Assembly (NCBI GenBank): GCA_016926735.1
Contig: JAFGOA010000066.1
Coordinates: forward strand, 36,675 to 100,674
Direction of reading: 5' to 3'
DNA from: Promethearchaeota archaeon
Lineage (GTDB): Archaea > Asgardarchaeota > Lokiarchaeia > Sigyniarchaeales > SOKP01
DNA: 64,000 nucleotides
Below are positions 1 through 64,000 of the stretch, piece by piece. The position numbers and the translations under genes are program-made. Positions within the stretch are counted from its first letter, which is position 1; every line of letters begins with the position of its first letter. The notes beneath the pieces are model-generated. The model did no database searches and was not told the DNA's origin. It saw nothing but the letters and a program-made list of their open reading frames with translations.

Positions 1-1
1 T

Positions 2-385
2 GGAGTGCTACTATTCTCTTATAGTTTTGAAAAGGGAGAAGAAGTTGAAGATTCAATGTTAAAAGGATCAATACTTATTGGTATTAATCATATTTTGGCG
101 AATTTTATAAATAAAAAAGATAAATTAGAATTAATAAAAATGAAAGATAGAGACATAACTTTTGAGTTTAATTCCCAATTAGGTTATGGATTATTACTAT
201 TATCTAAATTCAATAATAAAATCATATCAAAAACAGTAAGATCATTTATGAATAGATTTGCAACAGAATTTCAAGATTTATTGAATAAAATAAACAATGA
301 AAAAAAGATTATTGACACTTCTGAATTTATCAATACTAAAGCTATTATGAAAGAATATTTTTGGTCTTTTCTTCAAAAAGAATAG
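2..385 (+). CDS. C-terminal part of a membrane sensor-like protein with longin/roadblock-like tail (5'-truncated by window edge); paralog of the next gene
   Basis: Frame is open to the left edge. GVLLFSYSFEKGEE...ILIGINHILANFINKKDKLELIKMKDRDI aligns by eye with GVLLYSYQFEKSSE...ILIGLNHILSEFTNKTDQIDILQTKNADI of the 451-1569 ORF. Confidence 0.7.
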   Translation, partial: GVLLFSYSFEKGEEVEDSMLKGSILIGINHILANFINKKDKLELIKMKDRDITFEFNSQLGYGLLLLSKFNNKIISKTVRSFMNRFATEFQDLLNKINNEKKIIDTSEFINTKAIMKEYFWSFLQKE

Positions 386-450
386 AGATTATGTTTTTTT
401 TTATAATCAAAGCTTTATTAAATATGAACACTAATTGATTATTTAATATA

Positions 451-1569
451 ATGAATGAAGTATTTTCGAATTCCTTAAGTATCGGTTTATTATTATCTAT
501 AGGATTTAGTATCATTGTTATTTTTTATTTAATTCTGAAAAAAAAAAAATATGGGACACCCTTTATCTCAATATTATTAATCTCTATAGTATTTATCATT
601 GGTATTCTTTATCAAATTATTATATACTTTTCTTTAAATTCTCATTTATCTGAAATAACAAATAAAATTTTATTTAAATTTGTAATAGTTATTGAAAGTT
701 CTATAGCACTATTAAGTGTGATAGTATATAGTTTTCTTAAACAATATGGAAAACTACCAATATTTTCCTTGTTGTTCCTCATATTCATATTCAGTTTAAT
801 AATTGGAACTTTAATATCAGAGGATTCTATTAATATGTATATTATAATTGATTCTTCTATACATTATTCTTTTAATTTAACAATTAAGATTACAAGTCTC
901 TTATTTAACATTTTTATAATAATATTTATAATTCGAACTATAATAGATATTAAATCGATTATAGAATCACGAAGTTTCATTCTTGTATTTTATATATATA
1001 CATTTATTCTATTTGCTTCTCTGGGTTTTTTTTTATTTTATATTATTATAGAATTAATTGAAATTAGATTTTTATCTGTTGTATTTTGGTGGATTTTTGT
1101 AGTCCTAAATGGAATTATCATTATTTCAAAACCAGAATTATTTTTAAAATTTTCTAATAAAATATTTATCATTCATATATACCATAAAACAGGAGTTTTG
1201 CTATATTCATATCAATTTGAAAAATCATCTGAAAATATTGGAGAATCTCAAATATGGGGAAATATCCTTATAGGACTTAATCATATTCTTTCTGAATTTA
1301 CAAACAAAACTGATCAAATTGATATTCTTCAGACAAAAAATGCAGATATCTATGTTAATTACAGTAATAAATATGGATTTGCTATTCTAGTATTAGTAAA
1401 TCATAAAAATTCTTATATAGAACATTCTGTTAAAATATTAACCAAAGATTTTAAAGAATATTACAAAGAAGAATTATTAGAATTAAGAGATATAAATAAA
1501 ATCATAAATGTTTCAGAATTTAAAGAAGCAAAAAGAATAATAGAAAAAAATTTTAGCCTATATCTTTAA
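451..1569 (+). CDS. Multi-TM (about 7 TM) protein with C-terminal soluble longin/roadblock-like domain
   Basis: 372 aa; seven or so hydrophobic segments followed by a ~130-aa soluble tail shared with the upstream gene fragment. Confidence 0.75.
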   Translation: MNEVFSNSLSIGLLLSIGFSIIVIFYLILKKKKYGTPFISILLISIVFIIGILYQIIIYFSLNSHLSEITNKILFKFVIVIESSIALLSVIVYSFLKQYGKLPIFSLLFLIFIFSLIIGTLISEDSINMYIIIDSSIHYSFNLTIKITSLLFNIFIIIFIIRTIIDIKSIIESRSFILVFYIYTFILFASLGFFLFYIIIELIEIRFLSVVFWWIFVVLNGIIIISKPELFLKFSNKIFIIHIYHKTGVLLYSYQFEKSSENIGESQIWGNILIGLNHILSEFTNKTDQIDILQTKNADIYVNYSNKYGFAILVLVNHKNSYIEHSVKILTKDFKEYYKEELLELRDINKIINVSEFKEAKRIIEKNFSLYL

Positions 1570-1578
1570 AGAGGATTT

Positions 1579-3177
1579 TTACCAATTTTTCTTATTTTTA
1601 AGGAGTTTATAAATATATGAATCAACCAAGGCTTCCCAAGATGCTACAATAATATTTTCATGGGCACCAATTGTTCCCCAACTTGTTTCTTTATCATGTG
1701 TTTCAGCTAAAACTCTAACTTTTGATTCCGTCCCCTCTTGATTTATTATTCTTACTTTAAAATCAGATAAATCTATTTCTTTTATACTAGGATAAAAATA
1801 TACTAAGGCTTTTTTAAGTGCATTATCTAAAGAATTAACAGGACCATTACCCATAGCAGCTGTGTGAAAATCCTGTCCTTCAACTTTTACTTTTATTGTT
1901 GCTTCAGAAATGAGATTATCTTCGTACATTTCTGTAAAGACTCTAAATCCTTCCAATTTAAAAAATTTTTTTCTGTAATAATTTGGGTCTTGAATGTTCA
2001 TATCCATACTTCTCATTAAAATTTCTAAAGTTCCTTCAGCACCTTCAAAGGAATATCCTTGGTTTTCTTTTTGTTTTATTATATCCAAAATCGCTGTCAA
2101 TTTTGGACTATCTTCTTTAAAATTTAAATTAAATTTATTTGCCATATGCATTATTGAACTTTTTCCAGCTAATTCAGATACTTTTATATTCCGTGAATTA
2201 CCAACAAGCTCGGGATTTATATGTTCATATGTATTTAAATTTTTAAGTATTGCTGAAATATGAATCCCTCCTTTGTGTGAAAAAGCATTTTTTCCAATAA
2301 AGGGTTGATCTACATTACTTGGTAAATTTGCCATTTCATAAATAAAATGAGAGATCTCAGTAAGATTTTTTAGATTTTCCTTTTTGATACTTTCAATACC
2401 TAATTTTAAATTGAATATAGGTATAATTGTAGTCAGATCTGTATTTCCACATCTTTCACCAAATCCATTCATCGTACCTTGTATCATTTTAGCACCATTC
2501 TCCCATGCTTCAAGAGCTATAGCATTAGCCATACCACTATCGTTATGGGCATGAATCCCTAACTGAATATCGCTAAATCTTTGTTTAATCTCAGAAAAAA
2601 TAGATTTAATCTCATAGGGTAATAACCCTCCGTTTGTATCACATAATACAATCCATGAAGCACCAGCTTCTTTTGCAGCAGAAATTGTTTGTAGACAATA
2701 TTCTTTATTACTTTTAAATCCATCAAAAAAATGCTCTGCATCAAATAACACATCAATGTTATTTTTTGTTAAAAATGATATAGTATCTTTAATCATTTTA
2801 AGATTTTCATCTAAAGTTGTCTCCAAAGCATCTGTTACATGTAAGTCCCAAGTTTTACCAACGATCGTGGCTTGTTCTGTTTTTGTTTCTAATAAAGCTT
2901 TGATACTTTTATCATTATCTACTTTTGTATTTTTTCTTCTTGTGTAACTAAAAGGATATATTTTTGTATTTGATAAATCTAATTCTTGTATTTTCTTAAA
3001 TAATTCTATATCTTTTGGATTTGAACCAGGCCATCCTGCTTCAATCATTGGAATTCCAAGATCTTCTATTATTCTTTCAATAATTCGAATTTTATCTTCT
3101 ATTGAAAAAGCTATTCCTGTCTTTTGAGCCCCCTCTCTTAATGTTGCATCATATATTAAAACTTCATTATTTTTCAT
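1579..3177 (-). CDS. cimA: (R)-citramalate synthase / alpha-isopropylmalate synthase family (HMGL-like TIM barrel plus LeuA dimer domain)
   Basis: 532 aa; YDATLREGAQKTGIAFSIEDK, HAHNDSGMANA, GTMNGFGERCGN, HKGGIHISA; C-terminal regulatory domain. Length and motifs fit the CimA type. Confidence 0.88.
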   Translation of the reverse strand: MKNNEVLIYDATLREGAQKTGIAFSIEDKIRIIERIIEDLGIPMIEAGWPGSNPKDIELFKKIQELDLSNTKIYPFSYTRRKNTKVDNDKSIKALLETKTEQATIVGKTWDLHVTDALETTLDENLKMIKDTISFLTKNNIDVLFDAEHFFDGFKSNKEYCLQTISAAKEAGASWIVLCDTNGGLLPYEIKSIFSEIKQRFSDIQLGIHAHNDSGMANAIALEAWENGAKMIQGTMNGFGERCGNTDLTTIIPIFNLKLGIESIKKENLKNLTEISHFIYEMANLPSNVDQPFIGKNAFSHKGGIHISAILKNLNTYEHINPELVGNSRNIKVSELAGKSSIMHMANKFNLNFKEDSPKLTAILDIIKQKENQGYSFEGAEGTLEILMRSMDMNIQDPNYYRKKFFKLEGFRVFTEMYEDNLISEATIKVKVEGQDFHTAAMGNGPVNSLDNALKKALVYFYPSIKEIDLSDFKVRIINQEGTESKVRVLAETHDKETSWGTIGAHENIIVASWEALVDSYIYKLLKNKKNW

Positions 3178-3700
3178 GATTTATCATCAACTTCTTATGA
3201 GTTATTTCTATTTTTTATTAATCTCGAAATTTTAAACATAGAATAATTATTATGGGAAATTTTATTTTAAGAATAAGTTTAAAATTTCTTTTATGAATTT
3301 AAATAATTCCAATATTAATAATTCTAACTTCCAATGGAATTATTATTATCTTCATAATTAATAAGAAATTAGAAAACATAATTTTTATTTTTTATTACAG
3401 TTAAACTAAAATTTAAACAAAGAAGACTAAATAGATTTTAAATTTTCTTACGAGTATAATTAAGAATTTCTAAAAAGAAAAAGAACAGATGAAATAATAT
3501 ATAATATATAATAGCAAGAATTAACTGAATAATCCAAATAATATTTTTTATTTTATTTAAGTCATTTCATTAAAAAAATCATAATAGAGAAAAGTAATAC
3601 TCAATATAAAGATTAAATTTTCTAATATTATTATTGGTTAATGAAAAATTAATAGACAGTAATATTTTTTAAGTCGTGTTAACTTGAAAAATATGAATAA

Positions 3701-3952
3701 TTGTATATTATTAAAAATAATCACGGGGTTATTATTATATCAAGACAAGCAGAAAGCCAAGATATTGAATGGGCGAGGGATTGGAATACAATTGTTAATG
3801 TTTTTAATATAATAGAAGAATTAAAGGTAGAATTAACTAAACTAGATGTCAATTATTTAAGAGAATTGCAGCAAAAAATATTGATTCTTAATTTAGAAAA
3901 ATATGCATGGTCACTTCAAAATTATATTATAGATAAATACACAAAAGAATAA
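3701..3952 (+). CDS. Small hypothetical protein (83 aa)
   Basis: ORF with TTG start in an otherwise non-coding ~880-bp gap; no recognised domain. Confidence 0.35.
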   Translation: MYIIKNNHGVIIISRQAESQDIEWARDWNTIVNVFNIIEELKVELTKLDVNYLRELQQKILILNLEKYAWSLQNYIIDKYTKE

Positions 3953-4066
3953 TATATCGATAGATTTTCACTATTATAAATAAAACTTTAGTATAGTTAT
4001 ATTATATTATAAAAATAAGACTTCTAATAACATTAAGATAAAAATATATTATTTGCCTAAAATGAA

Positions 4067-4825
4067 TCAATTTTCCTTTCCTATTTCTTGCTCTTCCTCG
4101 ATTATTTTTGATTCTTCAATAATTTTACTCGTACCATTGTTTTTTTCCAATAATTCCGTAAGAATTACATTATTAAAAGACATAAGTATACGTGGAGTAT
4201 ATCCTTCTGCTAAATAATTTCCATCATTTATTTCTTCTTTTAAGGGAAATAACTGTTTTTCCATAATACTTGAACCCATATATTCCTTTTTGTATTCTCT
4301 GTATCCATAAATTTTATTCTTTACAATTACCATTTTTCTACTATATCCCTCAGGTAATCCAATTTTTTCTAAAATTAATAAGATTTTTTCTCTTGATAAT
4401 GATTCCAGTAATTGCAAATCTTTTTCAGTTCCTTCATAAGAGGGGCCCTCTTGAATATGCTCATAGTCTATTTCCTTTTCAAGACCCGTCATAATTTTAA
4501 ATGCCATTGTCTCATCACCCTCATCAACAGCAGTTATTTTATAGGATATAGCATATTGATCCCTTATTTTTGGAGCTATTTTTGCCGCTACAAATTTCAT
4601 TCTTGTTGTAACGTTATTTCCATGCCAAATCCAAACCCGATATCTTTTAGGATCGATAAATAAAGTTATAAAATCAGAATCTAATAAATCATATAAGAGA
4701 ACATCTTTTTGTATTTCTAATTCTTGGAAATCTTGCATTTCATCATTAAATTGAAATACTACTATCTTTTCGGCTTCCTTATTCGATATCGGAGCTTTTT
4801 TAGCTGATTGTTTTTGTTTAGACAT
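4067..4825 (-). CDS. Gelsolin-like domain protein
   Basis: 252 aa; LLYDLLDSDFITLFIDPKRYRVWIWHGNNVTTRMKFVAAKIAPKIRDQYAISYKITAVDEGDET resembles the gelsolin repeat core (D-x-hydrophobic-hydrophobic-D...hWxWhG...A...A...Y...h..hDEGxE). Confidence 0.72.
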   Translation of the reverse strand: MSKQKQSAKKAPISNKEAEKIVVFQFNDEMQDFQELEIQKDVLLYDLLDSDFITLFIDPKRYRVWIWHGNNVTTRMKFVAAKIAPKIRDQYAISYKITAVDEGDETMAFKIMTGLEKEIDYEHIQEGPSYEGTEKDLQLLESLSREKILLILEKIGLPEGYSRKMVIVKNKIYGYREYKKEYMGSSIMEKQLFPLKEEINDGNYLAEGYTPRILMSFNNVILTELLEKNNGTSKIIEESKIIEEEQEIGKEN

Positions 4826-4923
4826 TGGTTAATTAATATATATATTTTTGAGATTTTTAAAAATTACTCATTTACATTTAGGTAAATTTATATCAATATA
4901 AATATGATAGAAAAACGAATAAG

Positions 4924-5028
4924 TGCGGAAAGGGAGATTTGAACTCCCGAAACTCCTATGAGACTGGATCTCTCAGAGAATCATCTCTTCTGAGTCCAGC
5001 GCCTTTGACCAGACTTGGCAATTCCCGC
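4924..5028 (-). tRNA. tRNA-Leu (anticodon CAG), class II, with a 19-nt intron after position 37 (intron approx. 4970-4988)
   Basis: Reverse complement GCGGGAA TTGCCAAGTCTGGTCAAAGGC ... CTGGA-CTCAGA-[intron]-A-TCCAG ... CTC-ATAG-GAG variable arm, CGGGAGTTCAAATCTCCC T arm, TTCCGC-A. Stems pair by eye. No encoded CCA. Confidence 0.93.
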
Positions 5029-5041
5029 ATTAATCTTTTGG

Positions 5042-5719
5042 TTAGTCATTAAAATAAGAATTAGGATTAAAAACTCTTTCAATATCTTTTTCATCGAATT
5101 CACCGCTCCAATTTTCTTTTAGAACAGCAAATTCATTGGTATTATTCGGATTTATAATAGTATGAAAAGTTCCTAAATCATGTTCAAAAATACGTCCAGA
5201 TTCTACGAAATAATGAACTTTACTACCAGTTAGTATAATAGGTTTACCTCCTAATATTTCCCATTTTTCATTTCTTTTTTTATGAGTTTGGATAGAAATA
5301 CCTAAATTTGGTTTTATAAATAATAAATTATAATCAAGATATGTAAATTTTATACTATACCATTTCGATAAAAAATCTGTATATCCAGAAGGAACTTTAT
5401 GAGTATTTATAAATTCTTGAGGGTCAATATTCTTTTTTTCATTATTTTCATATATATAAGGATCATAGATAATCTCATGATTTGATATATCTAAATTGTA
5501 TTCTATTTCTAAAGGAGACTTAGATTTATTTATAATCATATAATAATTATTGGGGGCAATTTTTAACTTATTTAAAGAAATATTTTCAATAAGAAATTCT
5601 GTATGATTGATAATGAAAATCTTATTTAACAATTCTTCTGGTATTCTTATTATAAGTATTTTTGGACCATTTTTTCTTAGTAAAGTACCCTTCTCAGGTT
5701 CTATTATTTCTTTCTTCAC
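5042..5719 (-). CDS. Cupin protein with mannose-6-phosphate isomerase type-II-like C-terminal domain
   Basis: 225 aa; LGISIQTHKKRNEKWEILGGKPIILTG...FEHDLGTFHTIINP...FAVLKENWSGEFDEKDIERVFNPN pattern. Confidence 0.6.
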   Translation of the reverse strand: MKKEIIEPEKGTLLRKNGPKILIIRIPEELLNKIFIINHTEFLIENISLNKLKIAPNNYYMIINKSKSPLEIEYNLDISNHEIIYDPYIYENNEKKNIDPQEFINTHKVPSGYTDFLSKWYSIKFTYLDYNLLFIKPNLGISIQTHKKRNEKWEILGGKPIILTGSKVHYFVESGRIFEHDLGTFHTIINPNNTNEFAVLKENWSGEFDEKDIERVFNPNSYFND

Positions 5720-5866
5720 TTATTAAAACTCTTTTTTGTTATTGATATATGAAATGAATATTTTATTTTTTAAAAAAACTACATTTGATCATTTTGCATT
5801 CAATAAATTTTTTATTAGAAAAGAAGAGATTTAATACTATTTTTTGAAAAGGTCAAGGTTGTAAAT

Positions 5867-6790
5867 CTATTTTATCACATAGGTTAATTTTTTATTTTCT
5901 TCTATATCGAGACATAATTCATTACGTATAACATTTCGAATAATATATCCGGCAATGTGTAGTATTGAATCTTTTAAGATATTATCTGCATCCATACTTG
6001 CACTACATGGATATGAGTGATGAGCTCTACTGATTTTTTCATTAATAGAACTATCATGATTCTTAAATTTTTTAAAATAATCACCTCTTAACTGCTGCAA
6101 AATAAAATATGTAGACCCGCAGGGAGCACTTATATGTACACATACATCTTCTATGTAATTTTCCTTTTGATTAATTTTTAAGGATACTTTTGGTGTCCCT
6201 ATTTTAAAAATATCAATAAACTGATCAATATATTGGTGATTTTTAGTAATATTAAAATCTATTTTATTATATTCATCTTCTTCTTTATTGAGAGCACAGA
6301 ATGGTTTGGGAAAGGCTGCTTGAATTCCTTCTTTTTCAAAAGCTTTTAATACTTGAATCTGTAATCCAGGAGGGACCCATGAGGGATCTTCCAACGGTAT
6401 TATAATAGCTTTTACTTTTTTTTTATTCAACAATTCAGGTAATCCTGAGAGTAAATCTTTATGGATATTTATAACTAATAAAAAGTCAAGTTCTGGAAGG
6501 TTATGGGGAAGAAATTCATTTGGATCGTCAATAAATAGAGGAATATTCTCTCCAATTTTCTGATAATAATACAATTTATCTGATGAACTTAATAACCCCC
6601 TTCTACATTTATCACATTTAATTTTAAGTTCTAAATCTTCACAAGCGGTACAAAATTGATCATTATTAATGAGATGACCAATAAATCTCTCTGCAAATGT
6701 TTTTGCTTCTGGTGTAGAACCATATATAATTCCCAACCTTAATTTATTGTTCTCAAGATTCATTATAATGTTTATTATAAAGAGGTTCAA
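5867..6790 (-). CDS. DUF166 family protein
   Basis: 307 aa; CxxC...CxxC region plus PLEDPSWVPPGLQIQV, AFPKPFCAL, ISAPCGSTYFILQQLRG, HHSYPCSASMDADN, typical of the DUF166 family. Confidence 0.75.
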   Translation of the reverse strand: MNLFIINIIMNLENNKLRLGIIYGSTPEAKTFAERFIGHLINNDQFCTACEDLELKIKCDKCRRGLLSSSDKLYYYQKIGENIPLFIDDPNEFLPHNLPELDFLLVINIHKDLLSGLPELLNKKKVKAIIIPLEDPSWVPPGLQIQVLKAFEKEGIQAAFPKPFCALNKEEDEYNKIDFNITKNHQYIDQFIDIFKIGTPKVSLKINQKENYIEDVCVHISAPCGSTYFILQQLRGDYFKKFKNHDSSINEKISRAHHSYPCSASMDADNILKDSILHIAGYIIRNVIRNELCLDIEENKKLTYVIK

Positions 6791-6911
6791 AATTTTAATT
6801 ATTATTATAATATTTCATAATCATATTATTTCTTTAGATGAACATGTTCTTTTCTTATAAAAAAAAAACTTTTAAATATTATAACAGAGGTATATCTAAT
6901 TATTTTCAAAA

Positions 6912-7433
6912 ATGATCGATATGAATGAAAAGAAAACATTAACAATTAGAAAAATATTGAGAATTATTTTTGCTGTATTAATGTTCCTTATTCTCGTTTT
7001 GCCAATGTACAATATAACAAACTATATGAGTATCATTAATCCTTCTTCAAGTGGAATAGCAGAGTTAAAACCTATAAATAGTCTTATTAATTTAGAAAAA
7101 TATGGGGGTTCTCCTTGGATACATGTAAATCATATATATGTTATAATTCTCGGAATAATAATGTATCTTGGTATGATATTAGCAATTTTAAGTATAAAAG
7201 ATAATTTTAATAAAAAAATGAAAGGATTTACATGGATAATAAGTTCGATTCTAATACTAATCCCTAGTTTACTTTATATGTTTACCCCTTTTGATGCCGA
7301 CTTAACTGGTACTATGGAGATAGTCACAAATTATAACGGAACAATTATGATAAATGCGGGAGCTATATTAGCTTGGATTATGATAATTTTGATAATTACT
7401 GAACAATTTATCCTTGTAAAAAAGAGAACGTAA
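6912..7433 (+). CDS. Four-TM membrane protein of unknown function
   Basis: 173 aa; four hydrophobic stretches; no recognised domain. Confidence 0.6.
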   Translation: MIDMNEKKTLTIRKILRIIFAVLMFLILVLPMYNITNYMSIINPSSSGIAELKPINSLINLEKYGGSPWIHVNHIYVIILGIIMYLGMILAILSIKDNFNKKMKGFTWIISSILILIPSLLYMFTPFDADLTGTMEIVTNYNGTIMINAGAILAWIMIILIITEQFILVKKRT

Positions 7434-7558
7434 TTAAATAATAAAGTTAAAATTATTAAAAAATATTAATTCAATAATCTCTAATTTATATCTCTTTTTT
7501 TTATAAAAAAAATCTTTACAAGTTTGATTTCTTTTTTAGAATATAATGAAATTTTATT

Positions 7559-8419
7559 TTGAATAATCACTATTGTTCTATTAAGATGAACACACAAAAT
7601 CATATATTCTCTGAGATTTTAGAGAATTTAGCATTTATATTTAATAACTCGGATATAAAATATTCTTTAATTCCTATAAAGAGTAATAAGAATTTAATAT
7701 ATGAAATAAAACTTAGTAGTAAGGTTAATAATACTTCTGATGAATATATTATAAAGAAATTACAAAAAGAATCTGCGACGATCGAATATAATGTGATCAA
7801 ACGAGTTAAAAAACAAAATATAAAAGTTCCTTCTATTTTACATTATAAAAATCCTATTATTATCCAAGAAAAAATAAAAGGACCTAATTTATGCGATTAT
7901 ATCAATACTCCTCTCATTGGAAAGAATGATTTTACAAAAGTGAGAAAGAAGGATAAGGATCGTCTTTATGAAATCATAAAACAATTAGCGAAGTGGTTAG
8001 CTACGTTTCATAATAAAAATATTGTTTCTAGTGAAAATGATGAAAAAATAATTGTTTTGAATAAAGGAGATACTCGACTAAAGAATTTTATTTTAAATGA
8101 AGCGGACAATATGATATATGGTATTGATTTTGAAGAATCATATGAAGGGAATTATATTGATGATATTGCATGGATTTGTTGTTCATTAATTGATACAAAT
8201 CCAGGTGTTTTTGAAATGGAATGTCCACTCCACAAAATAGAATTGTTAAATCTATTCCTTAGAGAATATTTCATTATAAATCATAACTTTAAATTTTCAT
8301 TTGAAAATTTTACACAGACTTTAATTGAAAATTTAAATAAGGTAATTATTCGAAGGGGATTAGGTTTTGGATTTCTCAACAAAAATACTTTCCTTAATAA
8401 AATAATAAAAGAGATATAA
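7559..8419 (+). CDS. Protein-kinase-fold / aminoglycoside phosphotransferase-like protein
   Basis: 286 aa; YIIKKLQKESATIEYNVIKRV (Lys and Glu), IIQEKIKGPNLCDYI hinge, LNKGDTRLKNFIL catalytic-like loop, IYGIDFEESYEGNYIDDIAWIC DFG-like segment. Confidence 0.65.
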   Translation: MNNHYCSIKMNTQNHIFSEILENLAFIFNNSDIKYSLIPIKSNKNLIYEIKLSSKVNNTSDEYIIKKLQKESATIEYNVIKRVKKQNIKVPSILHYKNPIIIQEKIKGPNLCDYINTPLIGKNDFTKVRKKDKDRLYEIIKQLAKWLATFHNKNIVSSENDEKIIVLNKGDTRLKNFILNEADNMIYGIDFEESYEGNYIDDIAWICCSLIDTNPGVFEMECPLHKIELLNLFLREYFIINHNFKFSFENFTQTLIENLNKVIIRRGLGFGFLNKNTFLNKIIKEI

Positions 8420-8534
8420 TTAATATTTATATTATCGATTTTATAAGACTTATATTTTAAAGAATAGTTAAAAAGAATTACTTATATTAGATATTCATAA
8501 AAAAATCTATAAAAAAATAGTAAGGATAAGAAAA

Positions 8535-9287
8535 ATGAGTGGAATTACAGATTCTAAAAGTGCTATAAAGAAGATATTAATGCTTATTGAGGGAATTAAA
8601 GGTTTAAATTCAGATTCTATTCCAAAATTAATAGAACAGCCTAATAATTTGCTTGGTTCGGTTGAAGCCTTTGAAACTGAAAAGAATAATAATTTAAAAA
8701 CAATTGAAACAAATACAGATGAAATAAATAAATTAAAAACGAAAATATCTCAAAATGATCGAGATACATTGAAATTGGATGAGGAAATTAAGGATCTAAA
8801 CAATAAGAAACAAGAACATTTAAATAAAATTCAAGAAATTCAAAATAAACTTGTAGAAGTACAAGAAACAATTAAAACCAAAAAACAGGAACTTGAATCA
8901 AGAACAAGTAGATTAAAAGAACTAGATAATAAAATTTCAAATCTTAAGGTAGAACAAGAAAAATTTGAGGAAAAAATTAATGCACTTCAAAAAGAATTAG
9001 AAGGAAATTATAATAAAAGAAAATTATATGTAGAAACTTATATGAATCGCGTTGCAGCTATGAATCTTTTAATAAAAAAAGAATATATTCAATCGGCTCA
9101 AATTAAATTAATAAAAGCACTTCAATTAGATGCATCTTTGGATTTGAAAAGTATTTTAATTGCAATTGATATGAAAGAAGATAAAGCAAAACAAATCCTC
9201 AAAAAAATGGTTGAAGAAAATGGACCAATAAAATATGATGAGAGTGCTGGTACAGTTACCTTAACACAGGAGGTGGACTTTAAATGA
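8535..9287 (+). CDS. Coiled-coil protein with C-terminal winged-helix-like domain
   Basis: 250 aa; long heptad-rich E/K/L segment, then a ~75-aa C-terminal helical domain resembling wHTH. Confidence 0.65.
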   Translation: MSGITDSKSAIKKILMLIEGIKGLNSDSIPKLIEQPNNLLGSVEAFETEKNNNLKTIETNTDEINKLKTKISQNDRDTLKLDEEIKDLNNKKQEHLNKIQEIQNKLVEVQETIKTKKQELESRTSRLKELDNKISNLKVEQEKFEEKINALQKELEGNYNKRKLYVETYMNRVAAMNLLIKKEYIQSAQIKLIKALQLDASLDLKSILIAIDMKEDKAKQILKKMVEENGPIKYDESAGTVTLTQEVDFK

Positions 9288-10021
9288 GTACATCAAAAGA
9301 AGTTATAAGTTTGATTGAGCAATTTGAAAATATATTTGATGCATATCAACAATCTCTTAAGAAGAATTCTGATGAAATAATTCAAAATCTTAGCTCAATT
9401 TGGAAAAATATGAAATCAGAACAGGATGAAATAGTTAAACTCGAGGAAAGAATAAGAACTCAAAACTCTGAATTAACTGAATTGAGAACTAAATCAGCTG
9501 AATTAGATAAAAAAATTGAAGATCTTAAATCAAACAAAGAAGAACTTAATTCTAAAATCATTGAACTTACTTCAACTCTTGAGAGAAACACAACTGAATT
9601 AAAGAAACCAGAATTTGAACTTGAAACAATTCTTTCTAATTTATCATCAACAAATGAGAAAATCCAAGAAAAAGAAGGAGAAAAAACAGTTTTAGATCAA
9701 AAAAAATTGAGTAATGAACAAAAAGAAGTTGATTTAAAAAACAGTTTCTCTGAAGAAAAAATGGAAGTATTAGAAAATCAGTTAAAAGAAATCCGGATTA
9801 AGAATTTCTTTAGTTCTTTCTTAATAGAACATTCCGATGCAGAAGTACCCGAAGTTGAGATTTTAGCAACAATTATGAATAGAGCAGGACAAGCAAATCT
9901 AGAAGATTTAAAGAAATCTTTAGGCATTCCTCCAATTATGGCAGTAAGAACTATTAAACAATTAGCTGTAAAGGGAATTATTAATTTAAATGAAAATACC
10001 AACGAAATAACTATGAATTAA
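9284..10021 (+). CDS. Coiled-coil protein with C-terminal winged-helix-like domain; overlaps the upstream gene by 4 nt (ATGA)
   Basis: 245 aa; same architecture as upstream gene; C-terminus EILATIMNRAGQANLEDLKKSLGIPPIMAVRTIKQLAVKGIINLNENTNEITM reads as wHTH. Confidence 0.67.
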   Translation: MSTSKEVISLIEQFENIFDAYQQSLKKNSDEIIQNLSSIWKNMKSEQDEIVKLEERIRTQNSELTELRTKSAELDKKIEDLKSNKEELNSKIIELTSTLERNTTELKKPEFELETILSNLSSTNEKIQEKEGEKTVLDQKKLSNEQKEVDLKNSFSEEKMEVLENQLKEIRIKNFFSSFLIEHSDAEVPEVEILATIMNRAGQANLEDLKKSLGIPPIMAVRTIKQLAVKGIINLNENTNEITMN

Positions 10022-10223
10022 TTACTTTTTATTTTTCATTTTTCATTTTTTTTATAAGTTTGATATATTCTATTTTGAATTATTTTCACATATAAAAAGA
10101 TTATAAAATGATCAATTATGAGGAATATTTTTTTTTGAAATTCAAATTTTCATGCAAATTAATAAGAATAAACATATCTAAAAGCTTTAAATCAAAAAAT
10201 TCTTATATATTTAAAATATAAAT

Positions 10224-11285
10224 TTATAATTTCTTAAGAGAAATTCCTGTTGCTTTAAATGAAGCATAAATTTGATCTCCTTTATTCAAGTTTAAATCTT
10301 CTTTAGCATTAGAGGTGATATATGATATTAATCCATTAGACATCGTAACTTGGATTAATTCTTTAGATATTGAAAAGATTTCTTTTATATTTGTTTTTAA
10401 ATTGTTTCTCATACTACTTTTTAATAAGGATTTCGATAATACTATATTTTCTGGTCTTATAAAAATAGTTACTTTACCAGAATTGAACTCCGATAAGCAA
10501 TATATGATATTATCATCAAATTTAACTTCGGCTATTCCCTCATTATTATTTATAATAATTCCTTCAAATATATTTTCAATACCCACAAATTTTGCATTGG
10601 ATACCGATTTTGGATGATTAAAAATAGATTTTGGGGTTCCAGTATCTACAATCTTTCCATTCATTATTAAAGAAATTCTATCACCTAATATAGCCTCATC
10701 TTGATTATGGGTTACTTTTATAATTGTTAAATCATCCTGTTCATGAATTAATTTTACAACCTTTATAGCAGCTTTTTTAGCAACAGGATCTAAAGCACTA
10801 AAAGGTTCATCTAATAATAATATACGGGGATTAGTGATTAATGCTCTTGCTAATGCTGTTTTTTGCTGTTCACCTCCAGATAAAGTATTAGGGTATCTAT
10901 CTTTTATATGAATGATGCCAAGCTTTTGCATAATTTCTTTTGTCCTATCATTTATTTCTTCTCGTTTTATTTTTCTTATTTCAAGACCAAAACTAATATT
11001 ACTTTCTACATCCATATGTGGAAACAATGAATAATCTTGATAGACAAATCCTATATTCCTTTCGTAGGATCGAATTTTTGACATATCATTTCCATTAAAT
11101 AATATTTTTCCTTTTTTTAATTTATGAAAACCAGCAATAAGTTCTAATAGAAGAGTTTTTCCGGCACCTGTTGGACCCAATATAACAAAATATTCTTTTT
11201 CTTTAATACTTAGGCTGATATTTTCAAGTTTAAAATTCCCAAAATCAGCAGATATATTTTTTAATTCAATAATAGGAAGATCCAT
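10224..11285 (-). CDS. wtpC: Tungstate/molybdate ABC transporter ATP-binding protein
   Basis: 353 aa; Walker A GPTGAGKT, LSGGEQQKTALARAL, RILLLDEPFSALD; TOBE-like C-terminus; operonic with WtpA- and WtpB-like genes. Confidence 0.85.
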   Translation of the reverse strand: MDLPIIELKNISADFGNFKLENISLSIKEKEYFVILGPTGAGKTLLLELIAGFHKLKKGKILFNGNDMSKIRSYERNIGFVYQDYSLFPHMDVESNISFGLEIRKIKREEINDRTKEIMQKLGIIHIKDRYPNTLSGGEQQKTALARALITNPRILLLDEPFSALDPVAKKAAIKVVKLIHEQDDLTIIKVTHNQDEAILGDRISLIMNGKIVDTGTPKSIFNHPKSVSNAKFVGIENIFEGIIINNNEGIAEVKFDDNIIYCLSEFNSGKVTIFIRPENIVLSKSLLKSSMRNNLKTNIKEIFSISKELIQVTMSNGLISYITSNAKEDLNLNKGDQIYASFKATGISLKKL

Positions 11286-11295
11286 CTTTATATAA

Positions 11296-12108
11296 TCACC
11301 TCAATTCTAAATCCTTTACTCCTGTAAGATAGTGAATTATAATAAATATAAAAAAGCATAATAATATCAATAAGAGTGCAACAGGTCCTGAACCAGCTAA
11401 TCCTTGTGTATTAAATAGAAAATAGACTAACACAGGAGCAATCATAGGATAATATGCTATTAAAATTACAGCACCAAATTCACTTATTCCTCTAGCCCAA
11501 CACATAACTGACCCTGTGATAATATGACGCTTATTCAGTGGAAGCATGATTTTAGTAAATATTTTACGTTCATTTGCACCTAAACTCTTACCTATTTTAG
11601 AATAATGAGGATTTATCATTTTAAATCCATCTCTCACTGTATTTATATATATCGGCATACTTACAAATAACAATGCTACTATAATTCCATTGATATTTTC
11701 TTCAAATAAAATCCCTAATTCTTTTAATGGTGCCCCAATTAACCCTCCTCTATAAAATAAAGAAAAAATAATTAATCCCGCTACGCTATGAGGAATCATA
11801 ATTGGGATGTTAAGAATGGAATTGATAATTGATTTACCTCTAAATTTAAATTGTGCTAATAAATAAGATAAAGGAGTTCCAAAAATGATAGTTATTATTG
11901 TTGCTACAAAAGAAGCATAAAATGTTAAGATAATTGTATATAATACATATTCGTCTGCTATTACTTTAATGAAATTATTAAAATTCAATACTAAATGACT
12001 AATAACCATCTCTATAATGGCTAATATAATTAGCATAAGAAGTAAAGAACCAAAAAAAATAAGAAAAATAAGAAAAAAATAATGTTTAAAAAAATTTCTA
12101 AATCTCAT
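11296..12108 (-). CDS. wtpB: Tungstate/molybdate ABC transporter permease
   Basis: 270 aa; multiple TM; EAA-like loop KIGKSLGANERKIFTKIMLPL; GISEFGAVILIAYYPM is typical of ModB/WtpB permeases. Confidence 0.87.
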   Translation of the reverse strand: MRFRNFFKHYFFLIFLIFFGSLLLMLIILAIIEMVISHLVLNFNNFIKVIADEYVLYTIILTFYASFVATIITIIFGTPLSYLLAQFKFRGKSIINSILNIPIMIPHSVAGLIIFSLFYRGGLIGAPLKELGILFEENINGIIVALLFVSMPIYINTVRDGFKMINPHYSKIGKSLGANERKIFTKIMLPLNKRHIITGSVMCWARGISEFGAVILIAYYPMIAPVLVYFLFNTQGLAGSGPVALLLILLCFFIFIIIHYLTGVKDLELR

Positions 12109-12139
12109 AGTAATATTTCTTAAATTTATAAATTTATAA

Positions 12140-13180
12140 TTATTCCTGAAAACAATAGGGTTGCAGATTAGTAGGCAAAATTATATAATTATCTGTAAGG
12201 CAAGGAATTAGAGGAGGTTGGCCCAGATTTGTAAATATTGCTTGTCCAGTTCCATTAATTAGATATTCTATAAATCTTGCTCCTAAATCAGGATGATCTG
12301 CGATTTTTGGAACAGTTACTCCATATGTTATTGATTTACCTGTACTTATCTCTCCATTATCCTTTATAACTTTAACTCGATTATATGTAGTGTCTAAATT
12401 TGAATCTTTTAGATTAATAGCATCTTCTAAAGTTATATAGTTCAAATTATGTTGTACCGCAACACTTAGATATTCAAATGCATAATCAATAGACCCTTCT
12501 TGGAGCAATGTAACTAAGTCAACCGATTTATCTCTAATTCTTATTTTTGAAGTATCGGGATTAAGAGGTTCATTAGTAGTTATATTATAGTTAAGACCAT
12601 CATCAACAACTTCTATATCAGAATGGTCTACAACACAATTATCAAAAATTGTCGAATTTCCATATTCAATTTCAGCTAATTGTAAAACCATAAGGGTTCT
12701 ATATCCACAGGGATCCAAATTAGGATTAGAAAATCCCCAAATCACACCAGATTTTTCAAAATACTCCCAAAAATTCGTATTATTAATATCATCTTTATAG
12801 CTACTATCATCAGTATAACAAATAACCATTTCATTTGTTGCAAATTTTATATAATAGTCTTGATATTGTGAATCCATCCCAGGAATTAATGACCAATCAG
12901 CTAACGCTAAAACATCTGCCGTTTTCCCTGCTTCTGTAATCCAAGAAACACACTGTACACTCCCACCTGATTCTAAGAGTATATCTATTTTGGGAAAATC
13001 ATCTTCAAATTCTGCTTCTATTGATTGAAGTGGTATCGTAAGACTTCCTGCATTGAATATTTTTACTTTAGTCTTTTGCGCTTCAGGATTTAAACCAAGA
13101 ATATAAAATCCCCCAATTATTATCCCTGAAATAACAACTATAGATATAATTCCACTAATAAGTTTTGATTTTGTCTCCAT
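12140..13180 (-). CDS. wtpA: Tungstate/molybdate ABC transporter substrate-binding protein
   Basis: 346 aa; signal anchor; FNAGSLTIPLQSIEAEFEDDFP, ESGGSVQC, ADVLALADWSLIPGM, FATNEMVICYT, SNPNLDPCGYRTLMVLQLAE. Confidence 0.88.
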   Translation of the reverse strand: METKSKLISGIISIVVISGIIIGGFYILGLNPEAQKTKVKIFNAGSLTIPLQSIEAEFEDDFPKIDILLESGGSVQCVSWITEAGKTADVLALADWSLIPGMDSQYQDYYIKFATNEMVICYTDDSSYKDDINNTNFWEYFEKSGVIWGFSNPNLDPCGYRTLMVLQLAEIEYGNSTIFDNCVVDHSDIEVVDDGLNYNITTNEPLNPDTSKIRIRDKSVDLVTLLQEGSIDYAFEYLSVAVQHNLNYITLEDAINLKDSNLDTTYNRVKVIKDNGEISTGKSITYGVTVPKIADHPDLGARFIEYLINGTGQAIFTNLGQPPLIPCLTDNYIILPTNLQPYCFQE

Positions 13181-13476
13181 TTATTTCATCTTAAAACATG
13201 TAATTGATATTCGATATGTATATTTGAACATATCGATTTAGTTATATTAATTGGTCTTTTTTTAAAAAGCTTAGTATATTTTTAATTTTCAATCTCCAAT
13301 TTCCAATAGACAAATTATTTTCTAATATATTTTATTCATCAAAAATTCTATATAATTATAAAAATTAAACAGAATTACATGTAAATCATATTAAATTTTA
13401 AATAATTAAGATAAAAAATATATACTATTTATTATTGATATGATATGGATAATTATACATTTCGATAAAAAATATT

Positions 13477-13911
13477 ATGATAGACATTATCAATAAGAAA
13501 GATATTACTAGAATAGCCGAAGCATCAGGAAAAATATATTTAAGCGCAGATACTATAGATAAAATAAAAAAAAAAGAAATTATAAAAGGTGATGTTGAAA
13601 CTATATCAAGAATTGCGGCAATAAATGGTGTAAAGAAAGTTCCGGAATTAATTCCTTTATGTCATCCAATTCCAATATTAAATATTTCTATTGAATATGA
13701 TTATAACGATAAGAACTATATACTTGTCTCTTGTTTAGTAAAATCAATATCAAGAACAGGAGTAGAGATGGAAGCGCTGACAGGAGTAAGTATAGCTCTT
13801 TTAAATATCTGGGATTTAGTTAAAATGTATGAAAAAAATAAAGAAGGCCAATATCCTCAAACAATAATTAAGGATATTAAAGTTATAAGAAAAGTGAAAA
13901 TAATTGAATAA
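13477..13911 (+). CDS. moaC: Cyclic pyranopterin monophosphate synthase MoaC
   Basis: 144 aa; IPLCHPIPI, GVEMEALTGVSIALLNIWDLVKMYEK. Confidence 0.93.
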   Translation: MIDIINKKDITRIAEASGKIYLSADTIDKIKKKEIIKGDVETISRIAAINGVKKVPELIPLCHPIPILNISIEYDYNDKNYILVSCLVKSISRTGVEMEALTGVSIALLNIWDLVKMYEKNKEGQYPQTIIKDIKVIRKVKIIE

Positions 13912-13920
13912 ATTAATAAA

Positions 13921-14844
13921 ATGAAAGATAACAATAATAGAATAATAAAACACATTAGATTTTCAATTACCTCTCACTGTAATAGCAATTGTATATACTG
14001 TGATAAGGAAGGATTCACTCCTAAAATGTCTGAATTAACTGTAGAAGAAATCACAAAATTATGTAAAATATTAGCTAAAGTTTTGAATGTATCTAAAATC
14101 AAACTTACAGGGGGAGAACCATTATGTCGAAAAGAAATAATTTCAATTGTAAAAAATATCTCAAATCTTGGATTCTATAAAGACATATCTATGACAACAA
14201 ATGGATTATTGTTAGGTAAAAAAGCTAAAGAATTATTTGATGCAGGATTGAACAGAATTAATGTTTCTTTAGCTACTTTAAACCCACAGAGATATAAAAG
14301 AATATGTAATAATGATTCTTTAGAAACAGTTCTTAAAGCACTAGAAATTTCTAAAGATATCGGATTTAATCCTATTAAAATTAACTACGTAATCTTGAAA
14401 AATATAAATGATGATGAATTTTGGAGTATGAGTGATTTTTGTAATAAAAAAGGATATATTTTACAATTGATAGAATTACATCAAGTAGCGAAATCAGTAG
14501 GAGGAGGTAATAATTTATTTTACCAAAATTATCATTATAACACTATTCCTCTAATCAAACAACTTGAAAAGAAATCTAATAAAACAATCATTCGTAGCAA
14601 CATGCAAAATAGAAAAAAATTTATTTTATCTAATGGAGCTATTATCGAAACTATTGTACCAAGTCATGAATTCTGTATGGGCTGTACAAAATTAAGAATA
14701 GGATGTGATGGTAACTTATTTGGATGTTTGTTTCGATCAGATCTTGGAAAAAACCTGAAAGAATCCTTAAAAGCTCATTATTCCTTAGAAAAATATGATC
14801 AAATTATTAGACAAATTGTGGATTCAAGAGAGCCATATTATTAA
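13921..14844 (+). CDS. moaA: GTP 3',8-cyclase MoaA (radical SAM)
   Basis: 307 aa; CNSNCIYC (CxxxCxxC), KLTGGEPL, TTNG, C-terminal CMGCTKLRIGCDGNLFGC second cluster. Confidence 0.92.
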   Translation: MKDNNNRIIKHIRFSITSHCNSNCIYCDKEGFTPKMSELTVEEITKLCKILAKVLNVSKIKLTGGEPLCRKEIISIVKNISNLGFYKDISMTTNGLLLGKKAKELFDAGLNRINVSLATLNPQRYKRICNNDSLETVLKALEISKDIGFNPIKINYVILKNINDDEFWSMSDFCNKKGYILQLIELHQVAKSVGGGNNLFYQNYHYNTIPLIKQLEKKSNKTIIRSNMQNRKKFILSNGAIIETIVPSHEFCMGCTKLRIGCDGNLFGCLFRSDLGKNLKESLKAHYSLEKYDQIIRQIVDSREPYY

Positions 14845-14884
14845 TTTTATATATATAAAATAAATTTTAAGAAAGAAGAAGTGA

Positions 14885-15169
14885 GTTAAGATCGTAGTAG
14901 TACTTTATTTTGCTGAGTTTAAAGATATCTCAGGAAGAAACAAGGAATTGTTTACATTGAAGAAAAATAATCTGAAAGAATTAATTAATTTAATAATAAA
15001 AAAATATCCTAAAATTAGAGATTTTATATTAAATAAAGAAGGAAATAAAATCAAAAAATCTATATCTATTGTTATTAACGATTCCATTGTACCAAATAAA
15101 GATGGTTTGGATATGATACTTAAAAATCATGATAAAATAGCCTTTTTGCTTCCTTTTTCAGGAGGATGA
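14885..15169 (+). CDS. moaD: MoaD-like sulfur carrier (beta-grasp, C-terminal GG); start codon uncertain
   Basis: Open frame from 14885 reads VKIVVVLYFAEFKDISGRNKELFTLKKNNLKELINLI...IAFLLPFSGG. The N-terminal beta-strand lies upstream of the ORF-track start at 14948, and no ATG/GTG/TTG precedes it in frame before the stop at 14882. Confidence 0.83.
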   Translation, partial: VKIVVVLYFAEFKDISGRNKELFTLKKNNLKELINLIIKKYPKIRDFILNKEGNKIKKSISIVINDSIVPNKDGLDMILKNHDKIAFLLPFSGG

Positions 15170-15173
15170 TAAT

Positions 15174-15623
15174 TTGAATAAAAAATCAGAAAAAAATATC
15201 GATTCAGGTATTTATCCAAAAGAAAAAATTACTTTTATGGATATTATCAACTCTATAAAAATAAATCCTAAAATTGATGAGGTTGGAAGTATATTAGCCT
15301 TTACAGGATTGGTTAGAAAGTCTTCTGAAGATAATAAACCAGTAAAGGGATTAATAATCGATGCTTATAAAGAACTTGCTGATAAGAATATAAAGAAGAT
15401 TTGTGAGGATATTTTAAAAGAAGAAGGGATAATAGATATAAAAATTATTCATTTAATAGGAGAATTTTCAATATCAGAAGAGTTAGTTTATGTTATTATA
15501 GCAAGTGCTCATAGAAAGGAAGGTTTTAAAGGATTACAGACTGCAATAGAACGATATAAAAAAGAATTATCTATATGGAAAAAAGAGCTATATCTAGATA
15601 GGGAATCAAAATGGATTCATTAA
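15174..15623 (+). CDS. moaE: Molybdopterin synthase catalytic subunit MoaE
   Basis: 149 aa; GSILAFTGLVRKSSE, EYxA-like IIDAYKELADKNI, IIHLIGEFSISEELVYVIIASAHRKEGF, IWKKE. Confidence 0.88.
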   Translation: MNKKSEKNIDSGIYPKEKITFMDIINSIKINPKIDEVGSILAFTGLVRKSSEDNKPVKGLIIDAYKELADKNIKKICEDILKEEGIIDIKIIHLIGEFSISEELVYVIIASAHRKEGFKGLQTAIERYKKELSIWKKELYLDRESKWIH

Positions 15624-15674
15624 AGAAGAAAAATTAAACATTTATTAAGAAAAAAAAAACAAAAAAAGAAAAAA

Positions 15675-16901
15675 ATGAAATTTCTAAATACAGTTAGCTA
15701 TAAAGAATTAAGAAATATACTTGAGAATATTTCATTTAATACATCTGAAGAAGAAATAATTTCCATAGATAAATCACTAAATAGAGTAATTTCAAAGGAT
15801 ATCTATAGTAAAATCAATGTACCTCATTTTAAGAAATCTAGAATGGATGGATATGCAGTAATAGCTGAAGATATATTTGATGCTGAAGAAGATAATGTAA
15901 TAACTCTTGAATTAATAGAAATTATTGATGCAGGAACCATCCCTCTAAAAAGAATAGAGAAGGGAAAATGTGCTTACGTTGCAACAGGCGCTGCAATACC
16001 AGAGGGAGCTAATGCAGTTATTATGGTCGAATTTACAATTAGAGAAAATAATAAAATTTTAATTTCTAAAGCTATTACTCCTGGAACATATATAGTTAAT
16101 ATTGGAGCAGATATCAAAGAAAAACAAAAAATATGTGATAAGGGACATCTTATTAATATATCTACATTAGGAGTACTTTCTTCTTGTGGAATTGAGAAAA
16201 TACCCGTATTTAAAAAAATAAAAGTAGGTCTCATCAGTACAGGTAATGAAATAGTTCCAATAACCAGAAAAGACTTGAATATTGGAGAAATATACGATGT
16301 AAATTCCATTGTATTAAAAAATGCCATGTTAAACACAGGAGTAGATGTAAAATTCTATGGTATAGTTAAAGATAATTTATCCGATTTAAAGGATATTATT
16401 TTAAAAACATTAACAGAAAGAGATATTATTATTGTTTCTGGCGGAACATCTAAAGGTGAAGGTGATTTAGGACCACTTGTATTAAAAGAATTACAAAATA
16501 TTGAACTTCTTATTCATGGTGTTAAAATAAAACCAGGAAAACCATTCATTTTTGCCCAAATGAAAAATAAAATAATTTTTATACTTCCAGGTTATCCTAC
16601 TTCTGCACTAAGTTGTTTTTATCTTATTATTGAAAATTTTTTAAAGAAAGCATCTAGACTTCCTTTAAAAGAAAAAGATTCAAAAAGATTGGAAATAGGA
16701 GAAAGAATATATAGCACAATTGGGAGATATGAATTTAAGCCGGTCCTTATTAAGAAAATTGAAGGAAAAAAAAAGATTTTCCCTATTAACACTGGTTCTG
16801 AAGCTATTAGTACAATGTATAATGCAAATGGATATATTGTAATAGAAGAATTAGAATCTATTGTTGAAAAAGGAGAATTTAGAAATTTTTATAAATTTTA
16901 G
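15675..16901 (+). CDS. moeA: Molybdopterin molybdenumtransferase MoeA (first copy)
   Basis: 408 aa; SRMDGYAVIAED, VATGAAIPEGANAVIMVE, STGNEI, VSGGTSKGEGD, HGVKIKPGKPFIFA, LPGYPTSALSCF. Confidence 0.92.
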   Translation: MKFLNTVSYKELRNILENISFNTSEEEIISIDKSLNRVISKDIYSKINVPHFKKSRMDGYAVIAEDIFDAEEDNVITLELIEIIDAGTIPLKRIEKGKCAYVATGAAIPEGANAVIMVEFTIRENNKILISKAITPGTYIVNIGADIKEKQKICDKGHLINISTLGVLSSCGIEKIPVFKKIKVGLISTGNEIVPITRKDLNIGEIYDVNSIVLKNAMLNTGVDVKFYGIVKDNLSDLKDIILKTLTERDIIIVSGGTSKGEGDLGPLVLKELQNIELLIHGVKIKPGKPFIFAQMKNKIIFILPGYPTSALSCFYLIIENFLKKASRLPLKEKDSKRLEIGERIYSTIGRYEFKPVLIKKIEGKKKIFPINTGSEAISTMYNANGYIVIEELESIVEKGEFRNFYKF

Positions 16902-16922
16902 ATAAAAATTAAATAATATATT

Positions 16923-17459
16923 ATGAAAACTCACGAAGAACATAAATTATATGGACCAAAAAAAGTCAATATTGCATTAGTTGTTGTAAGTACAAGTCGA
17001 TTTAAAGAGCTGAAGCTTAATATAGATACAACTGATAAAACTATTCCTTTAGTTAAGAAAATTTTAATGAACAAGAATGATATTATTTTAAAAACAATCA
17101 AAATTATACCCGATTCCAAAGATTATATTTTAAATACTTTAGATTTATTACTTAAAAAGAAAGAAATTAATTCTATAGTTTTTAGTGGTGGTACTGGATT
17201 ATCAAAAAAAGACATTACTTATGATATTATTCAACCAAGATTGGAAAAAGAAATCCTTGGATTTGGGGAGATATTTAGATTTTTATCATACCAAGAAATT
17301 GGCTCTTCATCAGTTTTGTCAAGAGCTACTGCCGGAGTAATATTTAATAAGGTTATTTTTTTATTACCTGGATCTCCAAATGCTGTCAAATTAGCGTTCT
17401 GTAAAATAATAATTCCAGAAATTAAACACATGACTTATATAATTAATAAAAAAGAATGA
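16923..17459 (+). CDS. moaB: Molybdenum cofactor biosynthesis protein MoaB/Mog
   Basis: 178 aa; VVSTSR, SIVFSGGTGLSKKDITYDIIQPRLEKEILGFGEIFRFLSYQEIGSSSVLSRATAGV, LPGSPNAVKLAF. Confidence 0.92.
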   Translation: MKTHEEHKLYGPKKVNIALVVVSTSRFKELKLNIDTTDKTIPLVKKILMNKNDIILKTIKIIPDSKDYILNTLDLLLKKKEINSIVFSGGTGLSKKDITYDIIQPRLEKEILGFGEIFRFLSYQEIGSSSVLSRATAGVIFNKVIFLLPGSPNAVKLAFCKIIIPEIKHMTYIINKKE

Positions 17460-17465
17460 GATTAT

Positions 17466-18713
17466 ATGAATAGATTACATCAAATAGGATTTTCAAAATT
17501 ATCTTCAGTTGAAGATTCACTAAAAAAAATATTTTCTGTAATTGGATTAACATCTATAATTCAAATTAATACTAAAGATGCTTTAAATCATAATGTAGCT
17601 AATAATATTAAAAGTATTGCTGATGTTCCTTATTTTGATAGATCTGCTATGGACGGATATGCTATAAAGGCAGAAGATACATTTGGAGCTTCTATAAATT
17701 CACCTAAATATTTTAAAAAAATTGGAAAGATAGAAATAGATGAACTATCAAAAATTACAATAAATTCCTTTGAAACAGTAAAAATATCTACAGGTGCTCA
17801 AATTCCTGATGGGGCCAATGCCGTGATAAAAATTGAGGAAACTGAAATAAAAGGAAATACCATTAAAATCTATAACTCCATAGTTCCTAATGCAAACATT
17901 TCTAAACGTGGAAGTGATACAAAAAAAGGAGAAATCATCATTGAAAATGGTATTCAAATAAAACCAGAACATATAGCATTATTATGTTCTCAAGGTATTC
18001 AAAAAATTAACGTAAGAAAAAAACCAAATATAAGTATTTTCTCCACAGGAAATGAATTAATAGATATAGAAAATACACGTGAAGGTCGACAAATATATGA
18101 TTCTAATACGCCTATGATCTCAAACTTAGTTAGAATTTATGGTGGGATAGTAATTGAAGAAAAAATTATTAGAGATAATAAGGATTTAATAAAAAAAGAA
18201 TTATTAGATGCCTTAAACAAATCAGATATAATTATCTTTTCTGGTGGTACATCAGTAGGAACCAGAGATTATCTTCCAGAAATAATGAATCAAATAGCAA
18301 AAGTATTAATACATGGTGTTGCTATGAGACCAGGAGCGCCAATTTTAATTGCAACCAAAAATAATAAGTTAATTTTTTGTTTACCCGGTACTCCAGTTGC
18401 TTCTTATATCGGATTTTTGATATTTGTAGGACCATCTATAAAAAAAAAAATGAATTCAAATATATTGGATCCAAGAGAAAAATGTGTTGCCATAATTAAT
18501 CAAGATGTTCCTGTTTCTTCTATGGGATATATACATAATTTAAGAGTTAAACTAGAGTTCATTAAAAATTCTCTAGTTGCTATTCCAATCAGATTAAAAG
18601 GATCAAGCCTAATAAGTTCTTTAACAAATTCCGATGGAATTGTTGAAATATTACCCTTTCAAGAGGGAATAAAAAAAGGAGATAATGTAATTGTAAAATT
18701 ACATCCAAAATGA
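17466..18713 (+). CDS. moeA: Molybdopterin molybdenumtransferase MoeA (second copy)
   Basis: 415 aa; DRSAMDGYAIKAED, STGAQIPDGANAVIKIEE, STGNELI, FSGGTSVGTRDY, HGVAMRPGAPILIA, LPGTPVASYIGF. Confidence 0.92.
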   Translation: MNRLHQIGFSKLSSVEDSLKKIFSVIGLTSIIQINTKDALNHNVANNIKSIADVPYFDRSAMDGYAIKAEDTFGASINSPKYFKKIGKIEIDELSKITINSFETVKISTGAQIPDGANAVIKIEETEIKGNTIKIYNSIVPNANISKRGSDTKKGEIIIENGIQIKPEHIALLCSQGIQKINVRKKPNISIFSTGNELIDIENTREGRQIYDSNTPMISNLVRIYGGIVIEEKIIRDNKDLIKKELLDALNKSDIIIFSGGTSVGTRDYLPEIMNQIAKVLIHGVAMRPGAPILIATKNNKLIFCLPGTPVASYIGFLIFVGPSIKKKMNSNILDPREKCVAIINQDVPVSSMGYIHNLRVKLEFIKNSLVAIPIRLKGSSLISSLTNSDGIVEILPFQEGIKKGDNVIVKLHPK

Positions 18714-18960
18714 TATTGTAAATAGAATTCTCACAAGAAATAAATTAAATTCTCTCATTTAAAGAAGATTATTGATAATCTGAAAAAATTCTTAATTTCT
18801 CATTATAAATATATCACCAATAAAACTTATTCAAAAAGATAAAAGTCAATTATATATCTTGTTATAAGCACTAAAATTTTTTTTTTTTTATTTTATAAGT
18901 AGTATTAATTTATTATAATAAAAATTTAAAATTTGTTTTCATTTTTACATTTACATTATT

Positions 18961-19827
18961 ATGAGTACAGATAAAATAAAAGAGATACAAGAAAAATATA
19001 ATATCATTGGTAGAGTAGATGAAATTAGAAAAATCCTATTAGCGCGCTCAGTTGGCAAAAATATCCTTATTGAGGGTGAAGTAGGAGTAGGTAAAACAAC
19101 TTTAGCAGATGCTATTTCTATATATTATGATTCAGATTTTTATCGTATTGATTGTTCTGAAGAGACTCTTACACATAATTTAATTGGGTTTTTTGATCCT
19201 CCATTGGTCATTTCAAATGGATATGTAGAAGATTCTTATGTTTTTGGTCCATTAACATTAGCTATGAAAAATGGTGGATGTCTATTTATAAATGAAATTA
19301 ATCGAATGCCAGAAAGTACTCAAAACTCTTTATTAACAGCTTTAGATGAAAAAATTCTTGAAATACCTAAATTAAAAACAATTACTGCAAAAGATGGATT
19401 TTTCATAATAGCTACACTTAATCCTTCTGCTCATGTTGGAGTCAATGTACTTGGAGAAGCTATAATGGACCGGTTTATTTGGATTAAGCTTGATTATCAA
19501 TCACCAGAAGAGGAACGAGAAATAATTAAACAAGTTTTAGATAATATGAGTAACTTAGATGATAATATTATTGATATTTCACAGAAAATTATTGGAGCTA
19601 CAAGAAAAATAGTATCAATAAGGAGAGGAAGCTCCATTAGAGGAGGTATAGATTTAGCAGCCCTAATTTCTCAATATGATAATCATCAAAGTACTCAAAA
19701 TTGGATAGAAGCAGCAGTAATGGCCTTATTTAATAAAATTGAACTTGAGGATGGAAGTACTAAAACAAAGAACGAAATTATCTCTGATATTGTATTATCC
19801 GTATTAAATAAATCTGATTTTCAGTAA
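18961..19827 (+). CDS. MoxR-family AAA+ ATPase
   Basis: 288 aa; GEVGVGKTTLADAI (Walker A), GGCLFINEINRMPESTQNSLLTALDEK (Walker B-like), IATLNPSAHVG, EAIMDRF. Confidence 0.88.
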   Translation: MSTDKIKEIQEKYNIIGRVDEIRKILLARSVGKNILIEGEVGVGKTTLADAISIYYDSDFYRIDCSEETLTHNLIGFFDPPLVISNGYVEDSYVFGPLTLAMKNGGCLFINEINRMPESTQNSLLTALDEKILEIPKLKTITAKDGFFIIATLNPSAHVGVNVLGEAIMDRFIWIKLDYQSPEEEREIIKQVLDNMSNLDDNIIDISQKIIGATRKIVSIRRGSSIRGGIDLAALISQYDNHQSTQNWIEAAVMALFNKIELEDGSTKTKNEIISDIVLSVLNKSDFQ

Positions 19828-19844
19828 TCGATGATCTTTCTGAT

Positions 19845-20939
19845 GTGAAATATCAAGAGAGGGAGAATAAAAGATTACATGTAAGAAATACTGATCTTCC
19901 CTCAGATAGGGATATCTTACGCTTAGAAATTATTAGAAAAAAGAAAAAAAGACCAAGTTACTATCAACATCTGGCAAATACATTAGATTATAAACAAATT
20001 AAAGAATTAACTTATACTGCAATTGAACATAAAAATTTAGAAGCAATACAAGGATTATTAAAATCCAATGTCTATGCAGCCACAGATGCATTAGATTGTG
20101 ATGATGGAGTACGATTTTTTTCAGAAAAGGCAAAAGAAAATTCAGGATTTATGCCTGAAGTATATTTCTTTATCAGACGCCCAATATCTGAAAAATATAG
20201 ATATATTTTCCGAAGATTAGCTCGTCAAAGTATATTATCATCATCTTTAAAGATTACCAGTAAGGGTATAAGAGGATATAAGAGAAAAACTTTACCCTAT
20301 TATAAATTAAATATGGTAGAGTTCAATATAGATGAAACAATTCAACATAATCCTTTAAAAATACAAAATAAATCACTAACTTATAAAGATATATATGGAA
20401 TCAAGAGAAAACGTCAGAAAAGAAAAGTTGTCTTAATTCTTGATACTAGTGGAAGTATGTTTGGGCGACTATTATTAAATGCTGCTTTAACTACTTCAGT
20501 ATTAGCACATAATCTAGATAAAGAAAATTATTCGATTATATTATTCAATTCAACAGCAATGGTTCTAAAAGGAATAAACGAAAAGAAACAAATAAATACA
20601 ATTATAGATGAAATATTAGATTCTGAAGCAGTGGGATTTACAAATATTTCAATTGGTCTTGAAAAAGGATTAAATGAATTAAATAAACTTCAAAAAAGAT
20701 CTAAAAATGAATTTGCTATATTGATCACTGATGGAGATTATAATCGTGGTGAAAATCCCATCAATATAGCTAGAAATTTTCCAAAACTTCATGTTATTGG
20801 AATACCTCCAGATAATAACGCTAATACAGGTATAAATACATGTAAGGAAATTGCAAAACAAGGAAGAGGAAAATTTTTTGCTGTAAATGATTATAAAGAA
20901 ATACCTTGGACCCTAATAAATATTTTAGCTAAAAATTAG
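19845..20939 (+). CDS. VWA-domain protein, MoxR partner (CoxE-like)
   Basis: 364 aa; VVLILDTSGSMFG (MIDAS DxSxS), GFTNISIGLEKGL, AILITDGDYNRGENP. Confidence 0.83.
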   Translation: MKYQERENKRLHVRNTDLPSDRDILRLEIIRKKKKRPSYYQHLANTLDYKQIKELTYTAIEHKNLEAIQGLLKSNVYAATDALDCDDGVRFFSEKAKENSGFMPEVYFFIRRPISEKYRYIFRRLARQSILSSSLKITSKGIRGYKRKTLPYYKLNMVEFNIDETIQHNPLKIQNKSLTYKDIYGIKRKRQKRKVVLILDTSGSMFGRLLLNAALTTSVLAHNLDKENYSIILFNSTAMVLKGINEKKQINTIIDEILDSEAVGFTNISIGLEKGLNELNKLQKRSKNEFAILITDGDYNRGENPINIARNFPKLHVIGIPPDNNANTGINTCKEIAKQGRGKFFAVNDYKEIPWTLINILAKN

Positions 20940-21152
20940 AGGTAGATGGTTATAAATAACTAAGTGGAAATAGTAATTGACTTGATTCTTCTATAATATT
21001 TAAATAGAACAAAATCAAAAATTATTATAGAAAAGATTAATTAAAAAGTAAATTTTTAAAAATTTTTGAACAAATTTTTTCTCTTTAATGATCAAAATTT
21101 GCAATATTTCAAAATATAAAAAATAATATTAAAATCAATAAATGAATCACTC

Positions 21153-21911
21153 ATGAATAAATACACTAGGATGTTTTCAATTGGTTTAGAACACCCAAGT
21201 GTTAAGCAAGTTATGGAAATTGCCGAAGAAATTATAAATGATCATAAAATTTTAAATATAAATTCACTCTATATTAGAGCAAAAAAAAAACTAAAAATTC
21301 CTCGTAAAGGACTAAATATAATTATAGAACTTTTATTAAACAATAAAATTTTAGTAGATCGTTCAAGATATACAAAAAATTCGGTTTTATCTAATGATAT
21401 ACGTAAAAAGATTTATAATCTTCTACAAGTTAATATAGGATTACATTTTTCACTAATTAGAAAAATAATTTATTCTGATAATAAATCAGAAAGTTCTGGT
21501 GAACTCATTTGGCATTTGGATATGCTTATGAAATTTAATTATATAAAGAAGGTAAATTTTCATAATTATACTATTTTTATTCCTTCTGATATTGATGATG
21601 ATATCGGTATTATATCTTTTCTTTTAAATGATACTTTGAATAATAAAATAATAAATCTATTGATTTCCAATGATACTCTTAAAAAAAAACAGATACACGA
21701 TATTTTAAAAGAAAAAAGAGAAAATATTAACTACCATTTGAATATACTAATTGATAACGACATAATTCAATATACTGACAACAATAAATTAATCTTGAGA
21801 AAAGATTTAAGAAAAAAAACCATTAAATTATTAAGAGAAATAGTAAAGAAAAAAAAGATAGATTATATGAATGTGAATCAATACACTAATTTAAAGAAGG
21901 AGGAGTCTTAA
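21153..21911 (+). CDS. Multi-wHTH transcriptional regulator-like protein
   Basis: 252 aa; several winged-helix-like segments, e.g. KIINLLISNDTLKKKQIHDILKEKRENINYHLNILIDNDIIQYTDNNKLIL. Confidence 0.7.
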   Translation: MNKYTRMFSIGLEHPSVKQVMEIAEEIINDHKILNINSLYIRAKKKLKIPRKGLNIIIELLLNNKILVDRSRYTKNSVLSNDIRKKIYNLLQVNIGLHFSLIRKIIYSDNKSESSGELIWHLDMLMKFNYIKKVNFHNYTIFIPSDIDDDIGIISFLLNDTLNNKIINLLISNDTLKKKQIHDILKEKRENINYHLNILIDNDIIQYTDNNKLILRKDLRKKTIKLLREIVKKKKIDYMNVNQYTNLKKEES

Positions 21912-21914
21912 AAA

Positions 21915-23201
21915 ATGGAAATCAATTGGATTCCAACAGCAATTTCTGATTTTATTGTTAGTTTTATTTGTATAATTGGTACAATTATTATCTTAAAAAA
22001 ATCAAAAATTAGACATCTAAAATCAATTTTTTTCTTCAAATTAACCCTTTTATTCATGAGTTTTTATTCTTTATCCAATGGATTAGCTGATCTATTTATG
22101 TATGAATTGTATAAACAATTCCATGGAATATTCCTTTTTATGTTATCTGTATTTTTAATTATTGGTATTAATTATATCAGAAAAGAAACATTTTTGTCAT
22201 ACCTTTTATTGATTGTTTTTGGATTTGGATTTTTATTAATTTCTCTAAGTTTTACACCAGGTAATATTCAATCGGCTATAGAATCAGGATTTCATAGAAT
22301 TATATGGAAAAATGAGTTATCTATAGTTGGAACATTAATTGAAATTATCACAACATCATATCTTTTTTATTATGGTTTAAAAACACTACAAAATGTTCCA
22401 ATTTTAATTAGAAAAGATGGTCTACTATTTTTCTTTAGTATTTTTACAATTTTTCCACTTAGTATCATAGTATATTTATTTTTCAATATCTCTCCCTATA
22501 ATATAATAATCTCAAATTTTTTCTTCTCAATCGGAATGTTAATTTTTATTATTTCTATTTCAAGAGAGCCTAAACTTTTATATATATTACCTTTTACATT
22601 ATATCGAATTCTTGTAAAAGATAGAGAAGGATATCCATTGTTTGATCATGATTGGGCTGAATCAAATATAAATGAAACGCTTTTTACAGGTTTTATTAAC
22701 TCTGTACAAATTATGAGTGAGGAAGTAATGAAAGTTGGTGGATTATTAGACATTAATCTTAGTGAAGGTATACTTGTTTTACATGAATTGGACTATATTA
22801 CTATAGGTCTTGTTGCTTCAAAATCCTCGAGATTATTAAAAGACTCTTTGGTTAATTTTTCAAACGAATTTCAAGATCGATTTCAAAGAGAACTCAAGCA
22901 ATCAGATAGAGATAAAAACACTTATTTTTCTGCATATGAATTGATTGATAAATATTTCTCCAATTTTCCTTATAAATTTGTAAAAAGTAGAAGAGATCCA
23001 CTTTTCTTGATAAACAAACAAAAGCAAATTCCAATAGCACTTGATAATAAATTAAAAGAGATCTTTAAGGATGAAAAAGACTATAATATAAAAATACAAG
23101 AACTGCTCAAAAATCCTTATGGAATATCAACTTCATTTTTTGATCTTTATGATGAATTGAAAGAAAAGTATAAATTAAAATTAGGAGAAGATAATAAATA
23201 G
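21915..23201 (+). CDS. 7TM membrane protein with C-terminal longin/roadblock-like domain
   Basis: 428 aa; N-terminal ~7 TM; REPKLLYILPFTLYRILVKDREGYPLFDHDW... tail has the same order as the 451-1569 protein. Confidence 0.7.
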   Translation: MEINWIPTAISDFIVSFICIIGTIIILKKSKIRHLKSIFFFKLTLLFMSFYSLSNGLADLFMYELYKQFHGIFLFMLSVFLIIGINYIRKETFLSYLLLIVFGFGFLLISLSFTPGNIQSAIESGFHRIIWKNELSIVGTLIEIITTSYLFYYGLKTLQNVPILIRKDGLLFFFSIFTIFPLSIIVYLFFNISPYNIIISNFFFSIGMLIFIISISREPKLLYILPFTLYRILVKDREGYPLFDHDWAESNINETLFTGFINSVQIMSEEVMKVGGLLDINLSEGILVLHELDYITIGLVASKSSRLLKDSLVNFSNEFQDRFQRELKQSDRDKNTYFSAYELIDKYFSNFPYKFVKSRRDPLFLINKQKQIPIALDNKLKEIFKDEKDYNIKIQELLKNPYGISTSFFDLYDELKEKYKLKLGEDNK

Positions 23202-23388
23202 ATATATATTATCTCTATTCTTTTTCTCCTATTCTATTTTTATAAATAAATGATCTGGAAAAAATTGGTCTAAACTATTTTATAAATGATCTTAAATGCA
23301 CTTCATCTAATAAAAAAACTTTAATCTAAAAAATCAACTGCTTTAGATTTAAGTATAAAAAAAAAGAGTCTAATGAAGTGTAAGATAT

Positions 23389-25908
23389 ATGAATAAAAAA
23401 AAATTTTTCAAAAAATCAAAATCTATAAAATCCTTTATGGGACTTTCTATTATATTGGTTTTATTTAGTATCAATAATTTTTATATTAAACAAACTAATG
23501 AAAACAAAGATATAATAATCGATGATACTACAAATCTAAAAAATTCGGGATATTGGAATCTTCCCTATATACATATAAATAATGATAACTGGTCAAATGC
23601 CGTATCCCAAGGTTGGTGTAGTGGTGATGGTTCAGTGGATACCCCATATACTATTGAAAATGTTACTATAAATGTAATTAGTTCACCTACTGGAAATGGA
23701 ATTTTTATAAATAATTCTACAAATTATTTTATTATTAAAAATTGTACTGTATCTAATTCTTATAGTGGGAATTGGAATGCAGGAATACAATTAAATAACA
23801 CTTGCAATGGTCAATTGATAAATAATGATTTTTCATTAAACACGGGTCATGGTATAATCTTAAGAAACAAATGTAATGATATTGTCATTTCTAATAATTC
23901 CATAATTAATAATGATCGGCATGGTATACTTCTTGATAATGAATGTAATAATAACATAATTTTTAATAATACAATAGATGATGATGATAAGCTTAATCGC
24001 GGTATATTATTAAGATATGATTGTAGTGATAACATCATCTCAGAAAATGATGTTAGTACACATGAAATTGGAATTTTCTTAACCGTTAATTGTATGAATA
24101 ATATTATTACAGATAATGATGTCACTAATAATTATAAGGGAATGGTTATATCTGATCATTGTTCTAATAATTCTATTTTAGAAAATAATGTAAATGACAA
24201 TGATGTTTATGGAATACAAATGGATACTTATTCTTACAACAACACAATTTCAAAAAATAATGTAAATAACCATGATTGGTATGGAATATATATATATGAG
24301 TATAGTTATAATAACACCATCTCAGAAAATTATGTGTCTTATGGTTGGCACGACGGAATATTTTTAGAACATTGTTATAATAGTACTATTTCAAAAAATA
24401 ATGTTACTAATAATCCTGGTTTTGGTATTGAGCTAACTCATGCTGAAGACAATAAAATTTTAGAAAATTATATTCGTAATACCGGAGATGATGGGTTATA
24501 TCTACACCATAATGCAAATAATAATACCATTTCAGATAATACGCTAATTGGCAATGATGGAGGGGGGATATATGTCTATTGGAACTCTGATAATAATACG
24601 ATTTCAGATAATACTCTAATTGGTAATAGTGGAGAAGCAATATATGTCTATACAAACTGTAATGAAAATAGAATCTTGGATAATCATGTAAGTTATAGTG
24701 CTTTTGGAATATATCTACTTGACTACTGTCATAATAGCACTATTTCAAGAAATACTGTTTCTCATAGTGGATCCACAGGATTCGGAATAAGATTAACCAG
24801 ATGTTATAATAGCACTATTTCAAAAAATAATGTAAGTTATAACCCAAACAATGGTATCTCATTAAATGGTGGTCAAGATGATAAAATCTCAGGAAATCTT
24901 ATAACAAATAACGGAAATCGTGGAATACAATTATATGGGACTTCTCAAAATAATGATGTCTTTGCCAATTTTATATATGGAAATGGTTATGGAATATATG
25001 CAAATCCAACTACTTCTAATAATACCATTTATTACAATTATATTTCTGGTAGTATTATTATTAATGCATTTAACGAGGGTATAAATAACTGGAATAATTC
25101 TGTGGTTGGAAATTATTGGGATGATTATTATGGAATAGATAGTAATAGTGATGGAATTGGTGAAACTCCTTATAATATAACAGGTACAGAGAGTAATAAA
25201 GATTATAAACCATTAGTAAATTTCTTTTTTAGTGAAATACCAAGTGATATCACATATGAAATAGGAACAACAGGTCATACTATTGGATGGACTGTTATTA
25301 ATATAACAAATATTACTCAAACTTATGATTTTAATATTTCAAGAAATGATAATTTATTTGATAGTTTCACTGGTGACCTTGGATTTTATGTTTCATACTC
25401 TATTGATGATCTACTTGAAGGAATCCATATTTATATAGTAACTAGCAATATACTCGATGAGATAAATCCTATAACAACAACAACTATAACGGTTACTAAT
25501 ATGATACCTGAATTTACATCAGTACCTAATGATATTTTATATAAAGTAGGAGATACAGGAAATAATATTTCGTGGATTTTTACAGATATCAGTATAAATA
25601 ATCCTACATATACTATTTCCAGAAATGGTTCTCAAATAGTATCGGATACACCATGTTATCCTGGAGTTTCTGTTGAAATTTCTGTTGATGGTCTTAGTGC
25701 GGGTGTATATGAATATATTATAGAAATTAATGATGGATATGGGAAGTCTAATACAGATATGGTTTTAATTATAGTCACAAGTTCAGCAAAGGGAGATATT
25801 GCAGGATATAATTTATGGATTATTGTTGGTCTGAGTTCTCTGATTTTATTATTCATTATAAAAAAAACCAAATTTCAAAAAAGAACAGTAAAATCTAAAG
25901 GATTTTAA
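23389..25908 (+). CDS. NosD-like right-handed beta-helix (PbH1 repeat) surface protein with C-terminal TM anchor
   Basis: 839 aa; N-terminal signal; repeated NNTISxNxVxxNxxxGIYLxxxxx units; two Ig-like repeats (SDITYEIGTTGHTIGWTV / NDILYKVGDTGNNISWIF); C-terminal TM and basic tail. Confidence 0.87.
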   Translation: MNKKKFFKKSKSIKSFMGLSIILVLFSINNFYIKQTNENKDIIIDDTTNLKNSGYWNLPYIHINNDNWSNAVSQGWCSGDGSVDTPYTIENVTINVISSPTGNGIFINNSTNYFIIKNCTVSNSYSGNWNAGIQLNNTCNGQLINNDFSLNTGHGIILRNKCNDIVISNNSIINNDRHGILLDNECNNNIIFNNTIDDDDKLNRGILLRYDCSDNIISENDVSTHEIGIFLTVNCMNNIITDNDVTNNYKGMVISDHCSNNSILENNVNDNDVYGIQMDTYSYNNTISKNNVNNHDWYGIYIYEYSYNNTISENYVSYGWHDGIFLEHCYNSTISKNNVTNNPGFGIELTHAEDNKILENYIRNTGDDGLYLHHNANNNTISDNTLIGNDGGGIYVYWNSDNNTISDNTLIGNSGEAIYVYTNCNENRILDNHVSYSAFGIYLLDYCHNSTISRNTVSHSGSTGFGIRLTRCYNSTISKNNVSYNPNNGISLNGGQDDKISGNLITNNGNRGIQLYGTSQNNDVFANFIYGNGYGIYANPTTSNNTIYYNYISGSIIINAFNEGINNWNNSVVGNYWDDYYGIDSNSDGIGETPYNITGTESNKDYKPLVNFFFSEIPSDITYEIGTTGHTIGWTVINITNITQTYDFNISRNDNLFDSFTGDLGFYVSYSIDDLLEGIHIYIVTSNILDEINPITTTTITVTNMIPEFTSVPNDILYKVGDTGNNISWIFTDISINNPTYTISRNGSQIVSDTPCYPGVSVEISVDGLSAGVYEYIIEINDGYGKSNTDMVLIIVTSSAKGDIAGYNLWIIVGLSSLILLFIIKKTKFQKRTVKSKGF

Positions 25909-26083
25909 AAAATAATAATTATCTTTTTTTTTTAATAGAAGATATAACTGACTCTGATTTTTTTAATAAAATTTATTATCTATTTAATATAGTTATTAAA
26001 AATTAAAACCCACATTCTTTTTTAATAATTATATTCAATATTTTATTTATAACATCACAAAATTAACATAAAGAGATTATATA

Positions 26084-27418
26084 GTGGTTAGACCCCCTCA
26101 AACAGGTAAAAATGTATGTCTTCGTTGTAAAGGAGCCAGATTGTTATGTGGAAAAAAATCATGTCCAATTTTAGTTAAAAATTCCATATTAAAATCTATT
26201 TTACCTTTTAAAACAGGAGAATCACTAAGAAACGTTGAAATCTTTGGAGCAAGCCCTCCAGGTTTTTTTGTAGGGCATCATAGTTATCCAAAGGTAAATA
26301 TAGGACCATTAGTTCCTTTTAATGAATTTGAAACATTTAAGGATATATCAGATTATCATATCCTCGATGCTCCAGAATTATGGTTTGGAACATCAATGGA
26401 AAAAATAATCAGATATCGAAGTAGTTTAGTTAGGAACAATTTTAAAGTAGATGTTCATATCGGAAAATTAAATAAAAAAAAAACACTTCCAATTAAAACT
26501 AAAAGACTCTTAGAAACATCACAAGACCTTTCAATGGCAGCTCGTCCTGTAGATACTGAGACTAAACTAGAAAAAATCAGTTTAAGAATGATTATGGACA
26601 ATCATGCTCAACCAATTGGACCTTCTGGTAAGACTGAAAAAATTGAGATTACAGAGAATATAAAAATACACCCCAAAGTAGAGTATTGTGTTTCAGATAC
26701 TGATTTGAAGGCAGGAGAAGCCGTATCAGATTATTTATTTTTCAAAGGAAATGTTCCATTATCAACTATTGAGAGAATTTTCGCAGCGGGATTATTGGGC
26801 GAAGAAAAAAATAGAAGATTAGTTCCTACAAGATGGTCAATAACAGCAATAGATGATATTATTTCAAAATTTTTGATAAAAGAGATAAAAAGATTTCCTG
26901 AGATTAATGAATTTCAAATTTTTGAGGCAAAATATCTTGATAATCATTTCAAAATCTTACTTTTTCCAGGAAAATTTCTTTATGAAATGAATGAGGTATG
27001 GGCTCCTAATTCAATTTGGAATTTATCTTTGGATAAAAATAATTCAAATATACGACCAGAAATAATGACTGATTATGAGTTTTATCAAGGAAGAAAGAAT
27101 TATGCAAGTAATATTACAGGGGCTTATTATGCTGCAAGAAAATCTGTTCTTGAATATCTTTTCAAAATAAAACGACAAGCTCGAGTTCTTATCTTTCGGG
27201 AAGTTGGATCAGAATATATCACACCATTAGGTGTCTGGGTTATAAGAGAAACCGTAAAAAATGCTATGGATTTAGGAAATCCAATAATAGTAGATTCATT
27301 TGATAATGCTCTAAAGATAATGACTCAAAATTTAATTGTAGACCTAAAACATTGGAAAAAAAGTAGTAAAATCATTAATTATTTAAAAACTCAAAAAACA
27401 TTAGATATATTTTTATGA
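26084..27418 (+). CDS. nre: Archaeal Nre family DNA-repair protein with N-terminal zinc finger and C-terminal PIP box
   Basis: 444 aa; CLRCKGARLLCGKKSCPI, GASPPGFFVGHHSYPKVNIGPLVP, AARPVDTETKLEK, QPIGPSGKTEKIEI, LFFKGNVPLSTIERIFAAGLLGEEKNRRLVPTRWSITAIDD, EVWAPNSIWN; ends QKTLDIFL. Confidence 0.92.
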   Translation: MVRPPQTGKNVCLRCKGARLLCGKKSCPILVKNSILKSILPFKTGESLRNVEIFGASPPGFFVGHHSYPKVNIGPLVPFNEFETFKDISDYHILDAPELWFGTSMEKIIRYRSSLVRNNFKVDVHIGKLNKKKTLPIKTKRLLETSQDLSMAARPVDTETKLEKISLRMIMDNHAQPIGPSGKTEKIEITENIKIHPKVEYCVSDTDLKAGEAVSDYLFFKGNVPLSTIERIFAAGLLGEEKNRRLVPTRWSITAIDDIISKFLIKEIKRFPEINEFQIFEAKYLDNHFKILLFPGKFLYEMNEVWAPNSIWNLSLDKNNSNIRPEIMTDYEFYQGRKNYASNITGAYYAARKSVLEYLFKIKRQARVLIFREVGSEYITPLGVWVIRETVKNAMDLGNPIIVDSFDNALKIMTQNLIVDLKHWKKSSKIINYLKTQKTLDIFL

Positions 27419-27478
27419 AATTATAGAAAAAATTTAAATTGCTAAAAATAGGTTGGCTTAAAGAGCATTAAAATTTAA

Positions 27479-30400
27479 ATGAACTGGATTTATAACTTAT
27501 TTATGGCAAAATTTAATTTAACAATAAAAAAAAAAATATTCTTTTTTATAATCCTAAATTTAATATTTATAGTTCCAAATCTACCAAATGCTATAGATAA
27601 TATTAATGATAAATCAGTTAATTTCATCGATCCAAATATAGATTCTTCTAATCTAAATAATAGATCGGAACAAGAAATTACTTGGAGCGATGATTATTCT
27701 AAATTAGATAAAAACAAAAATGGCATTAGTGATGATTTAGAAAATAAAATAAATGAAAATCCTCAAATTCAATCTTCTAAAAAACAAATAACCGCATTAG
27801 ATCTTACTAAATTATTAACCACTAATAAAAACACAGAAAATCAAATAGATAAAGATAACATAAGTATTATTGTGAAATTCTCAAAAGCTGAATTTAATGA
27901 TCCTCTTTCTCTTTTTAGAAAATTAGGAGGAAAAATTAAATCTGTATATTCAAAGATAATATATGGCTTTGCAGGGAGTATAGATTATAATAAACTAATC
28001 GAATTTGCTAGATTACTAAAACTTGAAAATTTTGAGTTCTATATCGAAGAAGATGGAAAAGGAGAATCAACATTATATTATACTGGATTAAACATGAATC
28101 TTAGACCTTATGTGTGGAATACATTAGGATATAACGGTGATGAAAATGGTGCTATTGCAATTCTTGATTCTGGATTAGATGATAGTCATAGTATGCTTGA
28201 AGGATATTCTTCTGGTAATTTTAATAATAAGATTGTTGGATGGCATGATTTTGTAGGTAGTAGTTCTACCCCTTATGATGATAATGGTCATGGGTCTCAT
28301 TGTGGAGGAATAGCTGCTGGAGATGGATCACCTAATTTAGATACGTATGGAAGAACAGTATCCTCAGATGGGATTGCTTTAGAAGGTGGGGGACCTTATG
28401 CGGAGCAAACAGTACAAACAACATTATTAAGATTTAATGTCACAGAACCTGGAACTATAGATGTGGAACTTCAACATGAAGATTCAACTATTTTTGATGA
28501 TTTATATACAAATGCCTATCTTTATTATGAATCAACACAAGTCGACAGTATAATAGCTACAACTAATAAAACATGGTTATCTAATATGTCATATGACGTT
28601 ACAGTTTTAGAATTGGGAAATTATGAGGTAGTAATAGAATTAACTTTAGTTGATGATGATTATTCTGGTGCCGTAGAGGATCCTAATTTTGGATTTAGAG
28701 CTCGAGCTCATTGGCCTTTTAATCCTCCAGACCTTGGAGAAGGAGATCTTTGGAAAGGTGTAGCTTCTGATACACATTTAGTTGGAGGAAAAGTAGCGAA
28801 TTATTATGGTGGAGTATATCAATCCGATGTTGTTGATGCTTTGACTTGGTGTGTTAATAATAAAAATATATTACATATCACTACAATCTCAATTAGTTTA
28901 GGATGGATAACTCCTCAAACAAGCATAATTGATGCATGTAATTGGGCGGTAGAAAATGGAATTGTTGTTGTTGTAGCAGCAGGAAATGAAGGTACAGGTG
29001 GATATGGATTAACAAGTCCAGGCGATGCTGATAAAGTGATTACTGTAGCAGCAAATAATGTTTATGATCAAATTACGGAGTATAGTGGAGAAGGAGAATT
29101 ATCATACACAGGTGCTACATATAAACCGGATATAACTGCTCCAGGAGGTAGTACCTATGCGCTTCAAATATTTTCTACTGATTCAGATGATAATGATGCT
29201 GAAGGAATCTTTTCTGATTGGTATGAGGATGATTTAGCAGGAATGCAAGGTACATCAATGGCAACTCCCGCAGTAGCAGGCGCATCTAATCTCTTAATTG
29301 AAGCAATGGGTGGATATAATAATTGGAATTATACAGAACAAGAAGCATTAAAGGTAAAGAGTTTGCTTTTAATGACAGCTACAGAAACTGCACCTTTATT
29401 AAGAGAAAATTCACTCATTGGCGACTCTCCTACTCTAAATAGAGGAAATAAAGACATTCATGAAGGATATGGGAGAATAAATATAGATATGGCAATCGAA
29501 GCATATACCCAATCATTAGATTTCAAAACCGAAAAGAATTTTACAATAGCAAGTAGTGATATTAATCCATTTAATAAGCACGGATTTGCCTGCAATGCAT
29601 ATTTACTTAGTGGGGTAAATTATACATTAGAATTGAACGTTCCATCGGGTTGTGATTTCGATTTATATATTTATGATGATAATCCAACAGCCATTGGTGA
29701 TCCAATAATAGAACAAAAAAGTATAAGTAGTACTATCGGAGGAAATGAATCTATATCATTTATTCCTTCTGAGACAGGTCTTTATTATATAGTAGTAAAA
29801 GCAGTCTCAGGTCAAGGTGAAGCTTATCTTTCATTTAAGCAATATGCTCATGACATTGCTGTATCTATCTCAGCTCCATCAACAGCTCTTCTAGCAGATA
29901 AATTTGAAATAATACTTGCTATAGAAAATATTGGTACCTCAGATGAAACAGATGTTAGTTTTGTAGCTTTTGTTAATAATGAAATTTTAGATTCTCGTAC
30001 ATTTTCATCCTTTTCTAGTGGTCAGATATATCAAATATCTTTTAGATGGTCTCCTTCAGAAAGCGATCAGTATAATTTAACAACTATATCGAATAACGTA
30101 ACAGGTGAAATAAACTTGGGTAACAACATTAAGATTCATTTAGTTAATATTTCAAGTTCAGCAATAAATAATTATGAAATGCAAGTAGATTATCCATATT
30201 CTTGGATTGATACATCTGGAGGTACAGAATTAAATTTGGGAGATGATGATGCGGATACAGTTCTATTACCATTCCTTTTTCCCTTTTATAATATGACTTT
30301 TACTGAAGTATATGTAAGTTCTAATGGTTATCTTAGTTTTTTTGATTCCTATCCAATCAATCAATATGAGGATGATTTTCCATCTGGAGATCTGGATAAT

Positions 30401-31096
30401 TGGTTTCTTATAGCTCCATTTTGGACAGATTTAGATCCTACAGAATCTGGAGCTGGTCCTATTACATTTGATTATACTAGTGATTATTTAGCTATCACAT
30501 GGAATAATATATATACATGGGGATCCTATTCAGGATCACTTATAGGTACTTTTCAAGTGGTTCTTTATCGCTATGGAGATATTATTTTCAATTATGATTA
30601 TATACAAAATACACATATTAGTCATAGTTGTGGTCTAAATTTTGGAGTAGATACTCGTTTTTTCAATGATTATAATAATCATGTATCAAGAAATGACTTC
30701 TCTATTAGATTTACAAATGATACAATGCCGCCAACTTGGTTATCACAACCAGGCGAAATAACAGCATATTATGGACAAGATTTCATATACCATTTGTTAG
30801 CATTAGATTCAGGAGGAATTAGAAATTATTGGATTAGTGATTTAGAGAACTTTGATATTGATGAGAATGGGAGACTTACTAATTATACCTTTTTACCATT
30901 AGATGCTTCTTACCCTTTAGAAATTAGAGCATATGATTATAGCGATCATTACAGTTCTTTATATATTACAATTAATATTAGGGAAGCTCCTTCCAATGCT
31001 AGTATTCCAGGATACCAAATTGCATTTTTAATAGCAATAATCGGATTTTCAATCATTTTAATAAGTATTTACAAACGTAAAAAAATAAAAATTTGA
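27479..31096 (+). CDS. Secreted/anchored subtilisin-like (S8) serine protease
   Basis: 1205 aa; IAILDSGLDDSHS (Asp), DDNGHGSHCGGIAAG (His), VVVAAGNEG, MQGTSMATPAVAGASNLL (Ser); pre-peptidase-like and nidogen-like beta modules; C-terminal TM. Confidence 0.93.
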   Translation: MNWIYNLFMAKFNLTIKKKIFFFIILNLIFIVPNLPNAIDNINDKSVNFIDPNIDSSNLNNRSEQEITWSDDYSKLDKNKNGISDDLENKINENPQIQSSKKQITALDLTKLLTTNKNTENQIDKDNISIIVKFSKAEFNDPLSLFRKLGGKIKSVYSKIIYGFAGSIDYNKLIEFARLLKLENFEFYIEEDGKGESTLYYTGLNMNLRPYVWNTLGYNGDENGAIAILDSGLDDSHSMLEGYSSGNFNNKIVGWHDFVGSSSTPYDDNGHGSHCGGIAAGDGSPNLDTYGRTVSSDGIALEGGGPYAEQTVQTTLLRFNVTEPGTIDVELQHEDSTIFDDLYTNAYLYYESTQVDSIIATTNKTWLSNMSYDVTVLELGNYEVVIELTLVDDDYSGAVEDPNFGFRARAHWPFNPPDLGEGDLWKGVASDTHLVGGKVANYYGGVYQSDVVDALTWCVNNKNILHITTISISLGWITPQTSIIDACNWAVENGIVVVVAAGNEGTGGYGLTSPGDADKVITVAANNVYDQITEYSGEGELSYTGATYKPDITAPGGSTYALQIFSTDSDDNDAEGIFSDWYEDDLAGMQGTSMATPAVAGASNLLIEAMGGYNNWNYTEQEALKVKSLLLMTATETAPLLRENSLIGDSPTLNRGNKDIHEGYGRINIDMAIEAYTQSLDFKTEKNFTIASSDINPFNKHGFACNAYLLSGVNYTLELNVPSGCDFDLYIYDDNPTAIGDPIIEQKSISSTIGGNESISFIPSETGLYYIVVKAVSGQGEAYLSFKQYAHDIAVSISAPSTALLADKFEIILAIENIGTSDETDVSFVAFVNNEILDSRTFSSFSSGQIYQISFRWSPSESDQYNLTTISNNVTGEINLGNNIKIHLVNISSSAINNYEMQVDYPYSWIDTSGGTELNLGDDDADTVLLPFLFPFYNMTFTEVYVSSNGYLSFFDSYPINQYEDDFPSGDLDNWFLIAPFWTDLDPTESGAGPITFDYTSDYLAITWNNIYTWGSYSGSLIGTFQVVLYRYGDIIFNYDYIQNTHISHSCGLNFGVDTRFFNDYNNHVSRNDFSIRFTNDTMPPTWLSQPGEITAYYGQDFIYHLLALDSGGIRNYWISDLENFDIDENGRLTNYTFLPLDASYPLEIRAYDYSDHYSSLYITINIREAPSNASIPGYQIAFLIAIIGFSIILISIYKRKKIKI

Positions 31097-31158
31097 TTTT
31101 AATCATTTTTTTCCTTTAATTTTTTTTTTGATAATTCCTTAAATAAAACATAATAATC

Positions 31159-32502
31159 GTGACAGAACATCAATCTCAAAATTCAATTAAAATCATTCTA
31201 AAGTTAATCTATAAATTTTCTATACGAGAAAGAGGAATACTTAAAAAAGAGTATCATAAAAACCAAATTATTTATCATTACTTTTATGAAATTGTTAGAT
31301 ATTGGAATACAATTAATTATATAGTAAAAAAAAATTTAAGATTTATAAAAAAAGTTCAAAAAATAAAAGAAGAAATAGTGCCTATTTATTTTTATATCTC
31401 ATACAGAATTATTTGGGAACATGCTCCAGTACACATTATTCTTAAAGAAATAGATTTTTTTTTTAAAAATAAAGAAATACAAGAGAAAGATAAAATAAAA
31501 GATTTCATAAAAGCCTTGAAAACGTTTTCATTACTAAAAGCCTTAAAGAATAAAAAAAAAAAAGATGAAATTTTAAGCATTGAATATGGAGTTCCTTCTT
31601 TTTTTATAAAAATACTTTCAAGATACATGGATATGGAATTTATCAAAAAAAATATTATCTTTATGAATGATATTAAAAATCAAAAGTATTCAATTTGGTT
31701 TAATCTTAACAAAATAAAAAAAGAAGAAAAATATAATCATCAAATTATTATTAATGATTTGAAAAAGAAAGGAATTGAAATATTAGAAGATAAAGATATT
31801 AATTACCTTTATCATGTAAATAATCGTAATGAAATAATCGATTCTGAATATTTTAAAAAAGGATATGTTTTCTTTCAAAATAAGGCATCTTTTGCAGTTA
31901 TTGAGATACTAAATCCGAGTATTAATGATTTTATATTTGATATGTGTGCTGGTTCAGGAATAAAAACTAGTTTAATAACAGAAAAGTTGAATAATAAATA
32001 CAATTTAATAGCTGCGGAATTTGATAATAATAGAACAATTGAATTTAAAAAAATAATTATTAATTTTGATAAGAAAAGATTTAATATAATAAATTCAGAT
32101 AGTATTGATCCTCCTTTCCGAGATAATATTCAATTTGATAAAATATTATTAGATGCTCCCTGTTCAGGAAGTGGTACTTTTAAGGCAAATCCAGAATTAA
32201 AATGGCGTCAAAATATAGGATTTCTTAATCAGAATATAACTCTTCAAGAAAAACTTATTAAAAGTGCTCTAGAGATATTAAAACCAGGAGGTATATTTGT
32301 TTATTCAACATGTAGTCTTTATGCTGAGGAAGGAGAATTACAAATTAAAAAGTTTTTAAAATACTTAGACCCATTAGATTTACCTAAATGGATCTCACCG
32401 AGTTATACGATCGATAATATGAGAATTAATGGAACTGGAAGATTATATCCTGCAAATCATAAAACTGAAGGATTTTTTATTGCAAAATTTAAAAAAAAAT
32501 AA
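31159..32502 (+). CDS. RsmB/NOP2/Sun-family RNA m5C methyltransferase
   Basis: 447 aa; DMCAGSGIKTSLI, ILLDAPCSGSGTF, ELKWRQN, LKPGGIFVYSTCSLYAEEGE. Confidence 0.9.
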   Translation: MTEHQSQNSIKIILKLIYKFSIRERGILKKEYHKNQIIYHYFYEIVRYWNTINYIVKKNLRFIKKVQKIKEEIVPIYFYISYRIIWEHAPVHIILKEIDFFFKNKEIQEKDKIKDFIKALKTFSLLKALKNKKKKDEILSIEYGVPSFFIKILSRYMDMEFIKKNIIFMNDIKNQKYSIWFNLNKIKKEEKYNHQIIINDLKKKGIEILEDKDINYLYHVNNRNEIIDSEYFKKGYVFFQNKASFAVIEILNPSINDFIFDMCAGSGIKTSLITEKLNNKYNLIAAEFDNNRTIEFKKIIINFDKKRFNIINSDSIDPPFRDNIQFDKILLDAPCSGSGTFKANPELKWRQNIGFLNQNITLQEKLIKSALEILKPGGIFVYSTCSLYAEEGELQIKKFLKYLDPLDLPKWISPSYTIDNMRINGTGRLYPANHKTEGFFIAKFKKK

Positions 32503-32736
32503 TTCTTCCTTAGAGACACATATTGATTTTTTAATAAATTTTTATTTTTTTTCCAAATTAAAGAAATTTTATAATTTTCTGTACAAAAGTAAAATGATTT
32601 TACAACAAAATTCTTTATGAGTTATCTTTTTACATATCTTTTTTATCATGGGAACAATAGGATTTAAATACAAAGCAGTAGAGATCTATACACTTATTAT
32701 AATTTAATTAAAAATCTAACAAAAAAGGAATTTAAT

Positions 32737-35700
32737 TTGTTTAAATACAAAAATAAATTTAAAATAAAAAAAAATTTTCAAATTGGTTTTACGCTGCTTT
32801 TCATAGTACTAATGGCAGAATATGCAAATGCTGCTAATACAACATTAAACCCTACAATTGAAAAATTTTATACTGAGGATAACATAGCAGATGTAGGAGA
32901 ATTAATAGAATTTACATGGGAAATATCTGATTATTCAGATAGTTTATCAATTCGTATTCTTTTTGGAGATGGTAATTATACATTATTAACAGCTCCAGGT
33001 TGGAGTAGTTCATATAGTTATCGATATAGCACAGAAGGAAGATATAATGCAACAATGATAATAATGGCACCTGATCTATATATTTGGAAGTCAGTAACTG
33101 ATCCAAATGGAAATGATCTTCTCATAGAAATTATAAATGTTGCACCTGAATTTGAATCAAATGATATTTCATTTAGCTGGGAATCTGAAAATGGGCCATA
33201 TGAAGATGAGGAAATTCAAGTTTCTGTTGATCTCTCAGATTCCATTGTAGATTTGGAGGAAGGTAAAATTACATATATCTATGATTTTGGAGATGGAGAG
33301 CAAATAATATCAAATCAAAGTTCAACATTACATATATGGAATACAACTGGTAATTATCCAATTTCTATTACGGCTAAAGATGACCAAGGAGCATTAACTC
33401 AGCGAACTCGATTTTTAAAAATTAAAAATAAAGATCCTGAACCAAAATTTACTCTAGGAGCAGGAATTCCAGCAACTTATTCATTTACAGAAGATATCAT
33501 CGGGGATATTCCATTTGGATGGAATCTATCAGATACAGAATATAGTAAATATGCATTTGAGATTATTGAGGAGAAAAACTCTCATGGAAAAGTCTTAAGC
33601 GTTATGAGTAATGAAACAATTTCGACTTCTAAGAACTATATTTATAATGATATTGGATTTCAAAATTATGGGACTGTAGAATTTCAATTTATTATAGAAA
33701 ATAGCCAATCAATAGTATCAAGTTATTTTGGATTTTCTAATGACGATAAGGAAATATTTGCAATTTTTGTTGAAAATGGAAATTGGAGATATTGTACTGA
33801 TGGAAATAGAGATAATACAGCTCTCCTAGGTACCTTACCTGCACCAAAAGATAATATATGGTATCATGTAAGAGTTGATTTTCACATTATTTCCTCTCAA
33901 ATACCATCTGATAGTAGTTGTTATGGTTTAGCAGTTAATGAGTTCAGAGTTAGTATCGATGGAAGTATTTTTGCCAAAAAAAGGTTCGATCCTGTAGATA
34001 ATCCTCTCTCATCTGTAAGAATAGGTACTTTTGAAGGATTATCAAAAAAAACATATATAGATTCAATAGGATATAGTTGGGATAAGAACTATAATATTGG
34101 TGATAACTTCAATGTATATACCCCAGAATACTATGGAACTTATGATTGGAGAGAAGGTTCAATCGGATCAAGTCCAAATGGATGGGAAGTATATAATGAC
34201 GACATTCCTTCCAAATTCGAGAATAATCCTTTTTATACTGAAAACTTTATTGATGAAAATGATAGATGGAGATTAACTGGAATAGAAGAGACATCAATGC
34301 ATATTAGAACTAGTGTATCTGATGATGCTTATGTAAATAATTTGGCTAAAAATACTAATTATGGAACTCAAGCAACTCTAAATTTGGATACTAAAACATC
34401 TACACATACTATGACTGTTTGTTATAGATATATATCTAATGCTGATCATCCTGCAATATTAGACATAGAAATCCCAAATCTTCCAATTATTTCAGCTACA
34501 ATGGATCTTAGAGCTTATTGTGATGCTCAAGATCAATCAGGCGTAACAATAAGAGCAATCTATTTTGATATAGATGGTAGAGGAGCTGGTGCAATTGGTT
34601 GTTGGACAAGGGAAGCTGGTCAAGTGAGAGGAGATGGAGTAATAGGAGTAGGAGCAGAAAAATCCTGGACTTATGATATGACTCATTGTAGATTTCCTGT
34701 AGCAGTTAGTGAACTACCTTCAATCCCAAACACAGATCCTGAAACAGGGAGTAGATATGTTAATTTTATACCACAATCTTCAAGTGATACTAGTGGATTT
34801 TTTAGTCCTGGAGCTCATACAATTAAAGCATTCGTGACTTCTAGAGATCAATATGCAGGATCTAGTCAAGATTCTTGGGTGAGCATTACGCTTAATTTAG
34901 TATATAATGATGAGAATACCCAAGTATATATAAAAAACAATATACCCTACTTATCTTCAAATATAACAGATAATTCAAAGTTGGATATTTATGTCTCTCA
35001 AGGGACATCAAATAGTAAAGTAAAATTATATTCAACTAGCGATTTTTCAGAAAACACTATTACATGGAATAATAGACCATCGAGAAGTTATATATCAACA
35101 TACACTATTTCAGGAACAGGTTGGCATACATTTAACTTAGGAAAAAGTCAAAATAATTTCTATTATAGCTTAAGTCAAGAGATTAACAAAGGGTCTAGTA
35201 ATATAAGATTTTATTCTTCAGAATATAGTGATAGTTCGAAAAGACCAGTTGTTCACCATTATTTATCTAAATATTATCAAGGAGATGGAACATTATATTG
35301 TCAGACAGATCAAAGTGAAATACTTACGCTTACATCTCCAAATAATCTGAATAGATTCTTAAGAAAAGGAGATAAAATAGAAATATCTTTTAAAACAACA
35401 TCAGCTAAAGCAATTCAATTCAATTTAATCGATACAGTTGGATTAGAAAATTCTTTTGAAATTTCAAGTGAAGGGAATTCAAATTTTAATATAAGAACTA
35501 TTTCTTTAGTAGTTCAAGATAATATTTATATTGATTATATGGAGTTTGCTGGATTATTTAATTCAGAAACTTATTTACTTATTAATTCAATTAAATTTTT
35601 TGAAGGAATTAGATCTGATATTTCCTATATTGATATTGGAAATGACTTTGGAAAAGTAATACAACTTAGAGACAGAAGTACTCAAAATCAATTAAGGATG

Positions 35701-38700
35701 GATAATATTTTTAATTCTCAAAATGAAGGAACTATCGAATTTTGGATGCACACAAATAATATTTTAAATGAAATTTGGTCAATATCTGTCTATACGGGAA
35801 CAACCATGATTTTTAAGCTATCTACCAAAAATAATCAATGGGTATATTCTTCGAATGGCGGGGAATATATTCCAATTAGTGATTTTGGTATAGCAGAAGA
35901 AAATCAATGGTATCATCTTAAAATTGATTTTAATAACAATACGAGTCAATTCAATTTAACTTTGGATGACATCTATATGACTTCGATTGAGGGAATCATT
36001 TTTAAAGAATTTAATAAAATTAGATTTGGAACGGTACAAGCAAATGAGGGAACAACATATATTGATGCTATAGGATATAGTTGGGATGATAATTATAATA
36101 TCGGAGATAATAATATTTCATTAGTATTATATCCTGAAAAAACGAAAATCCAATTCTCTGCGGCAGATTCGATAGATACAATTAGCGATTATGATACATT
36201 AAAATATTACTGGGATTTTGGTGATGGTACTTCTGGTTATGGAAAAAATGTTATACATGATTATTTAACATCTGGAAATTATATAATAACACTTGTATGT
36301 AAAGATGATAATGGTGCAACTAGTTCATTTTCTCAAATAATAAAAGTGTATAATACATATCCAGAAATCTCTTTTGTAGACAATTTAGAAACAATAGCAA
36401 TAAATGAAGGAGATACAGTATTCTTTAATGCTGAAAGTTGGGATGAAATTACTGACTATGCAAGTCTCAATTATTATTGGGCATTTGAATCAATAAATAA
36501 TAATATTTTTGATTTTGAAGATAGTATTGAGGGAGGATGGCGTCAATCTCATATGTATCAGGATGATTATTATGGTGATGTTGGTGTTTTAGTAGAGGAT
36601 ACAGAAGGAGATTATAATTATGATTTCAGCAGAATTCTTGTTAGAAATGTTGATCCTCTCATAAGTATTTATGACGCAATTATGATTGCAAATATTTCAT
36701 TTGAAGTTGTTAGAAGTAATCCAACTATAGATGCAAATATAACATTTGAATTACTTGCAGATAGCTTATTTGCATTTAGTAAATACCTAGATTTTCATGG
36801 ATTAGATGATCTAAGTGTTGTAAGTGATAAAGAGTTAGCTATTATGTCCTTATCAAAGGATTGGAAAGTGAATGTTTACTCTACAGAAATTTTACCTGCT
36901 TATTCTTGGTTCAGATATAATATATATATTGAATATCTAGACGGAACTAATACTACAATCACCTCTGGTAAAATATATGGTAATAGTAATGGAGAATGGT
37001 CATTGAACCTTAATCCATATTGGGTTAATTCTATTGATAATACTTTTAGTCATCCTATCACTTTTAATGCAGAAATATTTGATCCCAGTGTTGATGATAT
37101 TTTTGTAAACATTAAATATGATGTTGATATGCTTGTAGAAATCAGTTGCTCTGATAATATTCCATTAGATGGAACTTTTATTATTAATCAGGAGTTAGGA
37201 GATGTAACATATATCATAGAAGTCTATCAAGTTGATGGTGGAACATATGCGAAAATTCATGCTACACAAAATATATACGAGAAATCTTTTTATGATAATG
37301 AATTTCCAACTCAATTGGAATTTGAGTTTAATATTTTTCCAATTATTAACCTTGAAATTCTTTTAAATGAACAATTAGGATTAGAAAATCTTGAAATTTT
37401 AGATTTTCTTAACACATTAAATACTGTAACTGGGAATGTCGTTGATGATGATGGGGGTTCAAATAACCATATAATCACATTTCCATCCATTTTCGATTTT
37501 AGTAACTTATCACCTTCAATGGATATAGCAATACCAAATAATAATACGATCAATGAAGAAGTTAGTTTTTTAGTAGTCATAGAAGATTTTAATCAAATAG
37601 ATTCTGAAATTAATTTTGACTATCAAGAAGTTGTTGAAGATGATGTTCCAAATGTACCTAATGATTTTGAAATTATTAATGGTACTATCTCTGATTCCAA
37701 TGGTGAATTAGAATTTAATGATGATAATTATATTACTATTGACTCAGAATTTCATATAATTGAAAATCAAGTGTTTTATGATGATTTCAATGATACAATG
37801 AGAGACTTAAATTGGATTGATGAAACAAACTTCGATCGAATTAAAGAAGATGATGGTGTACTAAAATTGAAAGCATCTAGCTTTAGTTTATGGCAAAATT
37901 TTTCAAGATGGTTCTTATCATGGGCCCCATATAGTAAAATTTCACTTTCAAAATTCAATACAGAATGGTGGGAAATACAAGTTGATATCAGTAAACAATG
38001 TTATAGCAAGATAGGTAATCATCATTATGGTCTTATGCTTTTTCAAGATGAAGAAAATGTATGGTTATTCGGAGCTACAAATGATGGAAAAATAAAAATA
38101 ACAAAGATAATTGATAGAGAAGCTATTGATGTTGTAAATCTACAATCAAATGATACAACCTTAAGGATAAGTAAAGTTGAAGGAAAGTACTATTTTGAGT
38201 CAAGTATAGATAAAGAAAATTGGAATATACTATTTAGCATTAATTCTTTAGAGATAAATGCTACAGACACAGGTATATTCCATAGAGTGACTTTTCCATA
38301 TGATATTGACTGTTGTTGTTATCATCATCATTATCGAAATAAATGGTGTGATTATAAACATTGCTGTAAATCATGGAAAAATGGGAATAGTAAACATTAT
38401 TGTAAATCATGGAAAGCTTGGGATAATAAATACTGTTGCAAATCATGGAAAAGTTGGAATTATAAACATTACTGTAAATCATTTAAACATTATTGGCATA
38501 AAAATTGTCATTGCTGTTCTTATAGAGATTGGGTCTTTTTCGATAATTTCTCTATGATAGAAAAATATTCGACTGATCATCTCTTAAATTTCACAACAAC
38601 ATTGGATCTTGATACAATTGGAAATGAACAAATATTAGAACATCTATATTTAATCGCAGACTATAAAACAACTTTAAATCAATTAATTGATATAAGTATT

Positions 38701-41700
38701 TATAATTTTCAAAAAAATATATGGGAAATAATTGATTCTAGCTATATTAATACAGATTATCATCATCTTAATTATACAATACAAAGTTTAGGATATTTAG
38801 ATCTTAATAATCAAATTCATGTCAGATTTGAAGCAAGAAGTAGTGATAATGAATTTCAATTATTATTGGATAAACTTCAATTAGAATATAGCAGTTCAAT
38901 GATATCTAATTATCAGTCAGAACAAATACCATTTATAGGAGTAGATGTTGCCAATATTGATGATAATGACATCTCCATAATTGCGAATAAAGGAAGTTTA
39001 GAACACGAAGGAGATTTAAGCCTTCAAGATAATAATTATGCTACTTATTCTTCTTCGGGCGATATTGCTAACTTAGCATTTATCACAGCATTTGCCTTAG
39101 ATCAAGCACAAATCGACGATGGATTTACCTCTATTACATTATCTTATAGTTTCAGAACAAATATTTATCAATTAGTAAATGTTACTGTCTATAATTATAC
39201 TTCTCAAGAATGGATACTGATCAATAGACTAAATCAAAATGAATTTAATGAATTAATATTTGAATTTGATACATCTCAAACAGAATTTTTTAATTTAAAT
39301 GAGATTTATGTGAAATTCGAAGCAATAAACAATACTAATTCATTTACATTTGATTTAGATCTTTTAAGAATTGATTATTCATATTTCCCACATCATCTAA
39401 TTAGTGATAATATAAGAAATTCTGAATTTAATTTACCAAAAGAAAATAGAGATTATGCAGTCTATAATTCTCAAGATAATGATTTAGAATTTAATATCCT
39501 TATGTCAGATATGAATTCTTTGAGAAAATTCAATCTTGGAGTATTATATTATTCCATTCAATCAAGTATTAGTCAAGAGATGAATCTATATTTATATAAT
39601 TTCTCGGGTAAAACTTGGAATATGGTTGACACATTTATAGCATATAATTCTAATTTCATATCAAATGAATATCTTATAAATACATCCGATTATCTAAGTC
39701 CTAATAATTACATTAGAGTTAAATTCGAAGGAACTATTCAAAATGAATATAATCTATTTATAGAGGAACTTGGAATTATCTATAAATGGTCAGATGTATG
39801 GGGACAATATGGAAGTAAATCGAACAGAGATGATTTTAATTCACTTGGATATATTTCTAATGAATATAGTTTTATTTATTGGGGTAATACCAATTTCTAT
39901 ATGAATGGAGAATATCTCATAATAATAACTGCTGATGATGGATATAATATTATACGTAAAGGCGGAGTTATTAATATAATTAATATGCCACCTTATGCAG
40001 AGATTGGACCTATTGAAACAGGTATTAAAGAAAATGAAGAAATTCAATTAACATCTGAATTATTCTTCTATGGTAAATATGCTGAAGAAACAAGATTTGA
40101 ATGGTCTTTTGGTGATGGACTTTATGCTTATGAACAAAATCCAACTCATTATTGGAGTACTGCTGGTACTTACACGATACAATTAACGATTAAAGATTGT
40201 TTTGGTAATATCTATACCGATAATGCAACTATTACTATTGAAGAACACCCTCCAGAAATACTTGGACCTTATACATTTTATGGAAAACAAGGTCAAGCAA
40301 TTGTCTTGGATGTTGAAATATACGACTCTTTTTATGATGAAATGAATTTACAATATGAGTGGTACAGTGTCCCAAGTAATGAAATAAATATTGGAACACT
40401 CTTTTCAACAGATAAAAAGCCAGTTGTATTTTTAGATTGGGGTAATTATACATATTCACTAAAAGTTATAGATCAATCTGGATATTATGCAATTACAAAT
40501 ATAACAATTGAAGTTGATGATATTCCTCCAGTTGTTAGCATTGGATCATATATGTATCATGGTGGAAAGGGAAATTCAATTAGTATTAAAGCATATGTAT
40601 ATGATTCCTATTTAGAAAATGAATTCAAATTTACTTGGACAATTCAAAATGATTTAGAACAACTTAATCAGAGTAATATTATTTTCTATGATAAAATTGG
40701 ACAGATAGCTTTCACATGTAAAGATACTATCGTTTACGATGGAGAAATAAAAATAACAGATAGTTTTGGATTATTTATGATTCAGGATTTTTATATAAAC
40801 TCCTTTATAGATACTAATGGAAATGGTTTTTCAGATGAAATTGAAGAACAATTAGCAGAGACAGGTCATACTATTTGGGATGCTGAAGATACTGACAATG
40901 ATGGATATAGCGATATAATTGAAGAATATATCACTTTTACATTACCAAATAATCCTGATTGTGATGGTGATGGATTATCAGATGGAACTAATAGCACTAC
41001 AGGATTTGGAGAACTAACTTTTGGAACAGATCCATGGAATCCCGATAGTGATGGAGATTTACTTGAAGATGGTTTTGAAGTTTTTGGATGGAATATTACT
41101 GTTAATTCTCTTGATGTATTTGTTTCTTCTAATCCTGTATTAAAAGATACTGACAATGATGGAATTGGGGATTATGATGAATATATAATGAAATTAGATC
41201 CGAGAAGCTCTGATACAGATGGTGATGGGATTGATGATTTGGCAGATCCATATCCTATTACTTATGATTATGATGAGGATGGACTTAGTGATTATGAGGA
41301 ATTACAGATTGGAACTCAATTAAATAACACAGATACAGATGGAGATACTCTTACCGATGGTGAAGAAGTATTAGGTTGGTATTTTAAAACCAATCCTTTA
41401 TCACAGGATAGTGATCATGATTTTCTATCAGATAATAATGAAATAAATTGTTATACAACTAATTCAAAATATTATCGTAATCAAACCTATATAGGTTCAG
41501 AAAGAGTAAAATTAGAGCAATCAATCTATTTGCCTTTTAAGGAAAAGATAGAAAAAGCATTATATGCTAAGATTTCATTTACAATAGCTTTTGGAGAATA
41601 TGGAAATTCTGGAAATCTCGAATATGGAACAGAAAATATTCCAAATATCAGGATTCAAATTACGAAAAACAATATAATCTTATATGATAGGTATTCAAAT

Positions 41701-44664
41701 AATTCTAGGTATGTTTCTGATACAATTGATATAAAAGATCATATCGAAAATTCTATTAATACAGAATATTATGGAAATTATATTATTTCTGTAGATAAAA
41801 CAGATTCAAATTGTATGCTTGAAAACTTTCAATTTGATATTGCTCGATATTTAGATCCTAATAATGATGATTTTGACAACGATGGAATTTTAGACGGAGT
41901 TGAAACTAGTTTAATTGTTAAAGGCGAAAAAGTCTTAGATTTTAAGAACTCTTACCCAGATGAATTAATAATCACTAATTCGACAGAAGATAACTATTAT
42001 AATGAAATTTCCTTAGAAATTCCTTCAATTGGTAGAGTTAATGATGCAGAATTATATTTTAAAATTAATTCAAAGAATATCCTTTATGATCAAGGGTCCA
42101 TTTCTGTTGAACTGATAAAAGAAGAATTAAATAATCTTATCGAAGATCCAGTTTTAATTTCTTATTCTGAGGAATTACCATACCAATCTATATTTCAATA
42201 TATGATGACCTTTGATCTAGGGGATCTTTTGAATAGTGGAGTAATCTCAGAATATTATGGAAAATATAATCTTAGAGTATTAATAGAAAGCGATACTGAG
42301 ATAGATGAATTTATTATCAGTGACTTTTATATAATAACAAATAGTTGGATTCAAGCTGGATTAAATGATTGGAGCGCATGGATTACAGATCCTGCTAAAT
42401 GGAGTACGGATAAAGATAGTCTTTCAGATAAATATGAGATAGATATGGGATATAATCCTCAATCTGAAGATACAGATGGAGATGGTATTTGGGATCACAA
42501 AGATGTAGATCCACTTCATAATCTTATTGTTGAAGTTGATTTCATCAATGCAGAAGGTGGTTCTCATCTTGAAGCTGGTGTGAAAATGAGAAATCAAGGT
42601 AAGGATTTAACAATTTGGACACCATATACAATATATAGTACCACCTTAGATCGTCAATATTATATTGATATTGATGATAGTAGAAGTTCTATTGATCTTA
42701 GTTTTTATCTTTATAATATGCATCATATTGATATTAGAGAAGAAGTTAGGCATAGAGAAGAAAAAGCTAAAAATCCTCTTGCAAAACTATTTTGGTGGGT
42801 TGTTAAATGGATAGTTAAAATTATTTCATATGTAGTACCCGTAAGATATGAAATGCCTGACACAAAATTAGGACAATGGTCGAAAAATTATAATTTAGGA
42901 GATACTAATACATATAATTTAAAGAACGGAGATAAAAAACTTAACGTTAAAGTATCGACAATAGCACTATCAAGGACGAATACTATTGCTGTATATGATA
43001 AGAACTCAAGTTTTAATGGACATTATAAAAATCAAGAAAAAATGAATGTTTTTCATTTACATGTTGATGATGATACTATCAGTTCTAAATCTCCATTTGT
43101 AAATGGAATCAATACTGTTATAATACCAACAAGAATTTTTTCAGAGACAAAATTAAATGCATTGATTCAGAATGAAAAATTAGAGGGAACTCCATTAGAA
43201 GGATGTGAATTTTCAAGTGTAGAAAGAGATGATTCTGGAGAAAGTAAAATGGCATCTGAAAATATTGATTTTGTTATTATACAAAAAAATCTATCCGCTG
43301 AAGATGCTGAAATGATTTTAAATTGGCTTCTAGAAGTGCTTATTAATGAAACTACAGATGAAACAGCATTCCTTAATAGTTTTATATCAACAAAATTAAA
43401 TAATATTGAAATAGAGCAAATGAATGTTAATATTGATATATTAAAAATCACACCATCATTAGGAACATTTGAAAACAGTCCGGAGGGAGAAAAACCTATT
43501 GGAGATTGGGGTACGGCAATCCTTAAAACACTACAGAATTATATATCAATGATCATATCCCTAGCCCAATCAATTATCGAATTAATTGAATTTATAGTTG
43601 ATGCAATTGTAAACTCAATATTAATGGCAGTATTATCGTTTTTAGGTGATTTAATTTGGTTACTTATCCGTGCAGCAATCTTAATATTAGTATGGATCTT
43701 ATTTGTTTTTACATTAATAGGTTTTGGAATTACATTTTTAGCAATGATCCCATTCATGTTAATAATTAGTGGTATAATTGGAGCAGAATTAATCATCAAG
43801 GCAAATTCTTTAAAATTGATTAAAGAAGATACGAATATAGAATTATCTTACAATATTATCTTTGATTATATTGATTTCTTTGATATTTATATTCCCACGT
43901 TAAAAATTTCTGTTACTTTTAATGATTTAATTTATGAAGCAAAAATAAATTTCTTCTCAACCTTTAATCCAAAAATGCCAATGGAGTTTATTCCTGATGA
44001 TTATAATAAACCTGATAGTGCCAATACATTAAATACACTTATTGTTCAAAATAATTTGGAAAATACAGAGAAAATAAAAACATCTTCAGATTCGTTAAAT
44101 CTTTTTTCAGCTTTAGCTTATACTGGATTTTTTGCAGCAATGTCAATGATAGGAGCTGTGATGAGTATTCATGCAGCTATAACGAATGGTTTAAGTAAAA
44201 CCAAACATTGGGAACTTTTAGCATTTGGTATCACTATTACTGCATTTGTAACTTCAATTGGTTTGTTAATATGTACGTTAATGGCAACTACAGATCGTTT
44301 TTCAAGTTTTGTTTGGGGATTAGCATGGGGATTTTTATTATCATTTTTTGAGATCGTTTTTATATTTGGATTAGGAGGAGCTGCAAATATACCTAAAGCA
44401 GTAGGTATATTTGGTACTGTTGTAGCAGCAATTAACATTATTGCTAACATTAGTTTATTCCTTGGGTTTGATATAATGGCTATTCCTGCCACGATTATAG
44501 ATATTATGGCTGTAGCACTTGGTTGTTTCTCAATATTAGCAGTCAATGATAAAGAAGCTAAAGATAGACTACAATTAACATATATTTCATTATCTCTATG
44601 TCTACACTTATTGCTATTTTTAGCCTTTGCTTTTATATTGGTAGTTGAAGAAAGTCAAGAATAA
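32737..44664 (+). CDS. Giant (3975 aa) cell-surface protein: PKD-like, LamG-like, DNRLRE-like and TSP3-like repeats, with multi-TM C-terminus
   Basis: Uninterrupted 11.9-kb ORF; signal peptide (FTLLFIVLMAEYANA); PKD motifs YYWDFGDGTSGYGKNVIHDY and FEWSFGDGLYAYEQNPTHYWSTAGTYTI; repeated D-x-D-x-D-G motifs; several hydrophobic segments near the C-terminus. Confidence 0.93.
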   Translation: MFKYKNKFKIKKNFQIGFTLLFIVLMAEYANAANTTLNPTIEKFYTEDNIADVGELIEFTWEISDYSDSLSIRILFGDGNYTLLTAPGWSSSYSYRYSTEGRYNATMIIMAPDLYIWKSVTDPNGNDLLIEIINVAPEFESNDISFSWESENGPYEDEEIQVSVDLSDSIVDLEEGKITYIYDFGDGEQIISNQSSTLHIWNTTGNYPISITAKDDQGALTQRTRFLKIKNKDPEPKFTLGAGIPATYSFTEDIIGDIPFGWNLSDTEYSKYAFEIIEEKNSHGKVLSVMSNETISTSKNYIYNDIGFQNYGTVEFQFIIENSQSIVSSYFGFSNDDKEIFAIFVENGNWRYCTDGNRDNTALLGTLPAPKDNIWYHVRVDFHIISSQIPSDSSCYGLAVNEFRVSIDGSIFAKKRFDPVDNPLSSVRIGTFEGLSKKTYIDSIGYSWDKNYNIGDNFNVYTPEYYGTYDWREGSIGSSPNGWEVYNDDIPSKFENNPFYTENFIDENDRWRLTGIEETSMHIRTSVSDDAYVNNLAKNTNYGTQATLNLDTKTSTHTMTVCYRYISNADHPAILDIEIPNLPIISATMDLRAYCDAQDQSGVTIRAIYFDIDGRGAGAIGCWTREAGQVRGDGVIGVGAEKSWTYDMTHCRFPVAVSELPSIPNTDPETGSRYVNFIPQSSSDTSGFFSPGAHTIKAFVTSRDQYAGSSQDSWVSITLNLVYNDENTQVYIKNNIPYLSSNITDNSKLDIYVSQGTSNSKVKLYSTSDFSENTITWNNRPSRSYISTYTISGTGWHTFNLGKSQNNFYYSLSQEINKGSSNIRFYSSEYSDSSKRPVVHHYLSKYYQGDGTLYCQTDQSEILTLTSPNNLNRFLRKGDKIEISFKTTSAKAIQFNLIDTVGLENSFEISSEGNSNFNIRTISLVVQDNIYIDYMEFAGLFNSETYLLINSIKFFEGIRSDISYIDIGNDFGKVIQLRDRSTQNQLRMDNIFNSQNEGTIEFWMHTNNILNEIWSISVYTGTTMIFKLSTKNNQWVYSSNGGEYIPISDFGIAEENQWYHLKIDFNNNTSQFNLTLDDIYMTSIEGIIFKEFNKIRFGTVQANEGTTYIDAIGYSWDDNYNIGDNNISLVLYPEKTKIQFSAADSIDTISDYDTLKYYWDFGDGTSGYGKNVIHDYLTSGNYIITLVCKDDNGATSSFSQIIKVYNTYPEISFVDNLETIAINEGDTVFFNAESWDEITDYASLNYYWAFESINNNIFDFEDSIEGGWRQSHMYQDDYYGDVGVLVEDTEGDYNYDFSRILVRNVDPLISIYDAIMIANISFEVVRSNPTIDANITFELLADSLFAFSKYLDFHGLDDLSVVSDKELAIMSLSKDWKVNVYSTEILPAYSWFRYNIYIEYLDGTNTTITSGKIYGNSNGEWSLNLNPYWVNSIDNTFSHPITFNAEIFDPSVDDIFVNIKYDVDMLVEISCSDNIPLDGTFIINQELGDVTYIIEVYQVDGGTYAKIHATQNIYEKSFYDNEFPTQLEFEFNIFPIINLEILLNEQLGLENLEILDFLNTLNTVTGNVVDDDGGSNNHIITFPSIFDFSNLSPSMDIAIPNNNTINEEVSFLVVIEDFNQIDSEINFDYQEVVEDDVPNVPNDFEIINGTISDSNGELEFNDDNYITIDSEFHIIENQVFYDDFNDTMRDLNWIDETNFDRIKEDDGVLKLKASSFSLWQNFSRWFLSWAPYSKISLSKFNTEWWEIQVDISKQCYSKIGNHHYGLMLFQDEENVWLFGATNDGKIKITKIIDREAIDVVNLQSNDTTLRISKVEGKYYFESSIDKENWNILFSINSLEINATDTGIFHRVTFPYDIDCCCYHHHYRNKWCDYKHCCKSWKNGNSKHYCKSWKAWDNKYCCKSWKSWNYKHYCKSFKHYWHKNCHCCSYRDWVFFDNFSMIEKYSTDHLLNFTTTLDLDTIGNEQILEHLYLIADYKTTLNQLIDISIYNFQKNIWEIIDSSYINTDYHHLNYTIQSLGYLDLNNQIHVRFEARSSDNEFQLLLDKLQLEYSSSMISNYQSEQIPFIGVDVANIDDNDISIIANKGSLEHEGDLSLQDNNYATYSSSGDIANLAFITAFALDQAQIDDGFTSITLSYSFRTNIYQLVNVTVYNYTSQEWILINRLNQNEFNELIFEFDTSQTEFFNLNEIYVKFEAINNTNSFTFDLDLLRIDYSYFPHHLISDNIRNSEFNLPKENRDYAVYNSQDNDLEFNILMSDMNSLRKFNLGVLYYSIQSSISQEMNLYLYNFSGKTWNMVDTFIAYNSNFISNEYLINTSDYLSPNNYIRVKFEGTIQNEYNLFIEELGIIYKWSDVWGQYGSKSNRDDFNSLGYISNEYSFIYWGNTNFYMNGEYLIIITADDGYNIIRKGGVINIINMPPYAEIGPIETGIKENEEIQLTSELFFYGKYAEETRFEWSFGDGLYAYEQNPTHYWSTAGTYTIQLTIKDCFGNIYTDNATITIEEHPPEILGPYTFYGKQGQAIVLDVEIYDSFYDEMNLQYEWYSVPSNEINIGTLFSTDKKPVVFLDWGNYTYSLKVIDQSGYYAITNITIEVDDIPPVVSIGSYMYHGGKGNSISIKAYVYDSYLENEFKFTWTIQNDLEQLNQSNIIFYDKIGQIAFTCKDTIVYDGEIKITDSFGLFMIQDFYINSFIDTNGNGFSDEIEEQLAETGHTIWDAEDTDNDGYSDIIEEYITFTLPNNPDCDGDGLSDGTNSTTGFGELTFGTDPWNPDSDGDLLEDGFEVFGWNITVNSLDVFVSSNPVLKDTDNDGIGDYDEYIMKLDPRSSDTDGDGIDDLADPYPITYDYDEDGLSDYEELQIGTQLNNTDTDGDTLTDGEEVLGWYFKTNPLSQDSDHDFLSDNNEINCYTTNSKYYRNQTYIGSERVKLEQSIYLPFKEKIEKALYAKISFTIAFGEYGNSGNLEYGTENIPNIRIQITKNNIILYDRYSNNSRYVSDTIDIKDHIENSINTEYYGNYIISVDKTDSNCMLENFQFDIARYLDPNNDDFDNDGILDGVETSLIVKGEKVLDFKNSYPDELIITNSTEDNYYNEISLEIPSIGRVNDAELYFKINSKNILYDQGSISVELIKEELNNLIEDPVLISYSEELPYQSIFQYMMTFDLGDLLNSGVISEYYGKYNLRVLIESDTEIDEFIISDFYIITNSWIQAGLNDWSAWITDPAKWSTDKDSLSDKYEIDMGYNPQSEDTDGDGIWDHKDVDPLHNLIVEVDFINAEGGSHLEAGVKMRNQGKDLTIWTPYTIYSTTLDRQYYIDIDDSRSSIDLSFYLYNMHHIDIREEVRHREEKAKNPLAKLFWWVVKWIVKIISYVVPVRYEMPDTKLGQWSKNYNLGDTNTYNLKNGDKKLNVKVSTIALSRTNTIAVYDKNSSFNGHYKNQEKMNVFHLHVDDDTISSKSPFVNGINTVIIPTRIFSETKLNALIQNEKLEGTPLEGCEFSSVERDDSGESKMASENIDFVIIQKNLSAEDAEMILNWLLEVLINETTDETAFLNSFISTKLNNIEIEQMNVNIDILKITPSLGTFENSPEGEKPIGDWGTAILKTLQNYISMIISLAQSIIELIEFIVDAIVNSILMAVLSFLGDLIWLLIRAAILILVWILFVFTLIGFGITFLAMIPFMLIISGIIGAELIIKANSLKLIKEDTNIELSYNIIFDYIDFFDIYIPTLKISVTFNDLIYEAKINFFSTFNPKMPMEFIPDDYNKPDSANTLNTLIVQNNLENTEKIKTSSDSLNLFSALAYTGFFAAMSMIGAVMSIHAAITNGLSKTKHWELLAFGITITAFVTSIGLLICTLMATTDRFSSFVWGLAWGFLLSFFEIVFIFGLGGAANIPKAVGIFGTVVAAINIIANISLFLGFDIMAIPATIIDIMAVALGCFSILAVNDKEAKDRLQLTYISLSLCLHLLLFLAFAFILVVEESQE
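38356..38499 (+). repeat. Four tandem 36-nt units encoding K(H/Y)(Y/C)CKS(W/F)K.... inside the giant ORF
   Basis: KHCCKSWKNGNS / KHYCKSWKAWDN / KYCCKSWKSWNY / KHYCKSFKHYWH at exact 36-nt spacing (38356, 38392, 38428, 38464). Confidence 0.92.
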
Positions 44665-44708
44665 TAATAATAAATAAAGTTTTTTTGTTTTTTTTTTTTA
44701 ATTTTATT

Positions 44709-45158
44709 ATGAAAGATAAGATCTTTATTTTTCTTATGATACTTTGTTTTAGTTCAATTATTACAAGCTTTTTTGGAATTATTATTATATATAGATCAAA
44801 TATCGCATATAATATAGAACAAATATTTTGGTTTATTTTAGCTTGTTCTCTATGTTTATTCTTATATTTATTCTTAAGTTTGATTTTTTCATGGTATAAT
44901 AAAAATAAAATTAATTTTAAAAAAATAGGATTTATATGGTTTTGGAGTCTCCTAATAGGATTCTTAATACTTATAGTAGATACAATATGTTATATTTACT
45001 TAAAAAGTTTTGTTTCTGCATCTTTTTTTAATTCACTTATGGAATTAAAAAATAATTTAGGAATTTTCTTGTATCTTTCTTTTTGGATTGGGATATTAAT
45101 TCTTTTCATCAGTATTGTTTTATTATTCTTTTCACCTATGAAAAATATCAATAAATAA
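44709..45158 (+). CDS. Four-TM membrane protein of unknown function
   Basis: ORF track starts at 44685; ATG at 44709 (MKDKIFIFLMIL...) is a plausible start; four hydrophobic segments. Confidence 0.55.
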   Translation: MKDKIFIFLMILCFSSIITSFFGIIIIYRSNIAYNIEQIFWFILACSLCLFLYLFLSLIFSWYNKNKINFKKIGFIWFWSLLIGFLILIVDTICYIYLKSFVSASFFNSLMELKNNLGIFLYLSFWIGILILFISIVLLFFSPMKNINK

Positions 45159-45529
45159 GAGTAAAAATAGAAAAAGTAGCATTATATTTGAATAGAATAA
45201 AGATAGGACAAATAATATTACATTTGTGATATAATATATCTTAATTTGTTAGAAATTTAGAAACATGATAGAATAAATATATCAAGTTACTTTATATCCA
45301 AGAAATTTTGAGAAATTCATATTGATTGAAATAATACAAAGGTGTGTCTTCTTTATTAGCAAAATCCATTAATTTCTACCCATAAAAAGTTAAAAATATC
45401 CCTAATTTTTCCAATTATATTTATAAAATTGGAATTATGTTTTAGAAAATACTCTATATATTTATATATAACAGTTATTTTTAATATGAGTAGAATTATT
45501 TTAAATCCTATATTATTGGATAATATCCT

Positions 45530-46327
45530 ATGAAATATTATACAATAGGTCAAATAGATACCATCGGAACTGAAAGCCCACATCAAAAGGAACTTAAAGA
45601 TATTAGCTTAAGAAAATCACCTCTATTTAAGAATTTAGATAAAAAATTAATTTCAAAAATTTCTTTAGAGAAAATTGGAGGCTATTTCAGTAAAATTGGA
45701 ATGGAAGAAGATTGGACAATTACTCTAAAATTTTTTCCAGAAGTGAATATCCATATATCTTATTTTTATTATGGAGATGAATTTGGAGATATCGAATCTG
45801 AACTTAAATATTTATTTTCTGGAGAACGATGTACTTGGATTCCTGGAGAAGATTTAGCTACTTATATAAGTATTGTCATGAATATGATTGAAAATCAAAT
45901 AAAAAATATAAAACCAGGTAAAAAAAATTATAATAAAAAATCAGAGTTATTGTTAAAGATTATTAAACAGCGATTATCTCTATTTAAACTATTAAAAGAC
46001 ATTGATCAAAAAGAGGTAGAATATTTTTTAGGGGCTACTATTGTAAAAAATCATGACTCTTGGACAATTATAAAAGAAATCTTTCCAGAAATCAATGTGG
46101 AAATTATCTATTTTATCAAGGAAGATAACATTGATGTACAATATTCAGGTAAAAATCTGGAGAATATAGATATGTATCATATAGAATTAATAGCAATATT
46201 TATTATAAACCATATTTTACGATTTACAGTTATTAAAAATCAGGAAAAAAAGCTTCCTAACATTGCTTATATGATGTTTTCTAGACTATTTTCAAAAGAA
46301 AAAGGATGGAATTATAGAAATATCTAA
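45530..46327 (+). CDS. DUF3786-like protein with internal duplication
   Basis: 265 aa; two halves share W.I..K.FPE.N..I.YF (EDWTITLKFFPEVNIHISYFYYGDE and DSWTIIKEIFPEINVEIIYFIKEDN). Confidence 0.55.
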   Translation: MKYYTIGQIDTIGTESPHQKELKDISLRKSPLFKNLDKKLISKISLEKIGGYFSKIGMEEDWTITLKFFPEVNIHISYFYYGDEFGDIESELKYLFSGERCTWIPGEDLATYISIVMNMIENQIKNIKPGKKNYNKKSELLLKIIKQRLSLFKLLKDIDQKEVEYFLGATIVKNHDSWTIIKEIFPEINVEIIYFIKEDNIDVQYSGKNLENIDMYHIELIAIFIINHILRFTVIKNQEKKLPNIAYMMFSRLFSKEKGWNYRNI

Positions 46328-46388
46328 TTAAATCTATTCAAATCTCATTAAATTTTCTCAAATGCAATCTTTTGATAATATAGGATTT

Positions 46389-46952
46389 TTAAATTACAGT
46401 CCACAATTGAGCTCTACCTTTTTTACCAGTACGTTTTATTTTACGATCACTTTCTAAATCTGAAATTAGCTTCCATATTTCAGAGTTAGTAAGTTTAAAA
46501 TACTTTCTCAATTCTGGAGTTGACATTTCAGTATCATTTAGGATATTAACAATTAATCTTTTGACTTCTTCAACGGTATCATTATCAGAACTTGCAATTC
46601 CTTCTTCAATTTCATCCTCATTATCATCAGATTCCATCTCAAGCATTATTCGAGAAGCTATTTTATTTAAGTTTTTTATATTTGTTTCTATTCCTCTTGG
46701 TTTCATGAAAAGACAACATAATTCCAAATCTTTTGGAAAAGCTACAACATAAAAATTATCATATAATATCGCTCTTGGCTTTTTTCCAGCATTACCTCCA
46801 CGGAAAGACAAATAAAAATTGACAGCAAAATCATCTAGATTAACAAAATCATTTATATCATCAAATTTTTTCTTCCATTTTAGGAAAGGACCATTAATGA
46901 GATCAAATCCAACCAAAGCTACAGAAAACAATTCATTTTCATTAAAATTCAT
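46389..46952 (-). CDS. Longin/roadblock-like domain plus C-terminal wHTH
   Basis: 187 aa; VALVGFDLINGPFLKWKKKF...YDNFYVVAFPKDLELCCLFM profilin/longin-like segment; acidic linker; VEEVKRLIVNILNDTEMSTPELRKYFKLTNSEIWKLISDLESDRKIKRTGKKGRAQLWTV wHTH. Confidence 0.68.
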   Translation of the reverse strand: MNFNENELFSVALVGFDLINGPFLKWKKKFDDINDFVNLDDFAVNFYLSFRGGNAGKKPRAILYDNFYVVAFPKDLELCCLFMKPRGIETNIKNLNKIASRIMLEMESDDNEDEIEEGIASSDNDTVEEVKRLIVNILNDTEMSTPELRKYFKLTNSEIWKLISDLESDRKIKRTGKKGRAQLWTVI

Positions 46953-47479
46953 TCCATTAACCTCTTTCTTTTGATTACTTTATTTAATTCTTTTTCAATT
47001 ACTTGCATTAACTGTGCTCGTTCATCAGAATTAATCGCTGTTAAACCAATTGTTTTTGTATGAAGTACATCTTGTACTCGCTTAAAATGCATTCTACCAT
47101 CTTTCTTACATAAATCTTGTTTATTAGCAATTGCTATTATTGGACAATCATCAATCATTAAATCTTTCGCCTCATCAATAAGTTGTCTTGAATTTAAAAC
47201 ATTTTTAGGAGTAGAATCAGTTACAATAAAAATTAGATCAGAACCAACAATAAAATCTTTCATATACGTTCTAAGATATTGTGTTTGACCGCCAAAATCC
47301 CAAACTTTTAAATTGAATCCACCGAATTTAACAGATCTTAGGTCAAATCCTGCAGTCGGAATGTATTTTTTTATAATTTCTTTTTCGGTTAACATTTTTA
47401 CCATCGTTGTCTTGCCAACTGCGGGAAACCCAATAATAGATACTTTAACTGAATTATTAAAACAAGATGTGTTTAACAT
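46949..47479 (-). CDS. Arf/Ras-like small GTPase
   Basis: 176 aa; G1 GFPAVGKTT, G2 Thr in YIPTAGFDLR, G3 WDFGGQ, G4 ANKQD, G5 TAIN. Confidence 0.92.
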   Translation of the reverse strand: MLNTSCFNNSVKVSIIGFPAVGKTTMVKMLTEKEIIKKYIPTAGFDLRSVKFGGFNLKVWDFGGQTQYLRTYMKDFIVGSDLIFIVTDSTPKNVLNSRQLIDEAKDLMIDDCPIIAIANKQDLCKKDGRMHFKRVQDVLHTKTIGLTAINSDERAQLMQVIEKELNKVIKRKRLME

Positions 47480-47667
47480 GATTATATCTAAATGTAATAA
47501 TTTAACTAATAGAAGTAATATATTTTAAAATAAAAAAAAAGAGTAATACCTTGGTGATATATAAATTATGTATTTAAAAATTATTATATCTCTATAGTTA
47601 GAAAAATCATTCTTTTTTTTTTTGAAAGTAAAATTAAAAAGTATTTAGAGATAAAATATCAATATCT

Positions 47668-48483
47668 ATGGAAAAAATGAATCAAAGAAATTTAGAGACA
47701 AGTTTTAAAAAAATTATTCTAGATGGGTTAAAACTGTTTAAAAAAACTTATTTTAAAATAATACCTATATTTGTCTTATTTAGTGTAATAGGTATTATTT
47801 TTAAAGTAATAACTTTAACAGAAATAAATTATAAACTAGCTATATTGAAAGAATCTTCAAGTACTAATACACCTGAATTCTTTTTATTATATATTGGAGC
47901 GATTATTATTGAATTTATAATAGTAAATTTCTTTTTAATTTTAACTCTTTCAATACTTTCGCTATATTTATTAAAATGCTATAGAAAAGAAGAATCTGGT
48001 TTGATAACCAGCTTTAAAAAAGTAATTAACAAAAAATTAGTTCTAATTCTTTTATTTTTAGGTCTATTTTTACCAATTACATTCTTATTAGTTTTACCTG
48101 GATTATTAATTTATAAATACTATATTTTTTCTATTTTTACAGTAAACACCCCTAATGCAAAAAAACCATTTACACAAGCAAAAGACATATCAAGTGGTAA
48201 TTTTTTCAGAATTTTGATAATTTTCCTTATAAATATTATAATTATTTTCTCTGGTAACCCAATTAGCAATTTATTTTTCTATGATTTCTATGAATCATTA
48301 ATAATTTCCAGAAATTATGGATTATTATTAATTTACTTTTTTGTATGTAATCTTTTAGGTATTTTATTATCACCACTAATAGCATGTCTGCTTACATCCT
48401 TATTTTCTAATTCTTTTGAAATTTATAAAAAAGAAAAAAAAGAACAAAAACCAATTTTAAATAAAGATTATCAAAAAAGATAA
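47668..48483 (+). CDS. Multi-TM membrane protein of unknown function
   Basis: 271 aa; several hydrophobic helices, basic C-terminus. Confidence 0.6.
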   Translation: MEKMNQRNLETSFKKIILDGLKLFKKTYFKIIPIFVLFSVIGIIFKVITLTEINYKLAILKESSSTNTPEFFLLYIGAIIIEFIIVNFFLILTLSILSLYLLKCYRKEESGLITSFKKVINKKLVLILLFLGLFLPITFLLVLPGLLIYKYYIFSIFTVNTPNAKKPFTQAKDISSGNFFRILIIFLINIIIIFSGNPISNLFFYDFYESLIISRNYGLLLIYFFVCNLLGILLSPLIACLLTSLFSNSFEIYKKEKKEQKPILNKDYQKR

Positions 48484-48604
48484 CAAAATTAAAGATATTT
48501 TTATAGAATTTAATCTAAACTTATCAAATATTAAGAAAAAAATCAAAATCTTTCTTTTTCTTATAGATAAAAATAAATTATTGATTTAATTTAATGGATT
48601 TGAG

Positions 48605-49396
48605 ATGAAAATAGATTTTGAAAAAAAAATTGAAATCACCAAAGAAGATATAAATAATCCTATTGTTTTAATTGGATGGCCAGGAATTGCATTAGTAGGA
48701 AAATTAGCAATCAGTTCAATTAAGGATTCAATTGGAGCAGAATTATTATACAATATTAAATATTTTGATTTTCCTCCAAAAAGTTTTGTTGAAAAAGGAT
48801 TTTTAGACATTCCCACAGCGAAGCTTTATTATAAAAAACGAGAATCTGGAGATATATTTATTCTAACAGGAGATTATCAACCTCAAACACCGGCAGGAGT
48901 ATTTGATTTTTCTCAAAAATTTTGTGAAAAAATGAAGGAAATAACAGATAATAAGATTAAAATGTATATAAGTACTGGTGCAATGGTCTCAGATAAAATT
49001 ATTGAGAAAAAAGTTCCCGATATCTATGTTTGTGGCACTGATAAAGAAATTGTTAATTCATTTTTAGAACATGAAAATACTCTTTTAATGGAAAATGGTG
49101 TAATAGCTGGTGCAAATGGCATTTTACCCGCATGGGCAGGGAACAATAATTTTGGCCCAGGTATATGTTTATTAGCAGAAACTTTACCTATACAAATGAT
49201 AAATGTAGATCCAAAAGCATCAAAAGCTTTAGTTACTCTTTTAAAAGATTATTTCAAACTTGATATGGATTATTCAGAATTGGACAAACAAATTAAGGAA
49301 ATGGAAGAAATGCTTGAGAAATTTAATGAACAAGCAAATTACTTTCCACAAGGTATACCACCAAAAAAAGAGCATGAAGATTCATATTTTCGTTAG
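48605..49396 (+). CDS. PAC2 (proteasome assembly chaperone-like) family protein
   Basis: 263 aa; VLIGWPGIALVGKLAISSI, FILTGDYQPQTPAGVFDFSQKF, VIAGANGILPAWAGNNNFGPGICLLAET. Confidence 0.85.
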   Translation: MKIDFEKKIEITKEDINNPIVLIGWPGIALVGKLAISSIKDSIGAELLYNIKYFDFPPKSFVEKGFLDIPTAKLYYKKRESGDIFILTGDYQPQTPAGVFDFSQKFCEKMKEITDNKIKMYISTGAMVSDKIIEKKVPDIYVCGTDKEIVNSFLEHENTLLMENGVIAGANGILPAWAGNNNFGPGICLLAETLPIQMINVDPKASKALVTLLKDYFKLDMDYSELDKQIKEMEEMLEKFNEQANYFPQGIPPKKEHEDSYFR

Positions 49397-49459
49397 ATTT
49401 AAAGAGATTTAATAATAAAAAGGAAAGAAAAGAATTATTAATTATATTAGTATAAAATT

Positions 49460-50347
49460 TCATAATTTTTTAATAATTATATCAAATTCTGAATTTATAC
49501 CTAGTTTCTCTGCTTTTTTTAGAATATATTCCTTTCTTTTAGTATATTTAATATGTAAAAGAGATAAAACCGGAATGAATAATCCAGTTATTATAAATGG
49601 CATTGAAGTCCATAAAGCGATCGTTCCATAAGTAGCTAAAGGATTACTAAAACCTATTGCTGTTATTAAATTGCTATGAAATTGATAAAAAGTAAAAATT
49701 ACAGAAATCCCAGCATATCCTCTAATAACATTAAGAATCCAAGACCCTACATTTTGAACATGAGTATTTTTCTCTTTTTCTTTATTTCTTATGAATATAA
49801 TACCCGAGTCAATTAAAAAATATATAGCAGTAAAAATTGCTACGGAAATAATTGCAGTAATACCAATTAATGGGATCAATGTCATCATAGTGATAACTGC
49901 ATTATTTGTAGAACCTAACATAGAGGGTTTTATAAAGAATTCTCTTATAGTAGGAATCTCAGCTAATATTAAGGATAAATTTATGCAAAATAGAGCTGGA
50001 AAAAAAATTCTTAAGAAATTTAATTTAATTGCTCTATTTTCTTGACAATTTTCAATACCATATTCATACTTTGATTTGTAAATAGTTCTATGTAATCTAA
50101 GAAAAAAAGGTGAAATAATATATGCAATAAAAAACCCAATAAATGGTGCTGTAAAATATAGTATTGAAAAGAGATCTATATCCAAAAAGAGGTCATGAAA
50201 TAGAGAAAAGCGATATATATCATTTGATGGTAAAAAAATACCAAAAATTATGCCATTTATTAATAAAATTGCTCCAATTATTAAATAAATAAAAATCCAT
50301 TTTACTTCTTTAGAGATTGTCATGTTATTAAAACCATTATAATTCAT
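49460..50347 (-). CDS. Multi-TM membrane protein of unknown function
   Basis: 295 aa; about six hydrophobic helices. Confidence 0.6.
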   Translation of the reverse strand: MNYNGFNNMTISKEVKWIFIYLIIGAILLINGIIFGIFLPSNDIYRFSLFHDLFLDIDLFSILYFTAPFIGFFIAYIISPFFLRLHRTIYKSKYEYGIENCQENRAIKLNFLRIFFPALFCINLSLILAEIPTIREFFIKPSMLGSTNNAVITMMTLIPLIGITAIISVAIFTAIYFLIDSGIIFIRNKEKEKNTHVQNVGSWILNVIRGYAGISVIFTFYQFHSNLITAIGFSNPLATYGTIALWTSMPFIITGLFIPVLSLLHIKYTKRKEYILKKAEKLGINSEFDIIIKKL

Positions 50348-50384
50348 AATGTTCTATTAAGAATTGTATATAATTTTAATGATA

Positions 50385-50610
50385 TCAACAAATTATAACA
50401 ATTCGTGGCGATAACACCATCGCCTCTATTCCCTTACCAATAAAGGTTTTGGGAACTACTTTTCTTAGGATATTTATTGCAGCATTCATATCCTCATTGA
50501 TTTTAATCTCTTTCCTTGATTTAGATTAACCTCGTTTGATTCATTTATCTATATATCTATCATGCTTCCCTATTGGTTCATTATCGCCTCTCCAGTTTTC
50601 ATACTTTATA
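50385..50610 (-). pseudogene. Degraded IS605/IS200-family TnpB (OrfB) 3'-end relic
   Basis: Reverse-strand reading gives ...*SKSRKEIKINEDMNAAINILRKVVPKTFIGKGIEAMVLSP..., matching the TnpB C-terminal 'NxDxNAAxNILRK' tail; in-frame stops upstream and no full ORF. Confidence 0.75.
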
Positions 50611-50754
50611 TCTAATTTTTTATAAGTATTTATATGTTTGACCCCTTTAATTTTCTATATTATTGATTTTTTAAGTAGTTAGAAAAAGGTTATTATTAAT
50701 AAATATTAGCTAAACTTCATTAAAATGATTATTTTTAGGAATTTAATCTGATTT

Positions 50755-51624
50755 TTAAAGAAAATTATAACCTTTGATTATATCCTCAGCTTTATTGATA
50801 ATCATATCTTCTATAAATTCTTTAATTGAAATTATTTTATCACAATGACCAGCAGCCATAGATGGACCCAATGATTCTTTTAAAGAATTATAGAATGTTT
50901 TTTTATGAAATTTCTCATCAAATATATTTTGTTTTATTATTTTTTTTTTCCAATAATCTGAAGCAAGACTTTCCTTTGTTGCCATAATTGCCGTTCCAAA
51001 ACAAACTGCATCTGCACCCATAAAAAGAGCACCTAAAAATCCCCTTGCATCTCCAATTCCTCCCGCAGCAATAATAGGTACATTTAATAACTTTTTCCCC
51101 ATCGTTATGTTGACAAGAGTAATATTCTGATACGGATTTTTAAAACCAGTTCCTTCCATTCCTACAAGGGTTATTGCATCTACTCCTGCCTTTTCTGCAG
51201 ATTGTGCATGTTTTATTGTAGAACATTTATGAAACCAAAAACATTTAGCCTCATGAATTTTCTTTCCTAATAGTTTTGCACTATAAGCCGAAGTTGTGAA
51301 AATTTTTACTCCTTTTCTAATTGCTGCGTCTAAATAATCTAAATATGAATGCTCAACTCTTCCAACACTTTTAATATTTTGATTAGAACTAGGAGGTGAT
51401 ATCGTAAAATTAATTCCCCAAGGTCTATTTGTTAAATTATTTACTTTATCAATTTCATTCTCAAACTCATCAACTGTTTTAAAATTTATTGCAGTTAATA
51501 TACCCAAGCCTCCAGCATTTGAGAATGCAGCAGTAAATTCTGCTTTACCAATTGTAGTAAATGCACCCATAATTATTGGATACTCAATTTTTAACATTTC
51601 AGTTATTTTAGTTTGCCATTTCAC
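50755..51624 (-). CDS. Nitronate monooxygenase / 2-nitropropane dioxygenase family flavoprotein
   Basis: 289 aa; YPIIMGAFTTIGKAEFTAAFSNAGGLGILTA, AGVDAITLVGMEGTGF, VPIIAAGGIGDARGFLGALFMGADAVCFGTAIMAT. Confidence 0.88.
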   Translation of the reverse strand: MKWQTKITEMLKIEYPIIMGAFTTIGKAEFTAAFSNAGGLGILTAINFKTVDEFENEIDKVNNLTNRPWGINFTISPPSSNQNIKSVGRVEHSYLDYLDAAIRKGVKIFTTSAYSAKLLGKKIHEAKCFWFHKCSTIKHAQSAEKAGVDAITLVGMEGTGFKNPYQNITLVNITMGKKLLNVPIIAAGGIGDARGFLGALFMGADAVCFGTAIMATKESLASDYWKKKIIKQNIFDEKFHKKTFYNSLKESLGPSMAAGHCDKIISIKEFIEDMIINKAEDIIKGYNFL

Positions 51625-51827
51625 TATAGATTACTCCTTATTTTTCAAATAAAGTGAATTTAAACATATTAAAACCTTATTTATAATTTATAAAATTCTT
51701 TATGAAATATTTACTTTCTATCATTTACATCCTCAGATTTTACCTCAAAAAACAAAAAAGATATAATATTTATCATTTTTTTAATTTTTAAACATTTTAT
51801 TCTCAAATAACAAAATTTTTATAAAAA

Positions 51828-52736
51828 TTGCAAGAAAAAAGGAAAAAAATCAAGGAGATCAATTTAAATTCCAATTTTAATCAATTAAATGAAAAATCAA
51901 GGAATTATATAGAGGACGTATTAATATTAATTAAAAAAATTATAGGATTTGAGGATTTATATAGTATTATAGTGTTTGGTAGCCAGATTCTTGGTAAGGA
52001 GGAAGATTCCCCTATATCTGATTGTGATCTTTTACTGATATTTAATGATGATACTCAGAAAACAAAACTGAAATCATTAGAAAAATATTTGATCTCTTTG
52101 GAGATAAAACATAATTATCAAGAATTTAATCATAATTTCATAAAAAAAGTTTTATTTTCGCTCCATTATTCTACTGGAATGTTTAAAAGTCATTTTATAA
52201 CAAAAAGGAAATATTGTGAAAAAGCTATTTTTCATAAAATTTTTAGAGTTAATAGATTATTTAGTTTTCTTTTTGCGCCAGAAAGAATTGTATTAAACAG
52301 TGTTATTAATAATCATAAGGAATTATATGGTCCTTCTTTAAATGAATTAATAATAAAAGACCGGATTCCAAATCATTATGATGTATTAAAAAATCTTATT
52401 ATGACATTATTAATATCTTTTTTTGCAATTGCAATACTTCCTTTTAAAAAGCTTAACGCAATGAAATATCAACTAGAGGCAATTAAATGGTCTTTAAGAG
52501 CTTCTAACTATTATCTTTATAAAGATTCAAAATCCTTGAAATTAATAATTAATCAATTTCTAGATAATGAAAATCTTAAAAAAAAAAAGAATCACAGGAT
52601 CTTTTTCAACATCTTTCTTGATCTGAGAAATAAAATCAAGAAAAACATTAATTTTATGCTCAAATCTCCTTTAGAAATTTTTAATATTCATAAAAATGCT
52701 TTCCATTATAAAAATTTATATAAAGATAAGAAATAA
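51828..52736 (+). CDS. Nucleotidyltransferase-superfamily protein
   Basis: 302 aa; LYSIIVFGSQILGKEEDSPISDCDLLLIF fits the Pol-beta-type NTase GS...D.D signature; C-terminal helical region. Confidence 0.65.
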   Translation: MQEKRKKIKEINLNSNFNQLNEKSRNYIEDVLILIKKIIGFEDLYSIIVFGSQILGKEEDSPISDCDLLLIFNDDTQKTKLKSLEKYLISLEIKHNYQEFNHNFIKKVLFSLHYSTGMFKSHFITKRKYCEKAIFHKIFRVNRLFSFLFAPERIVLNSVINNHKELYGPSLNELIIKDRIPNHYDVLKNLIMTLLISFFAIAILPFKKLNAMKYQLEAIKWSLRASNYYLYKDSKSLKLIINQFLDNENLKKKKNHRIFFNIFLDLRNKIKKNINFMLKSPLEIFNIHKNAFHYKNLYKDKK

Positions 52737-53239
52737 GAAGATTTGTTTGTAGCAATAATAAAAAGGAGAAATAGAAAAAGAAGGAAATAACCGTCAAAAT
52801 TTTTAAAAGAAATGAAATGTCGGTATATGTTTTAGATATTATAAATAAGGCGGACTAATTTTTAGTTCCTTCTTTTTCAATATCATTATTTGATATATAA
52901 TTTAATAAAAATAAATATAAATTTAATGTAAATAAACTATTGAGTACTATTTTCTATTATATAGTATTATCCATTTAATATCTTTAAGAATTTATCTCAA
53001 ATCAAATTATTGTTAATCAAAATAGATTCAAAATTACTCATCATCAATTGATAATCTAAATTTGAATTATTAAATTCAGTAACAGGATGTCATAAAAATT
53101 GTATTTTTTTTTTAATCTTAATAATTTTTCTTGTTTTTCATAGTACAATAGAAGATTACGATAAATTTTTATATCAAACATACTTTCTCAAACCATAGGA
53201 ATATAATCAATTTATTGTAGTCTAATTTTACTTTAAAAG

Positions 53240-53554
53240 GTGTTAAAAATAAGCGATTGTTACGATAAAATATTGAAACATTATTATGAAAAACTAAAAG
53301 ATAATTATTTTGAAATTAATGATGAGACATGGATATATAATGCAAATTACTTAAGAGAACTAATTAATAAGCTAGATAAAAAAATAAATAATTATGAGAA
53401 GATAAAGAATTGTTTACTTTTATTGATAAATTTATGTTTTGGTGTTGATGAGCCAGTTTATTTTGGAACTCAAGGGAAATCATCAGAAGACCTCACAAAT
53501 TCAGAAAAAGAGGATTATAAAACATTATTGAAAGAAGAAATTTTATTATGTTAA
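53240..53554 (+). CDS. Small hypothetical protein (104 aa)
   Basis: Helical, charged ORF; no recognised domain; start uncertain. Confidence 0.4.
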   Translation: MLKISDCYDKILKHYYEKLKDNYFEINDETWIYNANYLRELINKLDKKINNYEKIKNCLLLLINLCFGVDEPVYFGTQGKSSEDLTNSEKEDYKTLLKEEILLC

Positions 53555-53601
53555 CTTTTTTATATACTTTCATTTTCATTAAAAAAAAGTCTAAAATTTG
53601 T

Positions 53602-55869
53602 TTAAAATACATTTAATTCTTTTAATTCATATATTTTATCAAATTCTAAGAATATTTTATCAATATAACTTATTTCTGAAAGCAATTTTTCTTTTGTTTC
53701 TTTATCATAATCGAAAGTATCCAGTATTATTTGATAGAAATTAACATTATATTCAGAAGTTAAATCGGATATTTTCTCTAGATTTTGTCTTTTAATCCCA
53801 TGTTCCTCTAAATGGTTTAAAATTCCTTCAAATTGATCTCGTAAATTTTGTGTTGCCCATAATGCTTTTTTTGTCTTTTTATACAGTTCTAATTCTTTCT
53901 CATAAATAAAAGAATCTTCATCGGACAAATCAGCTTTAGAATGAACATTATCTATTCTCTCACTAAGAAGTTGTCTTACTCGGTCATAAATTCTTATTGC
54001 ATCATAAATTTTGCTCAAAGATTTTAATAAATCAGCTCTTCTCATAAGAGTTGCTTCAATAATTTTAATATATGCATCTTCATAATAAGTTTGGATTGTA
54101 CCAAATGTTGACTTTTCTAAAATTCCAATTTTTAATTTAATTTGTTCTAGATCTTTATAGAGATTATCTTTTTCAGTTTCAGTAAGGTCACGTTGATCTA
54201 AATTTTTATAGATGATTTTAGTAGAATCTTTTATAGCACTTGCTTTTTCTCCAAGATCACATGCTTTATTTGTTATATTTGTCATACTTCTAAATTCACC
54301 TTCTCTTTCACAGAATTTTAAGATTCGAATTCCATCATCTATTAATTTAAGAAATTTTTCTTTATCATTTCTAATATAATATTTGGCATCTTGGATTTTT
54401 TGTATAGCTCTATCCATTTGAATATCCAATTCAAAAATATAGTCAATTAATGTTATTTGCTTTCTTTCTTGGAGTATTTGTGATTTTTTATCCATATCTT
54501 TTGTAACATTTTTCCCAGCAAAAAACCATAAAATTCCAGCAGGAAGCCAGAAAAAGATTGAAAATTCTAATGTAATAAACATATTTCCTAAAAAGGAGAT
54601 AAGCATAAAAGATAATAAGAGTGTTATTCCTTTTCCAATCTGTTCAGATAAATTAAAGAATGATGCAGCAGTCCCTTTATGTTCAGGTAGATTAACATCA
54701 ATCATAACAGCATTACGATTCGCAACAGGTCCTGCACTAAGAAAAGATGCTAAAAAAGCAAATACAAAGAAATAAATAAATTGAGGATATTTAGTAAAAA
54801 TTTGACCAATCGTTTTAAACAGATAAGAAAAGGTCTCTGATTTTGGAAATGGTTCTGGATAAACTATATCTAATTTTGTTATATCTACAGGAACCAAGAG
54901 ATATAACATTAAAAGACCAGTTGGTATTGCTAATAACATACATATAGTTGATAATCTAACCCTATTTTTTCTATTTCTTCGATATAAAACATCCCCTAGT
55001 TGAGAAAGAACAATATTACCAATAAGATATCCAATTCCAATTAAAGCTGCGAAAACAGCAGCAGTCTGCCCGCTTATTGCTGCAGGTATATCATAAAAAT
55101 AATAAGTTATTAATATTGATTGTATAAAATATATTAAAATTGTCCCAGGAATAATTGAAAAAAATCCTTGTATAATCAGGTATAAATTAGTTTTTTTTCC
55201 TATTATTTGTTTTAAATCTTTTTTAGATATTCTAAAACTATATTCTAAATTTAAATCAGATAATTCCATTAACTCGGCTTCGCTTGTTCCTCTATAAGGA
55301 AGTTTAATAAATAGAAGTAAAATAATAATAACAACACTTATAGCAGAGAGAAGAAAAAATGGAAATCGCCAGTCAAATATTGGACCTAAAAATCCTGATA
55401 ATCCTTGACCAATAGCGTTTGAAATTGCACTTAAAATGGCTAAGATTCCAAACCAACCGGAACGCTCGTCTGGAGGTATAGCATCTGAAATTATTGAATA
55501 CCCTATTGGTAAAACACATCCAAGTCCAGCTCCACTCAACATTCTTGAGGTTATAAGAATTTGGAGGTTTGGAGAAATTCCTGTTAAAATCATTCCAATT
55601 GTCCATGAAACTGCACCTGCAAAAAGAATTGTGGTTCTATTAAATTTATCTGCATAATAGCCCCAAATTAATGCGAAGAATGCACTAATCAATACAAATA
55701 ATGCATCTGGAATTGCTATAATAGCCTCTTCAATATTAAATTCTGCTATTATCGCGCTATAACTAGGAATTAACATGCTAGAACAAGCAATTGATACAAA
55801 TAAAAGTAAGCAAACTAATAGAATAGGAATTATATCCTTCTTCTGTATTTTTGTGATAGGAATTGCAAT
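53602..55869 (-). CDS. MFS transporter with ~300-aa C-terminal cytoplasmic helical/coiled-coil extension; start codon uncertain
   Basis: ORF track starts at 55776, but the frame is open upstream to a stop at 55879-55881 and encodes IAIPITKIQKKDIIPILLVCLLLFVSIACSS, i.e. TM1. MFS motif A-like GYYADKFNRTT; later LVFAFLASFLSAGPVANRNAVMIDVNLPEHKGTAASFFNLSEQ. Charged helical tail from about residue 430. Confidence 0.83.
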   Translation of the reverse strand: MAIPITKIQKKDIIPILLVCLLLFVSIACSSMLIPSYSAIIAEFNIEEAIIAIPDALFVLISAFFALIWGYYADKFNRTTILFAGAVSWTIGMILTGISPNLQILITSRMLSGAGLGCVLPIGYSIISDAIPPDERSGWFGILAILSAISNAIGQGLSGFLGPIFDWRFPFFLLSAISVVIIILLLFIKLPYRGTSEAELMELSDLNLEYSFRISKKDLKQIIGKKTNLYLIIQGFFSIIPGTILIYFIQSILITYYFYDIPAAISGQTAAVFAALIGIGYLIGNIVLSQLGDVLYRRNRKNRVRLSTICMLLAIPTGLLMLYLLVPVDITKLDIVYPEPFPKSETFSYLFKTIGQIFTKYPQFIYFFVFAFLASFLSAGPVANRNAVMIDVNLPEHKGTAASFFNLSEQIGKGITLLLSFMLISFLGNMFITLEFSIFFWLPAGILWFFAGKNVTKDMDKKSQILQERKQITLIDYIFELDIQMDRAIQKIQDAKYYIRNDKEKFLKLIDDGIRILKFCEREGEFRSMTNITNKACDLGEKASAIKDSTKIIYKNLDQRDLTETEKDNLYKDLEQIKLKIGILEKSTFGTIQTYYEDAYIKIIEATLMRRADLLKSLSKIYDAIRIYDRVRQLLSERIDNVHSKADLSDEDSFIYEKELELYKKTKKALWATQNLRDQFEGILNHLEEHGIKRQNLEKISDLTSEYNVNFYQIILDTFDYDKETKEKLLSEISYIDKIFLEFDKIYELKELNVF

Positions 55870-56415
55870 CTTTACTCTTTATTTATATTCCAGATTATTT
55901 AATAATAGAGTTAGAACTATTAAATGTTTATCCTCGAATCTATAATTAATACAATATAAATCTAGATTGAATATCTGATATTTTGGAGAATTAAAGATAT
56001 CATGATAGATTCCATTTTTTTCTATTTTTTGAAAATTCAAATATTAATATATTGATATTTTTTAATTTTTGTAAGGTTTTAGTCCTAATCATTTTATAAA
56101 CTATATTCATAATTATATTTTATATTCAGTTTTGTCCCATATACTTTTAAATAGAGAAAAAAATAAGTAATAAATATGTTTTTAAATTTCCCTCAAAAAT
56201 TGGATCTTACAGAATTATATTTAAGAAATCCTAAATTTTGTAGAATTATCCTAAATAATAATTCTGTAGATACAAATCAATGTAGATTTATTCCTAGAAA
56301 TAATTTGCAAATTATGCAAATACTAAGAATTAGAACTATTTTTAAGGAATTAAAGTTAGACTTTTTTTCTTTAAATATACAAATATCTAATTTTTTTAAT
56401 AAAATTTAATAAAAA

Positions 56416-59400
56416 ATGATTAAAATGAAGAAAGAAACTTTAAATGAAATTAATCTAAAACGTTTAGAAGAGAGTAATAAAGGTCCATTTTGGAGAAATA
56501 ATCCTGAGATTCAGAATTTCCCATTAGTTCATTATAAAAGACCAATAAAGAGAGTAGAATGGAAAAAGAAGAATATTGCAGGAAATATGGATAGTGAAAC
56601 TAAATCTCAGTATAATACTACATCTTCTATAACAATAAATCTTGTTAGTGAAATTAAACAATCATGCCTATTATTTCGCAGAAAGGTAAGTATTTCCAAC
56701 ATTAGACAAAAATATGACTCATTCAAATCAAAACTACATTCTTCGATAGGTAAAGTAATAGAATCAGATAAGATAACAAAATGGAGTGCTGGGATATCTC
56801 TTTTTGCTCCTCTAATTTTTATGATTTTCTATATATTATCTTGCGGATATAGTCTCCCATCTCAAATGATTCATAATTTCTCTTGGTTTGCTTTAGTTAA
56901 TATTTTCTTTCTCACATACATATATCTTTATAATTATAATAGGATATTACATTTTAGATATAAACTTTTTATATTACTATCGTACGTTATAGAAATTTCC
57001 TTTAGTTTTCAGATCATTTTTAATCATTCAATTATTATTTGGTCTGTATTTACGCCTCTTATATTAACACTTCACTTTTTTCTGTCAAGAAATCAGGAAA
57101 AAAGTAATTTTCAAAAATTGAGAAATAGCATTGTAAATTTCTATTTGGGTTTTGTAATACTGGGGTTATTCATATTTAGCTCCGGAATAACAATTCTTTA
57201 TAATTATACTGGAGCAATAAATAAGAACTTATCTCTCTATTTTCTTGCATTTGAGTATGTTATTATAATAATTTATCTTACACAACGATGTTTAAATGTT
57301 CAAAGAAAGCGAATTGTTATAATATTTATAGTATTTATTCTAAGTTTTCTTTCTTTAAGCATTTATTCATTATTTCTTATTGGAAAAGAATCTACTTCTT
57401 TCTTTATTTTTCCTGTATTGATTATTCTAAGCGAAATATTATATAGAAATAAATCTAAATTAGATATTTATTTTACAAAATTAGAAAAGAGTTTTTCGTT
57501 CTTATATACGATAAGAAAGAATGACTTTATGCTATATTCTAATCTTACTTTGTTTAGCATTACAATTATTCTATTTTTTACTTATCCACCATTTGTAATC
57601 ATTCCAATCCTTCTAATGATAATTCCTTCAATAGTCTTTTCAATAAAAAGTAAGTCCCGTCTAAAAAGGAATGTTAAAATCGCAAAACGAACTTCCAATA
57701 AAGTTGTTAAAGCTTTAGGATTACCTGAACAAAAACTAAATAAGCAATTATTTCAAGAACGTCTTGAAGGGAAAAACCAAGTAGCAGCAGTATTGGTTTT
57801 AATATTCTTAATTATCTTACCTATTTTGTTCACTTTGCAGTCAATTATTACTATTGACTCTCCATTAATCGAATCTTCAAGAATCAATAGATCACAACGA
57901 ATTAATTCTGATAAAATTGATTATAATAATTTAGATTTTGGAAATATTGATGAAATGGATAGTCTTTCCATAAATGATATGTTTGTGACCAGATGTATCT
58001 CCTCAATAAGTTTAACAGAATCAGCTCAAATGTTTTATAGATTCTATCCTCAAGACGATGTGCATCACGTAGAAGGCATGTTAAAAAGAAATTTTTATGA
58101 TTTTCTGAGTGGATATCTCATAGGTCCTCAAAAAGATAGTTATATTTATACAGACATTAAGTTGGATCAGCAAAATCTATTGCCTGGAACATATAAAGTT
58201 CAGGCAATATATAGTGTTCTTAATTGGTTTAATACCCATAGAAGCCAACCAGTTGAATTTATGGTGACTTTAGAAAAAGATGATCTTTCAGTGAAGGGTA
58301 ATAATCCCTATAATTTCGAAGTAGATTATGGAGCAGTATATACAATTGATTATAATGACCATTGGTCAGTTATATATAATGGTAAAGTTTTAAATTCAGC
58401 AGGAAAACCTTTTACAAATAAAAATATTACATTATATCTTGAAAAGAATAATAGATATCAAGAACTTACGACTCTTCTTACAGATGAAAACGGGAATTTC
58501 TATCATGAAGAACAAGTATATGGTTCATTTGAAATTAATGCTCTTGCTAAAATAGAGTATGAAGGAGATGGGCTTTATAACAAACTAGTTTACAATGAAT
58601 ATGCTGGTCTTGAAACTTCTGTTGAAGGAGATCGCTTCTTTATTGATGAAAATAAAGATGGTATTCCTGAATGGCCTTTTACTCTTTATGATTTAATAAA
58701 TGCACTTCAAGATTCAGGAGAAAATCCGCAAGTAGAACCAATTTTAAAATTTGAAATTGGAAAGATCACCCTTGACAAATCAATAGATAAAGGATTGATT
58801 TTTGATGTTATTTTTGACAATGAATATGTAGATCCTGTTGTAATTGCATATATCCAAACTCGAAATGGCGCTCAAAGTGTACAAGTACGTGTTACAGATA
58901 TAACTTCTACAAGTTGTTCCATATTTATGGAAGAAAATGATAATGAAAATCATAATTCTGAAGATATTGGGTATCTGATTATGGAAAGAGGATCTTGGGA
59001 ATTACCCGATGGAACAAAAGTAGAAGCTGGAAAGATAATTACAGATAATACACATATCCATGAAACACCATTCGGTGGTGTAAAGGTTGATTTTACTCAA
59101 AATTTTGCATCAACACCAATAGTGCTTCACACATTGGACACATATAATAATTTAGATTTTACCCATTCAATCATTCATGATGTTAATTCTTCTTCTTTTA
59201 TGATTCAACAGGAAACGGGAAAATCACCTATTACAACTACAGAAGAAACAATTGGATGGATTGCAATTGATGCAAATGTTAATGGGTATATAGAAGGTAT
59301 CAAATATGAAACAGGTCTTATTAATGATAATATCGCAGATGGTATTGATGAGTCAGAACAGATAATTACCTATTCACACTCTTTTTCAGAAATTCCTATT

Positions 59401-62400
59401 ATAGTAGTTTCACAAGAAAGTTGTTTAGATGATCAATATCATAGCAGTTATGCTAGAGGTTCAGGAACATACAGTGAATTTTCTCATGGAGTATATGCCG
59501 AAGAAACGCAAATAAATGATGGTGGTGAACGAAATCATGATGATGAATATTTTGGTTATTTTGTGTTTGAGAAAGAATTCTCTTTTGAAAAAAAACCTGA
59601 TCTTGCATTTCAAGCAAAATTTAATGAAAATGAGGGAGATACAACTTATGATTCAATATATAATTTAGAAGGTAATTTTCAAGGAACACCTGTATGGACG
59701 AATGGAAGATATGATTCTGGTCTTAGTTTTGATAGTAATTTAGATTATATCGAATATGGAGATATATTAGATGACGCTTTCTCATATCGACAACAATTTG
59801 TTATTACTGCTTGGATACATCCATTAGAAATTAATTCTATTCAAAATCAAAACGGTATGAAGAATGTGTTTTTTACCAAGGAGGGTATTATAGAATTAGG
59901 AGTCAATGAGAGCGGATATCTTCAAGTATATATAAATTCAATTGAAGTCGATATTTATGCAGAATATGGGATTAATAATGCAATTAGAGAAAATCAATGG
60001 ACATTTATAGCCCTTAGATATTTCAAGGGAGATATCGATGTCTATATTGGTGATACTTGGTATTATTCTGCATGTGGAAATAATGATGAACCATGGTTAA
60101 TAAGTTCTTTAACTGTTGAAGGAGAGAACCTAGTTATAGGAGCAGATATTAATCATTTATCAAGCTTTATTGGTATAATTGATGATGTTTCTGTTTTTAG
60201 ATACAGTATAAATACATATGAGATTGAACAACATAAAGGATATGACACTCTAACAACTGTTTGTGAAGTATTAAAAGAAGATGGAAATGGAGATTGGAGG
60301 CCAATAACTATTCAAAACGAGAGAATAAATGGACATATTTTATTCAGAGTATATGCGCTCTCATACAGAAAGGTTGATATTGATAAGATGACATTTTATC
60401 TTTCAACTACAAGACCAAATCTTATAAATCCTGAAGATGAATCAAATTGGATTTCATTTAAAGAATTTAATTATAATGATGATGTGTATTCCTATGTAAT
60501 GAATTCATATGATCTTCCTGATAACAACTCGTGGTATTTTATCACGAAAGCTATTGATACGGAAGGATTTATGGTATATAATTCATATAAATATTCAAAT
60601 GAAGATTTAGCTTTTGCGGCAATCTATTTCACAAATTCTCCGCACTTCTATTATATAGATAAAAATGGAAGAATAAATCAAAACTCATGTATTAGATTTG
60701 ATGTAGAAGAAGATGCACAACCTCATGTTGAATGTGTAGATATTTATATAGGATATCAAAATAAATATTATAAATTAAATGAAAATACAATTCCTTTTAT
60801 AGGAATAACTAACAATAATTTTCTATACCAATTAGGTTTATTAAATGAATGGATTAATCTTAAAGAATTACCTCCAAATGAGTATGAGATTAATTTTACA
60901 ATTCAACTCAATTTAAATTATGATGAATTTGGTCTTTATTCATATAATTATTCTTTAAATCCTATTATATTAGATAATGAAGGTCCTCAGAATATTGAAA
61001 TATTATCTTTTGAAGATAATCCCACATTATATAATCTCGATTGGGAACAAAAATATGATGATATCTCTAATTATTTACTTTCTTTTGGTTTTCATTATAA
61101 TACTGATGACTTTAACCATTCAATTATTGAATATAAATATCGTTCTACAACAAGTAATGAATGGATAAAATATGGAACTATTAAAAAGCAAGATAGTACA
61201 ACGAACACAATAAACACAAACATCAATATTTTAAGTTTAAAAGATGATATAATTGATTTTCGATTTGTGTCATATGATAATTTAGGAAATTCAAAGATTT
61301 ATGATAGTATAACAGATCTATATATTCAAAAGGATATGGATAATAATATCCAATTTCAAGTTTTAGGTATAGAGGATACACAAATTTATGAACTGGGAGA
61401 AGATGATATGATATCTTTAAGTGTAGATATAATACCTTTTGATAATGACATAGATAAAGTTAAAATATACACATTATATGAGTCATTTTACTTAAGTAGA
61501 AGTATTCAAGAGAATCTAATTAGATTCTCTGATACAATCAAGTTAGATTCAATATATTATAATATTTTTGCTTCAGAATTTGCATCTATTCCAATTAATA
61601 TAGAGCTTTATCAGCAAAATAAATTAATCTCAGATGAAATAATCCTAATTACAGTTACAGATACATTATTCCAAGATAAAATAAATATTTCAGATATTAG
61701 CTATGATGATCAAATTAGCGAAAATAACATTATAATGAGTCTTGAAACTAATTTAAATACTTATAGTAATGCACATTCAATACCATATTTAATAAAAGAT
61801 AAAAATCCAATATTAAATCTATATAATCAAAAAGATCATTTGATCAAATCTATTACTTTTTCTCCTAATTCAGATGGGGTAGATTCATATATCTACAATG
61901 AAGGATATATTGAAATAACAAATAATAAGTTTGTATTACCTTTTCCATCTCTAGTTGGAGAAAATGCAATAACAACCATAAATAGCATTAAAATTAAACA
62001 AATAGAATACGATTTTATGTATTTTATTGATGATATGAATGGAGAAATATCAATTAAAATTTTGAGTGATATTAATTTAGATGGTATATATGGTGTATCT
62101 GAACCTATTGAAATAGATTATTCTTATTCTTTAAGTAGTAAAAGTAATAACCAATATTTAGCAAGTCTTAATTTTCAAAATATTAAACAAGGTATTTATT
62201 ATGCTGTAAGCGAATTCTATGATATATTAGGTAGTATTTCAACATTTACAATAGATGATATTATTATAGATTTTTCAGGACCGGAAATATTTGCTCAATT
62301 TGAAGATGGATGCGCTATTAATCCAAATAATGGAGTTATCTCCTTTATTATTAATGATTTATCTGGTGTTAAAGAATATAATTTTATAGAAAACATTGAA

Positions 62401-64000
62401 GAAGAAGGACAAGGATATTGGATTGTAGATGGTAATAATTATACATTTTATTTTAATAATTACAATTATCAAAATCAATTAGAAACATTTGAACTTAGAG
62501 TAGTAGATAATAAAGATCAAGTTAGTTTATATGAAATATCTCTTTTATTTGATGATACAGAACCCAGTTTTATTTTAAATCATAATCCATACCCCCAATA
62601 TTGGAGTGGACTTCTCTATGTGGATGTGGATATTAATGATATTTCAAAATTTAATATTAGTCTTCAAATAGAACATATACTTTCGGGTACTATTTATTCT
62701 GATTTGCAGATAACTATAATTGAAGGTGAAAATAATAATTTTGAAATTTTACTTGATACTAATCAAATTTCAAATGGGAAATATAATATAAAATTAATTG
62801 CGATAGATGAGGCAGGAAATATAGGTAATTTTGAAATCGCAGACTTATATTTTGATAATGAGAATCCCAGATTAAAATCAATTACAGATAATATATTTGT
62901 TAATAATGAATTAGTTTATTATAACGATATCTCTAGTATTTTATATTTTAATGATGAAAAATACATTAACATTACAGCTTATGATAATACATTTGATGAT
63001 TTTAATTGGGATATAAATCCAACAATTAAGGAACAATTAGGTATCAGTCAAATTAAAATGTATTTTACAAATCCCTTATCTTGGGAACACATTCCAATAA
63101 AAGGAGAACTTAGTTATGATATTCTTACTTATGAAATAGACAACGATCTTATGGATGTTAAAAATATTAAAGATATAAAATCATTTAGAATTTTAATTGA
63201 GGATAAAGAATATCGTATCGATAAATTTTCATTATATCAAGATGGCGAAAAGCTTTATTTTGAGATTGATGAAGAATATACATACCTTTTATCCCCCGAA
63301 AACACATTTAAGCTTGAGGCATTATGTTATGTACTAGATAAAGAATCTGAATATTCAATAAATCTTGTTTATAATAATATCTATAATTATTGGAGCCCTA
63401 AATCAGTTGGACAACAATATTTCGCAATTACAGATTATTTAGATATATCTGAAGGGGAAGAATTTCTATTTTGGTTTAAAATTACAGATGCTATTGGTAT
63501 CATAGATAGTAGTTGTTCTAATGATTTTATTTCTCAAAAATATAGAGGAATTTACGATAATAAAATAAATTCAAATGGAAATGATATATTTGAATGGAAT
63601 CTTGGTGAAAATTCTAATGGACAAGGAATTGTAATTTTTGGCAGTGAAGATTATTCAGATTCTACTTTTAAAATAAATATAAGTTCAATCGAATCAACAA
63701 TAGATGGAATGAGTGATATTGATAGAATCTATATCTATGGATCAGAAAATAATAATGACTTTGTTAAATTAGGACGAGCTTATTATTCTGGTGAAGATGA
63801 TTTATGGAATTTTTATTGGAATCCTAAAAATCCAAATGATCTACCACAAAATTACTATATTCAAGTACTTATTTTTGATAATGCCGGTAACACATTTGAA
63901 TTAGTTGATTTTCCTGGAACATATAGTTTTGAAGATGAAGTAGATGGTGAATCCGGTATAGATATAGATTTTGTAGATGTGGATACATCTGTCCCTGATA
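56416..64000 (+). CDS. Giant membrane-anchored surface protein (at least 2528 codons, right-truncated): N-terminal multi-TM block, tandem beta-sandwich repeats, LamG-like domain
   Basis: Not in the ORF track because it has no stop before the window edge. ATG at 56416; lines read in frame by eye without stops. N-terminal hydrophobic segments about 56790-57850; LamG-like LAFQAKFNENEGDTTYDSIYNLEGNFQGTPVWTNGRYDSGLSFDSNLDYIEYGD...FVITAWIHPLEINS around 59600-60240. Confidence 0.87.
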   Translation, partial: MIKMKKETLNEINLKRLEESNKGPFWRNNPEIQNFPLVHYKRPIKRVEWKKKNIAGNMDSETKSQYNTTSSITINLVSEIKQSCLLFRRKVSISNIRQKYDSFKSKLHSSIGKVIESDKITKWSAGISLFAPLIFMIFYILSCGYSLPSQMIHNFSWFALVNIFFLTYIYLYNYNRILHFRYKLFILLSYVIEISFSFQIIFNHSIIIWSVFTPLILTLHFFLSRNQEKSNFQKLRNSIVNFYLGFVILGLFIFSSGITILYNYTGAINKNLSLYFLAFEYVIIIIYLTQRCLNVQRKRIVIIFIVFILSFLSLSIYSLFLIGKESTSFFIFPVLIILSEILYRNKSKLDIYFTKLEKSFSFLYTIRKNDFMLYSNLTLFSITIILFFTYPPFVIIPILLMIIPSIVFSIKSKSRLKRNVKIAKRTSNKVVKALGLPEQKLNKQLFQERLEGKNQVAAVLVLIFLIILPILFTLQSIITIDSPLIESSRINRSQRINSDKIDYNNLDFGNIDEMDSLSINDMFVTRCISSISLTESAQMFYRFYPQDDVHHVEGMLKRNFYDFLSGYLIGPQKDSYIYTDIKLDQQNLLPGTYKVQAIYSVLNWFNTHRSQPVEFMVTLEKDDLSVKGNNPYNFEVDYGAVYTIDYNDHWSVIYNGKVLNSAGKPFTNKNITLYLEKNNRYQELTTLLTDENGNFYHEEQVYGSFEINALAKIEYEGDGLYNKLVYNEYAGLETSVEGDRFFIDENKDGIPEWPFTLYDLINALQDSGENPQVEPILKFEIGKITLDKSIDKGLIFDVIFDNEYVDPVVIAYIQTRNGAQSVQVRVTDITSTSCSIFMEENDNENHNSEDIGYLIMERGSWELPDGTKVEAGKIITDNTHIHETPFGGVKVDFTQNFASTPIVLHTLDTYNNLDFTHSIIHDVNSSSFMIQQETGKSPITTTEETIGWIAIDANVNGYIEGIKYETGLINDNIADGIDESEQIITYSHSFSEIPIIVVSQESCLDDQYHSSYARGSGTYSEFSHGVYAEETQINDGGERNHDDEYFGYFVFEKEFSFEKKPDLAFQAKFNENEGDTTYDSIYNLEGNFQGTPVWTNGRYDSGLSFDSNLDYIEYGDILDDAFSYRQQFVITAWIHPLEINSIQNQNGMKNVFFTKEGIIELGVNESGYLQVYINSIEVDIYAEYGINNAIRENQWTFIALRYFKGDIDVYIGDTWYYSACGNNDEPWLISSLTVEGENLVIGADINHLSSFIGIIDDVSVFRYSINTYEIEQHKGYDTLTTVCEVLKEDGNGDWRPITIQNERINGHILFRVYALSYRKVDIDKMTFYLSTTRPNLINPEDESNWISFKEFNYNDDVYSYVMNSYDLPDNNSWYFITKAIDTEGFMVYNSYKYSNEDLAFAAIYFTNSPHFYYIDKNGRINQNSCIRFDVEEDAQPHVECVDIYIGYQNKYYKLNENTIPFIGITNNNFLYQLGLLNEWINLKELPPNEYEINFTIQLNLNYDEFGLYSYNYSLNPIILDNEGPQNIEILSFEDNPTLYNLDWEQKYDDISNYLLSFGFHYNTDDFNHSIIEYKYRSTTSNEWIKYGTIKKQDSTTNTINTNINILSLKDDIIDFRFVSYDNLGNSKIYDSITDLYIQKDMDNNIQFQVLGIEDTQIYELGEDDMISLSVDIIPFDNDIDKVKIYTLYESFYLSRSIQENLIRFSDTIKLDSIYYNIFASEFASIPINIELYQQNKLISDEIILITVTDTLFQDKINISDISYDDQISENNIIMSLETNLNTYSNAHSIPYLIKDKNPILNLYNQKDHLIKSITFSPNSDGVDSYIYNEGYIEITNNKFVLPFPSLVGENAITTINSIKIKQIEYDFMYFIDDMNGEISIKILSDINLDGIYGVSEPIEIDYSYSLSSKSNNQYLASLNFQNIKQGIYYAVSEFYDILGSISTFTIDDIIIDFSGPEIFAQFEDGCAINPNNGVISFIINDLSGVKEYNFIENIEEEGQGYWIVDGNNYTFYFNNYNYQNQLETFELRVVDNKDQVSLYEISLLFDDTEPSFILNHNPYPQYWSGLLYVDVDINDISKFNISLQIEHILSGTIYSDLQITIIEGENNNFEILLDTNQISNGKYNIKLIAIDEAGNIGNFEIADLYFDNENPRLKSITDNIFVNNELVYYNDISSILYFNDEKYINITAYDNTFDDFNWDINPTIKEQLGISQIKMYFTNPLSWEHIPIKGELSYDILTYEIDNDLMDVKNIKDIKSFRILIEDKEYRIDKFSLYQDGEKLYFEIDEEYTYLLSPENTFKLEALCYVLDKESEYSINLVYNNIYNYWSPKSVGQQYFAITDYLDISEGEEFLFWFKITDAIGIIDSSCSNDFISQKYRGIYDNKINSNGNDIFEWNLGENSNGQGIVIFGSEDYSDSTFKINISSIESTIDGMSDIDRIYIYGSENNNDFVKLGRAYYSGEDDLWNFYWNPKNPNDLPQNYYIQVLIFDNAGNTFELVDFPGTYSFEDEVDGESGIDIDFVDVDTSVPD

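What the first reader, a model, noticed from the sequence alone, without database searches (positions are those of the whole stretch)
38311..38532. Cys/His/Trp-rich tract of 12-aa repeats inside a giant surface protein
DCCCYHHHYRNKWCDYKHCCKSWKNGNSKHYCKSWKAWDNKYCCKSWKSWNYKHYCKSFKHYWHKNCHCCSYRDW has 13 Cys and 9 His in ~75 residues, while the rest of the 3975-aa protein is almost Cys-free. It is built from four exact 36-nt units and sits just before what looks like the last strand (WVFFDNFSMIE) of a LamG/DUF1349-like domain. It could be a disulfide-rich knob, a metal-binding array or a redox or electron-conducting patch on the cell surface.
Basis: partly seen in the sequence, partly recalled or inferred. 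Interest (0 to 1): 0.85.

Follow-up and report, generated by a model that had tools for sequence, protein, structure and literature searches.

The report
Cysteine-tryptophan-lysine repeat loop in lokiarchaeal surface protein
A giant cell-surface protein of a Lokiarchaeon (a relative of the ancestors of complex cells) carries, inside a lectin-like domain, a repeated loop packed with cysteine, histidine, tryptophan and lysine that a sister species also carries and re-copies, probably as a metal-binding or sticky patch on the outside of the cell.

Summary
At 38311-38532 the 3975-aa ORF has 13 of its 32 Cys and 9 His in 74 residues. The repeats have an exact 36-nt period but are not exact copies (58-81% nucleotide identity). 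The window is from a Lokiarchaeota MAG.

The syntenic same-genus ortholog (64% identical overall) has the same 12-aa unit at the same point, in about five copies. A same-family ortholog has a shorter, non-repetitive Cys/Trp/Tyr insert there. A paralog in the same genome has the domain with only a short loop. So the tract is an inserted loop before the last strand of a DUF1349/GH43_C2-like (concanavalin-type) domain, under protein-level constraint and re-amplified within each species. Pfam and PDB sequences give no match to the tract; in 228 Asgard genomes the repeat motif forms an array only in these two genes.

The disulfide-knob reading is weakened: DsbA, DsbB and VKOR were not found in the host or its sister. 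A c-type haem wire is not supported (no CXXCH; no CcsA-type assembly protein). I favour a reduced, basic (+13 on a -335 protein), flexible loop that binds soft metals or metal-sulfide surfaces and helps adhesion; this function is inferred. Cys/Trp-rich inserts also occur in two other giants of the family, in a different domain.

The parts
32737..44664 (+). Giant surface protein ORF, 3975 aa (TTG start as listed; frame open from 32668, so the exact start is uncertain)
   Evidence: ortholog G001 64% identical over 3993 columns and syntenic
32737..32832 (+). Signal-peptide-like N-terminus (residues 1-32, ...IGFTLLFIVLMAEYANA)
   Evidence: read from the sequence; the ortholog has the same features
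34858..35232 (+). CBM96 / DNRLRE domain
   Evidence: Pfam PF24517 E 1e-12, above cut-off; NF033679
36136..36339 (+). One of several PKD domains
   Evidence: PF18911/PF00801
37774..38307 (+). DUF1349/GH43_C2-like (concanavalin-type) domain, part before the insert
   Evidence: paralog PF17851 E 8e-4 and PF07081 E 9e-4, below curated cut-offs; weak PF07081 match in the window gene itself, E 0.14; Foldseek best hits are DUF1349 proteins and GH43 C-terminal domains, low-confidence model
38311..38532 (+). Cys/His/Trp/Tyr/Lys-rich insert, residues 1859-1932, net charge about +13
38353..38388 (+). Repeat unit 1, YKHCCKSWKNGN
38389..38424 (+). Repeat unit 2, SKHYCKSWKAWD
38425..38460 (+). Repeat unit 3, NKYCCKSWKSWN
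38461..38496 (+). Repeat unit 4 (degenerate end), YKHYCKSFKHYW
38533..38571 (+). Last strand of the host domain, VFFDNFSMIEKYS (FDNF invariant in all three orthologs and the paralog)
40882..41457 (+). TSP3-type calcium-binding-like repeats (DxDxDG motifs)
   Evidence: PF18884 weak, below cut-off; NF033765/NF047639 partial
43543..44646 (+). Cluster of about 10 hydrophobic C-terminal segments, probable membrane anchor
   Evidence: Kyte-Doolittle scan, same in the ortholog

Best explanation
The tract is a tandemly amplified loop inserted before the last strand of a concanavalin-type (DUF1349/GH43_C2-like) domain of a giant, membrane-anchored adhesin-like protein of Lokiarchaeia. Shown: it is coding, orthologous between species, constrained at protein level, homogenised within each species, and absent from a paralog with an intact domain. 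Inferred: it lies outside the cell, is largely disordered on its own, and its cysteines stay mostly reduced because the cell is probably anaerobic and lacks known disulfide-forming enzymes. Inferred mechanism: each 12-residue unit K-H-(C/Y)-(C/Y)-K-S-(W/Y)-K-x-W offers at least one thiolate and usually an imidazole for soft metal ions or metal-sulfide surfaces. The flanking Lys and Trp/Tyr add cation-pi and electrostatic stickiness, unusual on an otherwise strongly acidic protein. Copy-number change by unequal recombination tunes its length, so the loop works as a metal-dependent or mineral-contacting sticky patch next to a carbohydrate-binding-type fold.
For: Ortholog with the same 12-aa unit at the same site in an independent MAG. 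K2, K6, S7, K9 invariant and at least one Cys at position 4 or 5 in all 9 units of two species; His in 7 of 9 at position 3; in-register identity 22/36 against 0-6/36 out of register; between-species differences by codon position 59/69/116. Domain dN 0.22 and unit dN about 0.31-0.36 with saturated dS. Within-species units more alike than between (72% and 85% against 66% nt), with Ser codon TCA fixed in one species and TCT in the other. No VKOR, DsbB or DsbA found in G000 or G001, with the controls ringing. Paralog lacks the tract but keeps the domain. Tract pLDDT about 22-33 in both models. Net charge +13 against -335 for the rest. Other members of the giant family carry different Cys/Trp-rich inserts in a different domain.
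Against: No metal site was shown. There are no CXXC knuckles apart from one CHCC, and metallothioneins normally avoid aromatics (general knowledge). The position 4/5 residues swap between Cys, Tyr and Asp. The more distant ortholog's insert has no His and no net charge, so only Cys and aromatics are conserved at that depth. Cys counts become even (14, 10, 8) if the other Cys of the domain are included, which pairing would also give. Failure to find known oxidases in a MAG does not rule out other or spontaneous oxidation. The structure models are poor.
Confidence: 0.4

Rival explanations
1. Disulfide-rich knob: the cysteines pair to staple the loop into a rigid protrusion used for adhesion.
For: Even Cys totals (14, 10, 8) when all Cys of the domain are counted (alignments); a fixed Cys every 12 residues suggests a ladder; Cys conserved at the insert's 3' end in all three orthologs.
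Against: No VKOR in 39 genomes, no DsbB in 26, and no DsbA in G000 or G001; conserved Cys elsewhere in the ectodomain lie mostly alone in their domains; adjacent CC/CCC runs and C/Y/D swaps do not suit fixed pairing.
Confidence: 0.2
2. Lys/aromatic sticky loop: the tract works mainly through cation-pi and electrostatic contacts (as Lys-aromatic adhesive peptides do) with acidic polymers, minerals or other cells; Cys only add stickiness or cross-links.
For: Lys at three positions of the unit and Ser at one are the invariant residues, more so than Cys; +13 charge on a protein of -335; host fold and neighbouring CBM96/PKD/TSP3 domains are adhesin-like; Lys-aromatic peptides adhere to mica and other surfaces (PMC7403305).
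Against: The more distant ortholog's insert is Cys/Trp/Tyr-rich but uncharged; does not explain why every unit keeps a Cys.
Confidence: 0.22
3. Tolerated tandem-repeat expansion in a permissive loop, with little function of its own.
For: Tandem arrays expand easily; copy number and sequence differ between species; paralog and most family members lack it.
Against: Purifying selection between species (third-position excess, saturated dS), frame and composition kept across genera, and comparable Cys/Trp inserts in other giants of the family.
Confidence: 0.13
4. Electron-conducting or haem-binding patch at the cell surface.
For: His, Cys, Tyr and Trp can all carry or ligate redox centres (general knowledge).
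Against: No CXXCH anywhere in the protein, no CcsA-type cytochrome c assembly protein in G000 or G001, no match of the tract in PDB sequences or Pfam.
Confidence: 0.03
5. Assembly artefact or frameshift.
For: Single MAG contig; no reads available.
Against: Same motif in the orthologous gene of a separate MAG (59% identity over the domain, different synonymous codons), plus open frame on both sides.
Confidence: 0.02

Closest known systems
DUF1349 (PF07081) and GH43_C2 (PF17851) concanavalin-type domains
   Same: Sequence pattern of strands up to FDNF, weak profile matches, Foldseek best hits 3o12, 3mep and GH43 C-terminal domains.
   Different: All profile scores are below the curated cut-offs; carries a 74-residue repeat insert before the last strand that the paralog lacks.
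PilC minor pilin of Streptococcus sanguinis (ConA-like lectin module grafted on a surface protein)
   Same: Fold-level hit (7oa7, 7oa8) and a modular surface protein with a lectin module that was shown to bind glycans (PMC9934059).
   Different: No homology beyond the fold was tested; PilC's Cys/Trp content was not compared.
Metallothioneins and other Cys/His metal-chelating peptides
   Same: High local Cys+His density without a predicted fold.
   Different: Few CXC/CXXC motifs, very rich in Trp/Tyr/Lys, extracellular, embedded in a beta-domain; no sequence match.
Lys-aromatic wet adhesives (mussel foot proteins and KY/KF peptides)
   Same: Repetitive, basic, aromatic-rich segments; Cys also occurs in some mussel foot proteins (general knowledge).
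   Different: No homology; no DOPA pathway examined; here a loop in a folded domain.
TSP3-containing giant surface proteins of Lokiarchaeia (this protein's own family)
   Same: Shared post-TSP3 and C-terminal regions in 12 of 65 genomes of the family.
   Different: Only three orthologs have the DUF1349-like domain with this insert.

Membership tests
DUF1349 / GH43_C2 concanavalin-type domain | Profile match above the curated cut-off | tested here: not met
   Paralog domain 19.4 bits vs 32.4 (PF07081) and 19.6 vs 22.7 (PF17851); window domain 12.8 bits. Called 'DUF1349-like', not a member.
DUF1349 / GH43_C2 concanavalin-type domain | Beta-sandwich fold similar to solved members | tested here: inconclusive
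   Best PDB hits are DUF1349 and GH43 C-terminal structures (E 7e-5 to 1e-3) but the model has pLDDT 43 and low TM-scores.
Metallothionein-like metal chelator | Abundant CXC/CXXC motifs, few or no aromatics | tested here: not met
   One CXXC in the tract; 8 Trp, 9 Tyr.
Metallothionein-like metal chelator | Binds d10 metal ions | not testable with these tools
   Needs protein.
c-type cytochrome / haem wire | CXXCH haem-attachment motifs | tested here: not met
   None in the protein.
c-type cytochrome / haem wire | Cytochrome c maturation genes in the genome | tested here: not met
   PF01578 absent in G000 and G001; other maturation systems were not searched.
Disulfide-rich extracellular domain | Host has an oxidative folding pathway (DsbA with DsbB or VKOR) | tested here: not met
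   None found in G000 or G001; non-canonical pathways not tested.
Disulfide-rich extracellular domain | Conserved even Cys framework | tested here: inconclusive
   Insert Cys 13/9/6; with other domain Cys 14/10/8; positions shift between species.
Known named repeat family | Match of the tract in Pfam or PDB | tested here: not met
   0 families at E<=10; 0 PDB sequences at E<=10.

The most novel reading that the evidence does not exclude
Lokiarchaeal giant adhesins carry a previously undescribed class of hypervariable, Cys/aromatic-rich loop inserts grafted at strand ends of extracellular beta-domains (here with Lys/His in a 12-aa tandem array, elsewhere Cys/Trp/Pro-rich), acting as reduced metal- or sulfide-dependent contact patches in anaerobic cell-cell or cell-mineral attachment.
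Probability: 0.2. Interest if true: 0.75.

Novelty: new variant of a known kind. Interest (0 to 1): 0.5.

Why it matters
Lokiarchaeia lack a highly ordered S-layer and instead display numerous complex surface proteins thought to enable the cell contacts relevant to eukaryote origins (PMC9834061). What those giant proteins touch is unknown. A dense, conserved, copy-number-variable Cys/His/Lys/Trp patch gives a small, expressible and testable piece of one of them, and could show how such a cell uses reduced thiols on its surface.

Tried and rejected
Exact-repeat claim: rejected. Tract as known domain: no match in Pfam or PDB sequences. Unit elsewhere in Asgard genomes: a degenerate K-x3-K-S-x-K-x-W-x2-K codon pattern over 228 genomes gave hits at about the level of its reversed control except in these two genes; the one lookalike (G040, KRWEKSHKHWEHK) is a single copy near the end of an unrelated, HAD-hydrolase-like protein. 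Viral contigs: none. Weak tract hits in other genomes (E 0.01-1) were mostly short or stop-interrupted frames or unrelated ORFs such as a radical-SAM protein, treated as chance. Alternative frames of the tract: the other five frames add no convincing gene. AF2 models of both orthologs were poor with only three sequences; no metal or disulfide geometry was read from them. Literature searches turned up no description of such tracts in Asgard archaea, in an open-access library only.

Full report
OBSERVATION. The sequence and translation are as described. Residues 1859-1932 of the 3975-aa ORF at 32737-44664 hold 13 of its 32 Cys, 9 of 59 His, 14 Lys, 9 Tyr and 8 Trp. Hypergeometric P for Cys is 3e-15, and 2000 shuffles never exceeded 7 Cys in 75 residues. 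C, H, W, Y and K make 72% of the tract against 14% of the rest; the best 74-residue stretch elsewhere has 21 such residues against 53. The tract is basic (+13) in a protein whose remainder carries about -335. The 'four exact 36-nt units' are not exact: the period is exactly 36 nt over 38353-38496, but unit pairs share 58-81% of bases.

ORIGIN AND GENE. The window lies in a 3.88-Mb MAG (G000, 99% complete, 4.8% contamination). Named relatives found by the domain are Candidatus Lokiarchaeota (JAGXOA010000280.1, DXJM01000368.1). The protein begins with a signal-peptide-like segment, has PKD, CBM96/DNRLRE and TSP3-like parts and ends in about ten hydrophobic segments, so the tract should face outwards. 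This topology is inferred from sequence.

IS IT REAL AND CONSERVED? The same-genus genome G001 (the same sequence as L017, bin106) has a syntenic ortholog, 64% identical over 3993 columns, with flanking genes alike. At the same site it carries five copies of the same 12-aa unit, for example NKHCCKSYKTWE. The same-family G005/L018 ortholog has a 46-aa Cys/Trp/Tyr-rich insert without repeats, ending CCDPYREWAFFDNFSM. A 4461-aa paralog in the same genome has the domain with only a short linker there. So three orthologs carry an insert and the paralog shows that the domain does without it. A profile search of 79 genomes of the order found the domain only in these, and a codon-pattern search of 228 Asgard genomes found the unit as an array only in G000 and G001.

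HOW IT EVOLVES. Aligned in register, all nine units keep K2, K6, S7 and K9; each has at least one Cys at position 4 or 5 (position 5 in all four G000 units, position 4 in all five G001 units), and position 3 is His in seven. Units are more alike within a species (72% and 85% nt) than between (66%), and the Ser7 codon is TCA throughout one species and TCT in the other: the arrays have been homogenised separately (concerted evolution). Between species the differences fall at codon positions 59/69/116, and synonymous divergence is saturated while unit dN is 0.31-0.36 and domain dN 0.22. The protein, not just the DNA, is therefore being kept, though somewhat more loosely than the flanking domain. 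The dS values are too saturated for a precise ratio.

HOST DOMAIN. The paralog's domain matches GH43_C2 (E 8e-4) and DUF1349 (E 9e-4, profile 48-177 of 179), both below the curated cut-offs; the window domain itself matches DUF1349 only weakly and only up to profile position 142, before the insert. Foldseek with the poor AF2 model (mean pLDDT 43) ranks DUF1349 structures, GH43 C-terminal domains and the S. sanguinis PilC lectin first. I call it DUF1349-like. PilC is a useful functional precedent: a ConA-like module on a surface protein that binds glycans (PMC9934059). Both AF2 models leave the tract at very low confidence (block means 22-33); with three sequences this is weak evidence of disorder.

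WHAT IT MIGHT DO. Disulfides: VKOR was found in none of 39 genomes, DsbB in none of 26, and DsbA neither in the host genome nor in its sister, although all three families rang in the control genomes. Eight of the Cys outside the tract are shared by all three orthologs and they are mostly single in their domains, as expected if the ectodomain does not rely on disulfides. Against this, Cys totals of the domain including the tract are even in all three orthologs (14, 10, 8), so pairing is not excluded. Haem: no CXXCH, and no CcsA-type assembly protein in G000 or G001. What remains is a reduced loop with soft-metal ligands, Lys and aromatics. I commit to a metal- or metal-sulfide-dependent contact patch at 0.4; a Lys/aromatic sticky loop without a metal role comes next (0.22). 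The lack of His and charge in the G005 insert suggests that Cys and aromatics are the more widely shared feature.

A WIDER PATTERN. Among related giants of the family, two from G004 carry other Cys/Trp-rich inserts (CYFPCLPCSLECSGPWWDLDCDWECSTCSIPC... and CIPYYSCHWSWSKMRVRCKRKYFC...) in the domain that follows the TSP3 repeats; in most other members no such Cys cluster is seen. The window protein has an amphipathic Trp/Val/Lys insert in its own copy of that domain. Grafting of odd loops into extracellular domains may be a habit of this family; this rests on few cases.

VERDICT. Real, conserved in two genera, not an assembly error, without a known family; the mechanism is not shown.

Noticed in passing
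window 42736-42861 (residues ~3334-3375): Amphipathic Trp/Val/Lys-rich insert (NPLAKLFWWVVKWIVKIISYVVPVRYEM) in the domain after the TSP3 repeats; the G001 ortholog has a different but similar one.
   Followed up: partly
L112 (G004:C34) and L113 (G004:C186): Related giant proteins carry Cys/Trp-rich inserts in the post-TSP3 domain, two paralogs with quite different inserts.
   Followed up: partly
G033:C47: Open reading frame of 14557 codons in a related Lokiarchaeon.
   Followed up: no
window 10224-18713: Apparent molybdate/tungstate ABC transporter next to molybdenum-cofactor genes (MoaA-, MoeA- and MogA-like), judged from sequence only.
   Followed up: no
window 27479-31096: Secreted-looking S8 subtilase with CARDB and NIDO domains, one gene away from the giant protein.
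   Followed up: no
window 56416-63999: Second giant surface-type ORF running off the window, with a Laminin_G_3 match and a sub-threshold H-type lectin match.
   Followed up: no
Lokiarchaeial genomes among G000-G050: No VKOR found in any of 39 genomes and no DsbB in any of 26, while DsbA occurs in a few: how these cells oxidise extracellular thiols, if at all, is open.
   Followed up: partly
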